Assembly (NCBI RefSeq): GCF_026151205.1 | Contig: NC_087074.1 | Coordinates: 7,915,726-7,979,725, forward strand | Source: Bolinopsis microptera | Taxonomy: Eukaryota > Ctenophora > Tentaculata > Lobata > Bolinopsidae | DNA length: 64,000 nucleotides | Direction of reading: 5' to 3' | Shown: positions 1-64,000 of the stretch, one piece after another | Layout of the letters: each line of letters opens with the position of its first letter | How positions within the stretch are numbered: the first letter of the stretch is position 1 | The notes under the pieces: model-generated | Told to the model about the DNA's origin: nothing | The model's database searches: none | Seen by the model: only the letters and a program-made list of their open reading frames with translations | Program-made: the position numbers and the translations under genes

Positions 1-329
1 CCAATGAGCACATATTATACTGGCCATTAATATGGCGGCCAAAATTTATTTCTACTGCAATTGTGAGCACAGGAAAATTGCGATAAGAATACATTTTCTC
101 GAGGACAGAAGACGATGCGCAGTTGGATTATTACTAAAGAAATAAGCATGTATAAAGATATTTTGCAGTTAACATTATAACTTCTTTGGTTCTTACGCTA
201 TTTTTTGACAGCATTTAAACTCAACCGACTCATACAACCCCGTCATAGTCACAACTACTAGACTTAAATACCAAGCACTACACTGTAAATAGAAAGCACT
301 CTTAACAAGTTCACAAAAATTAAACGTAC

Positions 330-3300
330 CAGCAGGTTCATGAGGATGATAGGGCAGAGAAAGAGAAACATCATGTAAAGAGGATAAGTTGAGTACGGGT
401 ATTTAACAGGGTTCGGTCCTTCAAAAGCCAGGGGTACAAAGTACATGTCGAAGTTGATCTCTCCAATGAACATCGTCAGTACTTTGACAATCGTGGTGCC
501 AACTCCTTCAAACGTTCCAGTCTGCGGGAGTTTGGTGCTGAGTTTGTAACAGTTTGTGACGGACAAATTTGTTACATAGAGATCAATTTGTTACATCTAG
601 GTAAATTTGTTACATCTAGGTAAATTTGTTTAATATAAATTCGTACAGATAACTTTGTAACAGACAACTTTTGTCCCTACATACATCCACGCATCATTTT
701 TAAGGAAGCATTTTAAAGTCAGCTATTATAGATAAAGATGATAATATAACATTATATCTATATTATGAAGTTTTAAGGGGGGGGGGGGGGGGGGGGTTCA
801 CCCTGATTTTTTTGTAAAACTTGGTTTCGAGATAGTAGTTGACCAACAAACTAGGACCGGTGACCGAACTTTTGAGGGGATCCCCGACCCCAACCGCCAA
901 ACGGTGCCCGCGGGGCAGCCACGCCCATATTTGGTTCAAATTAGGCCCAATTTAGCCAAATACCCTGAACATGCCCAAAACCCAGATTTTATGTGCTTTA
1001 CTTGTAGCTAGTGGTCCCCTGAACTAGCATATGAATTTTCATCAAGATTGGGCAAAAAATGACTGAGTTATGAGCCAAAAACCATATGACCATATTTGGG
1101 CATACGCACCAAATTTGATCGATTTTGGCCCATAAATTGGTCAAATATCAATGTTTTTGAATGAAACCAACTTTATATCAAAGGTAAGCTTATACTACAC
1201 ATTCTCTATGATTATCAGCTCAGTATCTACCTAACTGTGGATTCTGTGTTCAAATAATCACAAAAAATGAACTAAATCGTCCATATCTCAGTTCGCGATA
1301 TTTGCAAAACTGATTTCGCTCAAAACAATAGAACTCAATAGGGTTTCAATATTTTTACATGAAATTTTCAGAATCAACGTAGAATCGCATTTCGACCTTA
1401 TCTCTTGTATTGAAATTTTGAGTTAGGCCTTTTAAAAAATTTGGCGGCCAAATTCCAAAATTTGCCAGGCATTTTTCAGAATTTGGCCGCCAAATTTTTT
1501 TAAAGGCCTAACTCAAAATTTCAATACAAGAGATAAGGTCGAAATGCGATTCTACGTTGATTCTGAAAATTTCATGTAAAAATATTGAAACCCTATTGAG
1601 TTCTATTGTTTTGAGCGAAATCAGTTTTGCAAATATCGCGAACTGAGATATGGACGATTTAGTTCATTTTTTGTGATTATTTGAACACAGAATCCACAGT
1701 TAGGTAGATACTGAGCTGATAATCATAGAGAATGTGTAGTATAAGCTTACCTTTGATATAAAGTTGGTTTCATTCAAAAACATTGATATTTGACCAATTT
1801 ATGGGCCAAAATCGATCAAATTTGGTGCGTATGCCCAAATATGGTCATATGGTTTTTGGCTCATAACTCAGTCATTTTTTGCCCAATCTTGATGAAAATT
1901 CATATGCTAGTTCAGGGGACCACTAGCTACAAGTAAAGCACATAAAATCTGGGTTTTGGGCATGTTCAGGGTATTTGGCTAAATTGGGCCTAATTTGAAC
2001 CAAATATGGGCGTGGCTGCCCCGCGGGCACCGTTTGGCGGTTGGGGTCGGGGACCCCCTCAAAAGTTCGGTCACCGGTCCTAGTTTGTTGGTCAACTGCT
2101 ATCTCGAAACCAAGTTTCACAAAAAAATCAGGGTGTTTATGATGAACACTGAACATTGAACAAAGTAGATGAAAACTCACTTGTGGAAAACTCATATGGA
2201 ACATCAGAATGTATGGAATGAGAAACAGAAAGATTGGCAGCATCACTTTGATGAAGGATTCCAGGAGGATTTTAATCATGATTACGTAGATACCAATAAA
2301 GGGGAGTTTCTTGAGGGACATTAACATGTTGTACCAGGCAAATACTACCACATAGCAACCAACCTGTAAATTGTACATGTTCATAATAATTTATCGTAGC
2401 AGTTAGTAATCTAGTGGACCCGTATTTTTACATCAAATCAAAGAAGAAAAAAAACCGGGAAACTTTAAATCATCTAAAATTTTAGCCACAAGCTAGTTAG
2501 AAGAGTTATGATAATAATATCCTGAACGAGCCCGATGAGCTTGCAGTGCAGCTAGTTTGAGCACATTGCATAAAATCAGAATGGAACAGACATGGTACAT
2601 GTCAAAACAAGGTGGGAACTGGGAACTACAGGGAAATACTCACCTCCCACTGAAAATAGCTGGGATGAGTATCTGGGTACTGTATGATGGAGAGACAGAA
2701 AACAATAGTCAGCCCAAATATAACCACTTCCAGATAGTTCATCGGGTCCCTGAAATAAACGTAATATTACTTTAACACACTTATATTAGGTTGCAAATCT
2801 TTAATTTTGTTTATTTTGTGTAACACTAACAAGTAAATTCATGGCACGCTCGAGTCTTGATCATAGCATATTTTATGACTAGTGCGGCGAGTTCAGTTCA
2901 ATTTAGACTGCTACCAGCAAACCTGGTACAACAAAAATGCAAATAACAAAGCCATAATCTTCATCGCTTTAAAAATGTAATGATGAACAAAGTTAGCCTC
3001 CCTCCTCACTTTAAATATCCTCTGGTGTTGGTAATGAGCTGAAAGAGCTCGAGAACTAGTCTCAACCCACTAAGTCCTATAGAGCACAGCGACAAGACTA
3101 ATAGAATTCCCTTCTTCCTGTTATCAGTTGATCCATGAGGTGGAATTTCCATCAGAGCGTACGTTCTGCGGACATTAGCTGATAAGGAGATGATAAGATA
3201 ATACACCTATGAATCATGTATGTGCGTGTGACATTATGTATGATTTAACTAAAATGAGGCAGTAAATCTGGCTTTTCGAAAATAATGAATAACAAAAGTG

Positions 3301-6300
3301 AATAATGCTTGAATGATTTTAAGGAAAACTGGACAAAAGTGAATAACAAAAGTGAATAATGCGTGAATGTAAGGTGACAAACGAGATGAATATGACGAAG
3401 ATGACATTGAGGAACACGTTGAGATAACACCAGACTTTGCCTAGTGCATTCCATTTGTAAGTGATAACAGAGCTGATGAGAGGGTGATCCAACAAGTCTA
3501 TTCTGTCGTGTTGTAACTGGGTTGTTATTGGTTTAACTTTAAGGAAAAGGGCCGAGATAAAAAGGAAATACGGGTATTATTAATATCATAGTGATGAGCT
3601 TTAAATGCGATGTAATTTAAATGAAACTTCGTAATGACTCGAAATCAAACTGTGATAAAAGCTTTAATGACACGACAACCGTTTAATATACAGTTTGAGT
3701 ACCATGACCATTATCCAGATAATAAATAGGTACCATAGTGTTAAAAGGGTGGAGGGTACCGTCCGTAGCATCGTCAATAACACTGTAGTCAAACTGAACC
3801 CAATAGTCCTCCTTTTCCTCTGAAACCATGTTATCTGGATCCACATAGGTGCACCTGAGGAGTAGTTGTCACACTGTTTGGTTATTTATAACCCCCTCCC
3901 TCTATTTACTAAGCTGAATCTAAGATAAGGAGTAAGGACATAAAAGCGCGTATAAAATTTCAACCATGTAAGACAAAATTATTGCATTTTTTCTACCGTA
4001 ACAATTAAACAGAAATCATCCCTCTCCTCTAAAACAAACGTTAACAATATAAAATAAATTTGATTTAAGTAAAGAAATTGTGTTACTTGTCAAAAACAGC
4101 TCTCGCCTGGGAGGGATAGTGTATGATTAGTTGATGCAGAGGGTGACTGTTGATCAACTGCTCTTTCCGGGCTTTCTTTCCCCCGACTTCCGATAACATG
4201 TTTAGTTTGACACCACTTGTATCTACTGCATCACCTCCAGATTCTAACGCTGGCTCTGAGGAGAAATTGTAACTTTGTAAGGTTTTTAGATCTACAGGGC
4301 ACTGCACTGTGCACCAATTCATAAACTTGACACAACTTTACAATTCTATTCGATTCTATTTTGTGTTTTAGAAACACAGATCAGACAGAGTTACGCAGCA
4401 TTTTGTAATCACGAGTCTCTTATTTAACTATTTGTGCTATCAGTTCAAATTCTTAAATAAAATTGTTTGTTCAAGAAAAGTTGTTTTGTGACGTTAAATC
4501 TGTTTCTAGCAGTTTGTTGTAAGCTTAACTTTCACACTGGTCAAGTGGAAATCATTACAGATTGCCTTTTCTCCCACTATAACTATAACTACAGTTACCA
4601 TGGTTACCACCAATATACCACTATAACTATAACTACAGTTACCATGGTTACCACCAATATACCACTATAACTATAACTACAGTTACCATGGTTACCACCA
4701 ATATACCACTATAACTTCTAACCAACTGCGCTACCTGGCCGTCAATATACCACCAATATACCACTATAACTATAACTACAGTTACCATGGTTACCACCAA
4801 TATACCACTATAGCTATAACTATAACTACAGTTTCCATGGTTACCAGGTCGATATACCACTATAACTATAACTACAGTTACCATGGTTACCACCAATATA
4901 CCACTATAACTATAACTACAGTTACCATGGTTACCACCAATATACCACTATAACTATGACTACAGTTACCATGGTTACCACCAATATACCACTATAACTA
5001 TAACTACAGTTACCATGGTTACCACCAATAATCAATATACCATCCATCATAGACTCAACCCCCTTTTTGTTTATCGATCTTTTCGATCTTCCAAAAAACA
5101 TGAAATTACTATTAGTCTCCGGCCGATTGCTTCAGCATTGCACGGTAAACCTTAAAAGTGGCATATTACTACGTTTTAAAGTTTTAAACTGATCTGAAGT
5201 TGCTTGTAACATCTCAGTACATAACGTGTCTAACCCTTACAATTGTTAGCTAACACGTGACCACGTGATGACCATAATATAAGGAGTGTTAACATGATAC
5301 TACTGTTCACCTTAATTACATTCCTCTGTCACTATCCAGCACTCACTGAGGGTGAAGAAAGAGCACTGAGCTTCGGGGAGACAATAGGAGACTACATAGA
5401 GTGGGTCCCGGACATCCTGGATATCCCAGACACAAGACAGTTCAGCATGTGCACGTGGGTTCGGAAGAGGTACCGGGCAAGCTGGCCTCTGGTATTGTCC
5501 TACATTCCCCACAATGGCTGGAGATACAGCATGTTGCTAGGCGACGACGGGGCCTATAACTACGTGGTTCGCACTAACCTCTGCAGAGCAAGTTCTCACT
5601 GTCTGACATGGTTCCATGTGTGCTGAACCTGGGGGAGCAACACCACTACGATATTCCTTAAGGGGGGAGTTATCGGATCTACCAGCTCTGAGCGGAGAGA
5701 AGTCCGGACGAGGGGGGTGTTGTGTCCGGGGACCTCACCTCTTCGGGGGAGATCTCTACAACCTGTATACTCTATTATAATTAAAATCATCTTATCCATG
5801 TTTTCTTTAAATGTGGCACACGAAATCTGGTCAAAGATTGAGCCGAAGATCTTATCGGCGGCGGCCTTATAACCACAGTACTGACGCCGAATTACCGTCG
5901 TCTACATAAATTAGTACCAACCCTGTACCATAATAAAAGTTACAACATGCTGCTAAGTGCTACTATCATTTGGAGTAACTATATATTATTCTATAATATG
6001 CTATTATAGACTTGTGTTACGCTACGTAGGCCTAAAATAAGCACAGTAAAATCCCGCTACAATTTCCATAAATTCTCATCGCTAAAAACCGATTCCTGAA
6101 ACCACATTTCTCGAAAACATGCATCTACAGACGTCTCCTTTCCGTGGCTAACATGACGCAGTATGTACTGACTTCTGCACGGCTTCGCAAGTACCCATCC
6201 CGGCTGGTCGGAGAATTCCAAGTTCTGACGAACAACTACACACTCTGTACACTATCATGGCAAGACTATAATTCATTGGTGAAGTTCTGATAACCAGGGG

Positions 6301-9300
6301 GTGAAGCAGCATTGTTATTCAGATATATAGTCCCCAGTGTAACGCGTTATCTACTACAACTAGCTGAATCCCTCTAATACTGCTCGAGATAGCCTAGATA
6401 ATATTATATTTCTTGTATGTTATGCTGGTACCGTGATCAGTTCTTGTTATTTATCAGAATTTTTTATTTACCGTAAAAACAATGAAGTACTTATGTGTGG
6501 TGTGAGAGAGGCATTTGAACAGGGATTTAACAATACATTCTATGAGATTAGGTGTCCTTACTTGAAGGAAGATCTGCTAGCTAACATAAAGCACACATCT
6601 GTCTTCGCTGGGACCACACCTAACATCGTATCACCAAATCCATAGTCAGTAGTCAGTAGTCAGTAGTCAGTAGTCAGTAGTCAGTAGTCAGTTGTCAGTA
6701 GTCAGTAGTCAGTAGTCAATAGTCAGTAGTCAGTAGTCAGTAGTCAGTAGTCAGTAGTCAGTAGTCAGTAGTCAGTCACCCAGTGCATTCAGAGAAATAA
6801 ATGAACAATCTGTAACAGAAAGGTTTCTGATTCTGGAGTAGTGTTCAAATCCTTCTGGACTGAATTACCCGCTGGAGGCTCAGATGTTGAGAACTGCAAT
6901 CCCAGATTCAATATGCGGAGAAGAAGATTGTGGGGAGTAAGTAAGTAAGTTAAGTGTTATATTCTCGGTTCTGCTGCTTGAATCAGGGAGACAGGTTTGT
7001 GCCTGCTGCCGGCGTGCTGATAATGTGCTTGAGGGAATATCAATAAATATCTATTCTCCACTACGAGATATCCTATATCATCATCATATTGTGACGTTTG
7101 TACGTGATGAAATGGATTGTTCCGTAGGGGCCAATTTATTTTAGTTCCCGGATACAAATAACCTTAAATATACCTCAAATATAACATTGATACAAATTGC
7201 CTTGCATTCCATAGAAGCCCTTCACGATAACGATTAAGGAAGTTAAAGATGACTTGAGCATCGCCAAATTTTATCAACCAATGATAAAGTTAAGGTACGT
7301 CGTAAATGAGAACTCAAAAGTTGTTTCAGGTGAAATTAAGAATTAAAATCCAGTATCATGTTTAAGACAGCAATCTTGTAATATGATCTAACTGATCCAT
7401 GATACGGTGGTGTTAGGGAGTTGTTGATGAGTTTGTCGTCAAAGAGAGCTTTTATAATGGGCGTTAGATCGAGACAACTTGTAATCTGGCTTGTGTCGTT
7501 TCCTCTTATTACTCATAATTTGCTATTTCCTTATCGAAAGCAAGTATACGTATGTGTCGTGAGGGATTAAGATTTTCTTGGAAGAAACCCTATGAAAGTC
7601 AGGTTTGACGTAGTTATTTTGTACAAAATAACTACGTTAAACTTAAATATCTTGCAGTGATATTATAAAGCATACCTTGAGTTGATTTAGTAGTTCCAGG
7701 AACAGTCAGAGCTTCTTTCCATTGTTCTGACTGTAACAGCAAAGCTATAACATTCTCATTATTATTCCGAATAGCTGTCAGAAGAGGAGTGTCACCGAAC
7801 TGGCTAACTTTAGCCAAGTTTGCACCTTTATTTATCAGAGCCTTTGCTGTGTCTTCCTGCCCAGCACGAGCGCTGTAGTGCAGTGGAGTTTCCTCGTTTA
7901 GGTCGGGCACGTTAAACTTAGCACCTGCTTCTAACAGAACTTTTACGGTAGTTCTGTGGCCTGCTTCTGCAGCAAGATGCAGGGGAGTGACACCTCGTCC
8001 ATTCTCGTTGTTTATACTTGCTCCATTTGACAGCAAGATCCTGAGGAGAGAGGGATGAGTTGGAAGGCACACATCAGTCACCGCTATAAGATAATATTGA
8101 GAATTGAGATAATTTTAGAATCGTAGAGCATTACAAAAATTCATGAGTAATTGTTAACTGAGTACTTTTTTTTTGGAAAAAAAATAACGGTACTCCTATT
8201 TTTACAAATGTTGCATTTCTGAAGAGATTTGTTGAAAGGTCGACTGTGACGAGTCTTAGCTAACGATTACAAAATATGATCCTGAGTTCGTACTTAGCAT
8301 TTTAACTTTTCTAGATATTATGTATTATGATTTCAGCTTTTGCTCCTCCAGTCGTTAACTATGAAGGTGTAACTTATTTAACTCTTCTAGGTGCTATGGA
8401 TGAAGGAGACGTAACGCTGAATGTGCCCAAAGGGGAACCAGAAGCCATAGCGATATGGAGCTGTGTAACCTTGCTCCTTTCCATTGGGGGAAGTCTTATC
8501 ATCCTGGTAGGTTCCATGAGACATCAGGCTATCAAACTGAACATCATGTCAACCACCCTCATCAATCACATTGCAGTGGCAGACATGGGATTTGCAGTTT
8601 TCGTCAACGGACCTATTTTGCTGGCTGTGCTGCTGAGGAAATGGGTCTTTGGGGACTTTCATTGTAAACTAACAGAACTGATAGCCCAGTTTTTTTGCTT
8701 TGCAGATTTCAATATGATCTGTGCATTTGCTATCAGCAAGCTTCTTTACCTCGTGTACCCACTTAAAGCATGGTCACAAAAGCAAGCTCGAATAGCTGCG
8801 CTAATTCTCTGGACTCTAGCTACTGTCCCTTCTGTTGAACATGCAATATTTATTAACACAGGGCTCCAGACATACTCAAACTTTACCTACGGCGACGTCT
8901 ACCATTGTACACTCGTGACAGATGATGGCTCCGACAGAGTTGCTTGGGTTGACAAAGTTCAAAGTTTCATATTGATGGTGATTCCTTCTTTTCTTACGGG
9001 CGGAGCTGCGGTCTGGATGCTGATGATAGTCCGGAAAGTACAGGGGCTTAACAGACAAGCTGTCTCTACTGTTGTGCTAGTTACTTTAGTTTATTTCATA
9101 ACTTGCTTGCCCATCGGATTACTTTACATATTTAACTTGCATGAATTTAAAGTATTTAGACAGTTTGCTTATTTTATACCTTTCCTCAACAGTTCAGCAA
9201 ATGCATTAATTTACTACGGTTCGATCAAAAGTTTTAGAATATACATTGATAGGGGAGCAAGAAGATTATCGTCTAACTTTTCTAACTACGCTGTAACAAT

Positions 9301-12300
9301 AGGTAATTGTGATGTGACCATGGGTCGAGACCCACAGTTAGGTGTGCTGAGAGAAATTTAAAAAACAGTGCTTACTTTTTAATTATAGCTCGGTTTTAAT
9401 ACAAACATTTTAGTTTCCATGAAAAAATTGATTGTGTATTTTCATTAAAAATTACTAACCGTGACAGTCAGTTTGTGTTTATTTGTTCTTTAGTGTGCCA
9501 ATTGAATTTGATAACATTTGTTTCTTTTATAAATTCATTAAAGTTGAAAATTGTAAATTATTGTTTTATGCGTTAAAATTAATGTATGAGTGAGTTTAAG
9601 TTTTTTAGGTCGCATCAAATTCGATTTTTTGCCCGATTTCTGTAGTCTTAAAATCACCTGAATTTTGTTTCTGATAAAAAACAGTCCCGGTACTAGTTTA
9701 AACTATTGCTAGCAAAATACATTTTGATAATCGATTATTGAAATACAGATGTTCGTGTTTTTTTCATGATGTTATTAAAGACATAATAGTTTTTCGCATA
9801 TATTTGGTATTCAATATTTTTTTTAAACCGCTGTTTTTCCTTCGAATGAGTTAAAAAAATATTTAAATCTGGGAAAAAGTTGTTAATTTAACCTGCAACA
9901 CTGGGACTGGCCCCGCTGAGCGGCATCATGGAGAGGCGTGTTGCCGTTTGTATCGACAAAACGACAACTTTTACTTTCACTTTCTAACATTATTTTCAGC
10001 GTCCTGCAAGTTTTGATTAGATCTATTTTCACGGTTCATTTCATCAAGCATATCACTTTGTTGTTAAGATATCGTACGGTTAAAAGTAATTGTTGATAAG
10101 ATTAAGGGACGTTAAATTACACAAAACAGAAACACCACTAAAATTAAAAACCGAACTTACTCAGTTCTCCCCTCCGTTGCTGCATAATGAATTGGTGTTT
10201 TTCCCTTGACTTTGTTCCTTTGACCGATCTTGTATTTCTTTTCAATCAGAATCTGTTAGAAATTTGACGAGTTAAAGTTTGTTACAACTTGAACTACCGC
10301 CAACGCTACATCGTTTCGACTACAAGGTCTTTTTTTACTATAATACGTTCTTTTGCATATACAAATTAATGATCAGATAGATCCTATTAGATTGACTCTA
10401 TCGAAAAGAGATAATTTCCAACCCCTAACCTTGCAACATATCAGAAAACCCTTATCAGCAGCCCAGTGAAGCGGTGTGTTCTGAGATTTGTCAATATCTT
10501 GTTCTATCATGTCTGATGTCAACTGTGTCATCAGATACTCCAAAACGTTTACACGATTGTGTAGAACTGAGTGAGACACCATTGAAAGAACCACGTTAGA
10601 ATGACATTTTTAAAATAATTGCATACATTGGGATTATAGATTTTACATGAGTTTTATGTGAGGGCCATGTTGATTGTTTAGTATGCTGCACAAAACAGAG
10701 CCATGCTTATTGCTTATATAAAACCTACCAGCCTCAAAGACAGGAGTTTTGCCAGTATGATCGTGAGCTAAAATTTTAGCACCAAGTCCTATCAACATTT
10801 GAGCAATAGCGGGCGAATCATTCTCAGCACTGGCAATCATCAGGGCAGTTTTTCCTGATTCATCAACACTTCCTATCACATCTCCGTTCCTGTAAGATGA
10901 CAAAAATTAGATAATTTTCATCTAAATCAAATTACGGTTTTACAGACACTAGTAATAAGGTGATCATCATGTCATTGCAATACATTAACTCAAAATTATT
11001 GAACAAACCAATTGGCGAGTGCAGTGGCAGCGTCCAGGTTTCCTCTTTTACAAGCCACATGCAGTGGGGTGCGTTGACTTGCTGAAACACAATCTGTTTT
11101 AGCCCCCGCTTTTATCAGCATATCTATCACCTCTTTACTGCCTCCTCTTGCAGCACAGTGAAGTGCTGTCTCGCCTGAAAATATTTAGTACTGTGTCATC
11201 AAGGTTATTCGTATTGGACTTGGTAAATTTAAACAACAATTTGAAGAGAAATGCATTATTTAAACACAGCATGAATATTATACAGAATAACTCACCATGT
11301 TCTCCTGTTATACAGTTAACGAACCCTTCCATATCAAGCATTGGCAGCAATTCTTTTACCCCGTCAGTCAAGTATTTCACCACGTTGACATTGTTATTCA
11401 AACAAGCAATTTGGAGGGGGTTACGTGAGAACGCATCAACAGCCGCCATACAGTCCCTGGATCCCTTGTCTAAAGCATTTCTCCTGATAAGTTCTTTGAC
11501 AATATTTTCATTGTCCCGGGTACACGCAACATGGAGTGGCAGCCGGTCTTTCCTGAAATACAAACATCAACAATAATAATCAACAAACATCAAAAAAGGT
11601 CAACCATGTGCTAGAAACAATATTTCAGTCCATCAGCCGAATTGCAAATACATTTTCAGTTGGTATGAACCAGGCCAGGTACGATAAGACAAATAATTTT
11701 ATCATTATTCACTATTTTACCCATTTCTAGCCCAAAGGTCAGGATTGTCTTTGTAGTCGAGCAATAGAGAATTAACACAGGCTTCGTGCCCTTGGGCAGC
11801 TGCCAAGTGTAGTGCAGTGTTCCCTTTAGCAAAGTCACTAACGTTGTCTGAGGTAAAGTTTATTTAACTTTGATAACTAAAATAAGCTGCACTTGTTGCT
11901 AGTGACTAGTACTGTTGTTCGTCAGTAGAAAATCTAAAAACATAATTTAAGCTTATTACAATCTTAGAAAAGTGCACTGATAGTACCTGATAAGTTAATG
12001 TTTAGTGAGTTAGTTTCGCTTTTCATCATGAGGGCCCGTAGATTCTTAACATGCCCTTTATTTGCTGCAATATGAATAGCTGCCCTTCCAAACTTTTCCT
12101 GAAATTTAGTCGTACTCATATTTGATCAGTGGATAGTAAATTGTCTCAGTGTTCAACTGCAAAGATACGATTTTCATAATGACTGTTTCTTAGAAACATA
12201 ACAATTGAACCTAAGCTATATATAAGCTAGATAAAATGAAGAAGAACCTACTTGTAAGTTAGGATCAGCTCGATGCTTCAGAAGACATTTGATAATGTCA

Positions 12301-12883
12301 CCTCTGTCTTCAGTCCTAGCTGCCCAGTGTAAAGGTGAAGCACCATCTGGTCCTCTCTTGTTTGGATCTAAAAAATACGTTTGAAACTCTCTATCTCATG
12401 AATGATAATTACAGATATTATAATTTAGATTAGAAAAAGGAAATGCCCAGTGGATTTACCTGCATGTCTAAAGAGAAGGGCTCTTACAGCTTCAAGGTTC
12501 CCTGAATCTACTGCATAGTGGAGTCCAGTGAAACCGTCTGATGAATTTGATAAGTTGACATCTTGGCCAGCATCCAACATTGCCTTGATCATAGTCAAGT
12601 CTCCTCTTTCACAAGCCTGTAAAGGTTTTAAAAACATATCAGAACTATCGTATGATCGTATAATCCTGGGAAGACATACACAGCATTTGGAATATTTGTA
12701 TCTATTCTTACCCTGTAAATTGTAATACATTTTTAATAAAGTGCTCATTTTAGCTACATAATTTGATATTTTCATCTTTAAAACCTATTCTTGTTGGATG
12801 GAAAACTTGTTGGAAAAAGTAGAAATAAAATGTAGTAGAACTGATGTATAACTTACTCCGTAAAAAGACTTGTGTTTTGACAT
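330..12883 (-). CDS. TRPA1: TRPA-family ankyrin cation channel (3' end outside window)
   Basis: This gene encodes a TRPA-type non-selective cation channel of the plasma membrane, a sensor of chemical or thermal irritants in animals. Exons (high to low): 12883-12857, 12616-12460, 12367-12252, 12098-11987, 11847-11721, 11552-11296, 11174-11009, 10889-10729, 10566-10430, 10252-10161, 9967-9893, 8040-7676, 4291-4087, 3854-3734, 3516-3379, 3206-3010, 2749-2644, 2363-2181, 521-330. All have GT/AG borders and join in phase to 978 codons. Exons 2-12 encode ankyrin repeats (TPLHLAAEAGH, TPLHYSARAGQ, TALHCAARGG). Next come the pre-S1 linker (RIDLLDHP), S1 at 3516-3010, S5 (LPFIGIYVIMIKILLESF), a pore-loop region (TMFIGEINF) and S6 (FLFLCPIILMNLL). 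The start is a short exon, MSKHKSFYG, followed by a strong GTAAGT donor; an extra small exon near it cannot be excluded. Acceptor 4291 could instead be 4306, also in frame. The family call is firm. Orthology to TRPA1 rather than another TRPA subfamily is inferred. Confidence 0.88.
566..635. repeat. short tandem repeat, about 19-bp unit
   Basis: Three to four imperfect copies of a unit containing AATTTGTTACATCTAGGTA lie just 5' (in gene sense) of the TRPA S6 exon, inside the intron. No function is apparent. Confidence 0.6.
777..796. repeat. poly(G) tract of 20
   Basis: An uninterrupted run of 20 G abuts the left end of the 1.34-kb palindrome in the TRPA intron. Such a run is rare in this AT-rich DNA and may mark the edge of the inserted element. 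Its length may be imprecise because homopolymers are error-prone. Confidence 0.8.
799..2135. repeat. long near-perfect palindrome (fold-back element) in TRPA intron
   Basis: Bases 799-1454 are the reverse complement of 1480-2135, with about 25 unpaired bases between them. The coordinate sum is the same at the outer ends and at the centre (2934), so indels are absent or balanced; I saw only a handful of mismatches in 656 bp. The element lies wholly inside the intron between the S5 exon (2181-2363) and the pore/S6 exon (330-521) and contains no convincing coding sequence. An open frame that seems to run from the S5 exon into it is simply unspliced read-through. It resembles a non-autonomous long-terminal-inverted-repeat or fold-back transposon. 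No transposase or clear target duplication was seen. Confidence 0.9.
4573..5042. repeat. 44-bp minisatellite, about 9-10 copies
   Basis: The unit contains CCACTATAACTATAACTACA followed by GTTACCATGGTTACCACC and repeats in direct orientation across an intron of the TRPA gene. Copies are mostly identical, with variants near 4800-4855. The array is interrupted near 4715-4760 by a piece of SINE head. Open frames on either strand here are products of the periodicity and not genes. Confidence 0.9.
4715..4741 (-). mobile_element. tRNA-SINE head fragment inside minisatellite
   Basis: Reading the minus strand, these 27 bases give CGGCCAGGTAGCGCAGTTGG and then TTAGAAG. This matches the 5' head of the SINE copies at 55975 and 60328, including the tRNA A-box (TAGCGCAGTTGG). 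The rest of the SINE is missing, so it is a small relic captured within the tandem array. Confidence 0.75.
5294..5775 (+). pseudogene. secreted LamG/pentraxin-like gene, broken
   Basis: The frame opens with a signal peptide-like start (MILLFTLITFLCHYPALTEG) and continues as a concanavalin-like LamG/pentraxin fold: GDYIEWVPDILDIP, then FSMCTWVRK and WFHVC. A TGA follows at 5624, where the domain would be expected to continue. The same frame after the stop reads TWGSNTTTIFLKGGVIGSTS, the expected next strand of the fold. Further on, the domain end (GGDLYNLYTLL) appears in another frame, so at least one stop and one frameshift interrupt it. An undetected intron is possible but less likely. It lies on the strand opposite the host TRPA gene, within the 4292-7675 intron. 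The family assignment is by pattern only. Confidence 0.5.
5776..6642. other. TRPA intron, no supported gene
   Basis: This is intronic sequence between the LamG relic and the 7-bp satellite. A 70-codon plus-strand open frame at 6433-6645 has no recognisable domain and no start context to support it. Confidence 0.5.
6643..6776. repeat. heptanucleotide satellite (CAGTAGT)n
   Basis: About 19 direct copies of CAGTAGT, with isolated variants (CAGTTGT, CAATAGT), lie within the 4292-7675 TRPA intron. Confidence 0.92.
7603..7642. repeat. 40-nt near-perfect palindrome
   Basis: The arms GTTTGACGTAGTTATTTTGT and ACAAAATAACTACGTTAAAC are reverse complements except for one mismatch and have no loop. It sits in a TRPA intron 34 bases downstream (in gene sense) of the exon ending at 7676. 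It could be a small transposon scar or an RNA hairpin. Confidence 0.85.
8327..9361 (+). CDS. intronless rhodopsin-like GPCR nested in TRPA intron
   Basis: This 344-residue single-exon seven-helix receptor is probably a plasma-membrane GPCR with an unknown ligand. Helix 1 is about residues 43-68 (IAIWSCVTLLLSIGGSLII), helix 2 includes NHIAVADMGFAVFV, and helix 3 follows the conserved cysteine of CKLTEL. A partner cysteine lies in loop 2 (YHCTLV). Helix 6 carries TCLPIG and helix 7 ends NALIYY, a variant NPxxY. The usual DRY after helix 3 is replaced by SKLLYLVYPL. The start at 8327 gives about 40 residues before helix 1; an in-frame ATG at 8396 is an alternative. The gene lies within the 8041-9892 intron of the TRPA gene on the opposite strand. 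Lack of introns is common among animal GPCRs. Subfamily not identified. Confidence 0.85.
   Translation: MISAFAPPVVNYEGVTYLTLLGAMDEGDVTLNVPKGEPEAIAIWSCVTLLLSIGGSLIILVGSMRHQAIKLNIMSTTLINHIAVADMGFAVFVNGPILLAVLLRKWVFGDFHCKLTELIAQFFCFADFNMICAFAISKLLYLVYPLKAWSQKQARIAALILWTLATVPSVEHAIFINTGLQTYSNFTYGDVYHCTLVTDDGSDRVAWVDKVQSFILMVIPSFLTGGAAVWMLMIVRKVQGLNRQAVSTVVLVTLVYFITCLPIGLLYIFNLHEFKVFRQFAYFIPFLNSSANALIYYGSIKSFRIYIDRGARRLSSNFSNYAVTIGNCDVTMGRDPQLGVLREI
9362..9892. other. AT-rich GPCR 3' flank within TRPA intron
   Basis: This very AT-rich stretch probably holds the 3' UTR of the nested GPCR. I see no further gene or repeat in it. Confidence 0.5.
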
Positions 12884-14645
12884 AGCTAAGCTTTGAATAT
12901 ATAAATTGAGAAGTTGTTGCAAAGGGATAACACATCAATAAAAAAGAAAGTCAAACAATTAAATAAAAGCAATGAACCACCGTTCAGTTAATGCAACGTA
13001 ACTATAAAACCAGATAGACACTGATTCACTGATTGAAATTTTTAAAGATCTTATGGAGCTGCAGCTTCTGAGTACATTTTTCCGTTAAGAATTAGTGCAA
13101 TGTGTTCAGAATCTGAATACGAATCGACTCGAGGATCATGTCAGTTTGTGGGATCAGTTGATCATCTCAGTAACTGATTAAGTGCAAGGTGCATGCTAAC
13201 GAGTCAGTCAGTCAGCGCCCAGCAGCTCTGTTAGAGCCGAGCAAGTACCCAATCATCATATTATGCAGTGCATAATATGCTGATTAGGTACTTGCTAATA
13301 TGCACCACCTATTACTCTATTATGATCTGACACCCGCAATAAATTGCTCATTACACGACTGAAGAGTATGTAATTGTTTCCTTGGACTCTGAAGGTCATA
13401 CCACTGTAAATAACAAATTATGTTCTCAAACTTTTCTTGAGTTAATAATACTAATCACTCGGTTGCCTTTTTGGGACACCCTGGCCCTGTATAATCATGA
13501 TCCTCGAGAAAACATTAAAGTTGCGGTTTTTGTTTTATTTTAAAATCTCAATATACAGATGTACATTATATTTTGCATCTTGATCGTTGACGATATAGCC
13601 GTTCATTTTTATTGTCATTATCACTTATTTTATTGTCATTATCACTTATATTACACGAGTTATACGAAATTCCTGTAAATTCTCCAAATAATTCCAATAG
13701 TTTTAATAATTATCAATTTAATATTTTGCCTGTAAGGGTTGTGGAATAAGGATTGGTCGTTTATCACCACAAATCAAAAGATTTTACGATTGGGAAAATT
13801 ATGTATATTTTTTACGTGAATAATACGTGAATTATTGATTACAAATTGCAATCTAAATAAATAATAAAATTGAACATCCCTTGATATGTCCTATAAATCA
13901 CCATTCTTTAGAATAGCCGCTAAAAAGTGTTTAAAATGTTATTTTCAATTAAGAACGAAAATGCCCGTATATATATATATCAATTTCAAACAAAAATTGA
14001 CTCCATTGTAAAGTTGGATATTCATTTCAATACAAAATCAGTTCGTGCAGTTTTTCAATAATAATCGATCATCGTATAAAAACTGAAACAATAAATATAA
14101 ATTCAAATAGAGTGCTCTAAATAATGAATAAAATTTTTACCTCCGTTTAGTTATAACTAGTTATAAGTTAATAAATTATGTGATCTTTGACAGAACAAAA
14201 AATACGAAAACTTTAAAGGGTTTGCCCTGGGATTGATTGAATGACATGCCCGTAAGATATGACTAATCTAAAAAGTTGGTATGTTAACTGATTTCCAATC
14301 TTAAATATCTTCTCAATAGATATGATGCTAAATACCTGACCACTCTGGGACTGGGCATAATAGAAATAATATCGGAAACGATGATTATGAACCTCAATCA
14401 GACTCAACTACAGTTTGATTTTATGTACAGTTATTCTCGCATTCAATATGATGAAACAGCAATACATTCTTTTAAAAACTCAGATATAATTGAAGTACAA
14501 GGTCAGTGAAATTCCCTATTATTTAACATAATGAAACAAAATTAAAGTCAGACTTGCGCTTTAACAAGACCTGAATTCTGTCAAATATGAAGTTTTCTTG
14601 GCGCTTAGTAGTAGTAGTACTAGCTGACAGAAGGAGAGGGAAAGT
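12884..14645. other. AT-rich intergenic region between divergently placed gene ends
   Basis: This separates the TRPA start codon from the 3' end of the type II membrane protein gene, both on the minus strand. It should contain the TRPA promoter, but no clear TATA box stands out. Open frames of about 60 codons here have no recognisable features. Confidence 0.5.
13241..13295. repeat. 55-nt palindrome/hairpin
   Basis: GCAAGTACCCAATCATCATA leads into TTATGCAGTGCATAA, and the far arm ends TGATTAGGTACTTGC. The two 27-base arms differ at only about two positions. It lies about 360 bases upstream of the TRPA start codon. It could be a miniature transposon relic or a structured RNA. Confidence 0.85.
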
Positions 14646-16009
14646 TTAGGGGACATCAAGTTTAGCAGTCACATTACAGCAGTTAACGTGAGTCAATATC
14701 TTTTTCTTATTGACTCGTACACCCGTTATAAACCGATAGATCATATTGTGGTCATGGTATATCTCACCGCATGTCCAAGTACTGGCACCTGACTCTGAGT
14801 TTACTGAAATGTCGTGGCAGTCAACAACCTCAAACAGTATCTTCTGGTAGGTTTTAGAGAGCGATGCGGGGATTTCCGAGGATCTGCTTGTTGTTGGACT
14901 AACTGGTATCGTAGGTGGTTCTGCAAATATTTTCAAATAGGTTGAACTGTCAATTCACATATTGTAGCAACATCGGTTTTAATCGGTACTTATATCACAA
15001 ACTACAGTATAACTTGCAATGCACATTTTTATGAGGTTACATGACAGCAATATTTGAACTCGATCGAGGAATCCGGGTTTTTATTAAATTAATTGAATGA
15101 TACAATAACCTCAACTTTTAAAATTACTTATCTTACCTGTCGTCTCAGAGGGTTCTGAGCTTTTAGTGCTCTCATCTGAATCTGATGGAGTGGCTTTGTG
15201 ATTGTTATCATTGCTTTGGGGTTGTGGAGTTGAACAGTTACAGTAAGACACCGTCTCCTCTGTTATATTCTCTGTGTTAGGGATAACGAAATTCAGAAAG
15301 TTAGAGCAGAATTAAATAATATTAGTAGAACTAGAATTGAGATAACTTGTTATTAGAATAATGGCTATTTTTAAGTTGTAAGTTTGATGCTTGAAAACTG
15401 GGAAGAGATTTAGTAGATTTATCAACTCTCAATCTTCTTGTTTTATTAACACTGGAAAGTTACTAACTCACCCGTCACTATCTCAGTTTGATTATCTTTT
15501 CCACCCTCTGTCGGAGTATCTGAAACACAAAAAGTTAGCGTTAAGTAAGGATACCTATATTGAGTATATAGGTTAGGTTGTTAAATGAGGGTACCTATAT
15601 ATATATAGATTAGGTTGTTAAGTAAGGATACCTATATAGGTTAGGTTGTTAACTGTTAAGTGATGGTACCTATATATATTACCCGTAACTTACCCGTGAT
15701 TGCCTCAATGGGGGTATCATCACTGTGTTTAACCACTTGTAGAGCACCAGGACGGCTCCTTTGCATCACCTCCAAATATTCAATCTGCTCCCTCTTTATC
15801 TTATTCTCATCCCTTAGTAGCTGTATCTCTATCTCTGATTGTTGAATACGCTGGTCCATCCTCACCAGCATTACTACAACTGATACAGCCACTAATATAG
15901 TCAGCATGGTATTACATAGGGAATGGAGAGATGACATGCACGTTCGAGGCTGTGGTGTGCCGACTTTCGCTCCGTCATCATTGTTAACGGCGGTGAACCC
16001 TTTGGGCAT
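14646..16009 (-). CDS. type II membrane protein, coiled coil plus cysteine-bearing C-terminus, unknown family
   Basis: Four exons (16009-15694, 15519-15472, 15271-15137, 14920-14646) join in phase through consistent GT/AG sites to 257 residues. The N-terminus has no signal peptide. After about 32 residues there is one hydrophobic helix (MLTILVAVSVVVMLV), then a charged heptad-like stretch (QRIQQSEIEIQLLRDENKIK) typical of a coiled coil. Exons 2-3 encode a Ser/Thr/Asn/Asp-rich stalk with two possible N-glycosylation sites (NIT, NCS). Exon 4 encodes a compact C-terminal segment with four cysteines (VDCHD, WTCGE, NCC). This layout suits an oligomeric type II surface protein with a stalk and extracellular head. 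I do not recognise the head domain and assign no function. All exon phases agree, so the gene model is better supported than the function. Confidence 0.75.
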
Positions 16010-18794
16010 TTTACTGATCTGAGGTAGTCTTCGTCATTAAACATGTTGCAAAGTAATTGCTTAGTGTTTTTCTATATTGCCGACGAATAATTGGAATGTT
16101 GAAAAAAATGGAGAACTAATGTGATGCTGCAAATAGTCCTGGATAGGACTGACATTTGTATAATTATAAATCAAGACGTCTTGTGGAAGTAAAATTGAGG
16201 CTCAGTTCGCAGCAAAACTTTCAGTCGACCTGAGTAAAATTAAATTACATGGCAGTAAAATTAGGTTTGCTGACATCTGTTGACATCTCCAAGATCCCTT
16301 ATCAACTAAAATTATAATTATGTTCTACAACCGTTAATGAATGGTACGTAGGTGGGACATGCGGCTACCAGACTGTTTAAATTGCAAGCACGGATACAAT
16401 TACCAGCTAAACTGATACAAGAACTCAAGAACTGTAGCCGGAGATCAAGACTAGCCGGAGATCGAGAGTAAGAACACTCTCTGCAGCAAGATAACGAGGG
16501 TAGAAGGAGGAAAAGAAGAGGACTGAACGTGTGTTAGTGTGGTGTTTTAAATACTCACAGAATACCAAAATACTGTAATTTTCAGACTAAAAGTGAAGAA
16601 GCCGGACAAAACACGACGTACCAAATTACCAAAGTTCAGCTGGTAACAGCCAGATCAGCGAATAATGTTCAGAAGAATGCGCATAAACTGTGGAATAGGT
16701 AATAAATAGAAGGGAAATTGATAAATTGAGGGGAATTACGGATGGTTTATCTTGAACCTGACAAATAGCCAATATAGCCATGGTCGGCAGGGCAAGACAA
16801 ACCAAACTAGGTGAGAATTAAAAGAACTGTTAGCGTTAATTCGGCTGTCTGCTGGATTATTACCACAAAGAATGTGCTATCAAAAACGACACAGTGCAAT
16901 GCAGTATAGTATGTACGAATACACGGTTAACAAACGATGTAAAATCACTGAATCTTAATATTTGACACTTGCCGCCAAAACTGAAAACATAACTGCAACG
17001 TCAAACGTTTTGCACGCCTATTTCTGTAGTGTTCATTAGGATTTAGGGAGCATCATTGCTCTCGACAGACAAAGTGAAACAAGGCGGATGACGGGTGAAA
17101 ACTAAATGAAATAATCGACGTTTCGGCACTAATTAACCTTTTAATAAGATGAATCTTAGCACTAATCTTAACAGTACAGTGTTAAAAACTCGGCCTAACG
17201 AGATCTACGCATATTTCTAAAAATGTGTCAAAAATATCCGAACATCAGTCTAAAAGCTAACCCTAATATTGGCGCTTATTGTGGGTAGCTAATGAGAGTA
17301 GTGTAGGAGGAGTTACTAATGAGCCTCTACAGTCGACAGAGGAATCCCTTAGCTTCCTGGTAACCACCCAAACTCTGCGTCATTCGCCAGGGTATCTAAT
17401 ATCTAATATCACAAGCGCGAGATATATTCACTACAAAAGGGACTGCCGCCTAGCTTGAAATGACTGCCTACCACGACTGCGAACCAGAACCAATACTTCT
17501 TAAACGGTACGAGAAGCGTCAGGGCCCAGGGGCTGTAAAAAGAAAATAATGTGGTCTGGACGAAGATACCTAGAGATGCTCCATTTCTTATCTACAGTCC
17601 GTTAATGTAGTTTACTATATCATGAATCATCAGTCTACACTGTAGGGTGTTTTTCTTTTCTGGTACATCAAAGGAACATCCACAAAAACGGAGAACTGAT
17701 TATTCATTATCTTAATTTGGGTGTTTCTTATCCTGTATGTAATTAAATAAGTGACACTGGTCACGTTTGTACCTGATTTCTCTCTACTTTTAAAGCTGAT
17801 AAACTGAACCAGATGCATGTCACAGTCTAACACTACAGGAGGAAAATATTTGTAATAAATTACATATTTCGTGGGTAAACCTGGCAAATTGCCAATAGCT
17901 TGAAGCCACTAAAACCAATTTTGGCTTAAATTCATATAATATCGACTTCTCTACTTGGATTTAGACAAATTTTTAGACAAATCGTTTAGACGGCTACGAT
18001 GAAATTTAAAACAAAGGTACTGTTTCAGGAAACCCGAATAATTTCCATTGTTCTAAGAGATATGTGAATCGGGCTATAAGTCATGAGTCATTAATCATTA
18101 TTCAATACAGGAGAGCACGATATATCTCGTAAAACTAAAAGCTTTAAAATAAAATTTCGTCATCAAGATACAAATTATATTTAGATTAGATGTTGACATG
18201 AAATACTAATTAAGAGGGGAGTTATACCTCCCTCCGGTATAATTAATACAATATTGTAAGCGAAATTAATACCTCATTAAACGTACTCCATGCCGACCTA
18301 AAAGATGTGACGATAGAAAATATATGTGAATTTTTATCAGATGATAACTTTATAAACGATTTGCGAGAACTGGTGGGAATTTAGAGCCAGCAATTACGTA
18401 ATCTTTAGTCTTAAACTAGTTTTCAGTTACAAATAAATGTGAAAATCGCTTTTTCGATCAGATCCAATATGTAAAGCTGTAAAGGTAGAATGGAAACTAC
18501 ATATACTCAGGTTGAGTCCATCGGCTAATCATCCTTATTTACAGTTACGATGAGAAGATGATGTCACACCTCTTGAAACTTCACTTAAATTAGACGGGTC
18601 CTACTTGTAAATTAATCGCATACCGTGTATTCTTATTTTCTACATAATTTTAAAAAGTATCAACTAGTCGGACATTTCATTTTACTTGCCAATGAAACAA
18701 ACACAGACTTACAAGGAAGCTAGTTCTAGAAAAGACAGACCTCATACGACTAATATCCTAATTACCCTGATTAAATTCGTCAAATTAACTCGTT
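16010..18794. other. intergenic, no supported gene
   Basis: This AT-rich spacer probably includes the promoter of the type II membrane protein gene. A minus-strand 85-codon open frame at 17630-17887 could be an isolated exon, but no splice partner or domain was found. No repeat stands out. Confidence 0.5.
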
Positions 18795-19925
18795 ATTATA
18801 ATAATAATAATAATAATAAAATTTGGTAGCTTAAACACAAACTCTAAGCCCAGTGGATAAACCACAAAACTTATGCTCTATTGTGTGAAACAAAGATACT
18901 AGATCAAGATAATTATCAAGGAGTGTATGCATAGGACATAAAAAGTTTTGGAACGAAGATGACATGCTTGTGAAGCGAGCTAACAGTCTAATAGCTAATA
19001 AGTTCAAAAAGATCATGACATTAGGTTGCATCCTAAACAGTTTAAGCAAATAACATAAAGTTATTATATTGTCAATTAATCGCTCATGCCATAACTTTTC
19101 TTAAACAGGTGAGTTTTTAATAATGTTTTGAACAGATCAACATCGGAACAAGTCTTAATTTCAATTGGTAGTTGGTTCCAGATTTTCGGAGCAACAGTCT
19201 GAAATGCTCTTGGGTGTGATCTTGTAGATCCGACGGGTAGGTGTAAGGAGGAAGTTCTTCTGCTACTCGAACTAACAAATGTTACTAGATCACACAGATA
19301 TGCAGGAGCAACACCATTGACTGCTTTGAAAATCAGTAAGCATAACTTAAACTCAATCCTCTCCTTCACCTTGAGCCAATGAAGGGATTTGAGCTTCTCC
19401 TCGACTGAGTCTCTCTTCTTTAATCCAAAAACCAGACGGCATGCTCGGTTCTGAATGTTCTGCAGCTGCGTAATTGAGGCTTGACTACAACCGTAGTAAA
19501 GTGCATTGCAGTAGTCAAGCGATGAGATTACAATTGCTTGAGTCAGTGTTCCCATCTGTTTGGTTGTGAGGAAAGTTTTCATCTTAGCAAGGTCTCTTAG
19601 TTTCAGAAAACACGATGTTTTAAGTTGCTTGATTTGCTCACCAAAGTTTAGTTGAGAGTCGAGACGAAATCCGAGGTTCTTTGCAACAGGTGACAGCCTG
19701 ACACACGTCTCAGAGTTAACAAACACGCCCCCTATGGACAGCTGCTGGAGAACAAGCGGTGTCCCAAAGACAAGAATCTCAGTTTTTCCTGCATTGAGCT
19801 GGAGATAATGTTTTTTCATCCAGTCATTAATTTCTTGGAAACATTTGGGAACATCGTTGATAAGGACGGTGGGCTCCTCGTTTGGCTTGAAACTTTTATA
19901 CAGCTGATGATGATTATAGAATGCT
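18795..19925 (-). mobile_element. 5'-truncated CR1-like LINE, 3' end only
   Basis: The minus strand encodes the end of a reverse transcriptase ORF (19819-19076, with homologous reading back to about 19925). It has the C-terminal signatures of CR1/L2-like elements: LDYCNALYYGC, IQNRACRLVFGL, LCLLIFKAVNGVAP and PKIWNQLP. The same modules occur in the longer element at 42.5-47 kb (DYCNSVYYGI, IQNNAARFIFGL, PKIWNELP), so they belong to related families. The 3' end finishes in a TAA/TTA microsatellite at about 18795-18820, typical of this superfamily. The catalytic YADD region is absent, so it is a dead 5'-truncated copy. Boundaries are approximate. Confidence 0.85.
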
Positions 19926-20456
19926 CACTGATCAAAATTCAAAGCGATCATACCTCGTAAGGGGTATTCCCCTTTGAGAACGAGTAAGGAGTTCTGTGAA
20001 AACTTTATCTGGAGCTACTAAGACTTTTATATTACTACTATATTATTCGTCATGCTTACTAGTTGATAATCGTGATTTAATTTCCAAAGTTATTCATTAA
20101 TTCACTTACAGCGAGTGAACATACACGCATATCGCAATCATGTCAATGGCTGCTCATTAGTTCAAGTTTTAAAAGTAGAGAAGACTATTATGTCTAAATG
20201 AATATTTTGCATCACATTGTCATTATGCAATGGCGACTCTTGGGTGATAAGTCTATCATAGTCTGTACCATAAACTGTTCGTGGAAGACACCCAGCTCTG
20301 CAGACTCGGAATAAGTGTAGCGGGCTAAAAGCCCCGTTAAAAAAACATCAAAGCAGATTTTTCAGCATTCTGGAGTTCGCCTCACATAGTCTGCTATAAT
20401 ATTATAATAATGAAATTATTATATTTTAGCATTTTAAGTCTGTCAAATTTACATTG
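19926..20456. other. intergenic, no supported gene
   Basis: Nothing recognisable was found apart from AT-rich sequence. Confidence 0.4.
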
Positions 20457-20815
20457 TCGCTGAGTTCGCATTGTGAACCAAGTTTGCAAAACTTCGGACA
20501 GATTCAGGTCTGCACAACTCCGAGATAGACACTCTTAGTCTTCAACGAGATATGCTACTAAGGAAAGTGTGACACAATCAACTGTAAATCTAATAAAAGT
20601 AAATCTAATAAAAGTAAATCTAATGACAATCCGCATGCTATCATACGTAGTAATTTTGACGCTGCTGTATCACTAGTAGAGTAGTAGGTCAATGAGCAAA
20701 TCCACCGATGTAATCATGGTTCGAATACTTGTATTGACATTACAAGTAAAGAGTTGTCATCCTACACCGTATAATCTACACGGTGCAAATATTATGGTAT
20801 GTAGATATTAGTAAA
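20457..20815 (+). repeat. dispersed repeat, copy A
   Basis: This stretch matches 22190-22860 in direct orientation at several blocks, including CGGACAGATTCAGGTCTG, AGTAATTTTGACGC, TATCACTAGTAG and ATAATCTACAC. The copies are diverged, with insertions between blocks. No coding sequence is seen, so it is probably an old non-autonomous element. Confidence 0.7.
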
Positions 20816-22189
20816 TCCGGCTAAAATGCCAGCACATTGACTGTCTTGCCTCTACTCCTCCCAATTATCTAAACTCTTTTAATTATTTTGGTTTTATCAT
20901 CTTAACTATAGTGTAATCCGCTCAGTTGAAAAGCCGCATCAAGCAATCATTATTATCAAGATACGCTCGTAAAATTTCATGTGACGGAAGAACGTATATA
21001 AAACAAAATGATGAAACGTTGCCATTGGGCAACTACTCCCTGCTACTAGAGTAGTTGGGGATATAAAGAGGATCGTATCGGAACGGAATGTTGTGCTCCA
21101 ATTGAACTTCCTACAAAACACCAGTTATGTCATGGTGGCCGGTAAAGGCAAATCCGCTCCCTTACTCAAGCCGATGTATAGACCTCGTATATATTTCAGA
21201 TCAACCTGCCGCTATAATAAAAAGCATCCATACTTTTTAAATATTTTGAAACCATTTTTTAATAACAACCTCAGAGTTTTGTCGGCACTATAATACCGAA
21301 AAAACCGGTCCCCTAACTCTTACCGTTTTCTTAATAAAGTGGTCTGTAAATTACAAACGGACGCGGACGGACAGTGCAGATGCAGTTTCTACCATTATTA
21401 TTAGTGATGTTAATACGGGGGGTTACACGGAGCGATCATAATCTGTAATTCGGCTACAAATGTACAAAATATTAAATAACGCAAAGAAAATAACTATTTC
21501 TCTCTCGGAAGTGTAACTACCATGTGACCACTGCACTGCACTGGTTGATGTTCCCATCGGGTAGAGGCTGTGTCAAAAACACACACCAAGATACCACCAA
21601 ACTAACATTGACGGCCTCTCTCTCCGGCCGGCCACCCGGAGTTCACGCTTCGCGTGCACGAGAGAGGTATACAACGTGTAGCAAAACTAACATTAACTTG
21701 AACAACATTAAATGTTCGCAGGTCTCCGGTGAAATAATGTAAAGTCTGCTCACGCGTTACAGCAGTATTCTCACGTGGAAATATCCAATTTCAAAACCGA
21801 AAGTGAGGTAATATGTGATCTACTGTGAGGCGAATTTAGAAATTGATATTTAATTAAGTGTCATTTTTACCTGGCTGCTAAAGGTCTGTAAATATATTGC
21901 TGTCAAATGAAAAATAATTCCACTTTATTGTAATGTCAAAATATGAAGGAACAGCAACGAATTAATCGCAAAGGAATAATTAGTAATACACTGGAACCAA
22001 GGGGGTGCATGCATTAGCGGCATCTCAAAAATATTTAATGAATATCCAAGTACTCGAGTAGTTATGAAGCCACACCGCCCTGTATATGGGTAATGGGTTT
22101 CCAATTTTCAAATCGAGTTTAATAATTAAACGCTAAGTAAGTAATGCGGCCTGTAATATAAAACCCACTCATTAGCGGTGTATTTAAAA
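20816..22189. other. spacer between dispersed repeat copies
   Basis: Open frames of 60-72 codons here have no recognisable features. A small GC-richer patch near 21610-21670 (CCGGCCGGCC) can form a short hairpin. Confidence 0.4.
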
Positions 22190-22860
22190 GGAGTTTGCAA
22201 AACATCGGACAGATTCAGGTCTGGTCCGAGACAGACTCTTTTCAACGTGAAAAGTGTGAGACAGACAACTGATGTGTCTTTGAAAGTAAACTTTGGCAGA
22301 TTCTGCAGGTGAAATACGGCACAAAAGAATGCAGAAAAGTAGACCTAGTCTGCTAGAGTATGCTGCTACGTCTGCCTAGTATTATAGAACAGGGTTTGGC
22401 AGAGCTAAATTTGATAATCTCGAGTCTGTGATAGGTTAAATTTTAGCTTTGAATGGGGTATTGCCATTTGCCATGCGTTGCTTTAGTCTTAATTTCAGCG
22501 AATTATTACATCAGTGACCGAATAATCTCTCGTGTTTGAAATAAAGCGTGAAACACCATTAGCCTGTATACAAAAATAAAGGTACAAAAACTTCGAACGC
22601 GATATGAGTGCAATAACATATCTCAGCAAATAATATGTGTGATAGAAATAATATGTGTAATAAAAATAATACAAGTAATCTCATGACAATGCGCTTCATG
22701 CTATCGGATGGAGTAATTTTGACGCGGTATCACTAGTAGGCCAATGAACAAATCCACTGATGGAATTATGGTTCGAATACTAATCATCAATGATATATTC
22801 ACAGGAGTGAAATTTGTCATACTACACCAAATAATCTACACAGTGCAGATTATGTGCCGC
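22190..22860 (+). repeat. dispersed repeat, copy B
   Basis: This is the diverged direct copy of 20457-20815. It keeps the same block order but has extra sequence between about 22270 and 22640. Confidence 0.7.
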
Positions 22861-22929
22861 CCCTAAAGGCCAAATATCACGTTTTGCTGGCGCATGCTAA
22901 CAAGCACCAGAGTTCAGAATCTGTCTTCT

Positions 22930-23260
22930 CTAAAACTTGAACACTCGACATAGACTTGACCAATGACCACTCGACATAGACTTGAACACTCGACTAAAAC
23001 TTGACCACTCGACTTAAACTTGACCAGTCGACATAAACTTGAACACTCAACTTAAACTTGACCACTCGACATAAACTTGACCACTCGACATAAACTTGAC
23101 CACTCGACTAAAACTTGACGACTCGACATAAACTTGATCACTCGACTAAAACTTGACCACTCGACATAAACTTGACCACTCGACTTAAACTTTACCACTC
23201 GAAATAAACTTGACCACTCGAGACCTCAAGACCTCGAGTCTCGACATAAACTTTACCACT
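22930..23260. repeat. about 19-bp minisatellite, roughly 17 copies
   Basis: Imperfect direct repeats of ACTTGACCACTCGACATAA alternate with variants such as GAACACTCGAC and ACTCGACTAAA. There is no unique spacer between units, so it is a plain minisatellite. It is intergenic. Confidence 0.9.
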
Positions 23261-25816
23261 CGTGCAGTAGGTGATATGCATCATAATTGATAGTCATAAT
23301 ACTTGTAACTTCGTAAACGTCACAAACTTTTACGCTTCTTGTAATTGTAGTTATTGATTCGCTTGTTTGTAAAACCACTTATTGAAATGTCCAGCCGATA
23401 CCTCATAATCTAGAAAACAGTATTCCGTTCCCAAACAGGGAAATTTCACAGCATGGTCTCTGCTCGTGTGACTTAAATCTGTCAGCTGGATTTGGGCAAG
23501 ATGAACTAAAAGAAAAAGAACTAAGAAAACAGTAAGAGGAGTCTTTTCTCAAAGATTTATCGTCAACTGAAGAACCACCTCGACCAAGTAAGAGAGAAAT
23601 GAGCCCTAACCTGGCTCTCGAACCCACCACTGTTTCTGTAGGACCTCAACTATGTTTTAAACAGGCAAGAATTTCATGACAGCATATAATATGTCTACGT
23701 TATGGTTGGAAGATCTAAAAGTATAGATTGTTACAGGATTATCTCCTCGATACATTAGAATGTGAATTGCCACGGTAAAATTGGCAAAAACCTGAGAAAA
23801 TAGGCCTAAATTTGATGTTTTTTGAAATTGTCAACAGTTTACCTCATGAAAAGAGTAAGGAGCAAAATTTTAAAAATCGCCGCATATTTCTTGATTTTGC
23901 CACAACTCAGAGACAAAATTAAAAGTTCCAAATTTGAGATGAAACAGATTGCAGCTTTAAGAGAAGATAGGTTTTAAACTGAGAAGGAGAAGAAAGATTC
24001 GTACGAAGAGAGGGTACTTCAGTCAGAGTAAGTATTCTTTGTCCCTCTAGACTTCACAACATCTGGAGGAATAGCACCACTCTACACTGCACCATGTTTG
24101 TAGAACATGTGTCTGACTCAGGTTAAAAATCATGTAATAGACATAACATGGTCTCACACTAGCTCAAAAGAGTCATGCTTCATTATCGATGCAATGGTAA
24201 ATACTATATAACACAAAATGAACCCCCTGGCACTTCATGGGGCCGCGTACCTGTGCATGGCAGGCAACCAGTACCAGGGATACATCACAGTACCAGGGAT
24301 ACATTTGAATTTATCTTATGCTACTGTCAAACTAGAAAGTACCGAAATTAATGTTGTACCATGACTGCAGACTGTGATTTCCCATGGCTAAATTATTTGG
24401 TAATTTTACTTTTTCAAGATTAGCTTCTATGTAACCGTTTTGCTACTTTTCTTATTACTGATAATCTTATTAAGTTTTTTTTTTTTTAAATGTAAGATGA
24501 AAAAAATATTACTATCGTTCAAATTTGTAAAACTTTACTTACAAAAGAATGATACAGAAAATTACAGGGCTGCTTTGGCAAGAGTTTCTCCGTCGTATAT
24601 CTTTATGCCAAATCCTATGACAGATGCTTTCATCATTACTAGAGGCTTCGCATGGCTGAGGTAATTAAATTATCATGAAATATATTGCCTATTTGTAAGT
24701 GACCACCAAAATCTGCCCACTATCAGCAACCCTCTAATTCATTTGGCCCTAATTAATTAGAAGTTAAAATCATCCAATTATTACAGAAAACTGTATCTAT
24801 TTAATTTCTCTCAGTACATGTAATCAGTGTCATCATCCTTACGTGAATAAAGTGGCTCATTATATACATAAACGTAGCACTTGGTGTCCAGAGAAAAGGT
24901 CTGAAAGTTTTAACCCCGTTGTTCCATACCCTTGCCAGCAAGCATGTGTACTGAAGGGTCATCATCTTCCCCTTATTTTGCAAATTTCGTTCCCACATGC
25001 ACGATAGCATTCATGGATTCTTGATCTGTTACTGAAATTTTTCGAAATCAGAGATTTAATACAATATACAATGAGAGCTCCATGTGGAAATTTGACTAAT
25101 GGAGCACTCAAATACACATTAAAGACAAATGGCTATTATTTATATGCAGTGACTGATGAGACATAATTTTCATAAAGCATTTTAAAACTCACTTGAAAGA
25201 ACAAATTTCCATTTCTATCAATAATTTTGATACAGTCATCTCTGAAATTGAAAAATGATCTGAAATGGTCCTGATCCTGGCATGTAATATAGAGTCCCAA
25301 ACAAACATAATTTAGATAGTGAAAAGCTTTGTTCACAATTCAGTAAAATGTGTATTTTTATATATTCTTTTTATGATTTCTGCAACTTAAAAGTTGCAGT
25401 TTTCAACTACATTAATTTGCAATTGCTAAATTTGGTTATTATCATTGCAAAAGATCCGCTACCCACTCCTACTAAATTGCTCGCCCAAATTTTCTTGAAT
25501 TTGAAAAAAAAGAAAATTCTTGAGAAAAGGCCCTTTGGGTAAGAAATTTTTACGGACGAAAGAAAAGTGTGTCAAACAGTATATATACAATAAAGTAATT
25601 CAAGTGTTGCAATTGGCAGAGCACAATACAGTAATTTGGGTAAAAAAATTGGGTAAGAAATTGATCAGAATCGGTGTATTTTTGGACGCTGATTCCAAAT
25701 CACCCCCCATGACAAAGGGTAAAAATGCTTCCCTGGAGAGTTATGGGCAAAACACCGTTTTGGTCACGTGACAGGCTATACTAGCGCTAGTAACACACGA
25801 ATTCGGTTGTTTAGGG
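23261..25816. other. intergenic, no supported gene
   Basis: Several open frames of 60-85 codons occur here (for example 23403-23630 minus and 25520-25771 plus). None shows a domain, splice partner or believable start, and codon content looks like background. Confidence 0.45.
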
Positions 25817-25924
25817 CTCGGGTTAGGGTTAGGGTTGTGGTAAGGGTTATGGATATTTATTTATTTATTTGATAGTTTAGTCTGATATTGATATTAATAT
25901 TGATTATATTGATATTGTTATTAT

Positions 25925-26260
25925 TGAATGAAGCTAACTCCAAACATAAATAATACTACTTCTATTAACAAAGGGACTTGGAGTATAAACGACCAATTTT
26001 GCATAATTGTCTATCCAACCAAGAATTCAAGAGGCAAGGGTGGGTGCGTAAACTTTATGGTCTGCACTCTCAGATCCTGTATCACCCTGGATTCATTTCG
26101 ACGTATTTTTGGTAAAAGTATACATATACTTTCTGGTCACTCTCTTGCTACTCCAAGTCCCGGCCTAAGATATATGGTCTAAAGTTTGCACTAGTTATAT
26201 TTATAAAATATGTTTTTGTCTGCTTTAACTGTACTGATACTAAATAAAAATGTTGTTTTC
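25925..26260 (+). repeat. dispersed repeat, copy 1
   Basis: This is a direct match to 28938-29290. Shared blocks include TGAATGAAG, GGACTTGGAG, ATCCAACCAAGAA/ACCCAACCAAGAA, GTGCGTAAACTT and TGTATCACCCTGGATTC, ending in TAAATAAAA..TTGTTGTTTTCTTGAAAT. Copy 1 interrupts the left arm of the composite inverted repeat, so it inserted later. Confidence 0.75.
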
Positions 26261-26723
26261 TTGAAATTGTTGTTTTCTTGGATAGCTTCGGGGTTATGGT
26301 TAGGGTTAGGGTTGGGATTAGGGTTTATGTAAAACCGTTTTATACGGCTGCAAAACCATAAAAACCAAAGTCACGTGAATTTTATGGGCAAGCGAATTAG
26401 TTGTTATGTGTTAGTAAAAGCCTTGGCGGTTGTTACTCGTCTAAATTTCTTCGAAGTAGCGCGCGCCGCTAATTTCTTCTCGAAATGGCCCGATGGCAAG
26501 TGCTACGAAGTAGCGCGCGCCGGGCCAGACCATTAACAATGGTCAAGTAAAAGCCCAAAAGATCTCTTGCACTAAGTAATACATTTTTGTGTTTTGTATA
26601 TTATTACTTTAGTTCACTTTTTACACTTTTGCTCACATCATGATCACTCACAGTCAGCCGCTCTGACATGGTTAACCACCTTCCTTGTGTTGTTGGTTAA
26701 TCATATGAGCGGGATATAAATAC

Positions 26724-26763
26724 CTCATTTCATTTCATTTCATTTCATTTCATTTCATTTCAT
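26724..26763. repeat. CATTT microsatellite
   Basis: About eight tandem copies of CATTT. Confidence 0.9.
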
Positions 26764-28937
26764 GATCAACGCCAGAGAGATTTCGTCAAAAAATCTTTTT
26801 CAGGGGTCCGAAAAAGCCGTACAGGCACTTGGGTCCTTATCCTTGTCACTAATCTCAATTGGATTCGGTTTACACAAAACATGAACATTTAGACGTACAC
26901 ATTTGACATTGACACGATATTTATAAGAAAGCAAAAAGTATAAAATAATACGTGCGTGCGCGGCTTGAGCCGCGCCGCATAAGAACGGATGCGTGCAGGG
27001 GCTGGAATACGTAGTAGATTAATGAAATATTGCATTGTAAATATTGAGAATTGACGATATATTATGATCTAATAGTAAATTTTACAAAGCTGGCTTTGGA
27101 TTAAGGTAAGATTATAATTCATTAAAAAAAACCATGGATAGTTTAAATTTATTTTTATTTGTCGTATATAATCATAAACAATTTAATCCTGTTTTCAAGA
27201 ATGCGCGGCTTTGGCGGCCAGTTATTGACTTATATACATTAAATTGAATTTTAAATAGAAATGTGAATATATTAAAATTTGAAACTTTCAAAACGGAGGC
27301 TTATAAATATTATTATATTATGATTGTAAAATAAAGGATAAAATTTTAAAAATTGTTTCACTAAAATTTGTTTCACTAATTTTCGAAGCTGCAAAAATTG
27401 ACATCGTCAATCAACTAAACATCAATCTCATAATTCGTTTAATTTTATATTTAACCATGGGCCTACGCTTACTACGTTTTTTAATTAATTTAACTCCATA
27501 AAATTTACATTATTTCTTTTTCTTTTTAAACTATTAAAGCGGAAAAATACATAAAAGACGGTGCCATTTGACAATGCGACGCGCGCATTATCACAATTGC
27601 TGCGCACATAATCAGCAATTGCAAATTGTTGCAAAGCAAAAACATAATTTTGAAGGGTCGGCATCATCGATTATAAAGGAACACATAGTTTTTAAAATAT
27701 TCAACTATCAATAATCAATAAAGGCTAAAGAAAAGAAATTTTAAAATTTGTTTAACTATTTCATGGTGGTGATATTTCGTATTTTTCATCGTTGATCACC
27801 TGGAGACTTCAAGGTATAATTAATATATCATGTTGACCATTTTTAATGGTCTGGCCCTTCACATAGCCATGTGCCTACGCGACGCGTACTGCGTGACGCG
27901 CGCTACTGCAAGCGAGAGGGCTCTGGTTAGAGCAAGTCTGGCCCGGCGCGCGCTACTTCGTATCACTTGCCATCGGGCTTTCGAGAAGAAAACGGCGCGG
28001 CGCGCGCGCTACTTCAATGAAATTTAGACGAGTAACATCCGTCAATATATTATGATAATGTCCATAAATATATTGTTACAGGTTTCAGGTTTATAACTTC
28101 AGTCTTCACCTAACCATGTGCTTCCGCGCCACTGTGGGCGCGGGCAAGACGGTATAAGTATCACCCGCTAAAAATATTGAATGTTGAAGTTGCAGCGGAA
28201 ATACAGGCCTTACCAGGGGACCTCAGGCTATTATGTTCATAAATAGAGATTCGGCGGAATGACAGGCTGAGCACGGCCCAGTAAGACAGGCCAGGCTTAG
28301 CGTTGCTCTAACCAAAGCCCTTGGCCCCTTGCGCTTGTAGTAGCGCGCGCCCGTACCGTGAAACAAGCGCCTAAAGTGGTGCGAAAGCTGAGCGCCACTC
28401 AAAATTGTTAACTCATACCAATTCTTAACACAGACAAATTGTTGACACACGTTTTATATTTTTTTGCGTGGAGCTTGCGGCTTTTACTAATTCGCTCGCC
28501 CAAAAATTTCACGTGACTTTGGTTTTTACGGTTTTGCAGCCGTACAAAACGGTTTTACATAAACCCTAATATAATCCCAACCCTAACCCTAACCATAACC
28601 TCGAAGCTATCCATAACCCTCACCACAACCCTAACCCTAACCCGAGCTGCACTGGCAAGCAAATATATATATATATACATTTTAACATTCAATTTTTCAT
28701 GTACAATCAATACAAGTTGATGCATGATGTTGACTTACACTAAGTGTAAAAAGATAACATCTGACATCACAGTAGTGGCAATTTTAAATTGCAGTTATCA
28801 AATTATAGCAGCAAACTCTTACTATTACTATCATGCTTGAACTATAAGCTGAAAAGCTTAATTTCAGATCGATTTTCAAACATTTGTAATAGTTTATCTG
28901 ATCACTGATTAGTTGATATCGATATTGTTTATATTGT

Positions 28938-29290
28938 TGAATGAAGTTAACTCCTGAGATAAATTTTATTACTTTTAACAATGAACAAAGAGACTTGGTT
29001 GATACATGTTACAGACTTGGTTGATACATGTTCGGCGGCGCGCGCATCGCGCGAAAAGTGGCATGCAACGTATGTCAAGGACTTGGAGCATAAATGCCTA
29101 CCCAACCAAGAACTCAGGAGGCAAGGGTGTGTGCGTAAACTTCACGGTCTGCACTCTCCGATTCTGTATCACCCTGGATTCTTTTTATTTATATGTATTT
29201 TTGTAAGAAAAACAAAAATAATATATATTTTTGTTTACTTTAATTGATACTAAATAAAATTGTTGTTTTCTTGAAATTTTTGTTTTCTTG
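28938..29290 (+). repeat. dispersed repeat, copy 2
   Basis: This is the second direct copy of the 25925-26260 element, just outside the right end of the composite inverted repeat. It contains an extra internal duplication (ACTTGGTTGATACATGTT twice near 28993-29030) and a GCGCGC patch. Confidence 0.75.
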
Positions 29291-29789
29291 AATAATATTA
29301 CTTCCATCGTAGTTTGCTAGTTTACACGTTTAGTGTGGTTATAAAATAAAATCTATTTTTTACTTCTTCTCTTTATATCATCTTTCCTTCCATTCATCAC
29401 CTCCTTCCCCTCTCCTTTTTGTCTATAATTCTTCCCATGCTTTCTTCTACGCACAACCAATATTTGCTCTACCTCACATTTTTGATTGATTCATATAGAT
29501 TCACAATAGACAAAGTATCTCTTAGCCTCTTTTTGTTGTTAATCTGTTAACTGGCTTCCATGCATTTCCAGATTAAATACTCTAGGCCTTACCCTGCCTA
29601 GGCTTTTTCATCATGTGATACCTGTGACAAACCCTTGATTATCGTCAGTCGCATGTCACATTTTAGTTCATTTTGAATACATGGACATGTTTCGTCGAAA
29701 AGTGGTTTATTTTAAAAGACATAGGAAAAATTACAAGATTACAATCATAAAGTTCTCTAACATTATTTCTTAGCTGTACTGAAGAACAG
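29291..29789. other. 5' flank of SLC46-like copy 1
   Basis: Pyrimidine-rich, AT-rich sequence with no supported gene. It should contain the promoter of the transporter copy. The last 30 bases before the ATG resemble the equivalent flank of copy 2 near 33600. Confidence 0.45.
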
Positions 29790-32036
29790 ATGGGTGGATG
29801 TGGTATTGGCTTCCCTGATTTGATCTCATTCATAACCTTATTTTCAACCAGTCTGTATTCTCCCATTGTTCCTGCTCTGCAATATGTAACTCTTGGAGTC
29901 GAAAAGTATGGAATCGAAAATGTGACACTCATTGTTGCATGCTACAAAGAAAATGATACTAATGTGACGTGTAAAGATATTGGAGATGCCATTTCCAGTG
30001 ACATGTCATCATTAACTGTGTATATAAATACTGTAAAAGCTGTCTGTGCTCCAATCTTTGTGGTTTTGCTTGGTGGATATTCTGATGCAGTGGGCAAAAA
30101 GTTTGCTATCAATACAGTTCTCTTTGTAAATATAGTGTGGTGCATTGTAATCCTCTTCAACACAATATTTCTTACTGGCTATCCATCCTGGATGTATGTG
30201 CTTGCAAATGGGTTCATCCTAGGAGTGAATGGAGGCTCTACATTTACTGTCAACAACTTCTTGACTGGTTACCTGTCAATTACAACACCACCATCCAAAC
30301 AAACTGGCAGGTTCAGCCTGCTCTTGGGTTGTGGCCTTCTTGGCTTTGTGCTAGGCCCAGTTACAAGTGGCCTGATTCTGAGGGTCACAACAAAATACTG
30401 GATTCTCGGAGCGCTGTCTACGTCATTGATGTTCATTGCTATGATAATTGGAATTTTCTGTTTGAAACCTATCGAAAATAAACCAGAATTTCAGCTAATG
30501 TTCAGCTGACAGGATTTTTCGATACTTTTGTGAAGGCCTTGAAGTTCCAGTATCATAATACCATTGATCTATTCAAGTATCAGTCTTTCCTTGGAAAGTT
30601 TCTTGGTGCTAACTTCATGTACATGCTAGGTTCTGTTGGATTGATTTCCCCCATTGTCGTCCTGTCCCAGGTGTACTTACTTGCAGATCCTTTTAAATGG
30701 ACAACGAGCTCTAGAGGTTATTTTAGTGCAGGTAAATCAAGCGTCTTGTTACTTGTGAATCACAGTTGCTTAATAATATATAACAATATATTATACTTTA
30801 CTAACACTAATTATTATACTTCACAAAAAATTCAAAAATTGCCTTATTAATTATAACTTTCACCTGTTTGATACTTCAATTTCGTTAGTTTTTAGCTCTT
30901 TAGTTCTATTAAACCTGAACTTTCATTTTTCTAATACCTTTATATTTCAGGTCTGGGTTTGGTCTTGCCCTTCAGAGTGTAATAACAGTGAGAATTTTGA
31001 AAATGTTCCACTTCTCCAGACCTGCCATTGTTAGAGTGGGAGTATTTATGGGTTTTGTTGGAACATTCTTCTTAGCATTTGCTACAAATAGCCCTATCCT
31101 ACTGATAGGTAAGTAAACAAAGGCTTGCTGAACTGTTGACATTTCTGATTCGATGTAAGCTTACAAGTAACTAATTGTAGATAAATATCTTAAAATTTTC
31201 ATGAGAACATGTTTCAGGAGTGGGATTGAGCTCATTCATTGTAATAACAACCCCAACGATTCAATCAATTATACTGTCTCTCGTTGAGCCTGAGCAAGTT
31301 GGTACTGCTGTCGGTTTCATGGCAGCCATGCAAGGCTTTGCTGAAAGTGCTTTAGTTAATATCATCCTGTTGGTTTACAACAAAACTAAACACATCATGA
31401 ATGGCTTCTGCTTTTTCACTTTATCCTTTCTTCTTGGTATTAACCTAGTGATCGCAATGTGAGTACTAGATCTTTTTCAATACTTGTATAGAATACTGGG
31501 GGTGGGGGGGGGGGGGGGGGGGTGGGGGCCAATACTCTTAAATTCTGCTCACTTAACTAATTAAATCAGAAAAATGTACTTTAATTAACTCAAACTCATT
31601 AACTCTATAAATTATCCCTATCTCTAGGTTCTATACGCATCCTCAGACTACAAGGGAAGACAGGAACCCTCTGACAACTGATGATGATACCCCTGGCTCC
31701 CCTATTGTCCCCAGTTCTGATGTTCTCAAAGGGGGTGTACCTAAAGCTTCGACAACTCCTGTGAGTGTTTTGGGGTACTTCCCTGAGGGGCAGAGCATAT
31801 TATCTTGTTTTCACAAAAGATGAACATAGGACTCCACTTTGTAAATCTAATTTTTCCATAAAGATATTGAACCTCCAGCTTTTTTTGCGTTTAAGAAGTA
31901 ACAAGGCAGTGGGCGAATATTTCTATCACAAAAGACTAGGCTAAATTTATCATTTCAGGATGGATGTGGACAAAGTGAACGTACTAGTCCTGATAATATA
32001 TATGCTGCAGATCCTCTACCTGCATCTGAAGCTTAA
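29790..32036 (+). pseudogene. SLC46-like major facilitator transporter, copy 1, two frameshifts
   Basis: This is a 12-helix major facilitator protein, most like the SLC46/TetA-like group (proton-coupled folate or similar organic-solute carriers); the substrate is unknown. Exons: 29790-30731, 30951-31108, 31218-31458, 31628-31760, 31959-32036. Helix 1 is followed by a glycosylatable loop (NVT, NDT, NVT) and the facilitator signature GGYSDAVGKK between helices 2 and 3. The last two exons give an acidic/proline cytoplasmic tail. Against copy 2, exon 1 lacks one base near 30497, leading to a TGA at about 30506. Exon 2 lacks one base near 30967, leading to a TAA. Restoring length 1552 by two gives a multiple of three, consistent with two single-base deletions. 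Decayed gene or sequencing errors. Confidence 0.75.
31500..31528. repeat. G-rich homopolymer tract in intron
   Basis: About 29 bases, nearly all G with two T interruptions, lie in the intron between exons 3 and 4 of transporter copy 1. Copy 2 lacks this tract at the equivalent place. Confidence 0.85.
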
Positions 32037-33621
32037 AGATAAAGGCAGCTTTTTGTGAGTCCATGAGCCAGATTGCGGACAATTTAACCCATCTTAATTC
32101 TGATTCTTCTGTAAGTTTTAAATGGAATTATTTCTTTTTACCAGTTTTATCAGTTATACTGTTTTTAATGTGATTATACTAACGGAATTGAATAATTAAA
32201 AAAAGGTTAACATTTTTTCATTGTTTTGAACAGCTAAATTAATCATTGCATTTATGTTTTTAACTAAAATTGGTCTTGTTTTAGTTTGTTATTCGTACGT
32301 TTTTAATTACAGATACTAAAAGATTAATTTTGTTTTTGCTAAAGATTAATATTTGTATGGTTTTTATTTTAAAGTTTGTAATTTTTATCGATATTTGATT
32401 GGTTGTAACTGTTGATTATCTTTATTTTCAAAATCGGAGCAGTATTTTCTTTGGCAGTGTGTAAAATTGGTATAGGTTAATAAATTTGTTGAAGCACCTT
32501 ACTACTAGATCTCAATTAGGAACCGACCGGATTTTTTTTTCAGAAAAACTTTGAAAACGTTTTGACTTTAAAAATGTTCGGTCCGAGTCATTCTCGATAC
32601 GTACCTCCCGTATCGAGAATATTCGAAAATCATTTCTGATAATAACTTTCTACTCTTGTTACTTCTTGTTAATACTCTGGTTACAACGTACTGCTCAGTG
32701 CTCATGCTTGTTGATTTTATATTTGACCTATGTCTACTGCTAGGAAATTATGGATTATAGATTTCTGATTTTTATAAACAGATTGGTACTTCTAGCTATC
32801 AGATCATGGTTGTTTTAAATTTTTAAATCGATATATTATTGTTGAATCGTTAGATACTTATTTTATTCGTGTGAAATAATAAAATATCAGCATTTTTATT
32901 TCTCTAGATGATTGTGTCCGTCGTGTATCCGTGCAAATGTTAATAAATCATTGAAAACTTGGGCTATCCCAGCAATCCAATTATAGTCTAGATCGATGGA
33001 ACCATTTTGGGGGTTCCAATATGGTTGATCATGGAACTTGATTTTATGACGTTTCCTTAAAGAGGAGAGTAAGATCTTTATCTTGATCCTAACACACGCA
33101 AGAGTTCAGCTCATATAATATTAATGTGTAATTCTAACACACACAAGAATGAAGAATTTTAACGAAAATCCCTACTCCTCCCACATTTCTGATAGGGTTG
33201 CACTGAAACTTGGCAGGTACAAATTAAACATTATTTAGAGAAGAATTTTCTGGCCAAAATATTAAAGGCCTTTAAAATGAAAAAATGTAAAATCAACTGT
33301 GACAGAAGTCATAGAAAGGAGGCTATGGTTCATTACTAAGAGTGTGTGATCGTATTATATGTGCGACCAGCCTGCCACTTATTGCAGTTGTTGGGGCCAA
33401 GCTGATTGTCAGACTGATTATGTAGACAATTGGATGTATTGGTTACCCCTGATTGTTGTCATCAGTCACCTCTACATGTAACTGCATTTTGGTTGATTTG
33501 TAATACAAATTTCGTTCAAAAATGATTTATTGTAAAGGAGTTTAAACAAGAATGATTACAAGATTTCAAAAATTAATTACCATGTACTTAAATTAAATGC
33601 TTCCTAAGTACAGAAGAACAG
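32037..33621. other. spacer between the two transporter copies
   Basis: AT-rich 3' flank of copy 1 and 5' flank of copy 2. A 12-bp stem with a 7-base loop (ATTCTCGATACG ... CGTATCGAGAAT) lies at 32590-32620. No gene is supported. Confidence 0.5.
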
Positions 33622-33704
33622 ATGGGTGGATGTGGTATTGAGTTTCCCTATGTTATCGCATTTATTAACCTATTTTCAACAAGTCTGTATTCTGCAATTG
33701 TTCC

Positions 33705-33717
33705 TGCTCTGCAATAT
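33705..33717. repeat. target-site duplication, left
   Basis: TGCTCTGCAATAT, identical to 39273-39285, directly precedes the poly(T) that is the reversed poly(A) tail of the LINE. Confidence 0.92.
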
Positions 33718-34151
33718 TTTTTTTTTTTTTTTTTTTTTAGAGAGGCTGGGCCTGGTTGGCCCACGAGAGTATAGCATATGAATGCTTTGCCTACCTCTGG
33801 GGTATGGCAGTCCTGTGGGAGGATGCCAGTGGAATCAAGATGTGTAATCAAGGATGATGGTAAGTGTTGTGGGGTGTGTCATAGATAAACGCTTAAGTGG
33901 TGGTTGAGTGTGGAAGAGAGAGGCGAAATAAGACGGCGTTAAAGTAGTCGCTATGTTACACCTGTCTGGTCCAACTCCTCTGGCACCACTAAGCGTTTAG
34001 TGTAGTTTGTAAAGTTGACAATGGTGGAGATGTGTTGGTTGTCGAATATGTCATTGACAGAGAGGTAGTAGTCCCGGAAATATTGACCTCTTATTTGGGC
34101 AATAGCCGGGCACTGTCCGAGAAAGTGTGAGACAGTCTCCTCTTCGTCGCC

Positions 34152-37076
34152 CTATTTAGGACAAGCACTTGTGTCTGATTTGCGAATGGTGTGTAGGTGT
34201 TTGTTGAGGCCACAATGTCCTGTGATGAGGTGCACTGCAGTTCTATAATTTTGTCTGTTGTTACTGAGTGTAGTGTTGAGATTTTTGATGATGTTGATGT
34301 TTTTATGTCCAAGTGTCAGTTTAGTGTGTCTGGGACCATCAGTAATCCATGATTCTTGATTAAGTTTTGTGACGTTGTCGTTGATCAGGCGTTTGATGTA
34401 AGATTGTGGAATTGGGCAATTCAAAGTGGATTCACTGGTTGTACCATTTTTGGCCAGCTCGTCTGCTTTTTCATTTCCCCACAATCCAATGTGTGCAGCT
34501 ATCCATCTGATCTCTAAGGTGTTAGTGGATCCGAGTGTATTGAGGGTGTCGTAACAGTCTCTAGTAGTCCTACTCCTCGTTGAAGGTGAGGATATGGCTT
34601 GAATAGAGGAGAGACTGTCTGACCATATGATGATGTGTGTGTTTGTATAAGTTGATAGATATTTACAAGCTTCGATGATGGCAGTGAGTTCTGTTTGATA
34701 AACGGTGCAATAATCGGGAAGCTTGAATGATCTTTCATCTAGTGTAGTGTTGTTGTTGTCTGTGGTGATAATATAACCAGCCCCGCTACCTGAGTCTGTG
34801 CGTGACCCGTCTGTGTAGCAGGTGATGGTTTCACTGGGGATGTTGTCGATGGTGTTTTGGAGTGAGCCTCTATATCCAATGTTGTCAGCTCCAGGAGTGG
34901 TGACCGTGAAGCGTCGTTCAAGCATCATGGTTGGTATAGATAGGTCTCTCTCTGCTTTGGGTGGTATGTTGAGATCTACCATGAATTGTTTGTTGATAGT
35001 GGTGTGAGTTGTGATGGTACCTTTTCTGGGGGCGATAGTTTCGAGGGTTAGGCTTCCATAAGCTTGAAGCCTGGCTGTGCCCTTTGCTGCTTCACCTCTC
35101 AGGAAAAGTATGATATCTGGAGTGTTAGTGAGGTGGTTCAGTGCGATGAAGGGAGTACTAGGCATGGCACCAGACATCATTCTCAATGCCAATGCCTGAA
35201 CTCGTTTGAACTTCCTCGCGTTGGTGTCTGTTTGGGTTGCTCTAATCCATATACTACAGCAGTATGATAGAATAGGTCTGATGACAGCGGTGTACATCCA
35301 TTTGCATGTTTTAGGGCTCATACCCCAAGTGGGGCCGACAGCTCTTCTACATTGCATAAGGGATGCCGTAGCTTTTTTGGTGGTATTGGTGATATGTTCA
35401 TTGAAATTGAGCTTGCTGTCGAGGGTCACTCCTAGGAATTTGGCAGATTTGGATAGACCTATAGTGGTGTTACCCACCACCACAGGTCTTAGTGTCCATT
35501 TCTTATTCCAGGTAAACATGACTATTTGTGTTTTGAGTGCGCTTATGGATAGATCTTTGGTTTGGCACCATTTTTCTATTGTGTTGATGGTTTTGCGTGT
35601 TCTGTTCCAGATGATGTCTAAATCATTCCCCTCCGCTAGAGAGAGCAGATCGTCTGCAAAAGCTTGCAGATAACCTGGTATGTCTCTTGCGGTGTAGGCC
35701 AGGAGATCATCGACTACCAGGTTCCAGAGGAAAGGGGAAAGGATGCCACCTTGAGGGCACCCTCTCCGGATCCGAACCCTTGTCGACTTATCCTTATGAT
35801 TTAATGTGATGAATCTGTTAGTTACCATGTTGATAATCCATTGTGCTGTGGCCAGATCCACTTTCGTGGTCTTGATAGCGTCAGAAATAGCCTTGAAAGA
35901 GACATTATCAAAAGCTCCCTCTATATCTAGAAAGACGCCTAGGACATATCCCTTCTTAGCTATCCTGCGCTCGATGGTGTGAGTAACTTTATGAAGGGCT
36001 GCTTCGGTTGAACATCCTTTCTTAAAGCCAAATTGTCGTTTGTTGATGTCTTTAGCGATATTAAGGTCGTGTTGCATATGCCACAGTATCACCTTCTCCT
36101 GTAGTTTTAACATCACTGGAGAAAGGGTGATAGTGCGAAATAACTTTGGTTGGTTGTAGTCAGTTTTTCCAGGCTTTGGAAGAAAGATTCTAAGGGATTC
36201 TTTCCACAAAGTTGGAATGTGTTGGGTTTCATGATTTTTTGTCATAATGGTTCTGGTGATGTCTTTGATGTGTGTCCAAGCTTTCTGTATGATGATAGGT
36301 TTGAGGGTGTCGGGTCCAGCAGCTTTCAACGGATCGAAAGATTTAAGAGCCTCCTCGATTCTGTCTGGGCTGTAGATGGTATTGAGTAAGGTGGTGGTGA
36401 TTGGTAGAGGACCAGGTGGAGGCACTGGCGGATCAGTGACACTATCCTTGAAGTGGGTTCGTGTCATGACCTCCAATGTCTCCTCTGCATTTTTGGTGAT
36501 GTCTCCGTTTGGTTTGTAAACGGCTTCTAGTGTATGTTTGTTGTCGTTACAGGATTTCAGAATCTTATTCATCCTTCCGGATTCCTTAACAGACTCTGTT
36601 TCCTGACAAAAAGTTCTCCAGGCATTACGCTGGGAGTTGGTTATAAGTCTGTTGTATTGTTTGTTGCTCTCTCTAAGAGCGAGCCACAGGGCATCAGTCT
36701 TCTTTTTGCGGGCAGTAATCAGTTTTTGTCTTATTCCCCTCTGTGCTTCCTCTACTTCTTGAGTTAGCCAGGGGGGTTTGCGGACGGAACTTGAGATGTA
36801 AGTGATGGGGCATGCCTCCTCGAAGGCTTCCTTTAGTGCAGTATTGATTATGTCTATTTTGTGATTAATTTCAGTCGTAGTGTTGATTTGTGTGTTGTTA
36901 AGGTTGGGGTTATTCGATAGGATCTCATCAAATCTGTCCCAGTCAGTGTTTTTGACTAGTCGGATCTGTTTGGGTTCCTTCTTTGGCCCTGTAGTTATAT
37001 CGAACATAATATAGCGATGGTCAGAGTTGGAGTAAAGGTCACTAACATGCCAGTTACTAATGAGATCTCCTCCCAA
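34152..37076 (-). CDS. LINE ORF2: reverse transcriptase and RNase H (intact part)
   Basis: 974 open codons form the C-terminal part of ORF2. They begin at the end of the endonuclease (SNSDHRYIMFDI includes the SDH motif). The RT carries RTITLSPVMLKLQEKVI, FKKGCSTEAALHKV, GVFLDIEGAFDNV, CPQGGILSPFLWNLVVDDLL and the catalytic FADDLL. RNase H has all its key residues: YTDGSRTDSG, YQTELTAIIEA, WSDSLSSI and HIGLWGNEKADELA. A short cysteine/histidine tail follows (HLITGHCGLNKHLH ... SACPK). The enzyme copies element RNA into DNA at a nicked target. The N-terminal endonuclease is out of frame, so this copy cannot make complete ORF2. Confidence 0.9.
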   Translation of the reverse strand: MGGDLISNWHVSDLYSNSDHRYIMFDITTGPKKEPKQIRLVKNTDWDRFDEILSNNPNLNNTQINTTTEINHKIDIINTALKEAFEEACPITYISSSVRKPPWLTQEVEEAQRGIRQKLITARKKKTDALWLALRESNKQYNRLITNSQRNAWRTFCQETESVKESGRMNKILKSCNDNKHTLEAVYKPNGDITKNAEETLEVMTRTHFKDSVTDPPVPPPGPLPITTTLLNTIYSPDRIEEALKSFDPLKAAGPDTLKPIIIQKAWTHIKDITRTIMTKNHETQHIPTLWKESLRIFLPKPGKTDYNQPKLFRTITLSPVMLKLQEKVILWHMQHDLNIAKDINKRQFGFKKGCSTEAALHKVTHTIERRIAKKGYVLGVFLDIEGAFDNVSFKAISDAIKTTKVDLATAQWIINMVTNRFITLNHKDKSTRVRIRRGCPQGGILSPFLWNLVVDDLLAYTARDIPGYLQAFADDLLSLAEGNDLDIIWNRTRKTINTIEKWCQTKDLSISALKTQIVMFTWNKKWTLRPVVVGNTTIGLSKSAKFLGVTLDSKLNFNEHITNTTKKATASLMQCRRAVGPTWGMSPKTCKWMYTAVIRPILSYCCSIWIRATQTDTNARKFKRVQALALRMMSGAMPSTPFIALNHLTNTPDIILFLRGEAAKGTARLQAYGSLTLETIAPRKGTITTHTTINKQFMVDLNIPPKAERDLSIPTMMLERRFTVTTPGADNIGYRGSLQNTIDNIPSETITCYTDGSRTDSGSGAGYIITTDNNNTTLDERSFKLPDYCTVYQTELTAIIEACKYLSTYTNTHIIIWSDSLSSIQAISSPSTRSRTTRDCYDTLNTLGSTNTLEIRWIAAHIGLWGNEKADELAKNGTTSESTLNCPIPQSYIKRLINDNVTKLNQESWITDGPRHTKLTLGHKNINIIKNLNTTLSNNRQNYRTAVHLITGHCGLNKHLHTIRKSDTSACPK

Positions 37077-37743
37077 CTGGTTTGTTATTGTGAGATCGAT
37101 AATTGAGTTGTGGCCTCGAGAGTTGAGGAAGGTTGGGGATGATCCTTTGTTGGCACATGACAGCCCTAGGGAGGAGAGAAAGTCAAGAAGCTCCTCTCCC
37201 CTTTTATTGCATGCCTTGTTCCCCCAAAGGGTGTGGTGGGAATTGGTGTCCGACCCTATAATGAGCGGGATGTTGTTATCATTTGCGTATTTTGCTAGAG
37301 GTGATGTTTCTTGTGGCGGGTACCCGGCCCATTTATATCCATGTACGAAGCTGCCAGAATGAGTTCTGTCGAGCTGAGTTGGATTTTAATGGCCACTTGA
37401 TCGGGTGTTGTGAATTGTGTAAGTTCCCAACATTTTACTGTCAGGTTTTTGTGCAGTACAATAGCGGCACGGGGTCTTTTATCCCGACCTTGTAGTAATA
37501 TTGGGTGAGATCCTTATTGATGGGTGGTATTAGGTTTTTGTTATTAGAGTACGGTTCTGTTGCAAGAATGATTGGATTTCTCCGGCCGTGAGTGTTGATA
37601 AGGAGGGTTTTCCATGCATTGAACTTGCGTTTGAGATTAATTTGGGTGACAGAGTAAGTTTCAGACTGCTTATTGCATGCTGCAATAGTAGTTTTTAACT
37701 TTTTTTTGGCGTCTCTTCTTTTTTGTGCTAGTTTGAGCGTCAT
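37077..37743 (-). pseudogene. LINE ORF2 N-terminus: APE endonuclease, frameshifted
   Basis: The likely ORF2 start is at 37743 (MTLKLAQKRRDAKKKLK). The endonuclease opens with IILATEPYSNN, which contains the catalytic glutamate motif. Near 37480 the frame changes (KVGIKD to RDKRPRAAIVLHK). It continues through ELILAASYMDINGP and then meets a TAG near 37300 before resuming in the frame of the large RT ORF. At least two frameshifts are needed to read through. Confidence 0.7.
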
Positions 37744-37986
37744 TGAGCGGAGTGGAAGCCGTCCCTCCCCCTAGACAGGTATTATGACCTATCATTGCCG
37801 GTGGGGCGCTGAGGAGTTGGACAGGGTCGGGTAGCAGCAGCTGGCCCTCCAGAAGGTACGCATGGTCCCTTCCAGACAAACAGCCCCCGCCAGACCTTCC
37901 CTGAACATGGCTCCCACAGTCCGCTCAATAGACGTTTGTGTGTGAAATTGTGTTTGTTGTTATCTTTTGTTTGTGACCATATGTTC

Positions 37987-38517
37987 TCACGTGGGTGCGC
38001 GCACCCGCTCGAAGATATGATTTTTTTTAGCTTTTAACACAATAATGTCGTATGTCGGTTGGACCATTGAGACTTGCCGAGAGTCAAAAGTGGTCGGTTG
38101 AAAGTAGGTTGTTGGTCTGATCGCAATGCCAACTGTCGATTCAATGTCCCCATCCGGCCCGACTGCAAACAACTTTACTAGCTTAAGCTGGTCGTTATGG
38201 ATAGTGACCGTCCCTCCAGTTGGCACCACTGTTGGTAGTAAAGGTTGGTTTTTGGTGTTGTTACAGTATATTACTTTATAGGGTTCGTGGACGGTGCACA
38301 AAGTGCATGAGTCAGACCCAAGAGTCCGTGCACATACATTCGTGTTTGCCGAAGCACACTCTACCCACAATCTATAAAGCAAATGGTTGATCAGTGAGGG
38401 TGTATCGTGAGTTTTAACACTTTCTGCGAATCGTAGAAAGATGCTGAGAAATACTACGACGACAGTGTTGAAATGCCGCCCAATAAAACAGGGAAAATGG
38501 GTGCTAATGATCGGCAT
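37987..38517 (-). CDS. LINE leader ORF, 176 codons, secreted-like, unknown
   Basis: This frame sits where ORF1 is expected but shows no zinc knuckle or RNA-recognition motif. It has a hydrophobic segment near residues 16-30 (NTVVVVFLSIFLRF) like a signal peptide or membrane anchor. A cysteine-rich stretch (WVECASANTNVC, then CTLC and YCNNT) follows, and then about 90 residues without a recognisable fold. About 110 bases of it are duplicated at 39005-39116. It could be a captured host or other-element fragment. Whether it is translated is unknown. Confidence 0.4.
   Translation of the reverse strand: MPIISTHFPCFIGRHFNTVVVVFLSIFLRFAESVKTHDTPSLINHLLYRLWVECASANTNVCARTLGSDSCTLCTVHEPYKVIYCNNTKNQPLLPTVVPTGGTVTIHNDQLKLVKLFAVGPDGDIESTVGIAIRPTTYFQPTTFDSRQVSMVQPTYDIIVLKAKKNHIFERVRAPT
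38118..38229 (-). repeat. LINE leader direct repeat, copy 1
   Basis: About 112 bases match 39005-39116 with roughly a dozen differences (shared GATCGCAATGC, AACTGTCGATTCAA, CTGCAAACAACTTTACT, CTTAAGCTGGTCG). It lies inside the 176-codon ORF. Confidence 0.8.
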
Positions 38518-39004
38518 TAAGGGCCCGACCTGAAGCGCACACCCTAAACTTCAAAAACCCTATAGCTCAATGTGAATGAAAGCTGTGAGTGCTCAGGAAG
38601 GAAGGATCAGGTGAGTTAAATAGCCAAAAGAAGTGCACGTGCGACTTATGTCCAGTGATGCCCAGCTGGACAGTACGGCTTAGTTTCGGCAGGTCGAGTG
38701 AAGCCCAGTAAGCCCCCTTACCACGTCAAGGTCACTTAACCGACTCCAGGCTGCAGTTCCAATCAATCCAAGAATGAAAGACACGAACAAGAAGTGGGTT
38801 GAAAGGAATTACAGTCAGATAAATCAGAGTAAGTGGGCGGAGTCTTCACGAATGCTCTGGTGCTCAGGACTGACTCCGCCGCCGTACTTATAATCCCAGC
38901 AATTCTAAAGCGTCCAGGAGGCCCCAGACGAGAGGCGGGAGCCCAAACCCCCCGTGCTAGCCCCGAGAAACGGGTCCAAGGCCCGAGAGTTTGACAAGAG
39001 CCAG

Positions 39005-39116
39005 GATCGCAATGCTAACTGTCGATTCAAAGTTCCCATCCGTCCCGACTGCAAACAACTTTACTTGCTTAAGCTGGTCGGTATGAATAGTAACCGTCCC
39101 TCCAGCCAGCACCACT
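39005..39116 (-). repeat. LINE leader direct repeat, copy 2
   Basis: Second copy, near the element's 5' end and about 890 bp from copy 1. Flanking sequences do not match, so only this module is duplicated. Confidence 0.8.
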
Positions 39117-39272
39117 CACCCATCCCCGCCGCACCCCCGTGCCAACCCCCAGATCTCAGACCATACCACGAGGAGCACGAACCCACACCAATCCCGCCCA
39201 GGACCCACCCAGCCGCTCGAATTACCGGGAAGCTGCCTGGCTAATGCTCTGGACCAGTTACATATTGTAACT

Positions 39273-39285
39273 TGCTCTGCAATAT
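39273..39285. repeat. target-site duplication, right
   Basis: TGCTCTGCAATAT at the 5' end of the LINE; the transporter coding sequence resumes immediately after it. Confidence 0.92.
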
Positions 39286-39433
39286 GTAACTATTGGAATT
39301 GAAAAGTATGGAATTGAAAATGTGACACTCATTGCTGCATGCTATAAGGAAAATGCTTCTAATGTGACATGCAAGGATATTGGGGATGTAATTTCCAATG
39401 ATATGTCGTCTTTAGCTGTCTATATAAATGCTG

Positions 39434-40159
39434 TAAAGTCAAAAAGCTAAAATTGTCCTTTTCAGGCTTATTTTAACAAAAAGACAGTCAGGGAAGATCG
39501 GATTGATTTGATGCTTGACATCAAATTGTTCTCTGAATTCTGGCGCAGTTTTTGATGCCCTCAAAAATGTTTTTACTCATTCAGCTTCAGATCTATTGGA
39601 CCTCAAAGCCAAACAACAAATTTAGGCACATTTTTCGTTTTTAATATTAATTACTGATTTTTCTAAAATTTTGATAGGAATGTGCTAGTGACTTTTTGAA
39701 GGGTGCAAAATAACCGCAACTAGCACATTTATATATGAGTTATGAACAACAAAACACCCTAAAATGCTTCCCTTTGAAGTTATGGGAGAAAATGGGATTT
39801 TTTGGCTTTGCAGATAAAAAATCACATTTTCTCCCATAACTTCAAAGGGAAGCATTTAAGGGTGTTTTGTTGTTCATAACTCATATATAAATGTGCTAGT
39901 TGCGGTTATTTTGCACCCTTCAAAAAGTCACTAGCACATTCCTATCAAAATTTTAGAAAAATCAGTAAATATTAAAAACGAAAAATGTGCCTAAATTTGT
40001 TGTTTGGCTTTGAGGTCCAATAGATCTGAAGCTGAATGAGTAAAAACATTTTTGAGGGCATCAAAAACTGCGCCAGAATTCAGAGAACAATTTGATCTTC
40101 CCTGACTGTCTTTTTGTTAAAATAAGCCTGAAAAGGACAATTTTAGCTTTTTGACTTTA
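39434..40159. repeat. palindromic insertion in transporter exon
   Basis: The left arm begins TAAAGTCAAAAAGC and the right arm ends GCTTTTTGACTTTA; they pair inward to a short loop near 39800-39820. The left arm carries about 23 extra bases near 39501-39523 that themselves fold back (GATTTGATGCTTGACATCAA). Outside the right arm, about 300 more foreign bases (40160-40463) precede the point where the transporter sequence resumes, so the whole insertion is about 39439-40463. No coding sequence or flanking duplication was found. Confidence 0.85.
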
Positions 40160-42581
40160 AAAATTCATAACACACCAGCCTTTTTAGATACGATATCAAG
40201 ATTTTACACACACCTTGAAATAGATGTGACTAAACGGCGAGCAAAATTTCAACCCGATACCGCAAGAAATGATTAACTTATAGCGTCTCAACCGCAAAAT
40301 AATTTTTTCCGAAAATTGCACTCTCAACCAGGAAATGCTCGATTACAAAAATGGGTATTCTCAAAATAATTTTTTTTGGTGTGGAAACGGTGCGCTAGAA
40401 GGTCATTGAACTGCATATGAGGTCATTTGGTCTGGACAGATTTGGTGTATGCCCCCTTAAGGGTGTTTGTGCTCCAATCTTTGTGATTTTGCTTGGTGGA
40501 TATTCTGATGCAGTGGGCAAAAAGTTTGCTATCATTACACTTCTCTCTGTAAATATGATCTGGTCCACTCTGCTCCTCACCAACACAATATTTATTACTG
40601 GCTTTCACTCCTGGATGTACGTGCTTGTTTGTGGGTTCATCTTAGGACTGAATGGAGGCTCTACCTTTACTGTCAACAGCTTCTTAATTGGTTACGTGTC
40701 AATTACAACACCACCTTCCGAACAAACTGGCAAGTTTAGTTTAATCTTGGGTTGTGGTCTTATTGGGTCTGTGCTTGGCCCAGTTACGAGTGGCCTGATT
40801 CTGAGGGTCACGACAAAATACTGGATTATCGGACTATTGTCGACATCATTGATGGCTATCACTCTGACTATTGGAATTCTCTGTCTGAAACCACTCGAAA
40901 ACAAATCAGGAATTAAAGCTAGTGTTCGGCAGAATGGATTTTTCGATACTTTTGTGGAGGCCTTGAAGTTCCAGTACCATAATACCATTGATCTATTCAA
41001 GTATCAAACTTTCCTTAGAAAGTTTATTAGTGCCAACTTCATGTTCTTACTGAGCTCAGTAGGAGTCATTTCCCCAATTACTATCCTGGTCACAGTGTAT
41101 TTACTTGCAGATCCCTTCAAGTGGACAACTAGCTCTAGAGCATACTTCGGTTCAGGTAAATCTAGTTTGCAATTATTTAGCATATTATCACATTTGCCTC
41201 AAATAAAACCATATTATATTTCATTTTCATTTCAACACTAATATTATCTTTCACAAAAAATAAATTACTGACTACTTATAATTTACAGGTTTTATGTTGG
41301 TCCTTGCCCTTCAGAGTGTATTAACAGTGAGAATTTTGAAAATGTTCCACTTCTCCAGACCTGCCATTGTTAGAGTGGGAGTATTTATGGGTTTTGTTGG
41401 AACATTCTTCTTAGCATTTGCTACAAATAGCCCTATCCTACTGATAGGTAAGCAAATAAAGGCTTGCTGAACTGTTGACATTTGTTATTCAATTTTAGCT
41501 TTTCAATCATAATTTTCTCAATTTTCAAAATTTCAAATATATTTGTTTTTCAGGAATGGGGTTGAACTCATTCATTGTTATAACAACCCCAACTATCCAA
41601 TCAATTATCCTGTCTCTCGTTGAGCCCGAGCAAGTTGGTACTGCTGTGGGTTTGATGGCGGCTGGGCAGGGCTTTGCTGAAAGTGCTCTTGTTGATCTCA
41701 TCCTGTTGGTTTACAATAAAACTGAACACATCATGAATGGCTTCTGCTTTTTCGCTGTATCCTTTTTCCTGGGATGTAACCTAGTCATAGCAATGTTAGT
41801 ACTAGAATATTGATGCTAGATGTCTACTCACGCACAGTATTAAGTATACATGATTTTTGTTCACTTAGATAATTGAATAAGATAAAGTTTACTTCATTTC
41901 TCTAAAATTTAACTCATTAACTCACTACAAATAATCCCTATCTCCAGGTTCTACACGCATCCTCAGACTACAAGAGAAGACAAGAACCCTCTGACAACTG
42001 ATGATGATACCCCTGGCTCCCCTATTGTCCCCAGTTCTGATGTTCTCAAAGGGGGTGTACCTAAAGCTTCAACAACTCCTGTTAGTAATTGAGAGCCTAT
42101 CTTGTTAAAAAAAAAGGTCCGCTCTATTTGTAAATCCAAATTTTCCATCAAAGTTTTAAACCCCCTTGATATGAAACATCCATAATTTCAGGACGGAGAT
42201 GAAGATACAAGGTGTCAACTTACTAGCCCTGATGAACTGATGAACGCTGCAGATCCTCTACCTGCATCTAAAGCATGATAAAACAGCTTTCTGTGGGCCT
42301 GGGAGCATAGCTTGGACAATTTGGGAAATTTTAATTTTGAGTGGTCAATGTGTTTTAAAGGTGTTACTCCGATTTTAAAAGAATATATCTATTTTTCTGC
42401 TGGGAAGGAAGTAGGAACTAGATATTTTTAAAACTAATTTTATTTTTATTGTGATTAGGTAGTTTAATTAAAATTAGAATCAATTAATTTAAACAGCAAT
42501 ACAGTAAGATTATTACATAATTTAAAGATGCTTCTTTCAGCTCTGAAGGACACTTAAATCAGTTCTATGAACTGCTAATAT

Positions 42582-43813
42582 TTGGAGTTCAGGGAAGAGA
42601 TGTCTGAACTTAAAACCTTGCTGAAGGAACAACTGTCCCAGAAACCTGAGAGAGCTCAAGAGCGATCCTCAGATCAGGTTGATTTTATGAAACAATTTGC
42701 TGAACAGTTTTCATCTTTAAAAGAAGACCTCACGAAAAATATCAATGATGTTATTGACAATAAAGTAAACACTGTTGTAACAAAATCCGGTACTGTTTCT
42801 CATACAAAGGACGTTCTCTATTCCAGCTTGTTTACCGACTCAAACAGTTCCACACCATCTGCTCAACCACCACTGCACATGTTCCAATTGCTCCAACACG
42901 TACACAACCTTCATCACCCGAGATTCTAATTCTGTCCCCGAAAGAAGAACAATCGGTAAATGCTGCAACAATGACGAATGTGAAAAAATTTGCTACTGAT
43001 AAATTAAAGAGCAGTCAAGTAGTATTTCTCAGATGTAATGAAAACAACAAGAAAGTTTCAATTGGCTTCCCTAATGCTGAAATTCGTGATAAGGCTACTT
43101 CACTTCTCAATGATGGAAATACCTTAGATTCGTATGGATATCAGTCTAAGAATGGCAACAAAATGCTGCCAAAAGTTACTATTTATGGTGTTTCTTCTGA
43201 AGTTCTTGACGATATAGACACTACAGCTGTAGGGAATGATGCCGATAAACTTAGGGATCTTGAAAAGAACCACTTAGTCGCCCAAATTGTGGAGAAAAAC
43301 TCGTCCATCAAAGATTTGTATGAAGCAGGGCACACTATCAGTATTGTCTATCTCAATAAGATAAAACGTTTCACCAACGATAAGCAGGAACGCATAGAGC
43401 TCACTATTGGAATCAAACTATCACCATCTGTCTATAGAGTCCTCTTTAACCAACAACAAGGATCTCTCTATTTAGGTAGTCGCAGATACAAAGTAACTGA
43501 TCGCTTCTACATCAAACAGTGTTATCATTGTCAAATGATTGGACACACTTCTGTTGACTGTAATGAAGTCAAAACAAATAAACATCCTACCTGCATGTAC
43601 TGTATGGGAAGTCACCGGTCTTCAGCATGCCAATTTAAGCAGAAGAAGGACAAACATGCCTGTGCTCGATGTTTGGCTTCAACACACACTAATGATGCCG
43701 AGAATTCAAGAACACATAATGCGGCAGCTTACGATTGTCCTGTGTTGGTAAGACTAAGAGAAACTAAACGTATTGCTGCTAACACTGACTTCATTTCAAA
43801 AAACGTAATGTGA
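42582..43813 (+). pseudogene. LINE ORF1: nucleic-acid-binding zinc-knuckle protein, one frameshift
   Basis: The first part (42582 to about 42880) is a charged, probably coiled-coil segment (MSELKTLLKEQLSQK, FSSLKEDLTKNIND). The frame then shifts by one near 42880 and goes on (VPIAPTRTQPSSPEILILSP) into the 42971-43813 frame. That part ends in a CCHC knuckle, CYHCQMIGHTSVDC, followed by CMYCMGSHRSSAC and CARC clusters. This arrangement is typical of LINE ORF1 proteins, which bind element RNA. Without the single-base shift it would be one reading frame. Confidence 0.8.
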
Positions 43814-43814
43814 A

Positions 43815-44870
43815 ATTAGGTGCTAATCGACAGAAATCACAGCTTTCTATTGGTTGTTTCAACGCAAGGTCTCTATGCAACAAAACTTGTGGCGTACTAG
43901 AAATGCTTTTAAAGATAACTCGATTTCTATCTGTTGTATCACGGAAACTTGGCTAAAAACTAATGATCGGGCAAAGTTTGCCGAAATCCGTGATTTTGGG
44001 TTCGATATTATCAGTGCCCCTCGAAGAGGTAGGGGAGGTGGTGTTGGTTTTCTCTTCAACCCCAAAATGATATCGCCTGTACGCAATGATGTTACTAAAT
44101 ATTCATCTTTTGAAGTACTTGAATGTGTCATTAAAACTGCTGGTGAGATTATCAGGCTATGTGTAGTTTATCGCAGCACTCAGGCCAAAGCGAAATATGA
44201 TGAAACAAAAATATCTAAGTTTATGGATGACTTTGATGGATACCTGGACAATCTTCTGCTTAAAACTGGATCTCCAATTATTTGTGGTGACTTTAATTTC
44301 CATGTTGAAGACATATACAATAATGCTGCCCAGAACTTTATTGCTCTTTGTGAGAGCAAAGGCTTCCTTCAGCATGTCGACTCTCCTACTCACATCTCCG
44401 GCGGGACACTGGACTTGTTATTTACTCTAGGCTGTGTAAGTGACTCATTGTCTGTAACAGATATGATGGTAGAGACAAGCACTGGAACCAGCTCTGATCA
44501 CTATCTAGTAAGTTTTCAGGTCCCAGTTACATTCGATCTTCATAAAGCTCGTACATATGAAGAAAAAGATGTCAGAGAGCTAAGCAAAATTGACATCGAT
44601 AAGTTCAGGGAAGATCTGTTTTGTTCAGAGCTTAACCTTTCTGAATATCAATCCTTAGACGAGGCTGTGAACCTTTATCAAAATGTCCTTGAACAGGTGC
44701 TAGACAAACATGCCCCACTTATTACGAAACGATTTACTGCTGAAAAGTCTGATTTTTGGGATAATAAATGTCAAATTGCTGTCAGAGAGAGGAGAAGGGC
44801 AAAACGAAAAGCCAAAAAGTATCCAGAGAATGATGAGTTTAAAACTACTCATTTTGAAAAATGGTGTTGA
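43815..44870 (+). pseudogene. LINE ORF2 N-terminus: APE endonuclease, frameshifted at both ends
   Basis: The domain begins SIGCFNARSLCNKT in one frame. It shifts near 43908 into the 43854-44870 frame, which carries the endonuclease motifs ITETWL, RGRGGGVGFLF, ICGDFNFH and TSSDHYLVSF. The frame ends at 44870 (FEKWC), while the continuing protein proceeds in another frame from about 44868. So two frameshifts separate the endonuclease from its start and from the RT. Confidence 0.8.
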
Positions 44871-46764
44871 CGCAGAAATCACTATCAATCGAGCTAGGGA
44901 TGGCTACTATGATAAACAGCTCAGTTCTTGCAAAGGAGACTCGAAAGGGACCTATAAAGTCATAAATAAACTTTTAGATAAGGAATATGGCTCCAACAAA
45001 TTGCCAAATGGTGAAGATACCGAAGTGGCTGCCAAACTCAAGACTTTCTTCGATCAAAAAGTAAAGACCATTTACTCTAATATTGAGAAGGAAATTCAAA
45101 ACACTTCCCTAAACGGTCAAGGTACCAAGGACTCTACTTCGATAGATAATGCAAAGTGTAGACTTAATCAGTTTAAGGAAGTCTCATTATCAGACCTTGA
45201 AACCTTAATTAAGAGTCTTCCCAATAAATCAAGCGTACTCGATGTCATACCAATGTGGCTCTTCAAGAACTGCTTACCCGAGCTTCTCCCAATCATCCAT
45301 TACATCGTGAATGAATCACTAAGAGTCGGAAAGTTTCCATCTGCCCTAAAAGAAGCATCTATTAGGCCTGGACTCAAGAAACCTACCTTAGATGTTGATG
45401 AGCTGAAAAACTATCGACCGATTAGCAATCTAACTTATCTGTCCAAAATACTAGAAAAAGTAGTTCATTGCCAATTAAATGAATATGCTGATGTCAACAA
45501 CCTGTTTTCCCCATATCAATCAGGCTATAGAAAATTCCATAGTTGTGAAACTGCAGTTACCAAAATACATAATGATATTCTAATGATGATTGACAGCAAA
45601 TCGAATGTTGTGCTTCTACTCTTAGATCTATCAGCTGCTTTCGACACCATAAACCATAACCTCCTTCTTACGAAACTCAAGAATGCGTATGGTATTACAG
45701 AACTAGCACTCAGCTGGTTACAATGTTACCTTAATAATCGCACATTCAAGGTTAAAGTAAAAAAAGCCACATCTTCTGAAGGCTATCTGGATATTGGTGT
45801 ACCTCAAGGATCCATTTTAGGACCACTACTGTTCATATTGTATACCAGAGATCTTGAAGAAATTGTCACAAAATATGGTTTCTCGATACATTTGTATGCA
45901 GATGACACACAGGTGTACTTTACTTTTGATGTTCACAGTTCTAATCCTGATTTAACAGCTGTGAAAAATTGCTTTCTGGAGATAAAGCAATGGATGACAG
46001 TTAACTTCCTAAAACTGAATGATGAAAAAACAGAGTTCATTGATATAGGACCATATGTCAGCCCAATCCAGACAATGGATTTAGGAGACCTCTCAATCTG
46101 CCCTGTTAGCAAGGCCAAGAACCTGGGATTCCTTTTCGATCACCAAATGAATCTGGACTCTCAAATAAATGCTGTCTCCAGAGTATGTTATTTGAATCAA
46201 AGGGACTTAGCAAGAATCGGTTCGAAGCTTTCCCATGACCTAAAAGTTCAGTTAGTTCACTCCAATATCCTCTGTTTCATAGACTACTGCAACTCAGTCT
46301 ATTATGGAATAACAGAAAAGAATCTTCATAAGCTACAAAAGATACAGAACAATGCTGCTAGATTTATCTTTGGTCTTTACGGAAAAAAGTTACGTGAACC
46401 TATCTTGCTTTACCTCAAAAAGCTCCACTTTCTGCCTGTTCGGTTCAGAATTAAGTTCAAAATATCACTTCTGGTCTTCAAGTGTCTTAATAACATAGCC
46501 CCTCAGTACTTACAAGGACACGTCAATCTAAGGGAAGTACGAAGACAAAGTTCCAGACTAGATGATGACTTTTATTTGTTGAAAGTTCCTCCTGCTCCTC
46601 ATTTCAGACGAACAGATGCTGCATTTATGTTTTGTGGACCAAAAATTTGGAATGAACTACCCTACTCAGTGAGATCATTATCATCTGTAGAATGTTTTAA
46701 AAATGCCCTAAAGACGTTTTATTTCCAACTAGCTTTTGATAATATTTCTAATATTTGTCCATAA
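44868..46764 (+). pseudogene. LINE ORF2: reverse transcriptase, open but cut off from endonuclease
   Basis: The RT frame is open from 44710; real homology starts near 44868 (AEITINRARDGYYDKQL). Conserved blocks: NYRPISNLTYLSKILEK, LLLLDLSAAFDTINHNLL, GVPQGSILGPLLFILYT and the catalytic YADDTQVYF. The C-terminal part (IDYCNSVYYGI, IQNNAARFIFGL, PKIWNELPYSVRSL) matches the truncated copy at 19 kb. There is no RNase H, as expected for CR1/L2-like elements. This is the best preserved part of the element. Confidence 0.85.
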
Positions 46765-46980
46765 TGTCTGAACTGATATGAAAGTGCATAATTTTGGTAA
46801 CTTCATACAAATATTTGTTCATAAAATCTGAACTGTTTAAAAAGTCCATAATCTTGCTATTTCAACACTAAGTCTCGCTTGAATGACTTTAATGTACATC
46901 TTTGTTGGGTATATTTTAATGTCGAAGCGTGTAATAAATGTTAGAATTTATTATTTATTTTATTTATTTAATATAATAAT

Positions 46981-48299
46981 TCTACCCAAGACTAAATTCA
47001 AAACATACAATATGCGTTGTTACCAATGGAATGTTAACATCAACGAATAATAAATAATGTCTGCATTTACTTGTATTCTTAAACTATCTGATCTTTTCCG
47101 TTTTGTTTTGTAGCTTGTTTGTGTGAAGAGATATATCGGACTATAATTTGTTTTAATCTGATAATAATTTATATATTATGTACTGTACTCGAATTTGTGT
47201 CATGACGTGTCAGATATTTTTGTTATACAATTTGTCTGTCGTTTCGAATTTGATTATTAGGGCTAAACTAAGAAATAAATTTAAAGGTTAATTCCGCATT
47301 TTTTTATTCAAGTAATTGCAAATACGATTGTTTGTTTTTTGGTTAATATTTTGTTTTAAATTCGTAGTAATTTATAATTTGATTTCGTTATAATACTACT
47401 TTTGATTTTGAAACTGGGTAATTCCATGACTATTTTGAAGTTTCAACTTTAATAACCAATCACTAAATAAAATCCTTTTAACATCTTTTTAATTTGATTA
47501 TCGACACATTCAGAATTATATTGCAAGACTATGTTGCACCTTGAGCACTTCTCTGCGGAAAAGGGCATTTGTATATCTGTATATTATGTTTCGGATAATT
47601 TAAAACAAGATAGAGTGTATCCTATTTCGTTTGCTGAATTTAGGACCCATAGCACGAGGCACAATTTACTGACATAATGTTATGATATTACGAAAAAGCC
47701 AAAAGGATGTAATTTTACATTTTATACATTGTTCAGATCACGTGAAAACTGTTATCACAAAATTTTGGTAATTAAGCTTGGTACAACTAGCACAAGTCCA
47801 TTTTACATTAAAACTCTTCACATTGAAAACTAATAAAAGGTGATGAGAAAAAAACATCTATGTTTCAGAATTATACAGAACTCTTGTTAAAGATCCTTAA
47901 AAATGGGATCGATTATGCTTGAATTATTGTTAACTGTTATAATGTGCATGAACGATTACTTTTGTCTGTAAATTTTATTTTATTTCCTTAACTGGTGTAT
48001 GTACTGATTTTTATAAACAGATTAATAATTTTATACGTTTAAGTTCATGGGTTTCTGCAATTTAAATGATGTGTGTATAAGCGTTGTATTTTGTTTTTTA
48101 GTCTTTTTGTAAACTAGCTTTGAAGTCTTACTCAAATTCGATGGAAATTTTGATGACCTTACGATATTTGTAAAATGTAAAACCATAGACTTAATAGGCA
48201 ATCTTTAAAATCCTATTTTAAAGATTATTAAGTTTCACTATTGACTAAACTTAAAACTACCATCCTTCTAGATATGCCAATGACACGTGATGACACGTG
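46981..48299. other. AT-rich 5' flank of LZTR1
   Basis: No gene or clear repeat is seen. Just before the start codon, a short direct repeat (TGACACGTGA twice, 48281-48300) contains two E-box-like CACGTG cores. Confidence 0.5.
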
Positions 48300-50654
48300 A
48301 TGATCGATAAAGAGAGCTCTGCAATAGTAAATTGCAGAGTTAAAGAACAAACGAGGAACGAATCACTAGATGGTATAACCCTGGACTCTTACTCTCAGAG
48401 TCTCAACTGTTGGATCAAACTCCCGGAGTCCAGCGAGCTAAATGTTGGACTTGCTCGGAGACACCACACTGCTGTCGCTTGGAAGGACTCCATCTACATA
48501 TTCGGTGGATGTTTCTCCAATGACAGCATCAGTGAGCTGCCAGGAAATGGGAACGGTTTGAATGACATGATAAGTTTCAACATAACAGAGAGGGTCTGGA
48601 AAATAGTGCAACCTCAAACCAGACCACCAGCTCCTAGATACAATCACACTGCAGTGGTCTACGAGAACTCTATGATGATATTCGGAGGTTTCAGTCAGAC
48701 CAACAAGAATGATGTTCACCAGTTCCGGTTTGATCGCCAGGTCTGGACCCCTTGGGTACACATCTCAGGAACCCAGCCCAACCCACGGTCAGCTAACTGT
48801 GCTTTTGTGTATGATGCTCACATGTGGATATTTGGTGGCTATGATGGTCGGAACAAGCTGAATGACATGTGGATGTTACCACTGGATGATGATAATCCAA
48901 CATGGAAGAAAGTAGAACAACATGGTCAGATCCACCCTCCAGTTCTCCACGCAGTCTGTGCTGTTATTGACGATAAGCTTTACACATTCTCAGGGTTGTG
49001 TGGTGCTTCAACCTCTAACGACATCCTCTCTTTCAACCTAACAACAAAGACATGGTCCATAGTCCTGCCTGATCTGATTAACAATTGTTGTGCCGCACCT
49101 GATAGGAGACGCGGACACACCATGGTATCTCACGGCAAGTGTCTTTACATCTTCGGGGGCCAGAACAACACTTCAAGATCCCCGAACGATCTGTTTTGTT
49201 TCGAACCGGAAGCCTCTGCCTGGCACATAGTTAAATCCAGGAACAAAGCCAGTAAACATGTCCCAAGTAACAGGTCTTACCATGCCGCCACCATCATCGA
49301 CAACATCATGTTCATCTCGGGGGGAGTCACTTTCAAAAAAGATCAAAGTGACAGGGGCTCCGACAATTTCTACTGCTTTATCTTTGCCTCCTTCCCAAAA
49401 TCTACCTTAAGAGAGGACCTATCTGGATTGCTGGATAACAAGATGTTATGTGATCTGGAGTTTGTGGTAGGAGAGGAACCTGAAAAGGAGTCCCTCTTTG
49501 CACACATATCTATAGTTGCTGCTCGGTCTCCGATACTGAGGATGAAAATAATGGACCAGTTAAACCAGTTATGCGATGCTAAAAACCACAAGAACCGTGA
49601 TCACATACTGACAGTTCTAGATCTGGACAATGGAGAGAGGGTAGTGCTGCCTTTTCCTAAAGTTTCATCTGCAGCTTTTAAAATAGTCCTGACTTTCATT
49701 TACACGGACAGAATCCCCCACTCTGTTAGAGAGGATGATAACAGTATTGTTACTCTGACTGATGTCTATGGAATTGCAAACTATTTCCAACTGTCTCGTC
49801 TGGAGAAGATCTGCATAACCTACATACAAAGTTACATCAGCATTGAAAATGCACTTTCAGCCCTCAAAGTTGCTAAGGATAGAAATCTTACTGAACTTGT
49901 CGGAGTGCTGGAAAACTTCATCATAAGAGATCAGAACTTCAAAGCCATCATAACTCGAGAAGAGTTCGAACTGCTGGAAAAATCAAGCATTATAGAGCTC
50001 ATCCGACTGAAAACCAACATAACAACAGCAATCCGATCACCTCACATTTCCAGTGACGCAGGACAACAGTCCTTGGAAGAGGACCTACAGGCCCTGATGG
50101 GAGATCAGCAGCTGAGTGACATCACCCTTACCATAGACGGGATCGCTAGGAGAGCTCACCGTGCTATTCTCCTTGCTAGATGTACTTACTTCAGGGGTAT
50201 GTACCGGTCCTTACCCCCACCACAGGACACAGTGGGTATCAAGATAGGTGAACTGGAACCCACTCCAGCTGCTTTTAACTCCCTTATGAACTATATTTAC
50301 TATAATGATACCGAAATACCTCCGGAGGATTCTTTGTACCTTTTTACTGCTGATAAATTCTACGGATTCTCCAACAACCAGCTGCAAGCGTACTGCAAGA
50401 AGAGTCTGGAAACGAACATTAAAACTTCAAATGTTATTGAAATTTTGAAAGCAGCTGATCAGGTAAATAGCGAGGATATGAAGTGCCACGCCCTGAAAAT
50501 GATTGCGGAGCATTTCACATTGGTGCAACCTTTACCAGCCTTCAGAACAATTAAACACTCTTTGTTGCTGGAGGTTACAGACTATGTTGCTACTCATATG
50601 AAGGGGAACAGAGTCATAACTCCTCATAACACCCCTAAAAACACCAAATCCTGA
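48300..50654 (+). CDS. LZTR1: LZTR1: Kelch/double-BTB Cullin-3 adaptor, intronless
   Basis: This 784-residue protein has about six Kelch repeats followed by two BTB-BACK modules, the diagnostic layout of LZTR1 (about 840 residues in vertebrates). In other animals LZTR1 brings RAS-family GTPases to the Cullin-3 ubiquitin ligase. Kelch blades: HHTAVAWKDSIYIFGG, YNHTAVVYENSMMIFGG, CAFVYDAHMWIFGG, RGHTMVSHGKCLYIFGG and SYHAATIIDNIMFISGG. BTB1 begins about residue 380 (DNKMLCDLEFVVG) and its BACK follows about residue 510. BTB2 begins about residue 598 (LMGDQQLSDITLTIDG). I took the ATG at 48300; a GTG one codon earlier is in frame. The whole coding region is one exon, unlike its intron-rich neighbours. 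No defects are seen, so it is probably functional. Confidence 0.9.
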   Translation: MIDKESSAIVNCRVKEQTRNESLDGITLDSYSQSLNCWIKLPESSELNVGLARRHHTAVAWKDSIYIFGGCFSNDSISELPGNGNGLNDMISFNITERVWKIVQPQTRPPAPRYNHTAVVYENSMMIFGGFSQTNKNDVHQFRFDRQVWTPWVHISGTQPNPRSANCAFVYDAHMWIFGGYDGRNKLNDMWMLPLDDDNPTWKKVEQHGQIHPPVLHAVCAVIDDKLYTFSGLCGASTSNDILSFNLTTKTWSIVLPDLINNCCAAPDRRRGHTMVSHGKCLYIFGGQNNTSRSPNDLFCFEPEASAWHIVKSRNKASKHVPSNRSYHAATIIDNIMFISGGVTFKKDQSDRGSDNFYCFIFASFPKSTLREDLSGLLDNKMLCDLEFVVGEEPEKESLFAHISIVAARSPILRMKIMDQLNQLCDAKNHKNRDHILTVLDLDNGERVVLPFPKVSSAAFKIVLTFIYTDRIPHSVREDDNSIVTLTDVYGIANYFQLSRLEKICITYIQSYISIENALSALKVAKDRNLTELVGVLENFIIRDQNFKAIITREEFELLEKSSIIELIRLKTNITTAIRSPHISSDAGQQSLEEDLQALMGDQQLSDITLTIDGIARRAHRAILLARCTYFRGMYRSLPPPQDTVGIKIGELEPTPAAFNSLMNYIYYNDTEIPPEDSLYLFTADKFYGFSNNQLQAYCKKSLETNIKTSNVIEILKAADQVNSEDMKCHALKMIAEHFTLVQPLPAFRTIKHSLLLEVTDYVATHMKGNRVITPHNTPKNTKS

Positions 50655-51497
50655 AGTTGCGATATAAGGACCTTAGAGCCTTAGGACCGGAGATGTCTTT
50701 ATTATTTGTTGTGTTGATAATGGTATTTTGTTCTTTTCTCAGTATGTGTTCTGTTTCTCTGTTTAAATACTTAATGATGTAATATAGTCTCATACGCCTA
50801 AAAGGCAAATCAGTTTGGTAGTTGCTGAGCTTTCAAAAATTAAAAAATTTAAGGAGTTCAAAAGACGTAAAAATAGCTACCTTTTTCTTTGTCGTTAACT
50901 GCCAATAATTGGACTTTCATACATACATACAGCAAATTGTTGTAAATTAAATAACTTTTTACATAAAATTTCAATTCATGACAAGATTTCTTCCTGATTA
51001 TATTTTAATAAGCCGCTGGAATGAAATGAAACTAACACATTAATGTTTTAACCGAATTCTACTCATTTTGATTGATGTAAAATGTTCTTTTATTTTAAAA
51101 GCCGTTGAAATAGTTAACGAATTTTATTTCTTCAATAAATGTATTATTATATAATCTGAAGCTCGGATGTTTTGAAATCTTGATTTGCTTAGATTCCAAC
51201 CATAAAGTAAAATATTATTAACATAATTTTTCAATCTTCATGCGTAAGAGATCAAAAATTAATACTCGTTATTGGGTATCACCATATTATTATGAATGAA
51301 TAAATTTTCATTAAATTGATAAAGACATCCACTAAAAACTTTACCATCAGGCGTTAAAGAATATGAATTTAACTCCTCGTTTCTTCCTCAGAAAAAGGTT
51401 GGAATTTTCAGTTAAACTGAAATTTGAATGCTCCGAGTTGTGGGAAATTTTCTGTGAAAATAATGTGATCAAATATAATGTACGTACATGCTAACAG
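50655..51497. other. LZTR1 3' flank
   Basis: AT-rich sequence with a possible polyadenylation signal (AATAAA near 51134). No gene is supported. Confidence 0.5.
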
Positions 51498-52661
51498 GTG
51501 AGCGGTTTATATTTCATGCTAACATCCGTGACAATCGGTTTGAATTTCAGATGCTGTACACTACACACCCTCACATCTAGTGTCTCCCTGTTCCGTGGTT
51601 CATCACGTGTTGTATCACGTGGTATGTCTACAATAGATCACTACAGAACACTTGGAGTCAACAAGGACGCAACGGCTGAGGAAATCAAAGCTAAATATAT
51701 CAAACTTTCTAAGGTACTGTGATATATTTTTACTGAAATAATGATTCAAGATGATAATACTTGAGGGATTACCCATTACCCATTACCCAAGAAACCAGTC
51801 CGTACACCAGTCCGCCATATTCGATATTCAGGCAATTCATTATTCCTATAACCGAGAAAACTTTTTATACCTAACGAGTAATTGTCACCAGGAATACCAT
51901 CCAGATAGGAACAAAGATAAGAATGCGTCAGAGAAGTTCGCAGAGATATCTAATGCTTATAAAACCCTCACAAATCTCACGTTTGTGGTCTTGTTTTTTA
52001 CATGTTATTATAATGTTATTACCTTTGTCACCATTAATTGGTGTTTATCAGCTTAGCTGGGCTTACTTTTGTGACGTTCGTTTAGCTAAGTTAAACCTCT
52101 TTTACCGATTTAAAGTAATTTTCGTTCTAATTATGTCAAATGTCGTAGGAAGCGGATAGAGTATGACGAACATTTTGATCTCTCTAAAAATCCTTATAAA
52201 GACACTCCTGAGTTTTATACAGGCGGTAAGAAAATTTGGATTATCTAACCTTTAGTTTATCATGAATCGAAATTTCAAAGTACCTAGTGCATTGTATTTA
52301 TCTGAATTATGTTGGATATATGTTAATGCTTGTAAAAACATTAATTGTAGTTATATTATGTTTGCATTTGTGACTTATGGCGGTATGATCACTTCACTTT
52401 TCAGTCAATCCTAATTACCGGCCCGGAAGAACCAGACTAGATTGGTACAAACAAAACCATGACGACGACTACCTGATAGAGAAAGCACAGGAAGCACAGA
52501 GCGCCACCTTTGAAGATCAATTCAGAGCTTTGCGCAAGAAATTAGCGTTAATAACTGTTGTTAAATTAGGTGGTTTAGGGTGTATAATCGGGGTGTACTG
52601 TTATACTGATAACCTGTGGATTCTTGGACTAGCTGTTGTTTATCTTTCCATGTTGAGATGA
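51498..52661 (+). CDS. J-domain protein 1, mitochondrial-like, C-terminal membrane anchor
   Basis: This J-domain co-chaperone stimulates an Hsp70 ATPase. Exons 51516-51713 (or from 51498), 51892-51980, 52149-52225 and 52405-52661 join in phase to 206 residues. The N-terminus is rich in Ser/Arg/Leu with no acidic residues (SSVSLFRGSSRVVSRG), like a mitochondrial presequence. The J domain follows (DHYRTLGVNKDATAEEIKAK) with the catalytic HPD in exon 2 (YHPDRNKDK). The C-terminus has a hydrophobic segment (VVKLGGLGCIIGVYCY) and a second (LWILGLAVVYLSML). The plan resembles animal DNAJC30/DNAJC4. The exon 2 donor (GTTTGT) is weak but keeps the phase. It is first of three same-strand J genes. Confidence 0.85.
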
Positions 52662-53007
52662 CCATTGATGATCAGAGCCATTCACGGTCCTCATTTTGTG
52701 ATGATAGAAGTTAATTAAATCTTATTAAAACAGTTTCTGGAGTATTTGCCTCCATCGAGGTCTACTGTGTCAAATGTAAAATACTGATAATATTCAATTT
52801 AAGTTGAACTTTTCTACTACTTCTTTTACTGCACTAAAAAACATTATCAAACTACACATAAATTTTCAAACTAACGAAATAAAGATTATTGGTGATTCTC
52901 ATAATATTTAACTTCTTAACACATAACCGTGAACACCCATAATCCATATAGGTCGATGAGTCGGTATCTGGGGTCTGGGTATTTTCTAATCGGTGTCCGA
53001 TAAGTGT

Positions 53008-54054
53008 ATGCATTTTGCACTGGGACACCTCAAGTGGATACAACGTACTTGTATTATATCCGTGCTCTCCAGAAGTTCACATTACGATGTTCTGGGTGTG
53101 TCCAGGGCTGCTACTCACGAGCAGATAAAGAACAGATACTACGAGCTTAGCAAGGTTGGGTTTCCTAATTAGCAATTAACCTAATTGTCTAATTATCTTG
53201 ATGATATTATCATGATTATGTTAAGTTACCATCATGTTCGTCCAGTGTTTTGTTGGTCAATATATTACAAGCTAAAAGCTGGCTCCCCCTAGAAATATCA
53301 CCCGGATTTAAATGACTCTGAGGAGGGTGCAGACAAGTTCAGGGAGCTAGCAGAGGCTTACGAGGTCCTGGGAAATGTTGATGAGAGACGTACTTACGAT
53401 AAATTGCAAAAGTAAGTTGTTACCTTTGCTTCTGGTATTCAGCTGTTCAGTTTAACGCAATGTGTTTGAAAGAACCCCCACAAATGCTCAATGTATCACC
53501 AAAGATTGCTTGTTTTAGCTTCAAAATCAACAACAGTGTATCAACCCTTCTATTCCCAGTCAACCAGGAAAAGGCAACAGGGCAGGTACAGTGACAGTAA
53601 GTGAAGATTACAGCCAGCACCTGAGAGATAGGTTCAAATACACCCAAAGAAGTTCAAATTCCGGGTATCGACCTAAATACCGCAAGGCTGCAGCTGGAAG
53701 CTCTAGTTCTCGAACGTCTAGCATGAGCACACGAACTGGAACTGGTTTCTATGAACAGAGGGCTAAGGTACATAATATGATGGCAGAATTTATAGCTTAT
53801 TTTCTCGCTCAATGATTTACCGTGTTACTTATGTATTGTGTATGATAACTAAAGGCTGCTTTTCTTTCTTTAATAGATCTCACTGACTCCGCCCTAAATG
53901 TTGAATATTACTAACAATTGAACACTATCCGCAGCATTACACACAACAGCATATCAGTGCAAGAATGAGCGTACAAACATCGGAACCTAACATTGTTCTC
54001 GTTCTCGTTGTAGCGTTGTTCATGTTGACGTTCTGTGTTATAAACAAACGCTGA
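53008..54054 (+). CDS. J-domain protein 2, tail-anchored
   Basis: Exons 53008-53154, 53293-53411, 53560-53767 and 53935-54054 join in phase to 197 residues. The N-terminus ([19 protein letters not shown]) has basic residues and no acidic ones, as in a mitochondrial presequence. The J domain starts [17 protein letters not shown] and has HPD in exon 2 ([15 protein letters not shown]). A basic/serine-rich linker ([20 protein letters not shown]) follows. The last exon encodes a single hydrophobic helix close to the C-terminus ([17 protein letters not shown], then NKR), so the protein is tail-anchored. An alternative last exon at 53877-53897 would end the protein after six residues without the anchor. 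Resembles DNAJC30/DNAJC4-type proteins. Confidence 0.8.
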
Positions 54055-54289
54055 TGCTAACTTTTCTGAATTGATAGTTCCGAATTTTAAGACTCCTGTC
54101 CAGCCAAGCTATGACTATCTAGATTCCTGACTACCATCAGAGGTGTTAAAACTGTTCCAAACCACTAACCAGTGTTCCAAGCTTGTTTCGTAATGTGGGT
54201 CATGTGCCAGTGTGCCAAACTCACCATAGAAGGGAACATATGGAAGGCGCGGCGTCATCGAATTCAACGGTGCGCACGCGAGTTCTTTG

Positions 54290-54500
54290 TTTTGATCGGA
54301 TCACGCGAGCTAGCTAGCTAGCGATCGCGTCGAACGATCGATCGACCGTACCCGATCGACATCATAAAATCGAGTGAATTAAGATCTCGATGATCGATAT
54401 AATCTGATATGATCAATCGATCAAGCTAAACTAGTTGGTAGTGACACAACTAATGAAAATGAATATGTAGGAGATCTCATATCGGTGACCCAGTGAGATC
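54290..54500. other. GATC/CGATCG-rich patch upstream of J gene 3
   Basis: About a dozen GATC tetramers, several within CGATCG or GATCGATC, plus GCTAGCTAGCTAGC, crowd into about 200 bases. They lie between J genes 2 and 3 and stand out from the AT-rich background. It could be promoter sequence of gene 3 or a degenerate simple repeat. Confidence 0.55.
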
Positions 54501-54727
54501 GCGATTTTAGCATCATGAGTATATTTATTGTTTTATGAAATTAGGTTATACTTGAGTTTTCTAAATTATATCGATTGCAGAATTTGTATTTATAAGCATT
54601 TGGTTTCTCTACTTGTTCTACTCAATTGTTCTGCTCTGTTTTTTATACCCTCAGTCTTGAGGTATCGATTCATCAATGATCACTAAAGTCATAGGTTTTA
54701 GCAATGAATTTAAAATCTACCTGTAGG

Positions 54728-55700
54728 ATGTTAAAAGGAAGAATATGTACTAGAGTATACGGACCTACCATAATAAGGAGGACTGTGTTCGGTACGCAAT
54801 ACTGCTCTTTTCGTTTTATTGAAATGAAACCATGTTAGGATTTCGATTGTTCTGAATTTTGTATGCATTACAATTTAGATTAAAGATGCTAATTCTGGCA
54901 TTGTATATTTAACATATCCATACAACATGAGTTTTATCACTCTATTATCTAGGTGGAACTCAGACTAAAGATCCTTATAAACTATTGGGAGTGAATAGGA
55001 ATGCGAGTGATGCTGAAATAAAAGAAGCTTATCTCAAGAAAGTTAAGGTGGGCGGATTCTTCTGATAACTCCTCAAGTCTGATATAAATTTCATTCTGGT
55101 GAATCTTGAAACATATGACCTAAATTATTCGATTTTGTATTAATCACAATTAATTAAGGAGTTGTTTTGTGCTCTATATTCGACCCGTTTCTTCTTTGTC
55201 AGTGCCTTAAGTTAAAATGAGTGTAACATAAAGTTTTCCAGTTGTTACACCCAGACTTGAATCCTGGCCCAAAAGCAGCAATGCAGTTTATGGAGGTGAA
55301 ACAAGCTTACGATTTGATCGGTAAATCTGATAAAAGAAAGATCCACAGAACTGCCGAGAGTGTGTGAGTAGAAATTGTCACTTTTCTGGGTGTTTAGTAG
55401 AACAATACAGCCTATTAGCCGTATTTTTGCCACGAAAAGGTCCTATAGATCTCTTATCTGTAACTAAAACCTTGACCCAATATATGGACGATGAAGAGAA
55501 AATCTTTCATCAGGGGTAAAAATACGGGATTTGACGACGCCATGAAAAGGGCTATGGGAAATCAGAAAGACTGGATGTCAGACTTCGAGAACGCTCAGAA
55601 GACGACCGAAGATCGTTTCAACCGTAGAAAACAGCAAAGACAGCAGTTCGAGCAGCCTGATTTTGAGATGGGAAAGAAAGCCAACATGAGCGCCTTTGAG
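54728..55700 (+). CDS. J-domain protein 3 (3' end unresolved)
   Basis: Exons 54728-54791, 54953-55047, 55242-55363 and 55514-55700 join in phase to 156 codons, ending at a good GTAAAT donor, so at least one more exon is expected. The N-terminus is a basic presequence-like stretch (MLKGRICTRVYGPTIIRR). The J domain follows (DPYKLLGVNRNASDAEIKEA) with HPD in LLHPDLNPGPK. A charged region follows (FNRRKQQRQQFEQPDFEMGK). No membrane anchor is seen in the recovered part. A candidate last exon near 55838 would add about 15 residues and stop; it is not well supported. It is the third J gene in a row on this strand. Confidence 0.75.
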
Positions 55701-55974
55701 GTAAATATATATTATATATAGTTGTACTTCTACACAGTAATATAATAAGCGGTGTTGATTAGATCCTCGATATTCTATATTATGTATATCTTTATTGATT
55801 AATATTGAGAGAGCATCTCCCAAGTACCATTCCATTGTATTTCTAAGTCTAACAAGGATTGTCGCCACCCTTTACCCGCACAAGTTTGGTAAATTTAAGC
55901 ACGTTTCACTCAATTTAAGGTAATAGTCTGGCTAGCTGGAGAACATGCGTGCAGCCAGTATAATACATTAGTAA

Positions 55975-56330
55975 TAGTATAGGTAGCGCAGTTGGTTAGA
56001 GCACCAGCTTTGCAATCGTAAGGCTGCGAGCGTCGTCGACGTTCTGCTAAGCCCTAAGGATCCCATAGGATCTATGCAGCCTCCCGGTTCACTCAGCCGA
56101 ATGCTCGAGAAATCGTGTGTGAGGGTTAAATGGGGAGCTGTGCAATAGTACAGCGAAAAAGCAAAAACTCAATGGATGGTTAGTGGTTACCTTAATGGGT
56201 GCCACATGCCTAGCATGAAATATTTACCTACTTACTTGCACTTGTGTAGGTCTGTAGAAGCATTAGAATCGGGCGTTGCCTGCCACAGGCTATCCCGAAT
56301 TTAGAAGCTTGCTTTAATAAATAGTATAGT
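55975..56330 (+). mobile_element. tRNA-derived SINE, copy 1
   Basis: The head carries an A-box (TAGCGCAGTTGGTTAGAGC) and a tRNA-like anticodon arm; the B-box is damaged. The body shares CTATGCAGCC, CTCAGCCGAAT, CTCGAGAAATCG and GTGTGAGGGTTAAATG with copy 2 at 60328. It lies in the region following J gene 3. RNA polymerase III would transcribe an intact copy. Confidence 0.85.
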
Positions 56331-56860
56331 ACATACAGTATGAATAATAGAAAAACATAATTTTTGGGCTGAGATATTCGTGGAGACAATCGCGATATGT
56401 CGCGGCAACCGTGAAAAATCGTGATTCGAATAGAAAACGCGTTTACGGAAGGTTACGTCTACGGTAAAGGTTCACGGACACTCTCTTTCTTATTTTGTGC
56501 CAAAATTTCGAGTCAAAGTAATAAATCATTTCTTTTTCAATAATGTGCTGATCTAAGTAAGGGTTTTTCTTTTTTTAAATTGGCACAGTAGATACAAAGT
56601 TTGATAAAAGTTTGACTTTTATAGACTTGACTACTGATGGGATTTAACATAAAATTTCCAACGGCAGGCTTCCTGGGAAACAAAGCTAGCTAAAATCTGT
56701 AATCTTGCGAAACATTTCTGTTCTTGCCTTGCAATCGATACAATATTTTATAAGATTACATGACCTCGCACTATTTTCTGATATCTTGATCTCTATGAAT
56801 ACAATAATCTATTGTGTGGCACCGAACTAAATGAATGGCATGTAAGGTAGCTGGGGACCA
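56331..56860. other. intergenic, no supported gene
   Basis: AT-rich spacer before the LDLa-GPCR promoter; nothing recognisable. Confidence 0.45.
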
Positions 56861-56890
56861 AGGGTATTGTGTAATTCTCTCAAATTAGCG

Positions 56891-56897
56891 TATAAAA
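56891..56897 (+). promoter_or_regulatory. TATA box of LDLa-GPCR gene
   Basis: TATAAAA lies 94 bases before the ATG at 56991. A pyrimidine-rich CTCAGTCATC-like start region lies about 30 bases downstream of it. Position and spacing suit a core promoter. Confidence 0.6.
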
Positions 56898-56990
56898 GGT
56901 CAAACCCTAGAAGCAACACTCGTCCTCAGTCATCGTCAGTTCTCTCAAGGAACCCAGCTCGTACTTCAATACACTTGAATAGAGGGGTAA

Positions 56991-59702
56991 ATGAGGGATA
57001 TTCCATCTTGGGGTGTCTTCTTGCTGCTTCTTCTGTCGCTCTTTCCATTTCAAGTCCCGGGCACTGGTCCTCAGGGGAAAAAGTTTGCAGTTGATTTTGC
57101 GAAGTATGACGGACAGCATCCCTATTTACCCAGAGACACAGAGATAATAACAAAATGCTTCCAATATTCTCGATTGCTGCTTCCTGAATATTATGATAAA
57201 CCGGCCAAAGAAATAGGGAATAGTTCCACAATATGTCGGTTCAATTTCGACCCTTACCAAGGCCAAGGAAGGATTGACCCCACAGATTATGTCGATGAGA
57301 TAGTCCGGATTGCAAGTGATGAAGATGCAGTATGGACCTGTTCTCTGCCTGATAAGAACCTCTGTGATGGTGTGTCCCAGTGTCTCACTGATGAGTGTGG
57401 CTGCAAAAATAACTTGACTGAAGTTTTCTACTGCTTTGACGGCTCAGGCTGCATCTCGTTCGACGATCTATGTGATGGTACCCAGGACTGCATTGATGGG
57501 TCTGATGAGTGTTACTGTGAAGATTCTGTGAAGATATCTTGCCCGCTAATCAGCAGCACTCCCAATTGTTTGCCTGCTGTATCGTGCCTGGGTAGCCTGT
57601 CAACTAATTTGAATTGTACTATTCCAGATAAGAGTGACGCTGATAAATGTGAGGAGGCTTTTCGGGAGACTGATAAAATTTCTCCCTTGTACTCGTGTCT
57701 TGATAGACAATACCAACATAACCACCAGTCATTTACGTTATCAATGCGTGAGGATCCAATAAGTTTCGTGTCATCTTATTGCAAATATAACTGCGCTAAC
57801 GAGACAGACTTCGTGGTGGAAAATTGGGTACAATTTTGTGATCATATATTTAGTGATTTATGGTCAGAGAGCGACTTCGTTTTCAACTGTGAGAAAGATC
57901 CGTTTAGATCTGGAACAGAGTCTTTCCACGTGACAGCATTGTGTGATGAAAAGCAAGACTGTAAAAATGGGGCAGATGAAATTGGATGTCCGGGCAGGTT
58001 CTATTGCAGCCCAAACTCAACAGCAGAGTGGGTTGATCCTGACAAAGTATGTGATCATGTGAAGGATTGTGCTGACGGTAGTGATGAATGTGGGACATGT
58101 GACTTGGGAAGTTTGTCCTCCTCAAAGTTCCTTATTCGATCCATACCGGTTCTAGTAGTCACAATTTTCATGGGGCTCTTCATAGTCATCATCAACTCTG
58201 TAGAGGGATACAAATGCTATCGCTCCCAAAAGGATTCAAAGACCGGTCAAATTGACAGAATTTTCCGTCTCCAAATATTCTTCTACGATCTGCTGATGGG
58301 ATTATATCTGTGCTGTATCGTTATAGCCGCTACAGTGCTCCGATTCAAAGGCGACTACTGCTTGTTGGAGAGAAAGTGGCGAGCCAGTATATCGTGCTCT
58401 AGTCTTGGTGTGCTCTTCTCTGTATCTTCTCATGGCTCCTTGTTGACTGTCGCATCTGTTAGTGTGATCAGATGGCTGAATTGCACCAGTATGGTTTGGG
58501 AAATGAAAACAAGGATGGTTGTCTTAGGATCCGCTTTAGGTCTTCTCCTAAATGTAGCTCATGCTGTTCTTCCGCTCCTATCCATTTCTGCCGTACAGGA
58601 TATTTTTAGGACGGAAATATTCTTCACTCATCTTGATGAAAATCCATTTTTTAGCAAGAATCCTATCGACCTACCTAGACTTACAAAAATGTACGAGGGT
58701 GCATTTGCTACGGAAAGTAACACAAACGCCATGCTGGAAAAGCTCCGAAACACGACTTCAAAGGGAAGCATATTCGATAGTGAGGAGATAGGCTACTACG
58801 GCAACACCGGATTATGTGTCCACAACATCTTCAAACTTCAGGAATCTTATCAGATCTACAAACTTCTATACTGCACGACTCTGGCAGTACTGTTGGTCAC
58901 AGTACTTGTAACATACACCAATATATTGCTGGAAGATAGAAAGAGTAAAGCACGTGTTGCGGCTCTACGAGAAGCAGAAAAGGCGAACATTACACAATCT
59001 CTAACAGTAAAAGTAGCTCTTATGATCGGAAGTCAACTCATAGCCTGGATACCCTTCATCATAGCAACAGTCTATTACCAGCTCATTTCCAAACAATCAG
59101 TACCACCTTCAGTTTTTGAGGTGTTCGCTCTGGTGGTCATCCCAGGCAACAGTTTTCTGAATCCCTTATTTTATAGCGACCTATACAAAAAGGCTGTTGG
59201 TTACCTATTGGCAGGTAGGAGATGGTCGGTGAACATGATCGCGATGTTCACTGACACCTGGAGACTGCCACCTGGAGACGAGGTCAGGAACATTCAGACT
59301 TGGAAGTGTGGACCTGGAGACGAGGTCAGGAACATGGAGACTGTGCAGTGTGCACCTGGAGACGAGGTCGGGAACATGGAGACTGTGCAGTGTGAACCTG
59401 GAGAAGAGGTCAGGAACATGGAGACTGTGCAGTGTGAACCTGGAGACGAGGTCGGGAACATGGAGACTGTGCAGTGTGAACCTGGAGACGAGGTCAGGAA
59501 CATGGAGACTGTGCAGTGTGAACCTGGTGACGAGGTCAGGAACATGGAGACTGTGCAGTGTGCACCTGGAGACGAGGTCGGGAACATGGAGACTGTGCAG
59601 TGTGAACCTGGAGACGAGGTCGGGAACATGGAGACTGTACAGTGTGAACCTGGTGACGAGGTCAGGAACATGGAGACTGTGCAGTGTGCACCTGGAGACT
59701 AG
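56991..59702 (+). CDS. LDLa-domain GPCR with minisatellite-encoded cytoplasmic tail
   Basis: This 903-residue intronless receptor has a signal peptide (VFLLLLLSLFPFQVPGTG). Its ectodomain carries LDL-receptor class A motifs (CDGTQDCIDGSDEC about residue 160; degenerate CDEKQDCKNGADEIGC; CDHVKDCADGSDEC about residue 355). Seven helices start about residue 380 (IPVLVVTIFMGLFIVIIN). Helix 3 reads SLLTVASVSVIRW and helix 7 carries FLNPLFYSDLYKK (the NPxxY motif). This resembles LDLa-bearing LGR/relaxin-receptor-like and GRL101-like GPCRs, but no leucine-rich repeats are present. The ligand is unknown. Loop 2 is unusually long. After helix 7 and a short juxtamembrane part, the tail consists of 14-residue repeats of the type PGDEVRNMETVQCE. 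The TAG at 59700 is inside a repeat. A TATA box lies 94 bases upstream. Confidence 0.88.
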   Translation: MRDIPSWGVFLLLLLSLFPFQVPGTGPQGKKFAVDFAKYDGQHPYLPRDTEIITKCFQYSRLLLPEYYDKPAKEIGNSSTICRFNFDPYQGQGRIDPTDYVDEIVRIASDEDAVWTCSLPDKNLCDGVSQCLTDECGCKNNLTEVFYCFDGSGCISFDDLCDGTQDCIDGSDECYCEDSVKISCPLISSTPNCLPAVSCLGSLSTNLNCTIPDKSDADKCEEAFRETDKISPLYSCLDRQYQHNHQSFTLSMREDPISFVSSYCKYNCANETDFVVENWVQFCDHIFSDLWSESDFVFNCEKDPFRSGTESFHVTALCDEKQDCKNGADEIGCPGRFYCSPNSTAEWVDPDKVCDHVKDCADGSDECGTCDLGSLSSSKFLIRSIPVLVVTIFMGLFIVIINSVEGYKCYRSQKDSKTGQIDRIFRLQIFFYDLLMGLYLCCIVIAATVLRFKGDYCLLERKWRASISCSSLGVLFSVSSHGSLLTVASVSVIRWLNCTSMVWEMKTRMVVLGSALGLLLNVAHAVLPLLSISAVQDIFRTEIFFTHLDENPFFSKNPIDLPRLTKMYEGAFATESNTNAMLEKLRNTTSKGSIFDSEEIGYYGNTGLCVHNIFKLQESYQIYKLLYCTTLAVLLVTVLVTYTNILLEDRKSKARVAALREAEKANITQSLTVKVALMIGSQLIAWIPFIIATVYYQLISKQSVPPSVFEVFALVVIPGNSFLNPLFYSDLYKKAVGYLLAGRRWSVNMIAMFTDTWRLPPGDEVRNIQTWKCGPGDEVRNMETVQCAPGDEVGNMETVQCEPGEEVRNMETVQCEPGDEVGNMETVQCEPGDEVRNMETVQCEPGDEVRNMETVQCAPGDEVGNMETVQCEPGDEVGNMETVQCEPGDEVRNMETVQCAPGD

Positions 59703-59945
59703 GTCAGGAACATAGAGACTGTGCAGTGTAAAACTGGAGACGAGGTCAGGAACATGGAGACTGTGCAGTGTGCACCTGGTGACGAGGTGAGGAACATGGA
59801 GACTGTGTAGTGTGCACCTGGAGACGAGGTGAGGAATATGGAGACTGTGCAGTGTGAACCTGGAAACGGGGTCAGGAACATGGAGACTGTGCAGTGTGAA
59901 CCTAGAGACAATGTCAGGAACATGGAGACTGTGCAGTGTGAACCT
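59265..59945. repeat. 42-bp coding minisatellite, about 16 copies
   Basis: The unit CCTGGAGACGAGGTCAGGAA (continuing CATGGAGACTGTGCAGTGTG) is 42 bp, a multiple of three, so copy-number change keeps the frame. About ten copies encode the GPCR tail. A GAG to TAG change at 59700 ends the protein, and about six further copies follow as 3' UTR, with extra stops and more substitutions. Confidence 0.92.
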
Positions 59946-61226
59946 GATGCATATTTGAAGTTATAACTAATAATAAGACGTACTTATCGCTGTGATGACA
60001 AGTATTTTTGCCGATGCAGTTTGCAAATAGTTTGTTAGTATGTATATTGTTATTTGCTTTTTGGATTAAGTTACAAATTCCAGCGTCTTCTATGTGTAGT
60101 GATAATACTTGATTACAACAGATGTGTACTATACGATCTACATAATTACTACATGCAAACAACCAAGTAATGGCCAATGGGAATAACAACATAATAATAG
60201 GTATCTTGTTTGAGCGGTACATAACCCTAGAGTGTAAAGAACTGTTTCCAGATAAGTCTGCCCGACAGAGGGAGCAGAAAAATGTCACATCTTGCGTGGA
60301 AGCGTGAAGCAGGAAATAAATTGTGATCGGCCAGGTAGCGCAGTTGGTTAGAACGCCTGTCTTACAATCGTTAGGTTGCGAGTTCGAAACCCACTGACTG
60401 CCTGGTCGTCGACGTTCAGCTAAGGATCATGAGTGGTCTATGCAGCCCCCCGGTCTACTCAGCCGAATACTCGAGAAATCGGGTGTGAGGGTTAAATGAG
60501 GAGCTGCACATTGCAGCAAAGTCTCGGACGAAGAAAGTATGGTACACACTACCTTAACCGTCACTGGCCAAAAAGATCCTTCGGCTTCCTGTAATTGGCT
60601 GGTTGCACTTGTGTAACATTGTGGCTGTTGGAATACACCGAAGTAAAATAAGTGTCTAGATAAAAAAATCAATAAATTGTAATCTCGAGGTCTGGATATA
60701 AGATTAACTTGAAACTTTCCAGATAGCTATATGGTTATGATATGGATAATCTGTGGAAGTTTGGGCGAATTTTTATATCACTTCAAACACAAAAAATTAT
60801 CTCCAAATGAGTGGTTTGCGGTGTTACAACGCATACATCTCGAGATCTGAATATACTTTTCATTGAAACGTTCCAGATAGTTATATTTATCATGGTATGC
60901 TGTTTGCTATACGGGTCTATAATTTTATAATAGTACGTGCATATAAATAGCTAGTACGTATTATAGTAAGGGGAAAAGTGGTCGATTTAAGGGTTCCATT
61001 GGATTTGAATGTTCACAAGGATTTCTCAACGGAATATGGTAGTTAAGACCCCTACGAACATAATTAGACTTGTTGCCAATTTTGTATCTCAACAGAAACA
61101 CCACTTTTACCACTTTTTACCACCTTTGTACCACCTGTCTGGTTTGCCAAATATCTTTAGTTGTGAACGTCGTAAAAGGCTGCAAATTAACCTAGAATGT
61201 TTATCTTATCAAGGAGTAAAACTTTT
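59946..61226. other. 3' flank with SINE and a diverged direct repeat
   Basis: Apart from the SINE at 60328-60680, a 55-bp motif occurs twice (60681-60735 and 60838-60890), with shared ATCTCGAG, TTGAAAC and TTCCAGATAG. No gene is supported. Confidence 0.5.
60328..60680 (+). mobile_element. tRNA-derived SINE, copy 2
   Basis: The head has a good A-box (TAGCGCAGTTGGTTAGAAC) and B-box (AGTTCGAAACC), so the internal RNA polymerase III promoter looks intact. The tRNA-like part is followed by a roughly 250-bp unrelated body shared with the copy at 55975. It ends near AATAAATTG. Confidence 0.88.
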
Positions 61227-64000
61227 GTGTGAAAAATTTTTACATTGGACAATCAGCTAATTGTATAATTACCAATTAGTTAATCACCAAAAAATTTGAA
61301 AATTTTTTATTGGCTCAAAATGATTGAAATCGTTTGAAACACGGAGAAATGTAGTTTTTAGAAAAACTTCAAAAATTTTTCACTTAAAAATTTTTTTCGA
61401 GACTTAGAAAAAAGTTTGAAAATTTAAAAATATTTTTATTCCGCCAAAAGTGATCGAATTGCATGAAACGTGGATAAAAATGCTTTGCAGAAAAACTTCG
61501 AAGATTTTGAGATTGGGGAATACTAAAATCATCAATATTTGAAGTTGGAGTTCAGTAAATCTCGACATATTTTAGTAATTAGGAATAGCTTAGCGGAAAG
61601 GGCCGAACCTGAAAAAGGTTAACCACACAATATTAGAGTTTCATAACTAATTACAATACAGCTTTTATTCCACAAATTCCACATAAAGAAACAGCACAAA
61701 AGGACCATTTAAGATCGAACCGATTTTACCTGCTGTACTATCATTTTATTGATTTCAATGATCAAAACCTCTGTACCGTCAATCTTGCCAATCTATACCG
61801 GGTATCTGAATGTACCGGACCTCTTATTTACCTCTATAATTAGACCCAGTTGTGCAAGAAATGCGATTTCTCACAGGGGTTTCTTTTAACTGTGCACTTT
61901 TTGTCACTCTCGCAACTCGCAAGAGGCCCGGTATTATAGGGGGGTATAGGAAGCGAGTGTAAATATACCTTCCATCATCCACTGTGCCCCCACTGTGGCT
62001 TTTTTGTATTGTGAATGCGCATGCCGCTTCGTTTGCTATGCCAGATACCTCGAATAACCCCCATATGTCATTGCCAGGGTCGGGATAGAGCTGGAGATAG
62101 CATTGAAAAGTTGCTAGAAATAGCTAGATTTAGAGTAAACTGGTGGTAGCTGGGTGGTGCTAGCATGGATGTAGCAGAACGTAGCTACACGGGGTTTCAT
62201 TGGAGTTGGTTATTTTAATGGCCAAAGAGTGCCGGAACTAAAGTTACTTAAGATTGCAGTTGAGGGGCAGTGTAAACCACGGTGTAGTCAGGGACACAGA
62301 GCTACAGTGCAGGAGTACTGCAAGTGCAATAGAACAGTGCAAGTGATACAGTCTGCAACAGTAAAACGCCGACGAAGCTAGACTTAGAGTGAACTGATGG
62401 AAGCTGGGTGGTGCTAAAATGGAGGTAGCAGAACGTACTACATGATGAAAACAGGAAAACTAAGGCTGGTTGAGACCTAAAAAGATGTGAATCTGTCCTG
62501 ATAGATCCAGTGAAGAGCGAGTAGCGAAGAGTTTGATCACTAACCTAAAGCTCTAAAGAAGAAGAGGGCTAAAGAGACTCACTTTGATCAATCAATCTAA
62601 AAAGGGTGGGTCAGTCTCTCTGTTTTCATCAGATTCTGATGAAAGGCTGTTAAGCTCAGGACGGTGATCTTAATAGGTCGGATAGCTGTACCTGGTTGCT
62701 TCCAGCCCACCCTTGTCGCTTGAAAATAAGTTCTCACCCCACCTCTTCCAAAAATGCAGTGACCAGAGCAGGAAACTCTTCTTCCTACTCTTCTTTCAAC
62801 CCAAACAAAATCAGGTTCCAGCTCCTCTCCTCCTCTGCAGCCACAATCTTATCTCCTTCTTCGGCGTTTTACTGTTGCATACTGTATCACTTGCACTGTT
62901 CTTTTGCACTTGCAGTACTCCTGCACTGTAGCTCTGTGTCCCTGACTACACCGTGGTTTACACTGCCCCTCAACTGCAATCTTAAGTAACTTTAGTTCCG
63001 GCACTCTTTGGCCATTAAAATAACCAACTCCAATGAAACCCCGTGTAGCTACGTTCTGCTACATCCATGCTAGCACCACCCAGCTACCACCAGTTTACTC
63101 TAAATCTAGCTATTTCTAGCAACTTTTCAATGCTATCTCCAGCTCTATCCCGACCCTGGCAATGACATATGGGGGTTATTCGAGGTATCTGGCATAGCAA
63201 ACGAAGCGGCATGCGCATTCACAATACAAAAAAGCCACAGTGGGGGCACAGTGGATGATGGAAGGTATATTTACACTCGCTTCCTATACCCCCCTATAAT
63301 ACCGGGCCTCTTGCGAGTTGCGAGAGTGACAAAAAGTGCACAGTTAAAAGAAACCCCTGTGAGAAATCGCATTTCTTGCACAACTGGGTCTAATTATAGA
63401 GGTAAATAAGAGGTCCGGTACATTCAGATACCCGGTATAGATTGGCAAGATTGACGGTACAGAGGTTTTGATCATTGAAATCAATAAAATGATAGTACAG
63501 CAGGTAAAATCGGTTCGATCTTAAATGGTCCTTTTGTGCTGTTTCTTTATGTGGAATTTGATAAAGCTGTATTGTAATTAGTTATGAAACTCTAATATTG
63601 TGTGGTTAACCTTTTTCAGGTTCAGCCCTTTCCGCTAAGCTATTCCTAATTACTAAAATATGTCGAGATTTACTGAACTCCAACTTCAAATATTGATGAT
63701 TTTAGTATTCCCCTATCTCAAAATCTTCGAAGTTTTTCTGCAAAGCATTTTTATCCACGTTTCATGCAATTCGATCACTTTTGGCGGAAAAAAATATTTT
63801 TAAATTTTCAAACTTTTTTCAAAGTCTCGAAAAAAATTTTTAAGTGAAAAATTTTTGAAGTTTTTCTAAAAACTACATTTCTCCGTGTTTCAAACGATTT
63901 CAATCATTTTGAGCCAATAAAAAATTTTCACTTTTTTTGGTGATTAACTAATTGGTAATTATCCAATTAGCTGATTGTCCAATGTAAAAATTTTTCACAC
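61227..64000. repeat. long inverted repeat reaching the window edge
   Basis: Bases 61227-62376 are the reverse complement of 62857-64000, with only about six bases of net indel and few mismatches over 1.15 kb. A 480-bp spacer (62377-62856) separates the arms. The spacer begins with a diverged direct copy of an arm segment (62379-62441 against 62122-62186; shared GCTGGGTGGTGCTA). Open frames up to 97 codons occur but show no domain. The palindrome continues to the last base, so the true end lies outside. It resembles a fold-back element. Confidence 0.88.

Follow-up and report, generated by a model that had tools for sequence, protein, structure and literature searches.

Two probably independent insertions, a LINE and a foldback-like element, in the first exon of one copy of a tandem MFS transporter pair

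Introduction

A gene encoding an MFS transporter lies as two tandem five-exon copies on the + strand of the 64-kb stretch of Bolinopsis microptera DNA analyzed here (the window; 38% G+C), and the first exon of copy 2 is interrupted at two places. Genes are often damaged by inserted DNA that interrupts them, and the question raised by this locus is what entered the exon, by which route, and with what consequence for the pair. Comparisons were made within the window and with protein families and sequences from the PDB. We conclude, with a probability of roughly 85%, that two independent insertions, one of a target-primed LINE and one of a foldback-like DNA element, inactivated copy 2. The features on which the argument rests are listed in Table 1.

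Table 1. Features of the transporter pair and of the two inserts (positions in the window)
Feature	Position	Strand	Remarks
Copy 1, MFS transporter	29790-32036	+	both insertion sites empty; lacks one base at each of two places against copy 2
Copy 1, exons	29790-30731, 30951-31108, 31218-31458, 31628-31760, 31959-32036	+	five exons
Copy 2, MFS transporter	33622-42278	+	
Copy 2, exon 1, first piece	33622-33717	+	32 codons from ATG
Left target-site duplication	33705-33717	+	13 bp, TGCTCTGCAATAT
LINE insert	33718-39272	-	5,555 bp; interrupts copy 2 exon 1 after codon 32
LINE poly(A) tail	33718-33738	-	21 T on the + strand
LINE body	33739-39255	-	antisense to the gene; without recognisable gag-like ORF1
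In-frame TAG	34152-34154	-	closes the long ORF2 piece; open 66-codon stretch (33954-34151) beyond
LINE ORF2, longest open piece	34155-37385	-	endonuclease C-part, RVT_1, RNase_H
Endonuclease N-part	37298-37770	-	two further frames (37444-37770 and 37298-37513), by reading translations
5'-junction filler	39256-39272	+	AGTTACATATTGTAACT; 17 nt between LINE and duplication
Right target-site duplication	39273-39285	+	13 bp, TGCTCTGCAATAT
Copy 2, exon 1, middle piece	39286-39438	+	51 codons
Palindromic insert	39439-40461		1,023 bp, frame-preserving
TTAA at right edge	40457-40460		then inward (- strand) GGGGGCATACACC; left edge without TTAA
Copy 2, exon 1, third piece	40462-41155	+	
Copy 2, rest after palindromic insert	40462-42278	+	
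Copy 2, later exons	41289-41447, 41554-41794, 41948-42080, 42192-42278 (TGA)	+	
Identical patch, 131 bp	41322-41452	+	= copy 1 30983-31113
Identical patch, 87 bp	41984-42070	+	= copy 1 31664-31750; within exon 4

Results

Both transporter copies are broken as assembled

Both copies matched the Pfam family MFS_1 (E=4.8e-10 for copy 1 and 4.6e-9 for copy 2). The original prediction had labeled the gene SLC46; assignment to the MFS family stood, whereas SLC46 itself gained no support, since no PDB sequence matched either the first 239 aa of copy 1 (E<=0.01) or the 231 aa searched of copy 2 (E<=1). In NCBIfam, just a tetracycline-efflux MFS model was matched below its cut-off (29.2 and 27.4 bits, against 850), which we take as a generic MFS signal. 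A structure model of the first 239 aa of copy 1 had a pLDDT of 39.6 and was unusable.

When both inserts are skipped, copy 2 reads as 520 sense codons with no internal stop, its final codon being the TGA of a TGA-TAA pair, the one stop that was counted; the statement that the surrounding coding sequence holds no other stops is therefore true for copy 2. Copy 1 had been taken as an intact reference, and in this respect the prediction failed: relative to copy 2, one base is missing between 30485 and 30486 and another between 30963 and 30964 (GG to G and CC to C), so that copy 1 is frameshifted as assembled. These 1-bp deletions could be sequencing errors. At the 3' end of the gene, the copies are separated by gaps of 4, 2, 3 and 3 nt, and the frame is kept overall. 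Considering the two frameshifts of copy 1 together with the two inserts of copy 2, no full protein can be read from either copy as assembled.

The effect of the inserts on copy 2 is direct. A reading frame followed from the ATG runs into the LINE and meets a stop after 50 aa, and the middle piece of exon 1 reads into the palindromic insert, where TAA is the fourth codon; the LINE or the palindromic insert, each alone, ends translation of copy 2. Loss of copy 2 function in the animal would be the expected outcome. Alignment to copy 1, which is continuous at both places and thus provides the empty site for both inserts, bore out the proposal of two separate insertions within one exon.

The LINE is a damaged element with a target-site duplication

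The proposed LINE with a 13-bp duplication in exon 1 of copy 2 was confirmed: the insert measures 5,555 bp, the duplication matches at 13 of 13 positions, and copy 1 is uninterrupted there. On both strands of the 64 kb, TGCTCTGCAATAT occurs three times, the third time at the corresponding place in copy 1 (29873), and the exon pieces that flank the LINE align to copy 1 at 87%. The element encodes a reverse transcriptase (RVT_1, E=2.7e-30), an APE-type endonuclease (Exo_endo_phos_2, E=2e-17 on 37077-37385) and, C-terminal to RVT_1, an RNase_H domain (E=6.1e-15). The pieces of the endonuclease N-part that lie in other frames each fell below the Pfam cut-off; going by their translations, the endonuclease is apparently spread over three frames, that is, broken by at least two frameshifts. 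Counting the in-frame TAG, the LINE itself is damaged at three places or more, so that one has to suppose that it was mobilised in trans or has decayed since it was inserted. Upstream of 37770, none of the 11 minus-strand open pieces of at least 45 codons reached any Pfam cut-off in a search that allowed E up to 10, the best matches below the cut-off having E=0.14 and 4.2, and no gag-like ORF1 was thus recognised. ORF1 is not known to be universal among LINEs, and its apparent lack thus leaves the LINE identity standing. A search for relatives of ORF2 in viral contigs gave one stretch that fitted a pattern and none that was confirmed.

Near its 5' end, the LINE contains a 112-nt direct repeat (38119-38230 and 39005-39116, 90% identical); the minus-strand translations of the two units differ at many residues, indicating that it is probably not a coding repeat. 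A second LINE lies on the + strand at 42971-46764, and some 0.7 kb separates the copy 2 stop from the first ORF of this downstream element; Exo_endo_phos and RVT_1 were detected in it, along with a zinc knuckle below the cut-off, and a search for its target-site duplication yielded just 9-10-nt matches, none of them convincing.

Within the filler at the 5' junction of the inserted LINE, positions 39256-39267 repeat, in inverted form, 12 nt of target sequence across the inferred nick site, a match that was equalled by none of 2,000 random 30-mers drawn from 33760-39200. From these footprints we infer the following enzymatic route: the LINE would have been placed in exon 1 by target-primed insertion, and the end of its cDNA would have been joined via the 17-nt filler, part of which may have been copied, inverted, from the target.

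The palindromic insert is asymmetric

The second insert, predicted as 1.0 kb of palindromic DNA 153 bp past the LINE, is real and absent from copy 1. Its right edge needed correction, because an edge at 40463 leaves copy 2 short by 2 nt, whereas an edge at 40461 keeps the frame. The term palindromic applies to part of it. Its two arms, 39434-39803 on the left and 39816-40159 on the right, are complementary at 342 of 344 aligned positions and differ further by indels of 23 nt and 3 nt, and the pairing extends 5 bp into the exon (TAAAG); by contrast, the right tail (40160-40461) is 302 bp of unpaired sequence that terminates in CCCCCTTAAG. The left flank reads GTAAAG, and AAG is found on both sides of the insert, a 3-bp agreement that could be due to chance; no convincing target-site duplication was seen at the edges. 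Neither was there a terminal inverted repeat that takes in the right tail: when the right-end 18-mer was compared with a 100-base span around the left edge, the best placement matched at 8 of 18 positions. At E<=1e-3, neither the LINE nor the palindromic insert had a further BLAST match in the window apart from its own internal repeats; the exact 23-mer of the insert's right end was absent from viral contigs, and Rfam gave no match across the window at gathering thresholds.

We have filed the insert as a foldback-like, non-autonomous element. The arms of a foldback-type element would be expected to reach both termini, whereas here the 302-bp right tail lies outside them. The insert would have entered the exon as an element encoding no protein, 153 bp away from the LINE, such that one arm directly adjoins exon sequence and the tail is on the opposite side. 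The TTAA at the right edge hints, weakly, that it is perhaps a relative of TTAA-type MITEs whose left end has been lost. Scanning the window for paired TTAA ends gave nine pairs, one inside the arms of the 39434-40159 palindrome and eight inside 61.2-64.0 kb, and the reversed sequence, an unclean control in that it retains the palindromes, gave 27. With the three long palindromes of the window cut out, the counts were zero and three, respectively, which lends no support to a TTAA family. A Helitron was rejected by eye: the end motif of Helitrons is CTRR, and the insert starts with TC but ends in CTTAAG.

Alternative origins of the palindrome

The palindrome could also have arisen by fold-back DNA synthesis, in which the exon first captured a fragment consisting of one arm and the tail, and one strand of it then folded back to serve as template for a copy of part of its own sequence. 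The flush arm, the pairing that takes in five exon bases, the one-sided tail and the lack of a clear target-site duplication all agree with such an origin, as does the presence elsewhere in the window of two more long, nearly perfect palindromes that have no BLAST similarity to the insert. However, a tail of 302 bp that ends at TTAA with the frame kept fits a left-truncated element as well, and chance or microhomology can explain why the pairing takes in 5 bp of the exon. We regard fold-back synthesis as possible, if unlikely.

The first of the two other palindromes (799-2135; 1,337 bp with a 1-nt center) adjoins a run of about 20 G and has 8 mismatches in 668 paired positions; its edges show no flush duplication of 3-10 bp, and its 152-aa ORF had no Pfam match with E up to 10. 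The other (61227-64000) is a long inverted repeat with 9 mismatches in 1,145 paired positions, three small gaps and a 478-nt spacer, and its outer arm stops at the window edge.

Part of the pattern might instead reflect errors of assembly or sequencing, with palindromes formed from chimeric reads and 1-bp homopolymer frameshifts introduced into copy 1 and the LINE. Long palindromes are a known risk of some library types, three of them occur in 64 kb, and each lesion of copy 1 removes one base from a GG or CC pair. By contrast, arms that differ by a 23-nt indel, a 3-nt indel and two mismatches are unlike a simple inverted chimera, and the clean 13-bp duplication and the poly(A) at the LINE are unlike an assembly join. 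Such errors are a doubtful explanation, which we consider quite unlikely.

It is less probable still that the palindromes at 799-2135, at 39434-40159 and from 61227 to the window end are products of one ongoing process of fold-back copying, of which the transporter exon caught a one-tailed product, rather than three unrelated transposons; they are unrelated in sequence and have similar levels of arm mismatch (8/668, 2/344 and 9/1,145). Finally, the palindromic insert is most improbable as a new intron (GT at 39433, AG at 40461; 1,029 nt), because, although GT and AG are present and, judged by eye, its removal keeps the frame, the donor GCTGTAAAG fits the consensus at 4 of 9 positions, as compared with 6-8 for eight native donors, and the LINE 51 codons upstream would stop translation anyway.

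Age of the insertions and exchange between the copies

Both insertions had been described as recent. The stop-free frame of copy 2 permits this, although it bounds their age loosely: for an unconstrained copy 2, the probability of finding no stop falls from 0.63 at 1% divergence to 0.40 at 2%, 0.10 at 5% and 0.01 at 10%, and that of finding neither stop nor frameshift, with indels assumed at 0.1 per substitution, is 0.13 at 1% and 0.017 at 2%. Considering that dS between the copies is 0.36-0.60 in the three pieces of exon 1, the inserts look young relative to the copy split. The arms of the palindrome, which differ at 2 of 344 positions, point the same way, unless conversion keeps them alike.

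Over 512 of 522 codons (10 gapped codons dropped), dN/dS between copy 1 and copy 2 was 0.32. Divergence is uneven along the gene, exons 2 and 4 having dS values of 0.04 and 0.09, respectively, as compared with 0.22-0.60 in the other five pieces, the lowest of these belonging to the short exon 5. The copies share three identical runs of at least 30 bases (131, 87 and 48 bases), when the longest run expected at an assumed divergence of 18% is about 29 bases; the surroundings of the identical patches are roughly 80-87% identical. The 131-base run reaches just 5 bases into the intron, of which the first 36 bases show two differences. Gene conversion between the copies may account for these runs and is their simplest reading, going by sequence comparison.

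Further repeats were observed elsewhere in the window. A tandem repeat whose copies are offset by multiples of 42 nt (59269-59949) lies largely inside a 903-aa LDLa/7TM receptor ORF and encodes GDEVGNMETVQCEP-like units, making it a coding minisatellite. At 25811-28647, inverted repeats that consist partly of telomere-like TTAGGG units are spaced about 2-3 kb apart, as those of a DNA transposon would be.

Discussion

The reading that we favor remains that a target-primed LINE and a foldback-like DNA element independently entered exon 1 of copy 2. The proposed order, LINE first and palindrome second, was not borne out: the two inserts are not nested, and hence the sequence cannot give their order. 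The locus makes a clean worked example, in that a tandem copy serving as the empty site allows the duplication, the filler and the insert edges to be read directly. The mechanism is ordinary and of modest teaching value, and knowledge of LINEs and foldback elements is unchanged by it. One loose end of some interest is that long, nearly perfect palindromes are abundant in the window, and the putative conversion patches suggest that sequence was exchanged at some time between two copies that are each broken differently as assembled. Among the matches listed, a like case, a TE insertion in an exon of a tandem duplicate, was absent as far as titles and the opening lines of abstracts tell.

Comparison with known systems

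The LINE is most readily likened to APE-type LINEs with RNase H, a group that includes the I, LOA and Ingi-like clades. It shares with them the endonuclease, reverse transcriptase and RNase H in this order, the poly(A) tail and the 13-bp target duplication; it differs in having no recognisable gag-like ORF1 in its 5' 1.5 kb, a 17-nt, partly target-derived 5' filler and a broken ORF2.

The palindromic insert has long inverted repeats in common with foldback-like elements such as Galileo (PMC4168063). In contrast to these, it is asymmetric, with a 302-bp tail beyond the arms at one end, and shows no terminal inverted repeat, clear duplication or transposase. Kolobok termini have TTAA at the edge and continue inward with two purines (RR; PMC6004289), a trait that is present at one of the two ends of the insert. 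With Kolobok and piggyBac TTAA MITEs (PMC6004289, PMC2872659), the insert shares the right-edge TTAA, then GG inward as in the Kolobok RR, and the absence of coding capacity; unlike them, it has neither a left TTAA nor a matching left end, and, unlike piggyBac, its right end does not carry the CC[C/T]T motif.

The LINE's 5' junction also has parallels. R1/R2 5' junctions carry non-templated bases and, in some cases, target duplications (PMC2718515), and extra 5' nucleotides are reported at 14.6% of 5'-truncated human and chimpanzee L1 elements (PMC2912911). Variable bases at the 5' end of the element, some of them copied from the target, are common to those junctions and to the one described here; whereas target duplications and non-templated bases are described for those, the 12-nt copy in this transporter exon is inverted.
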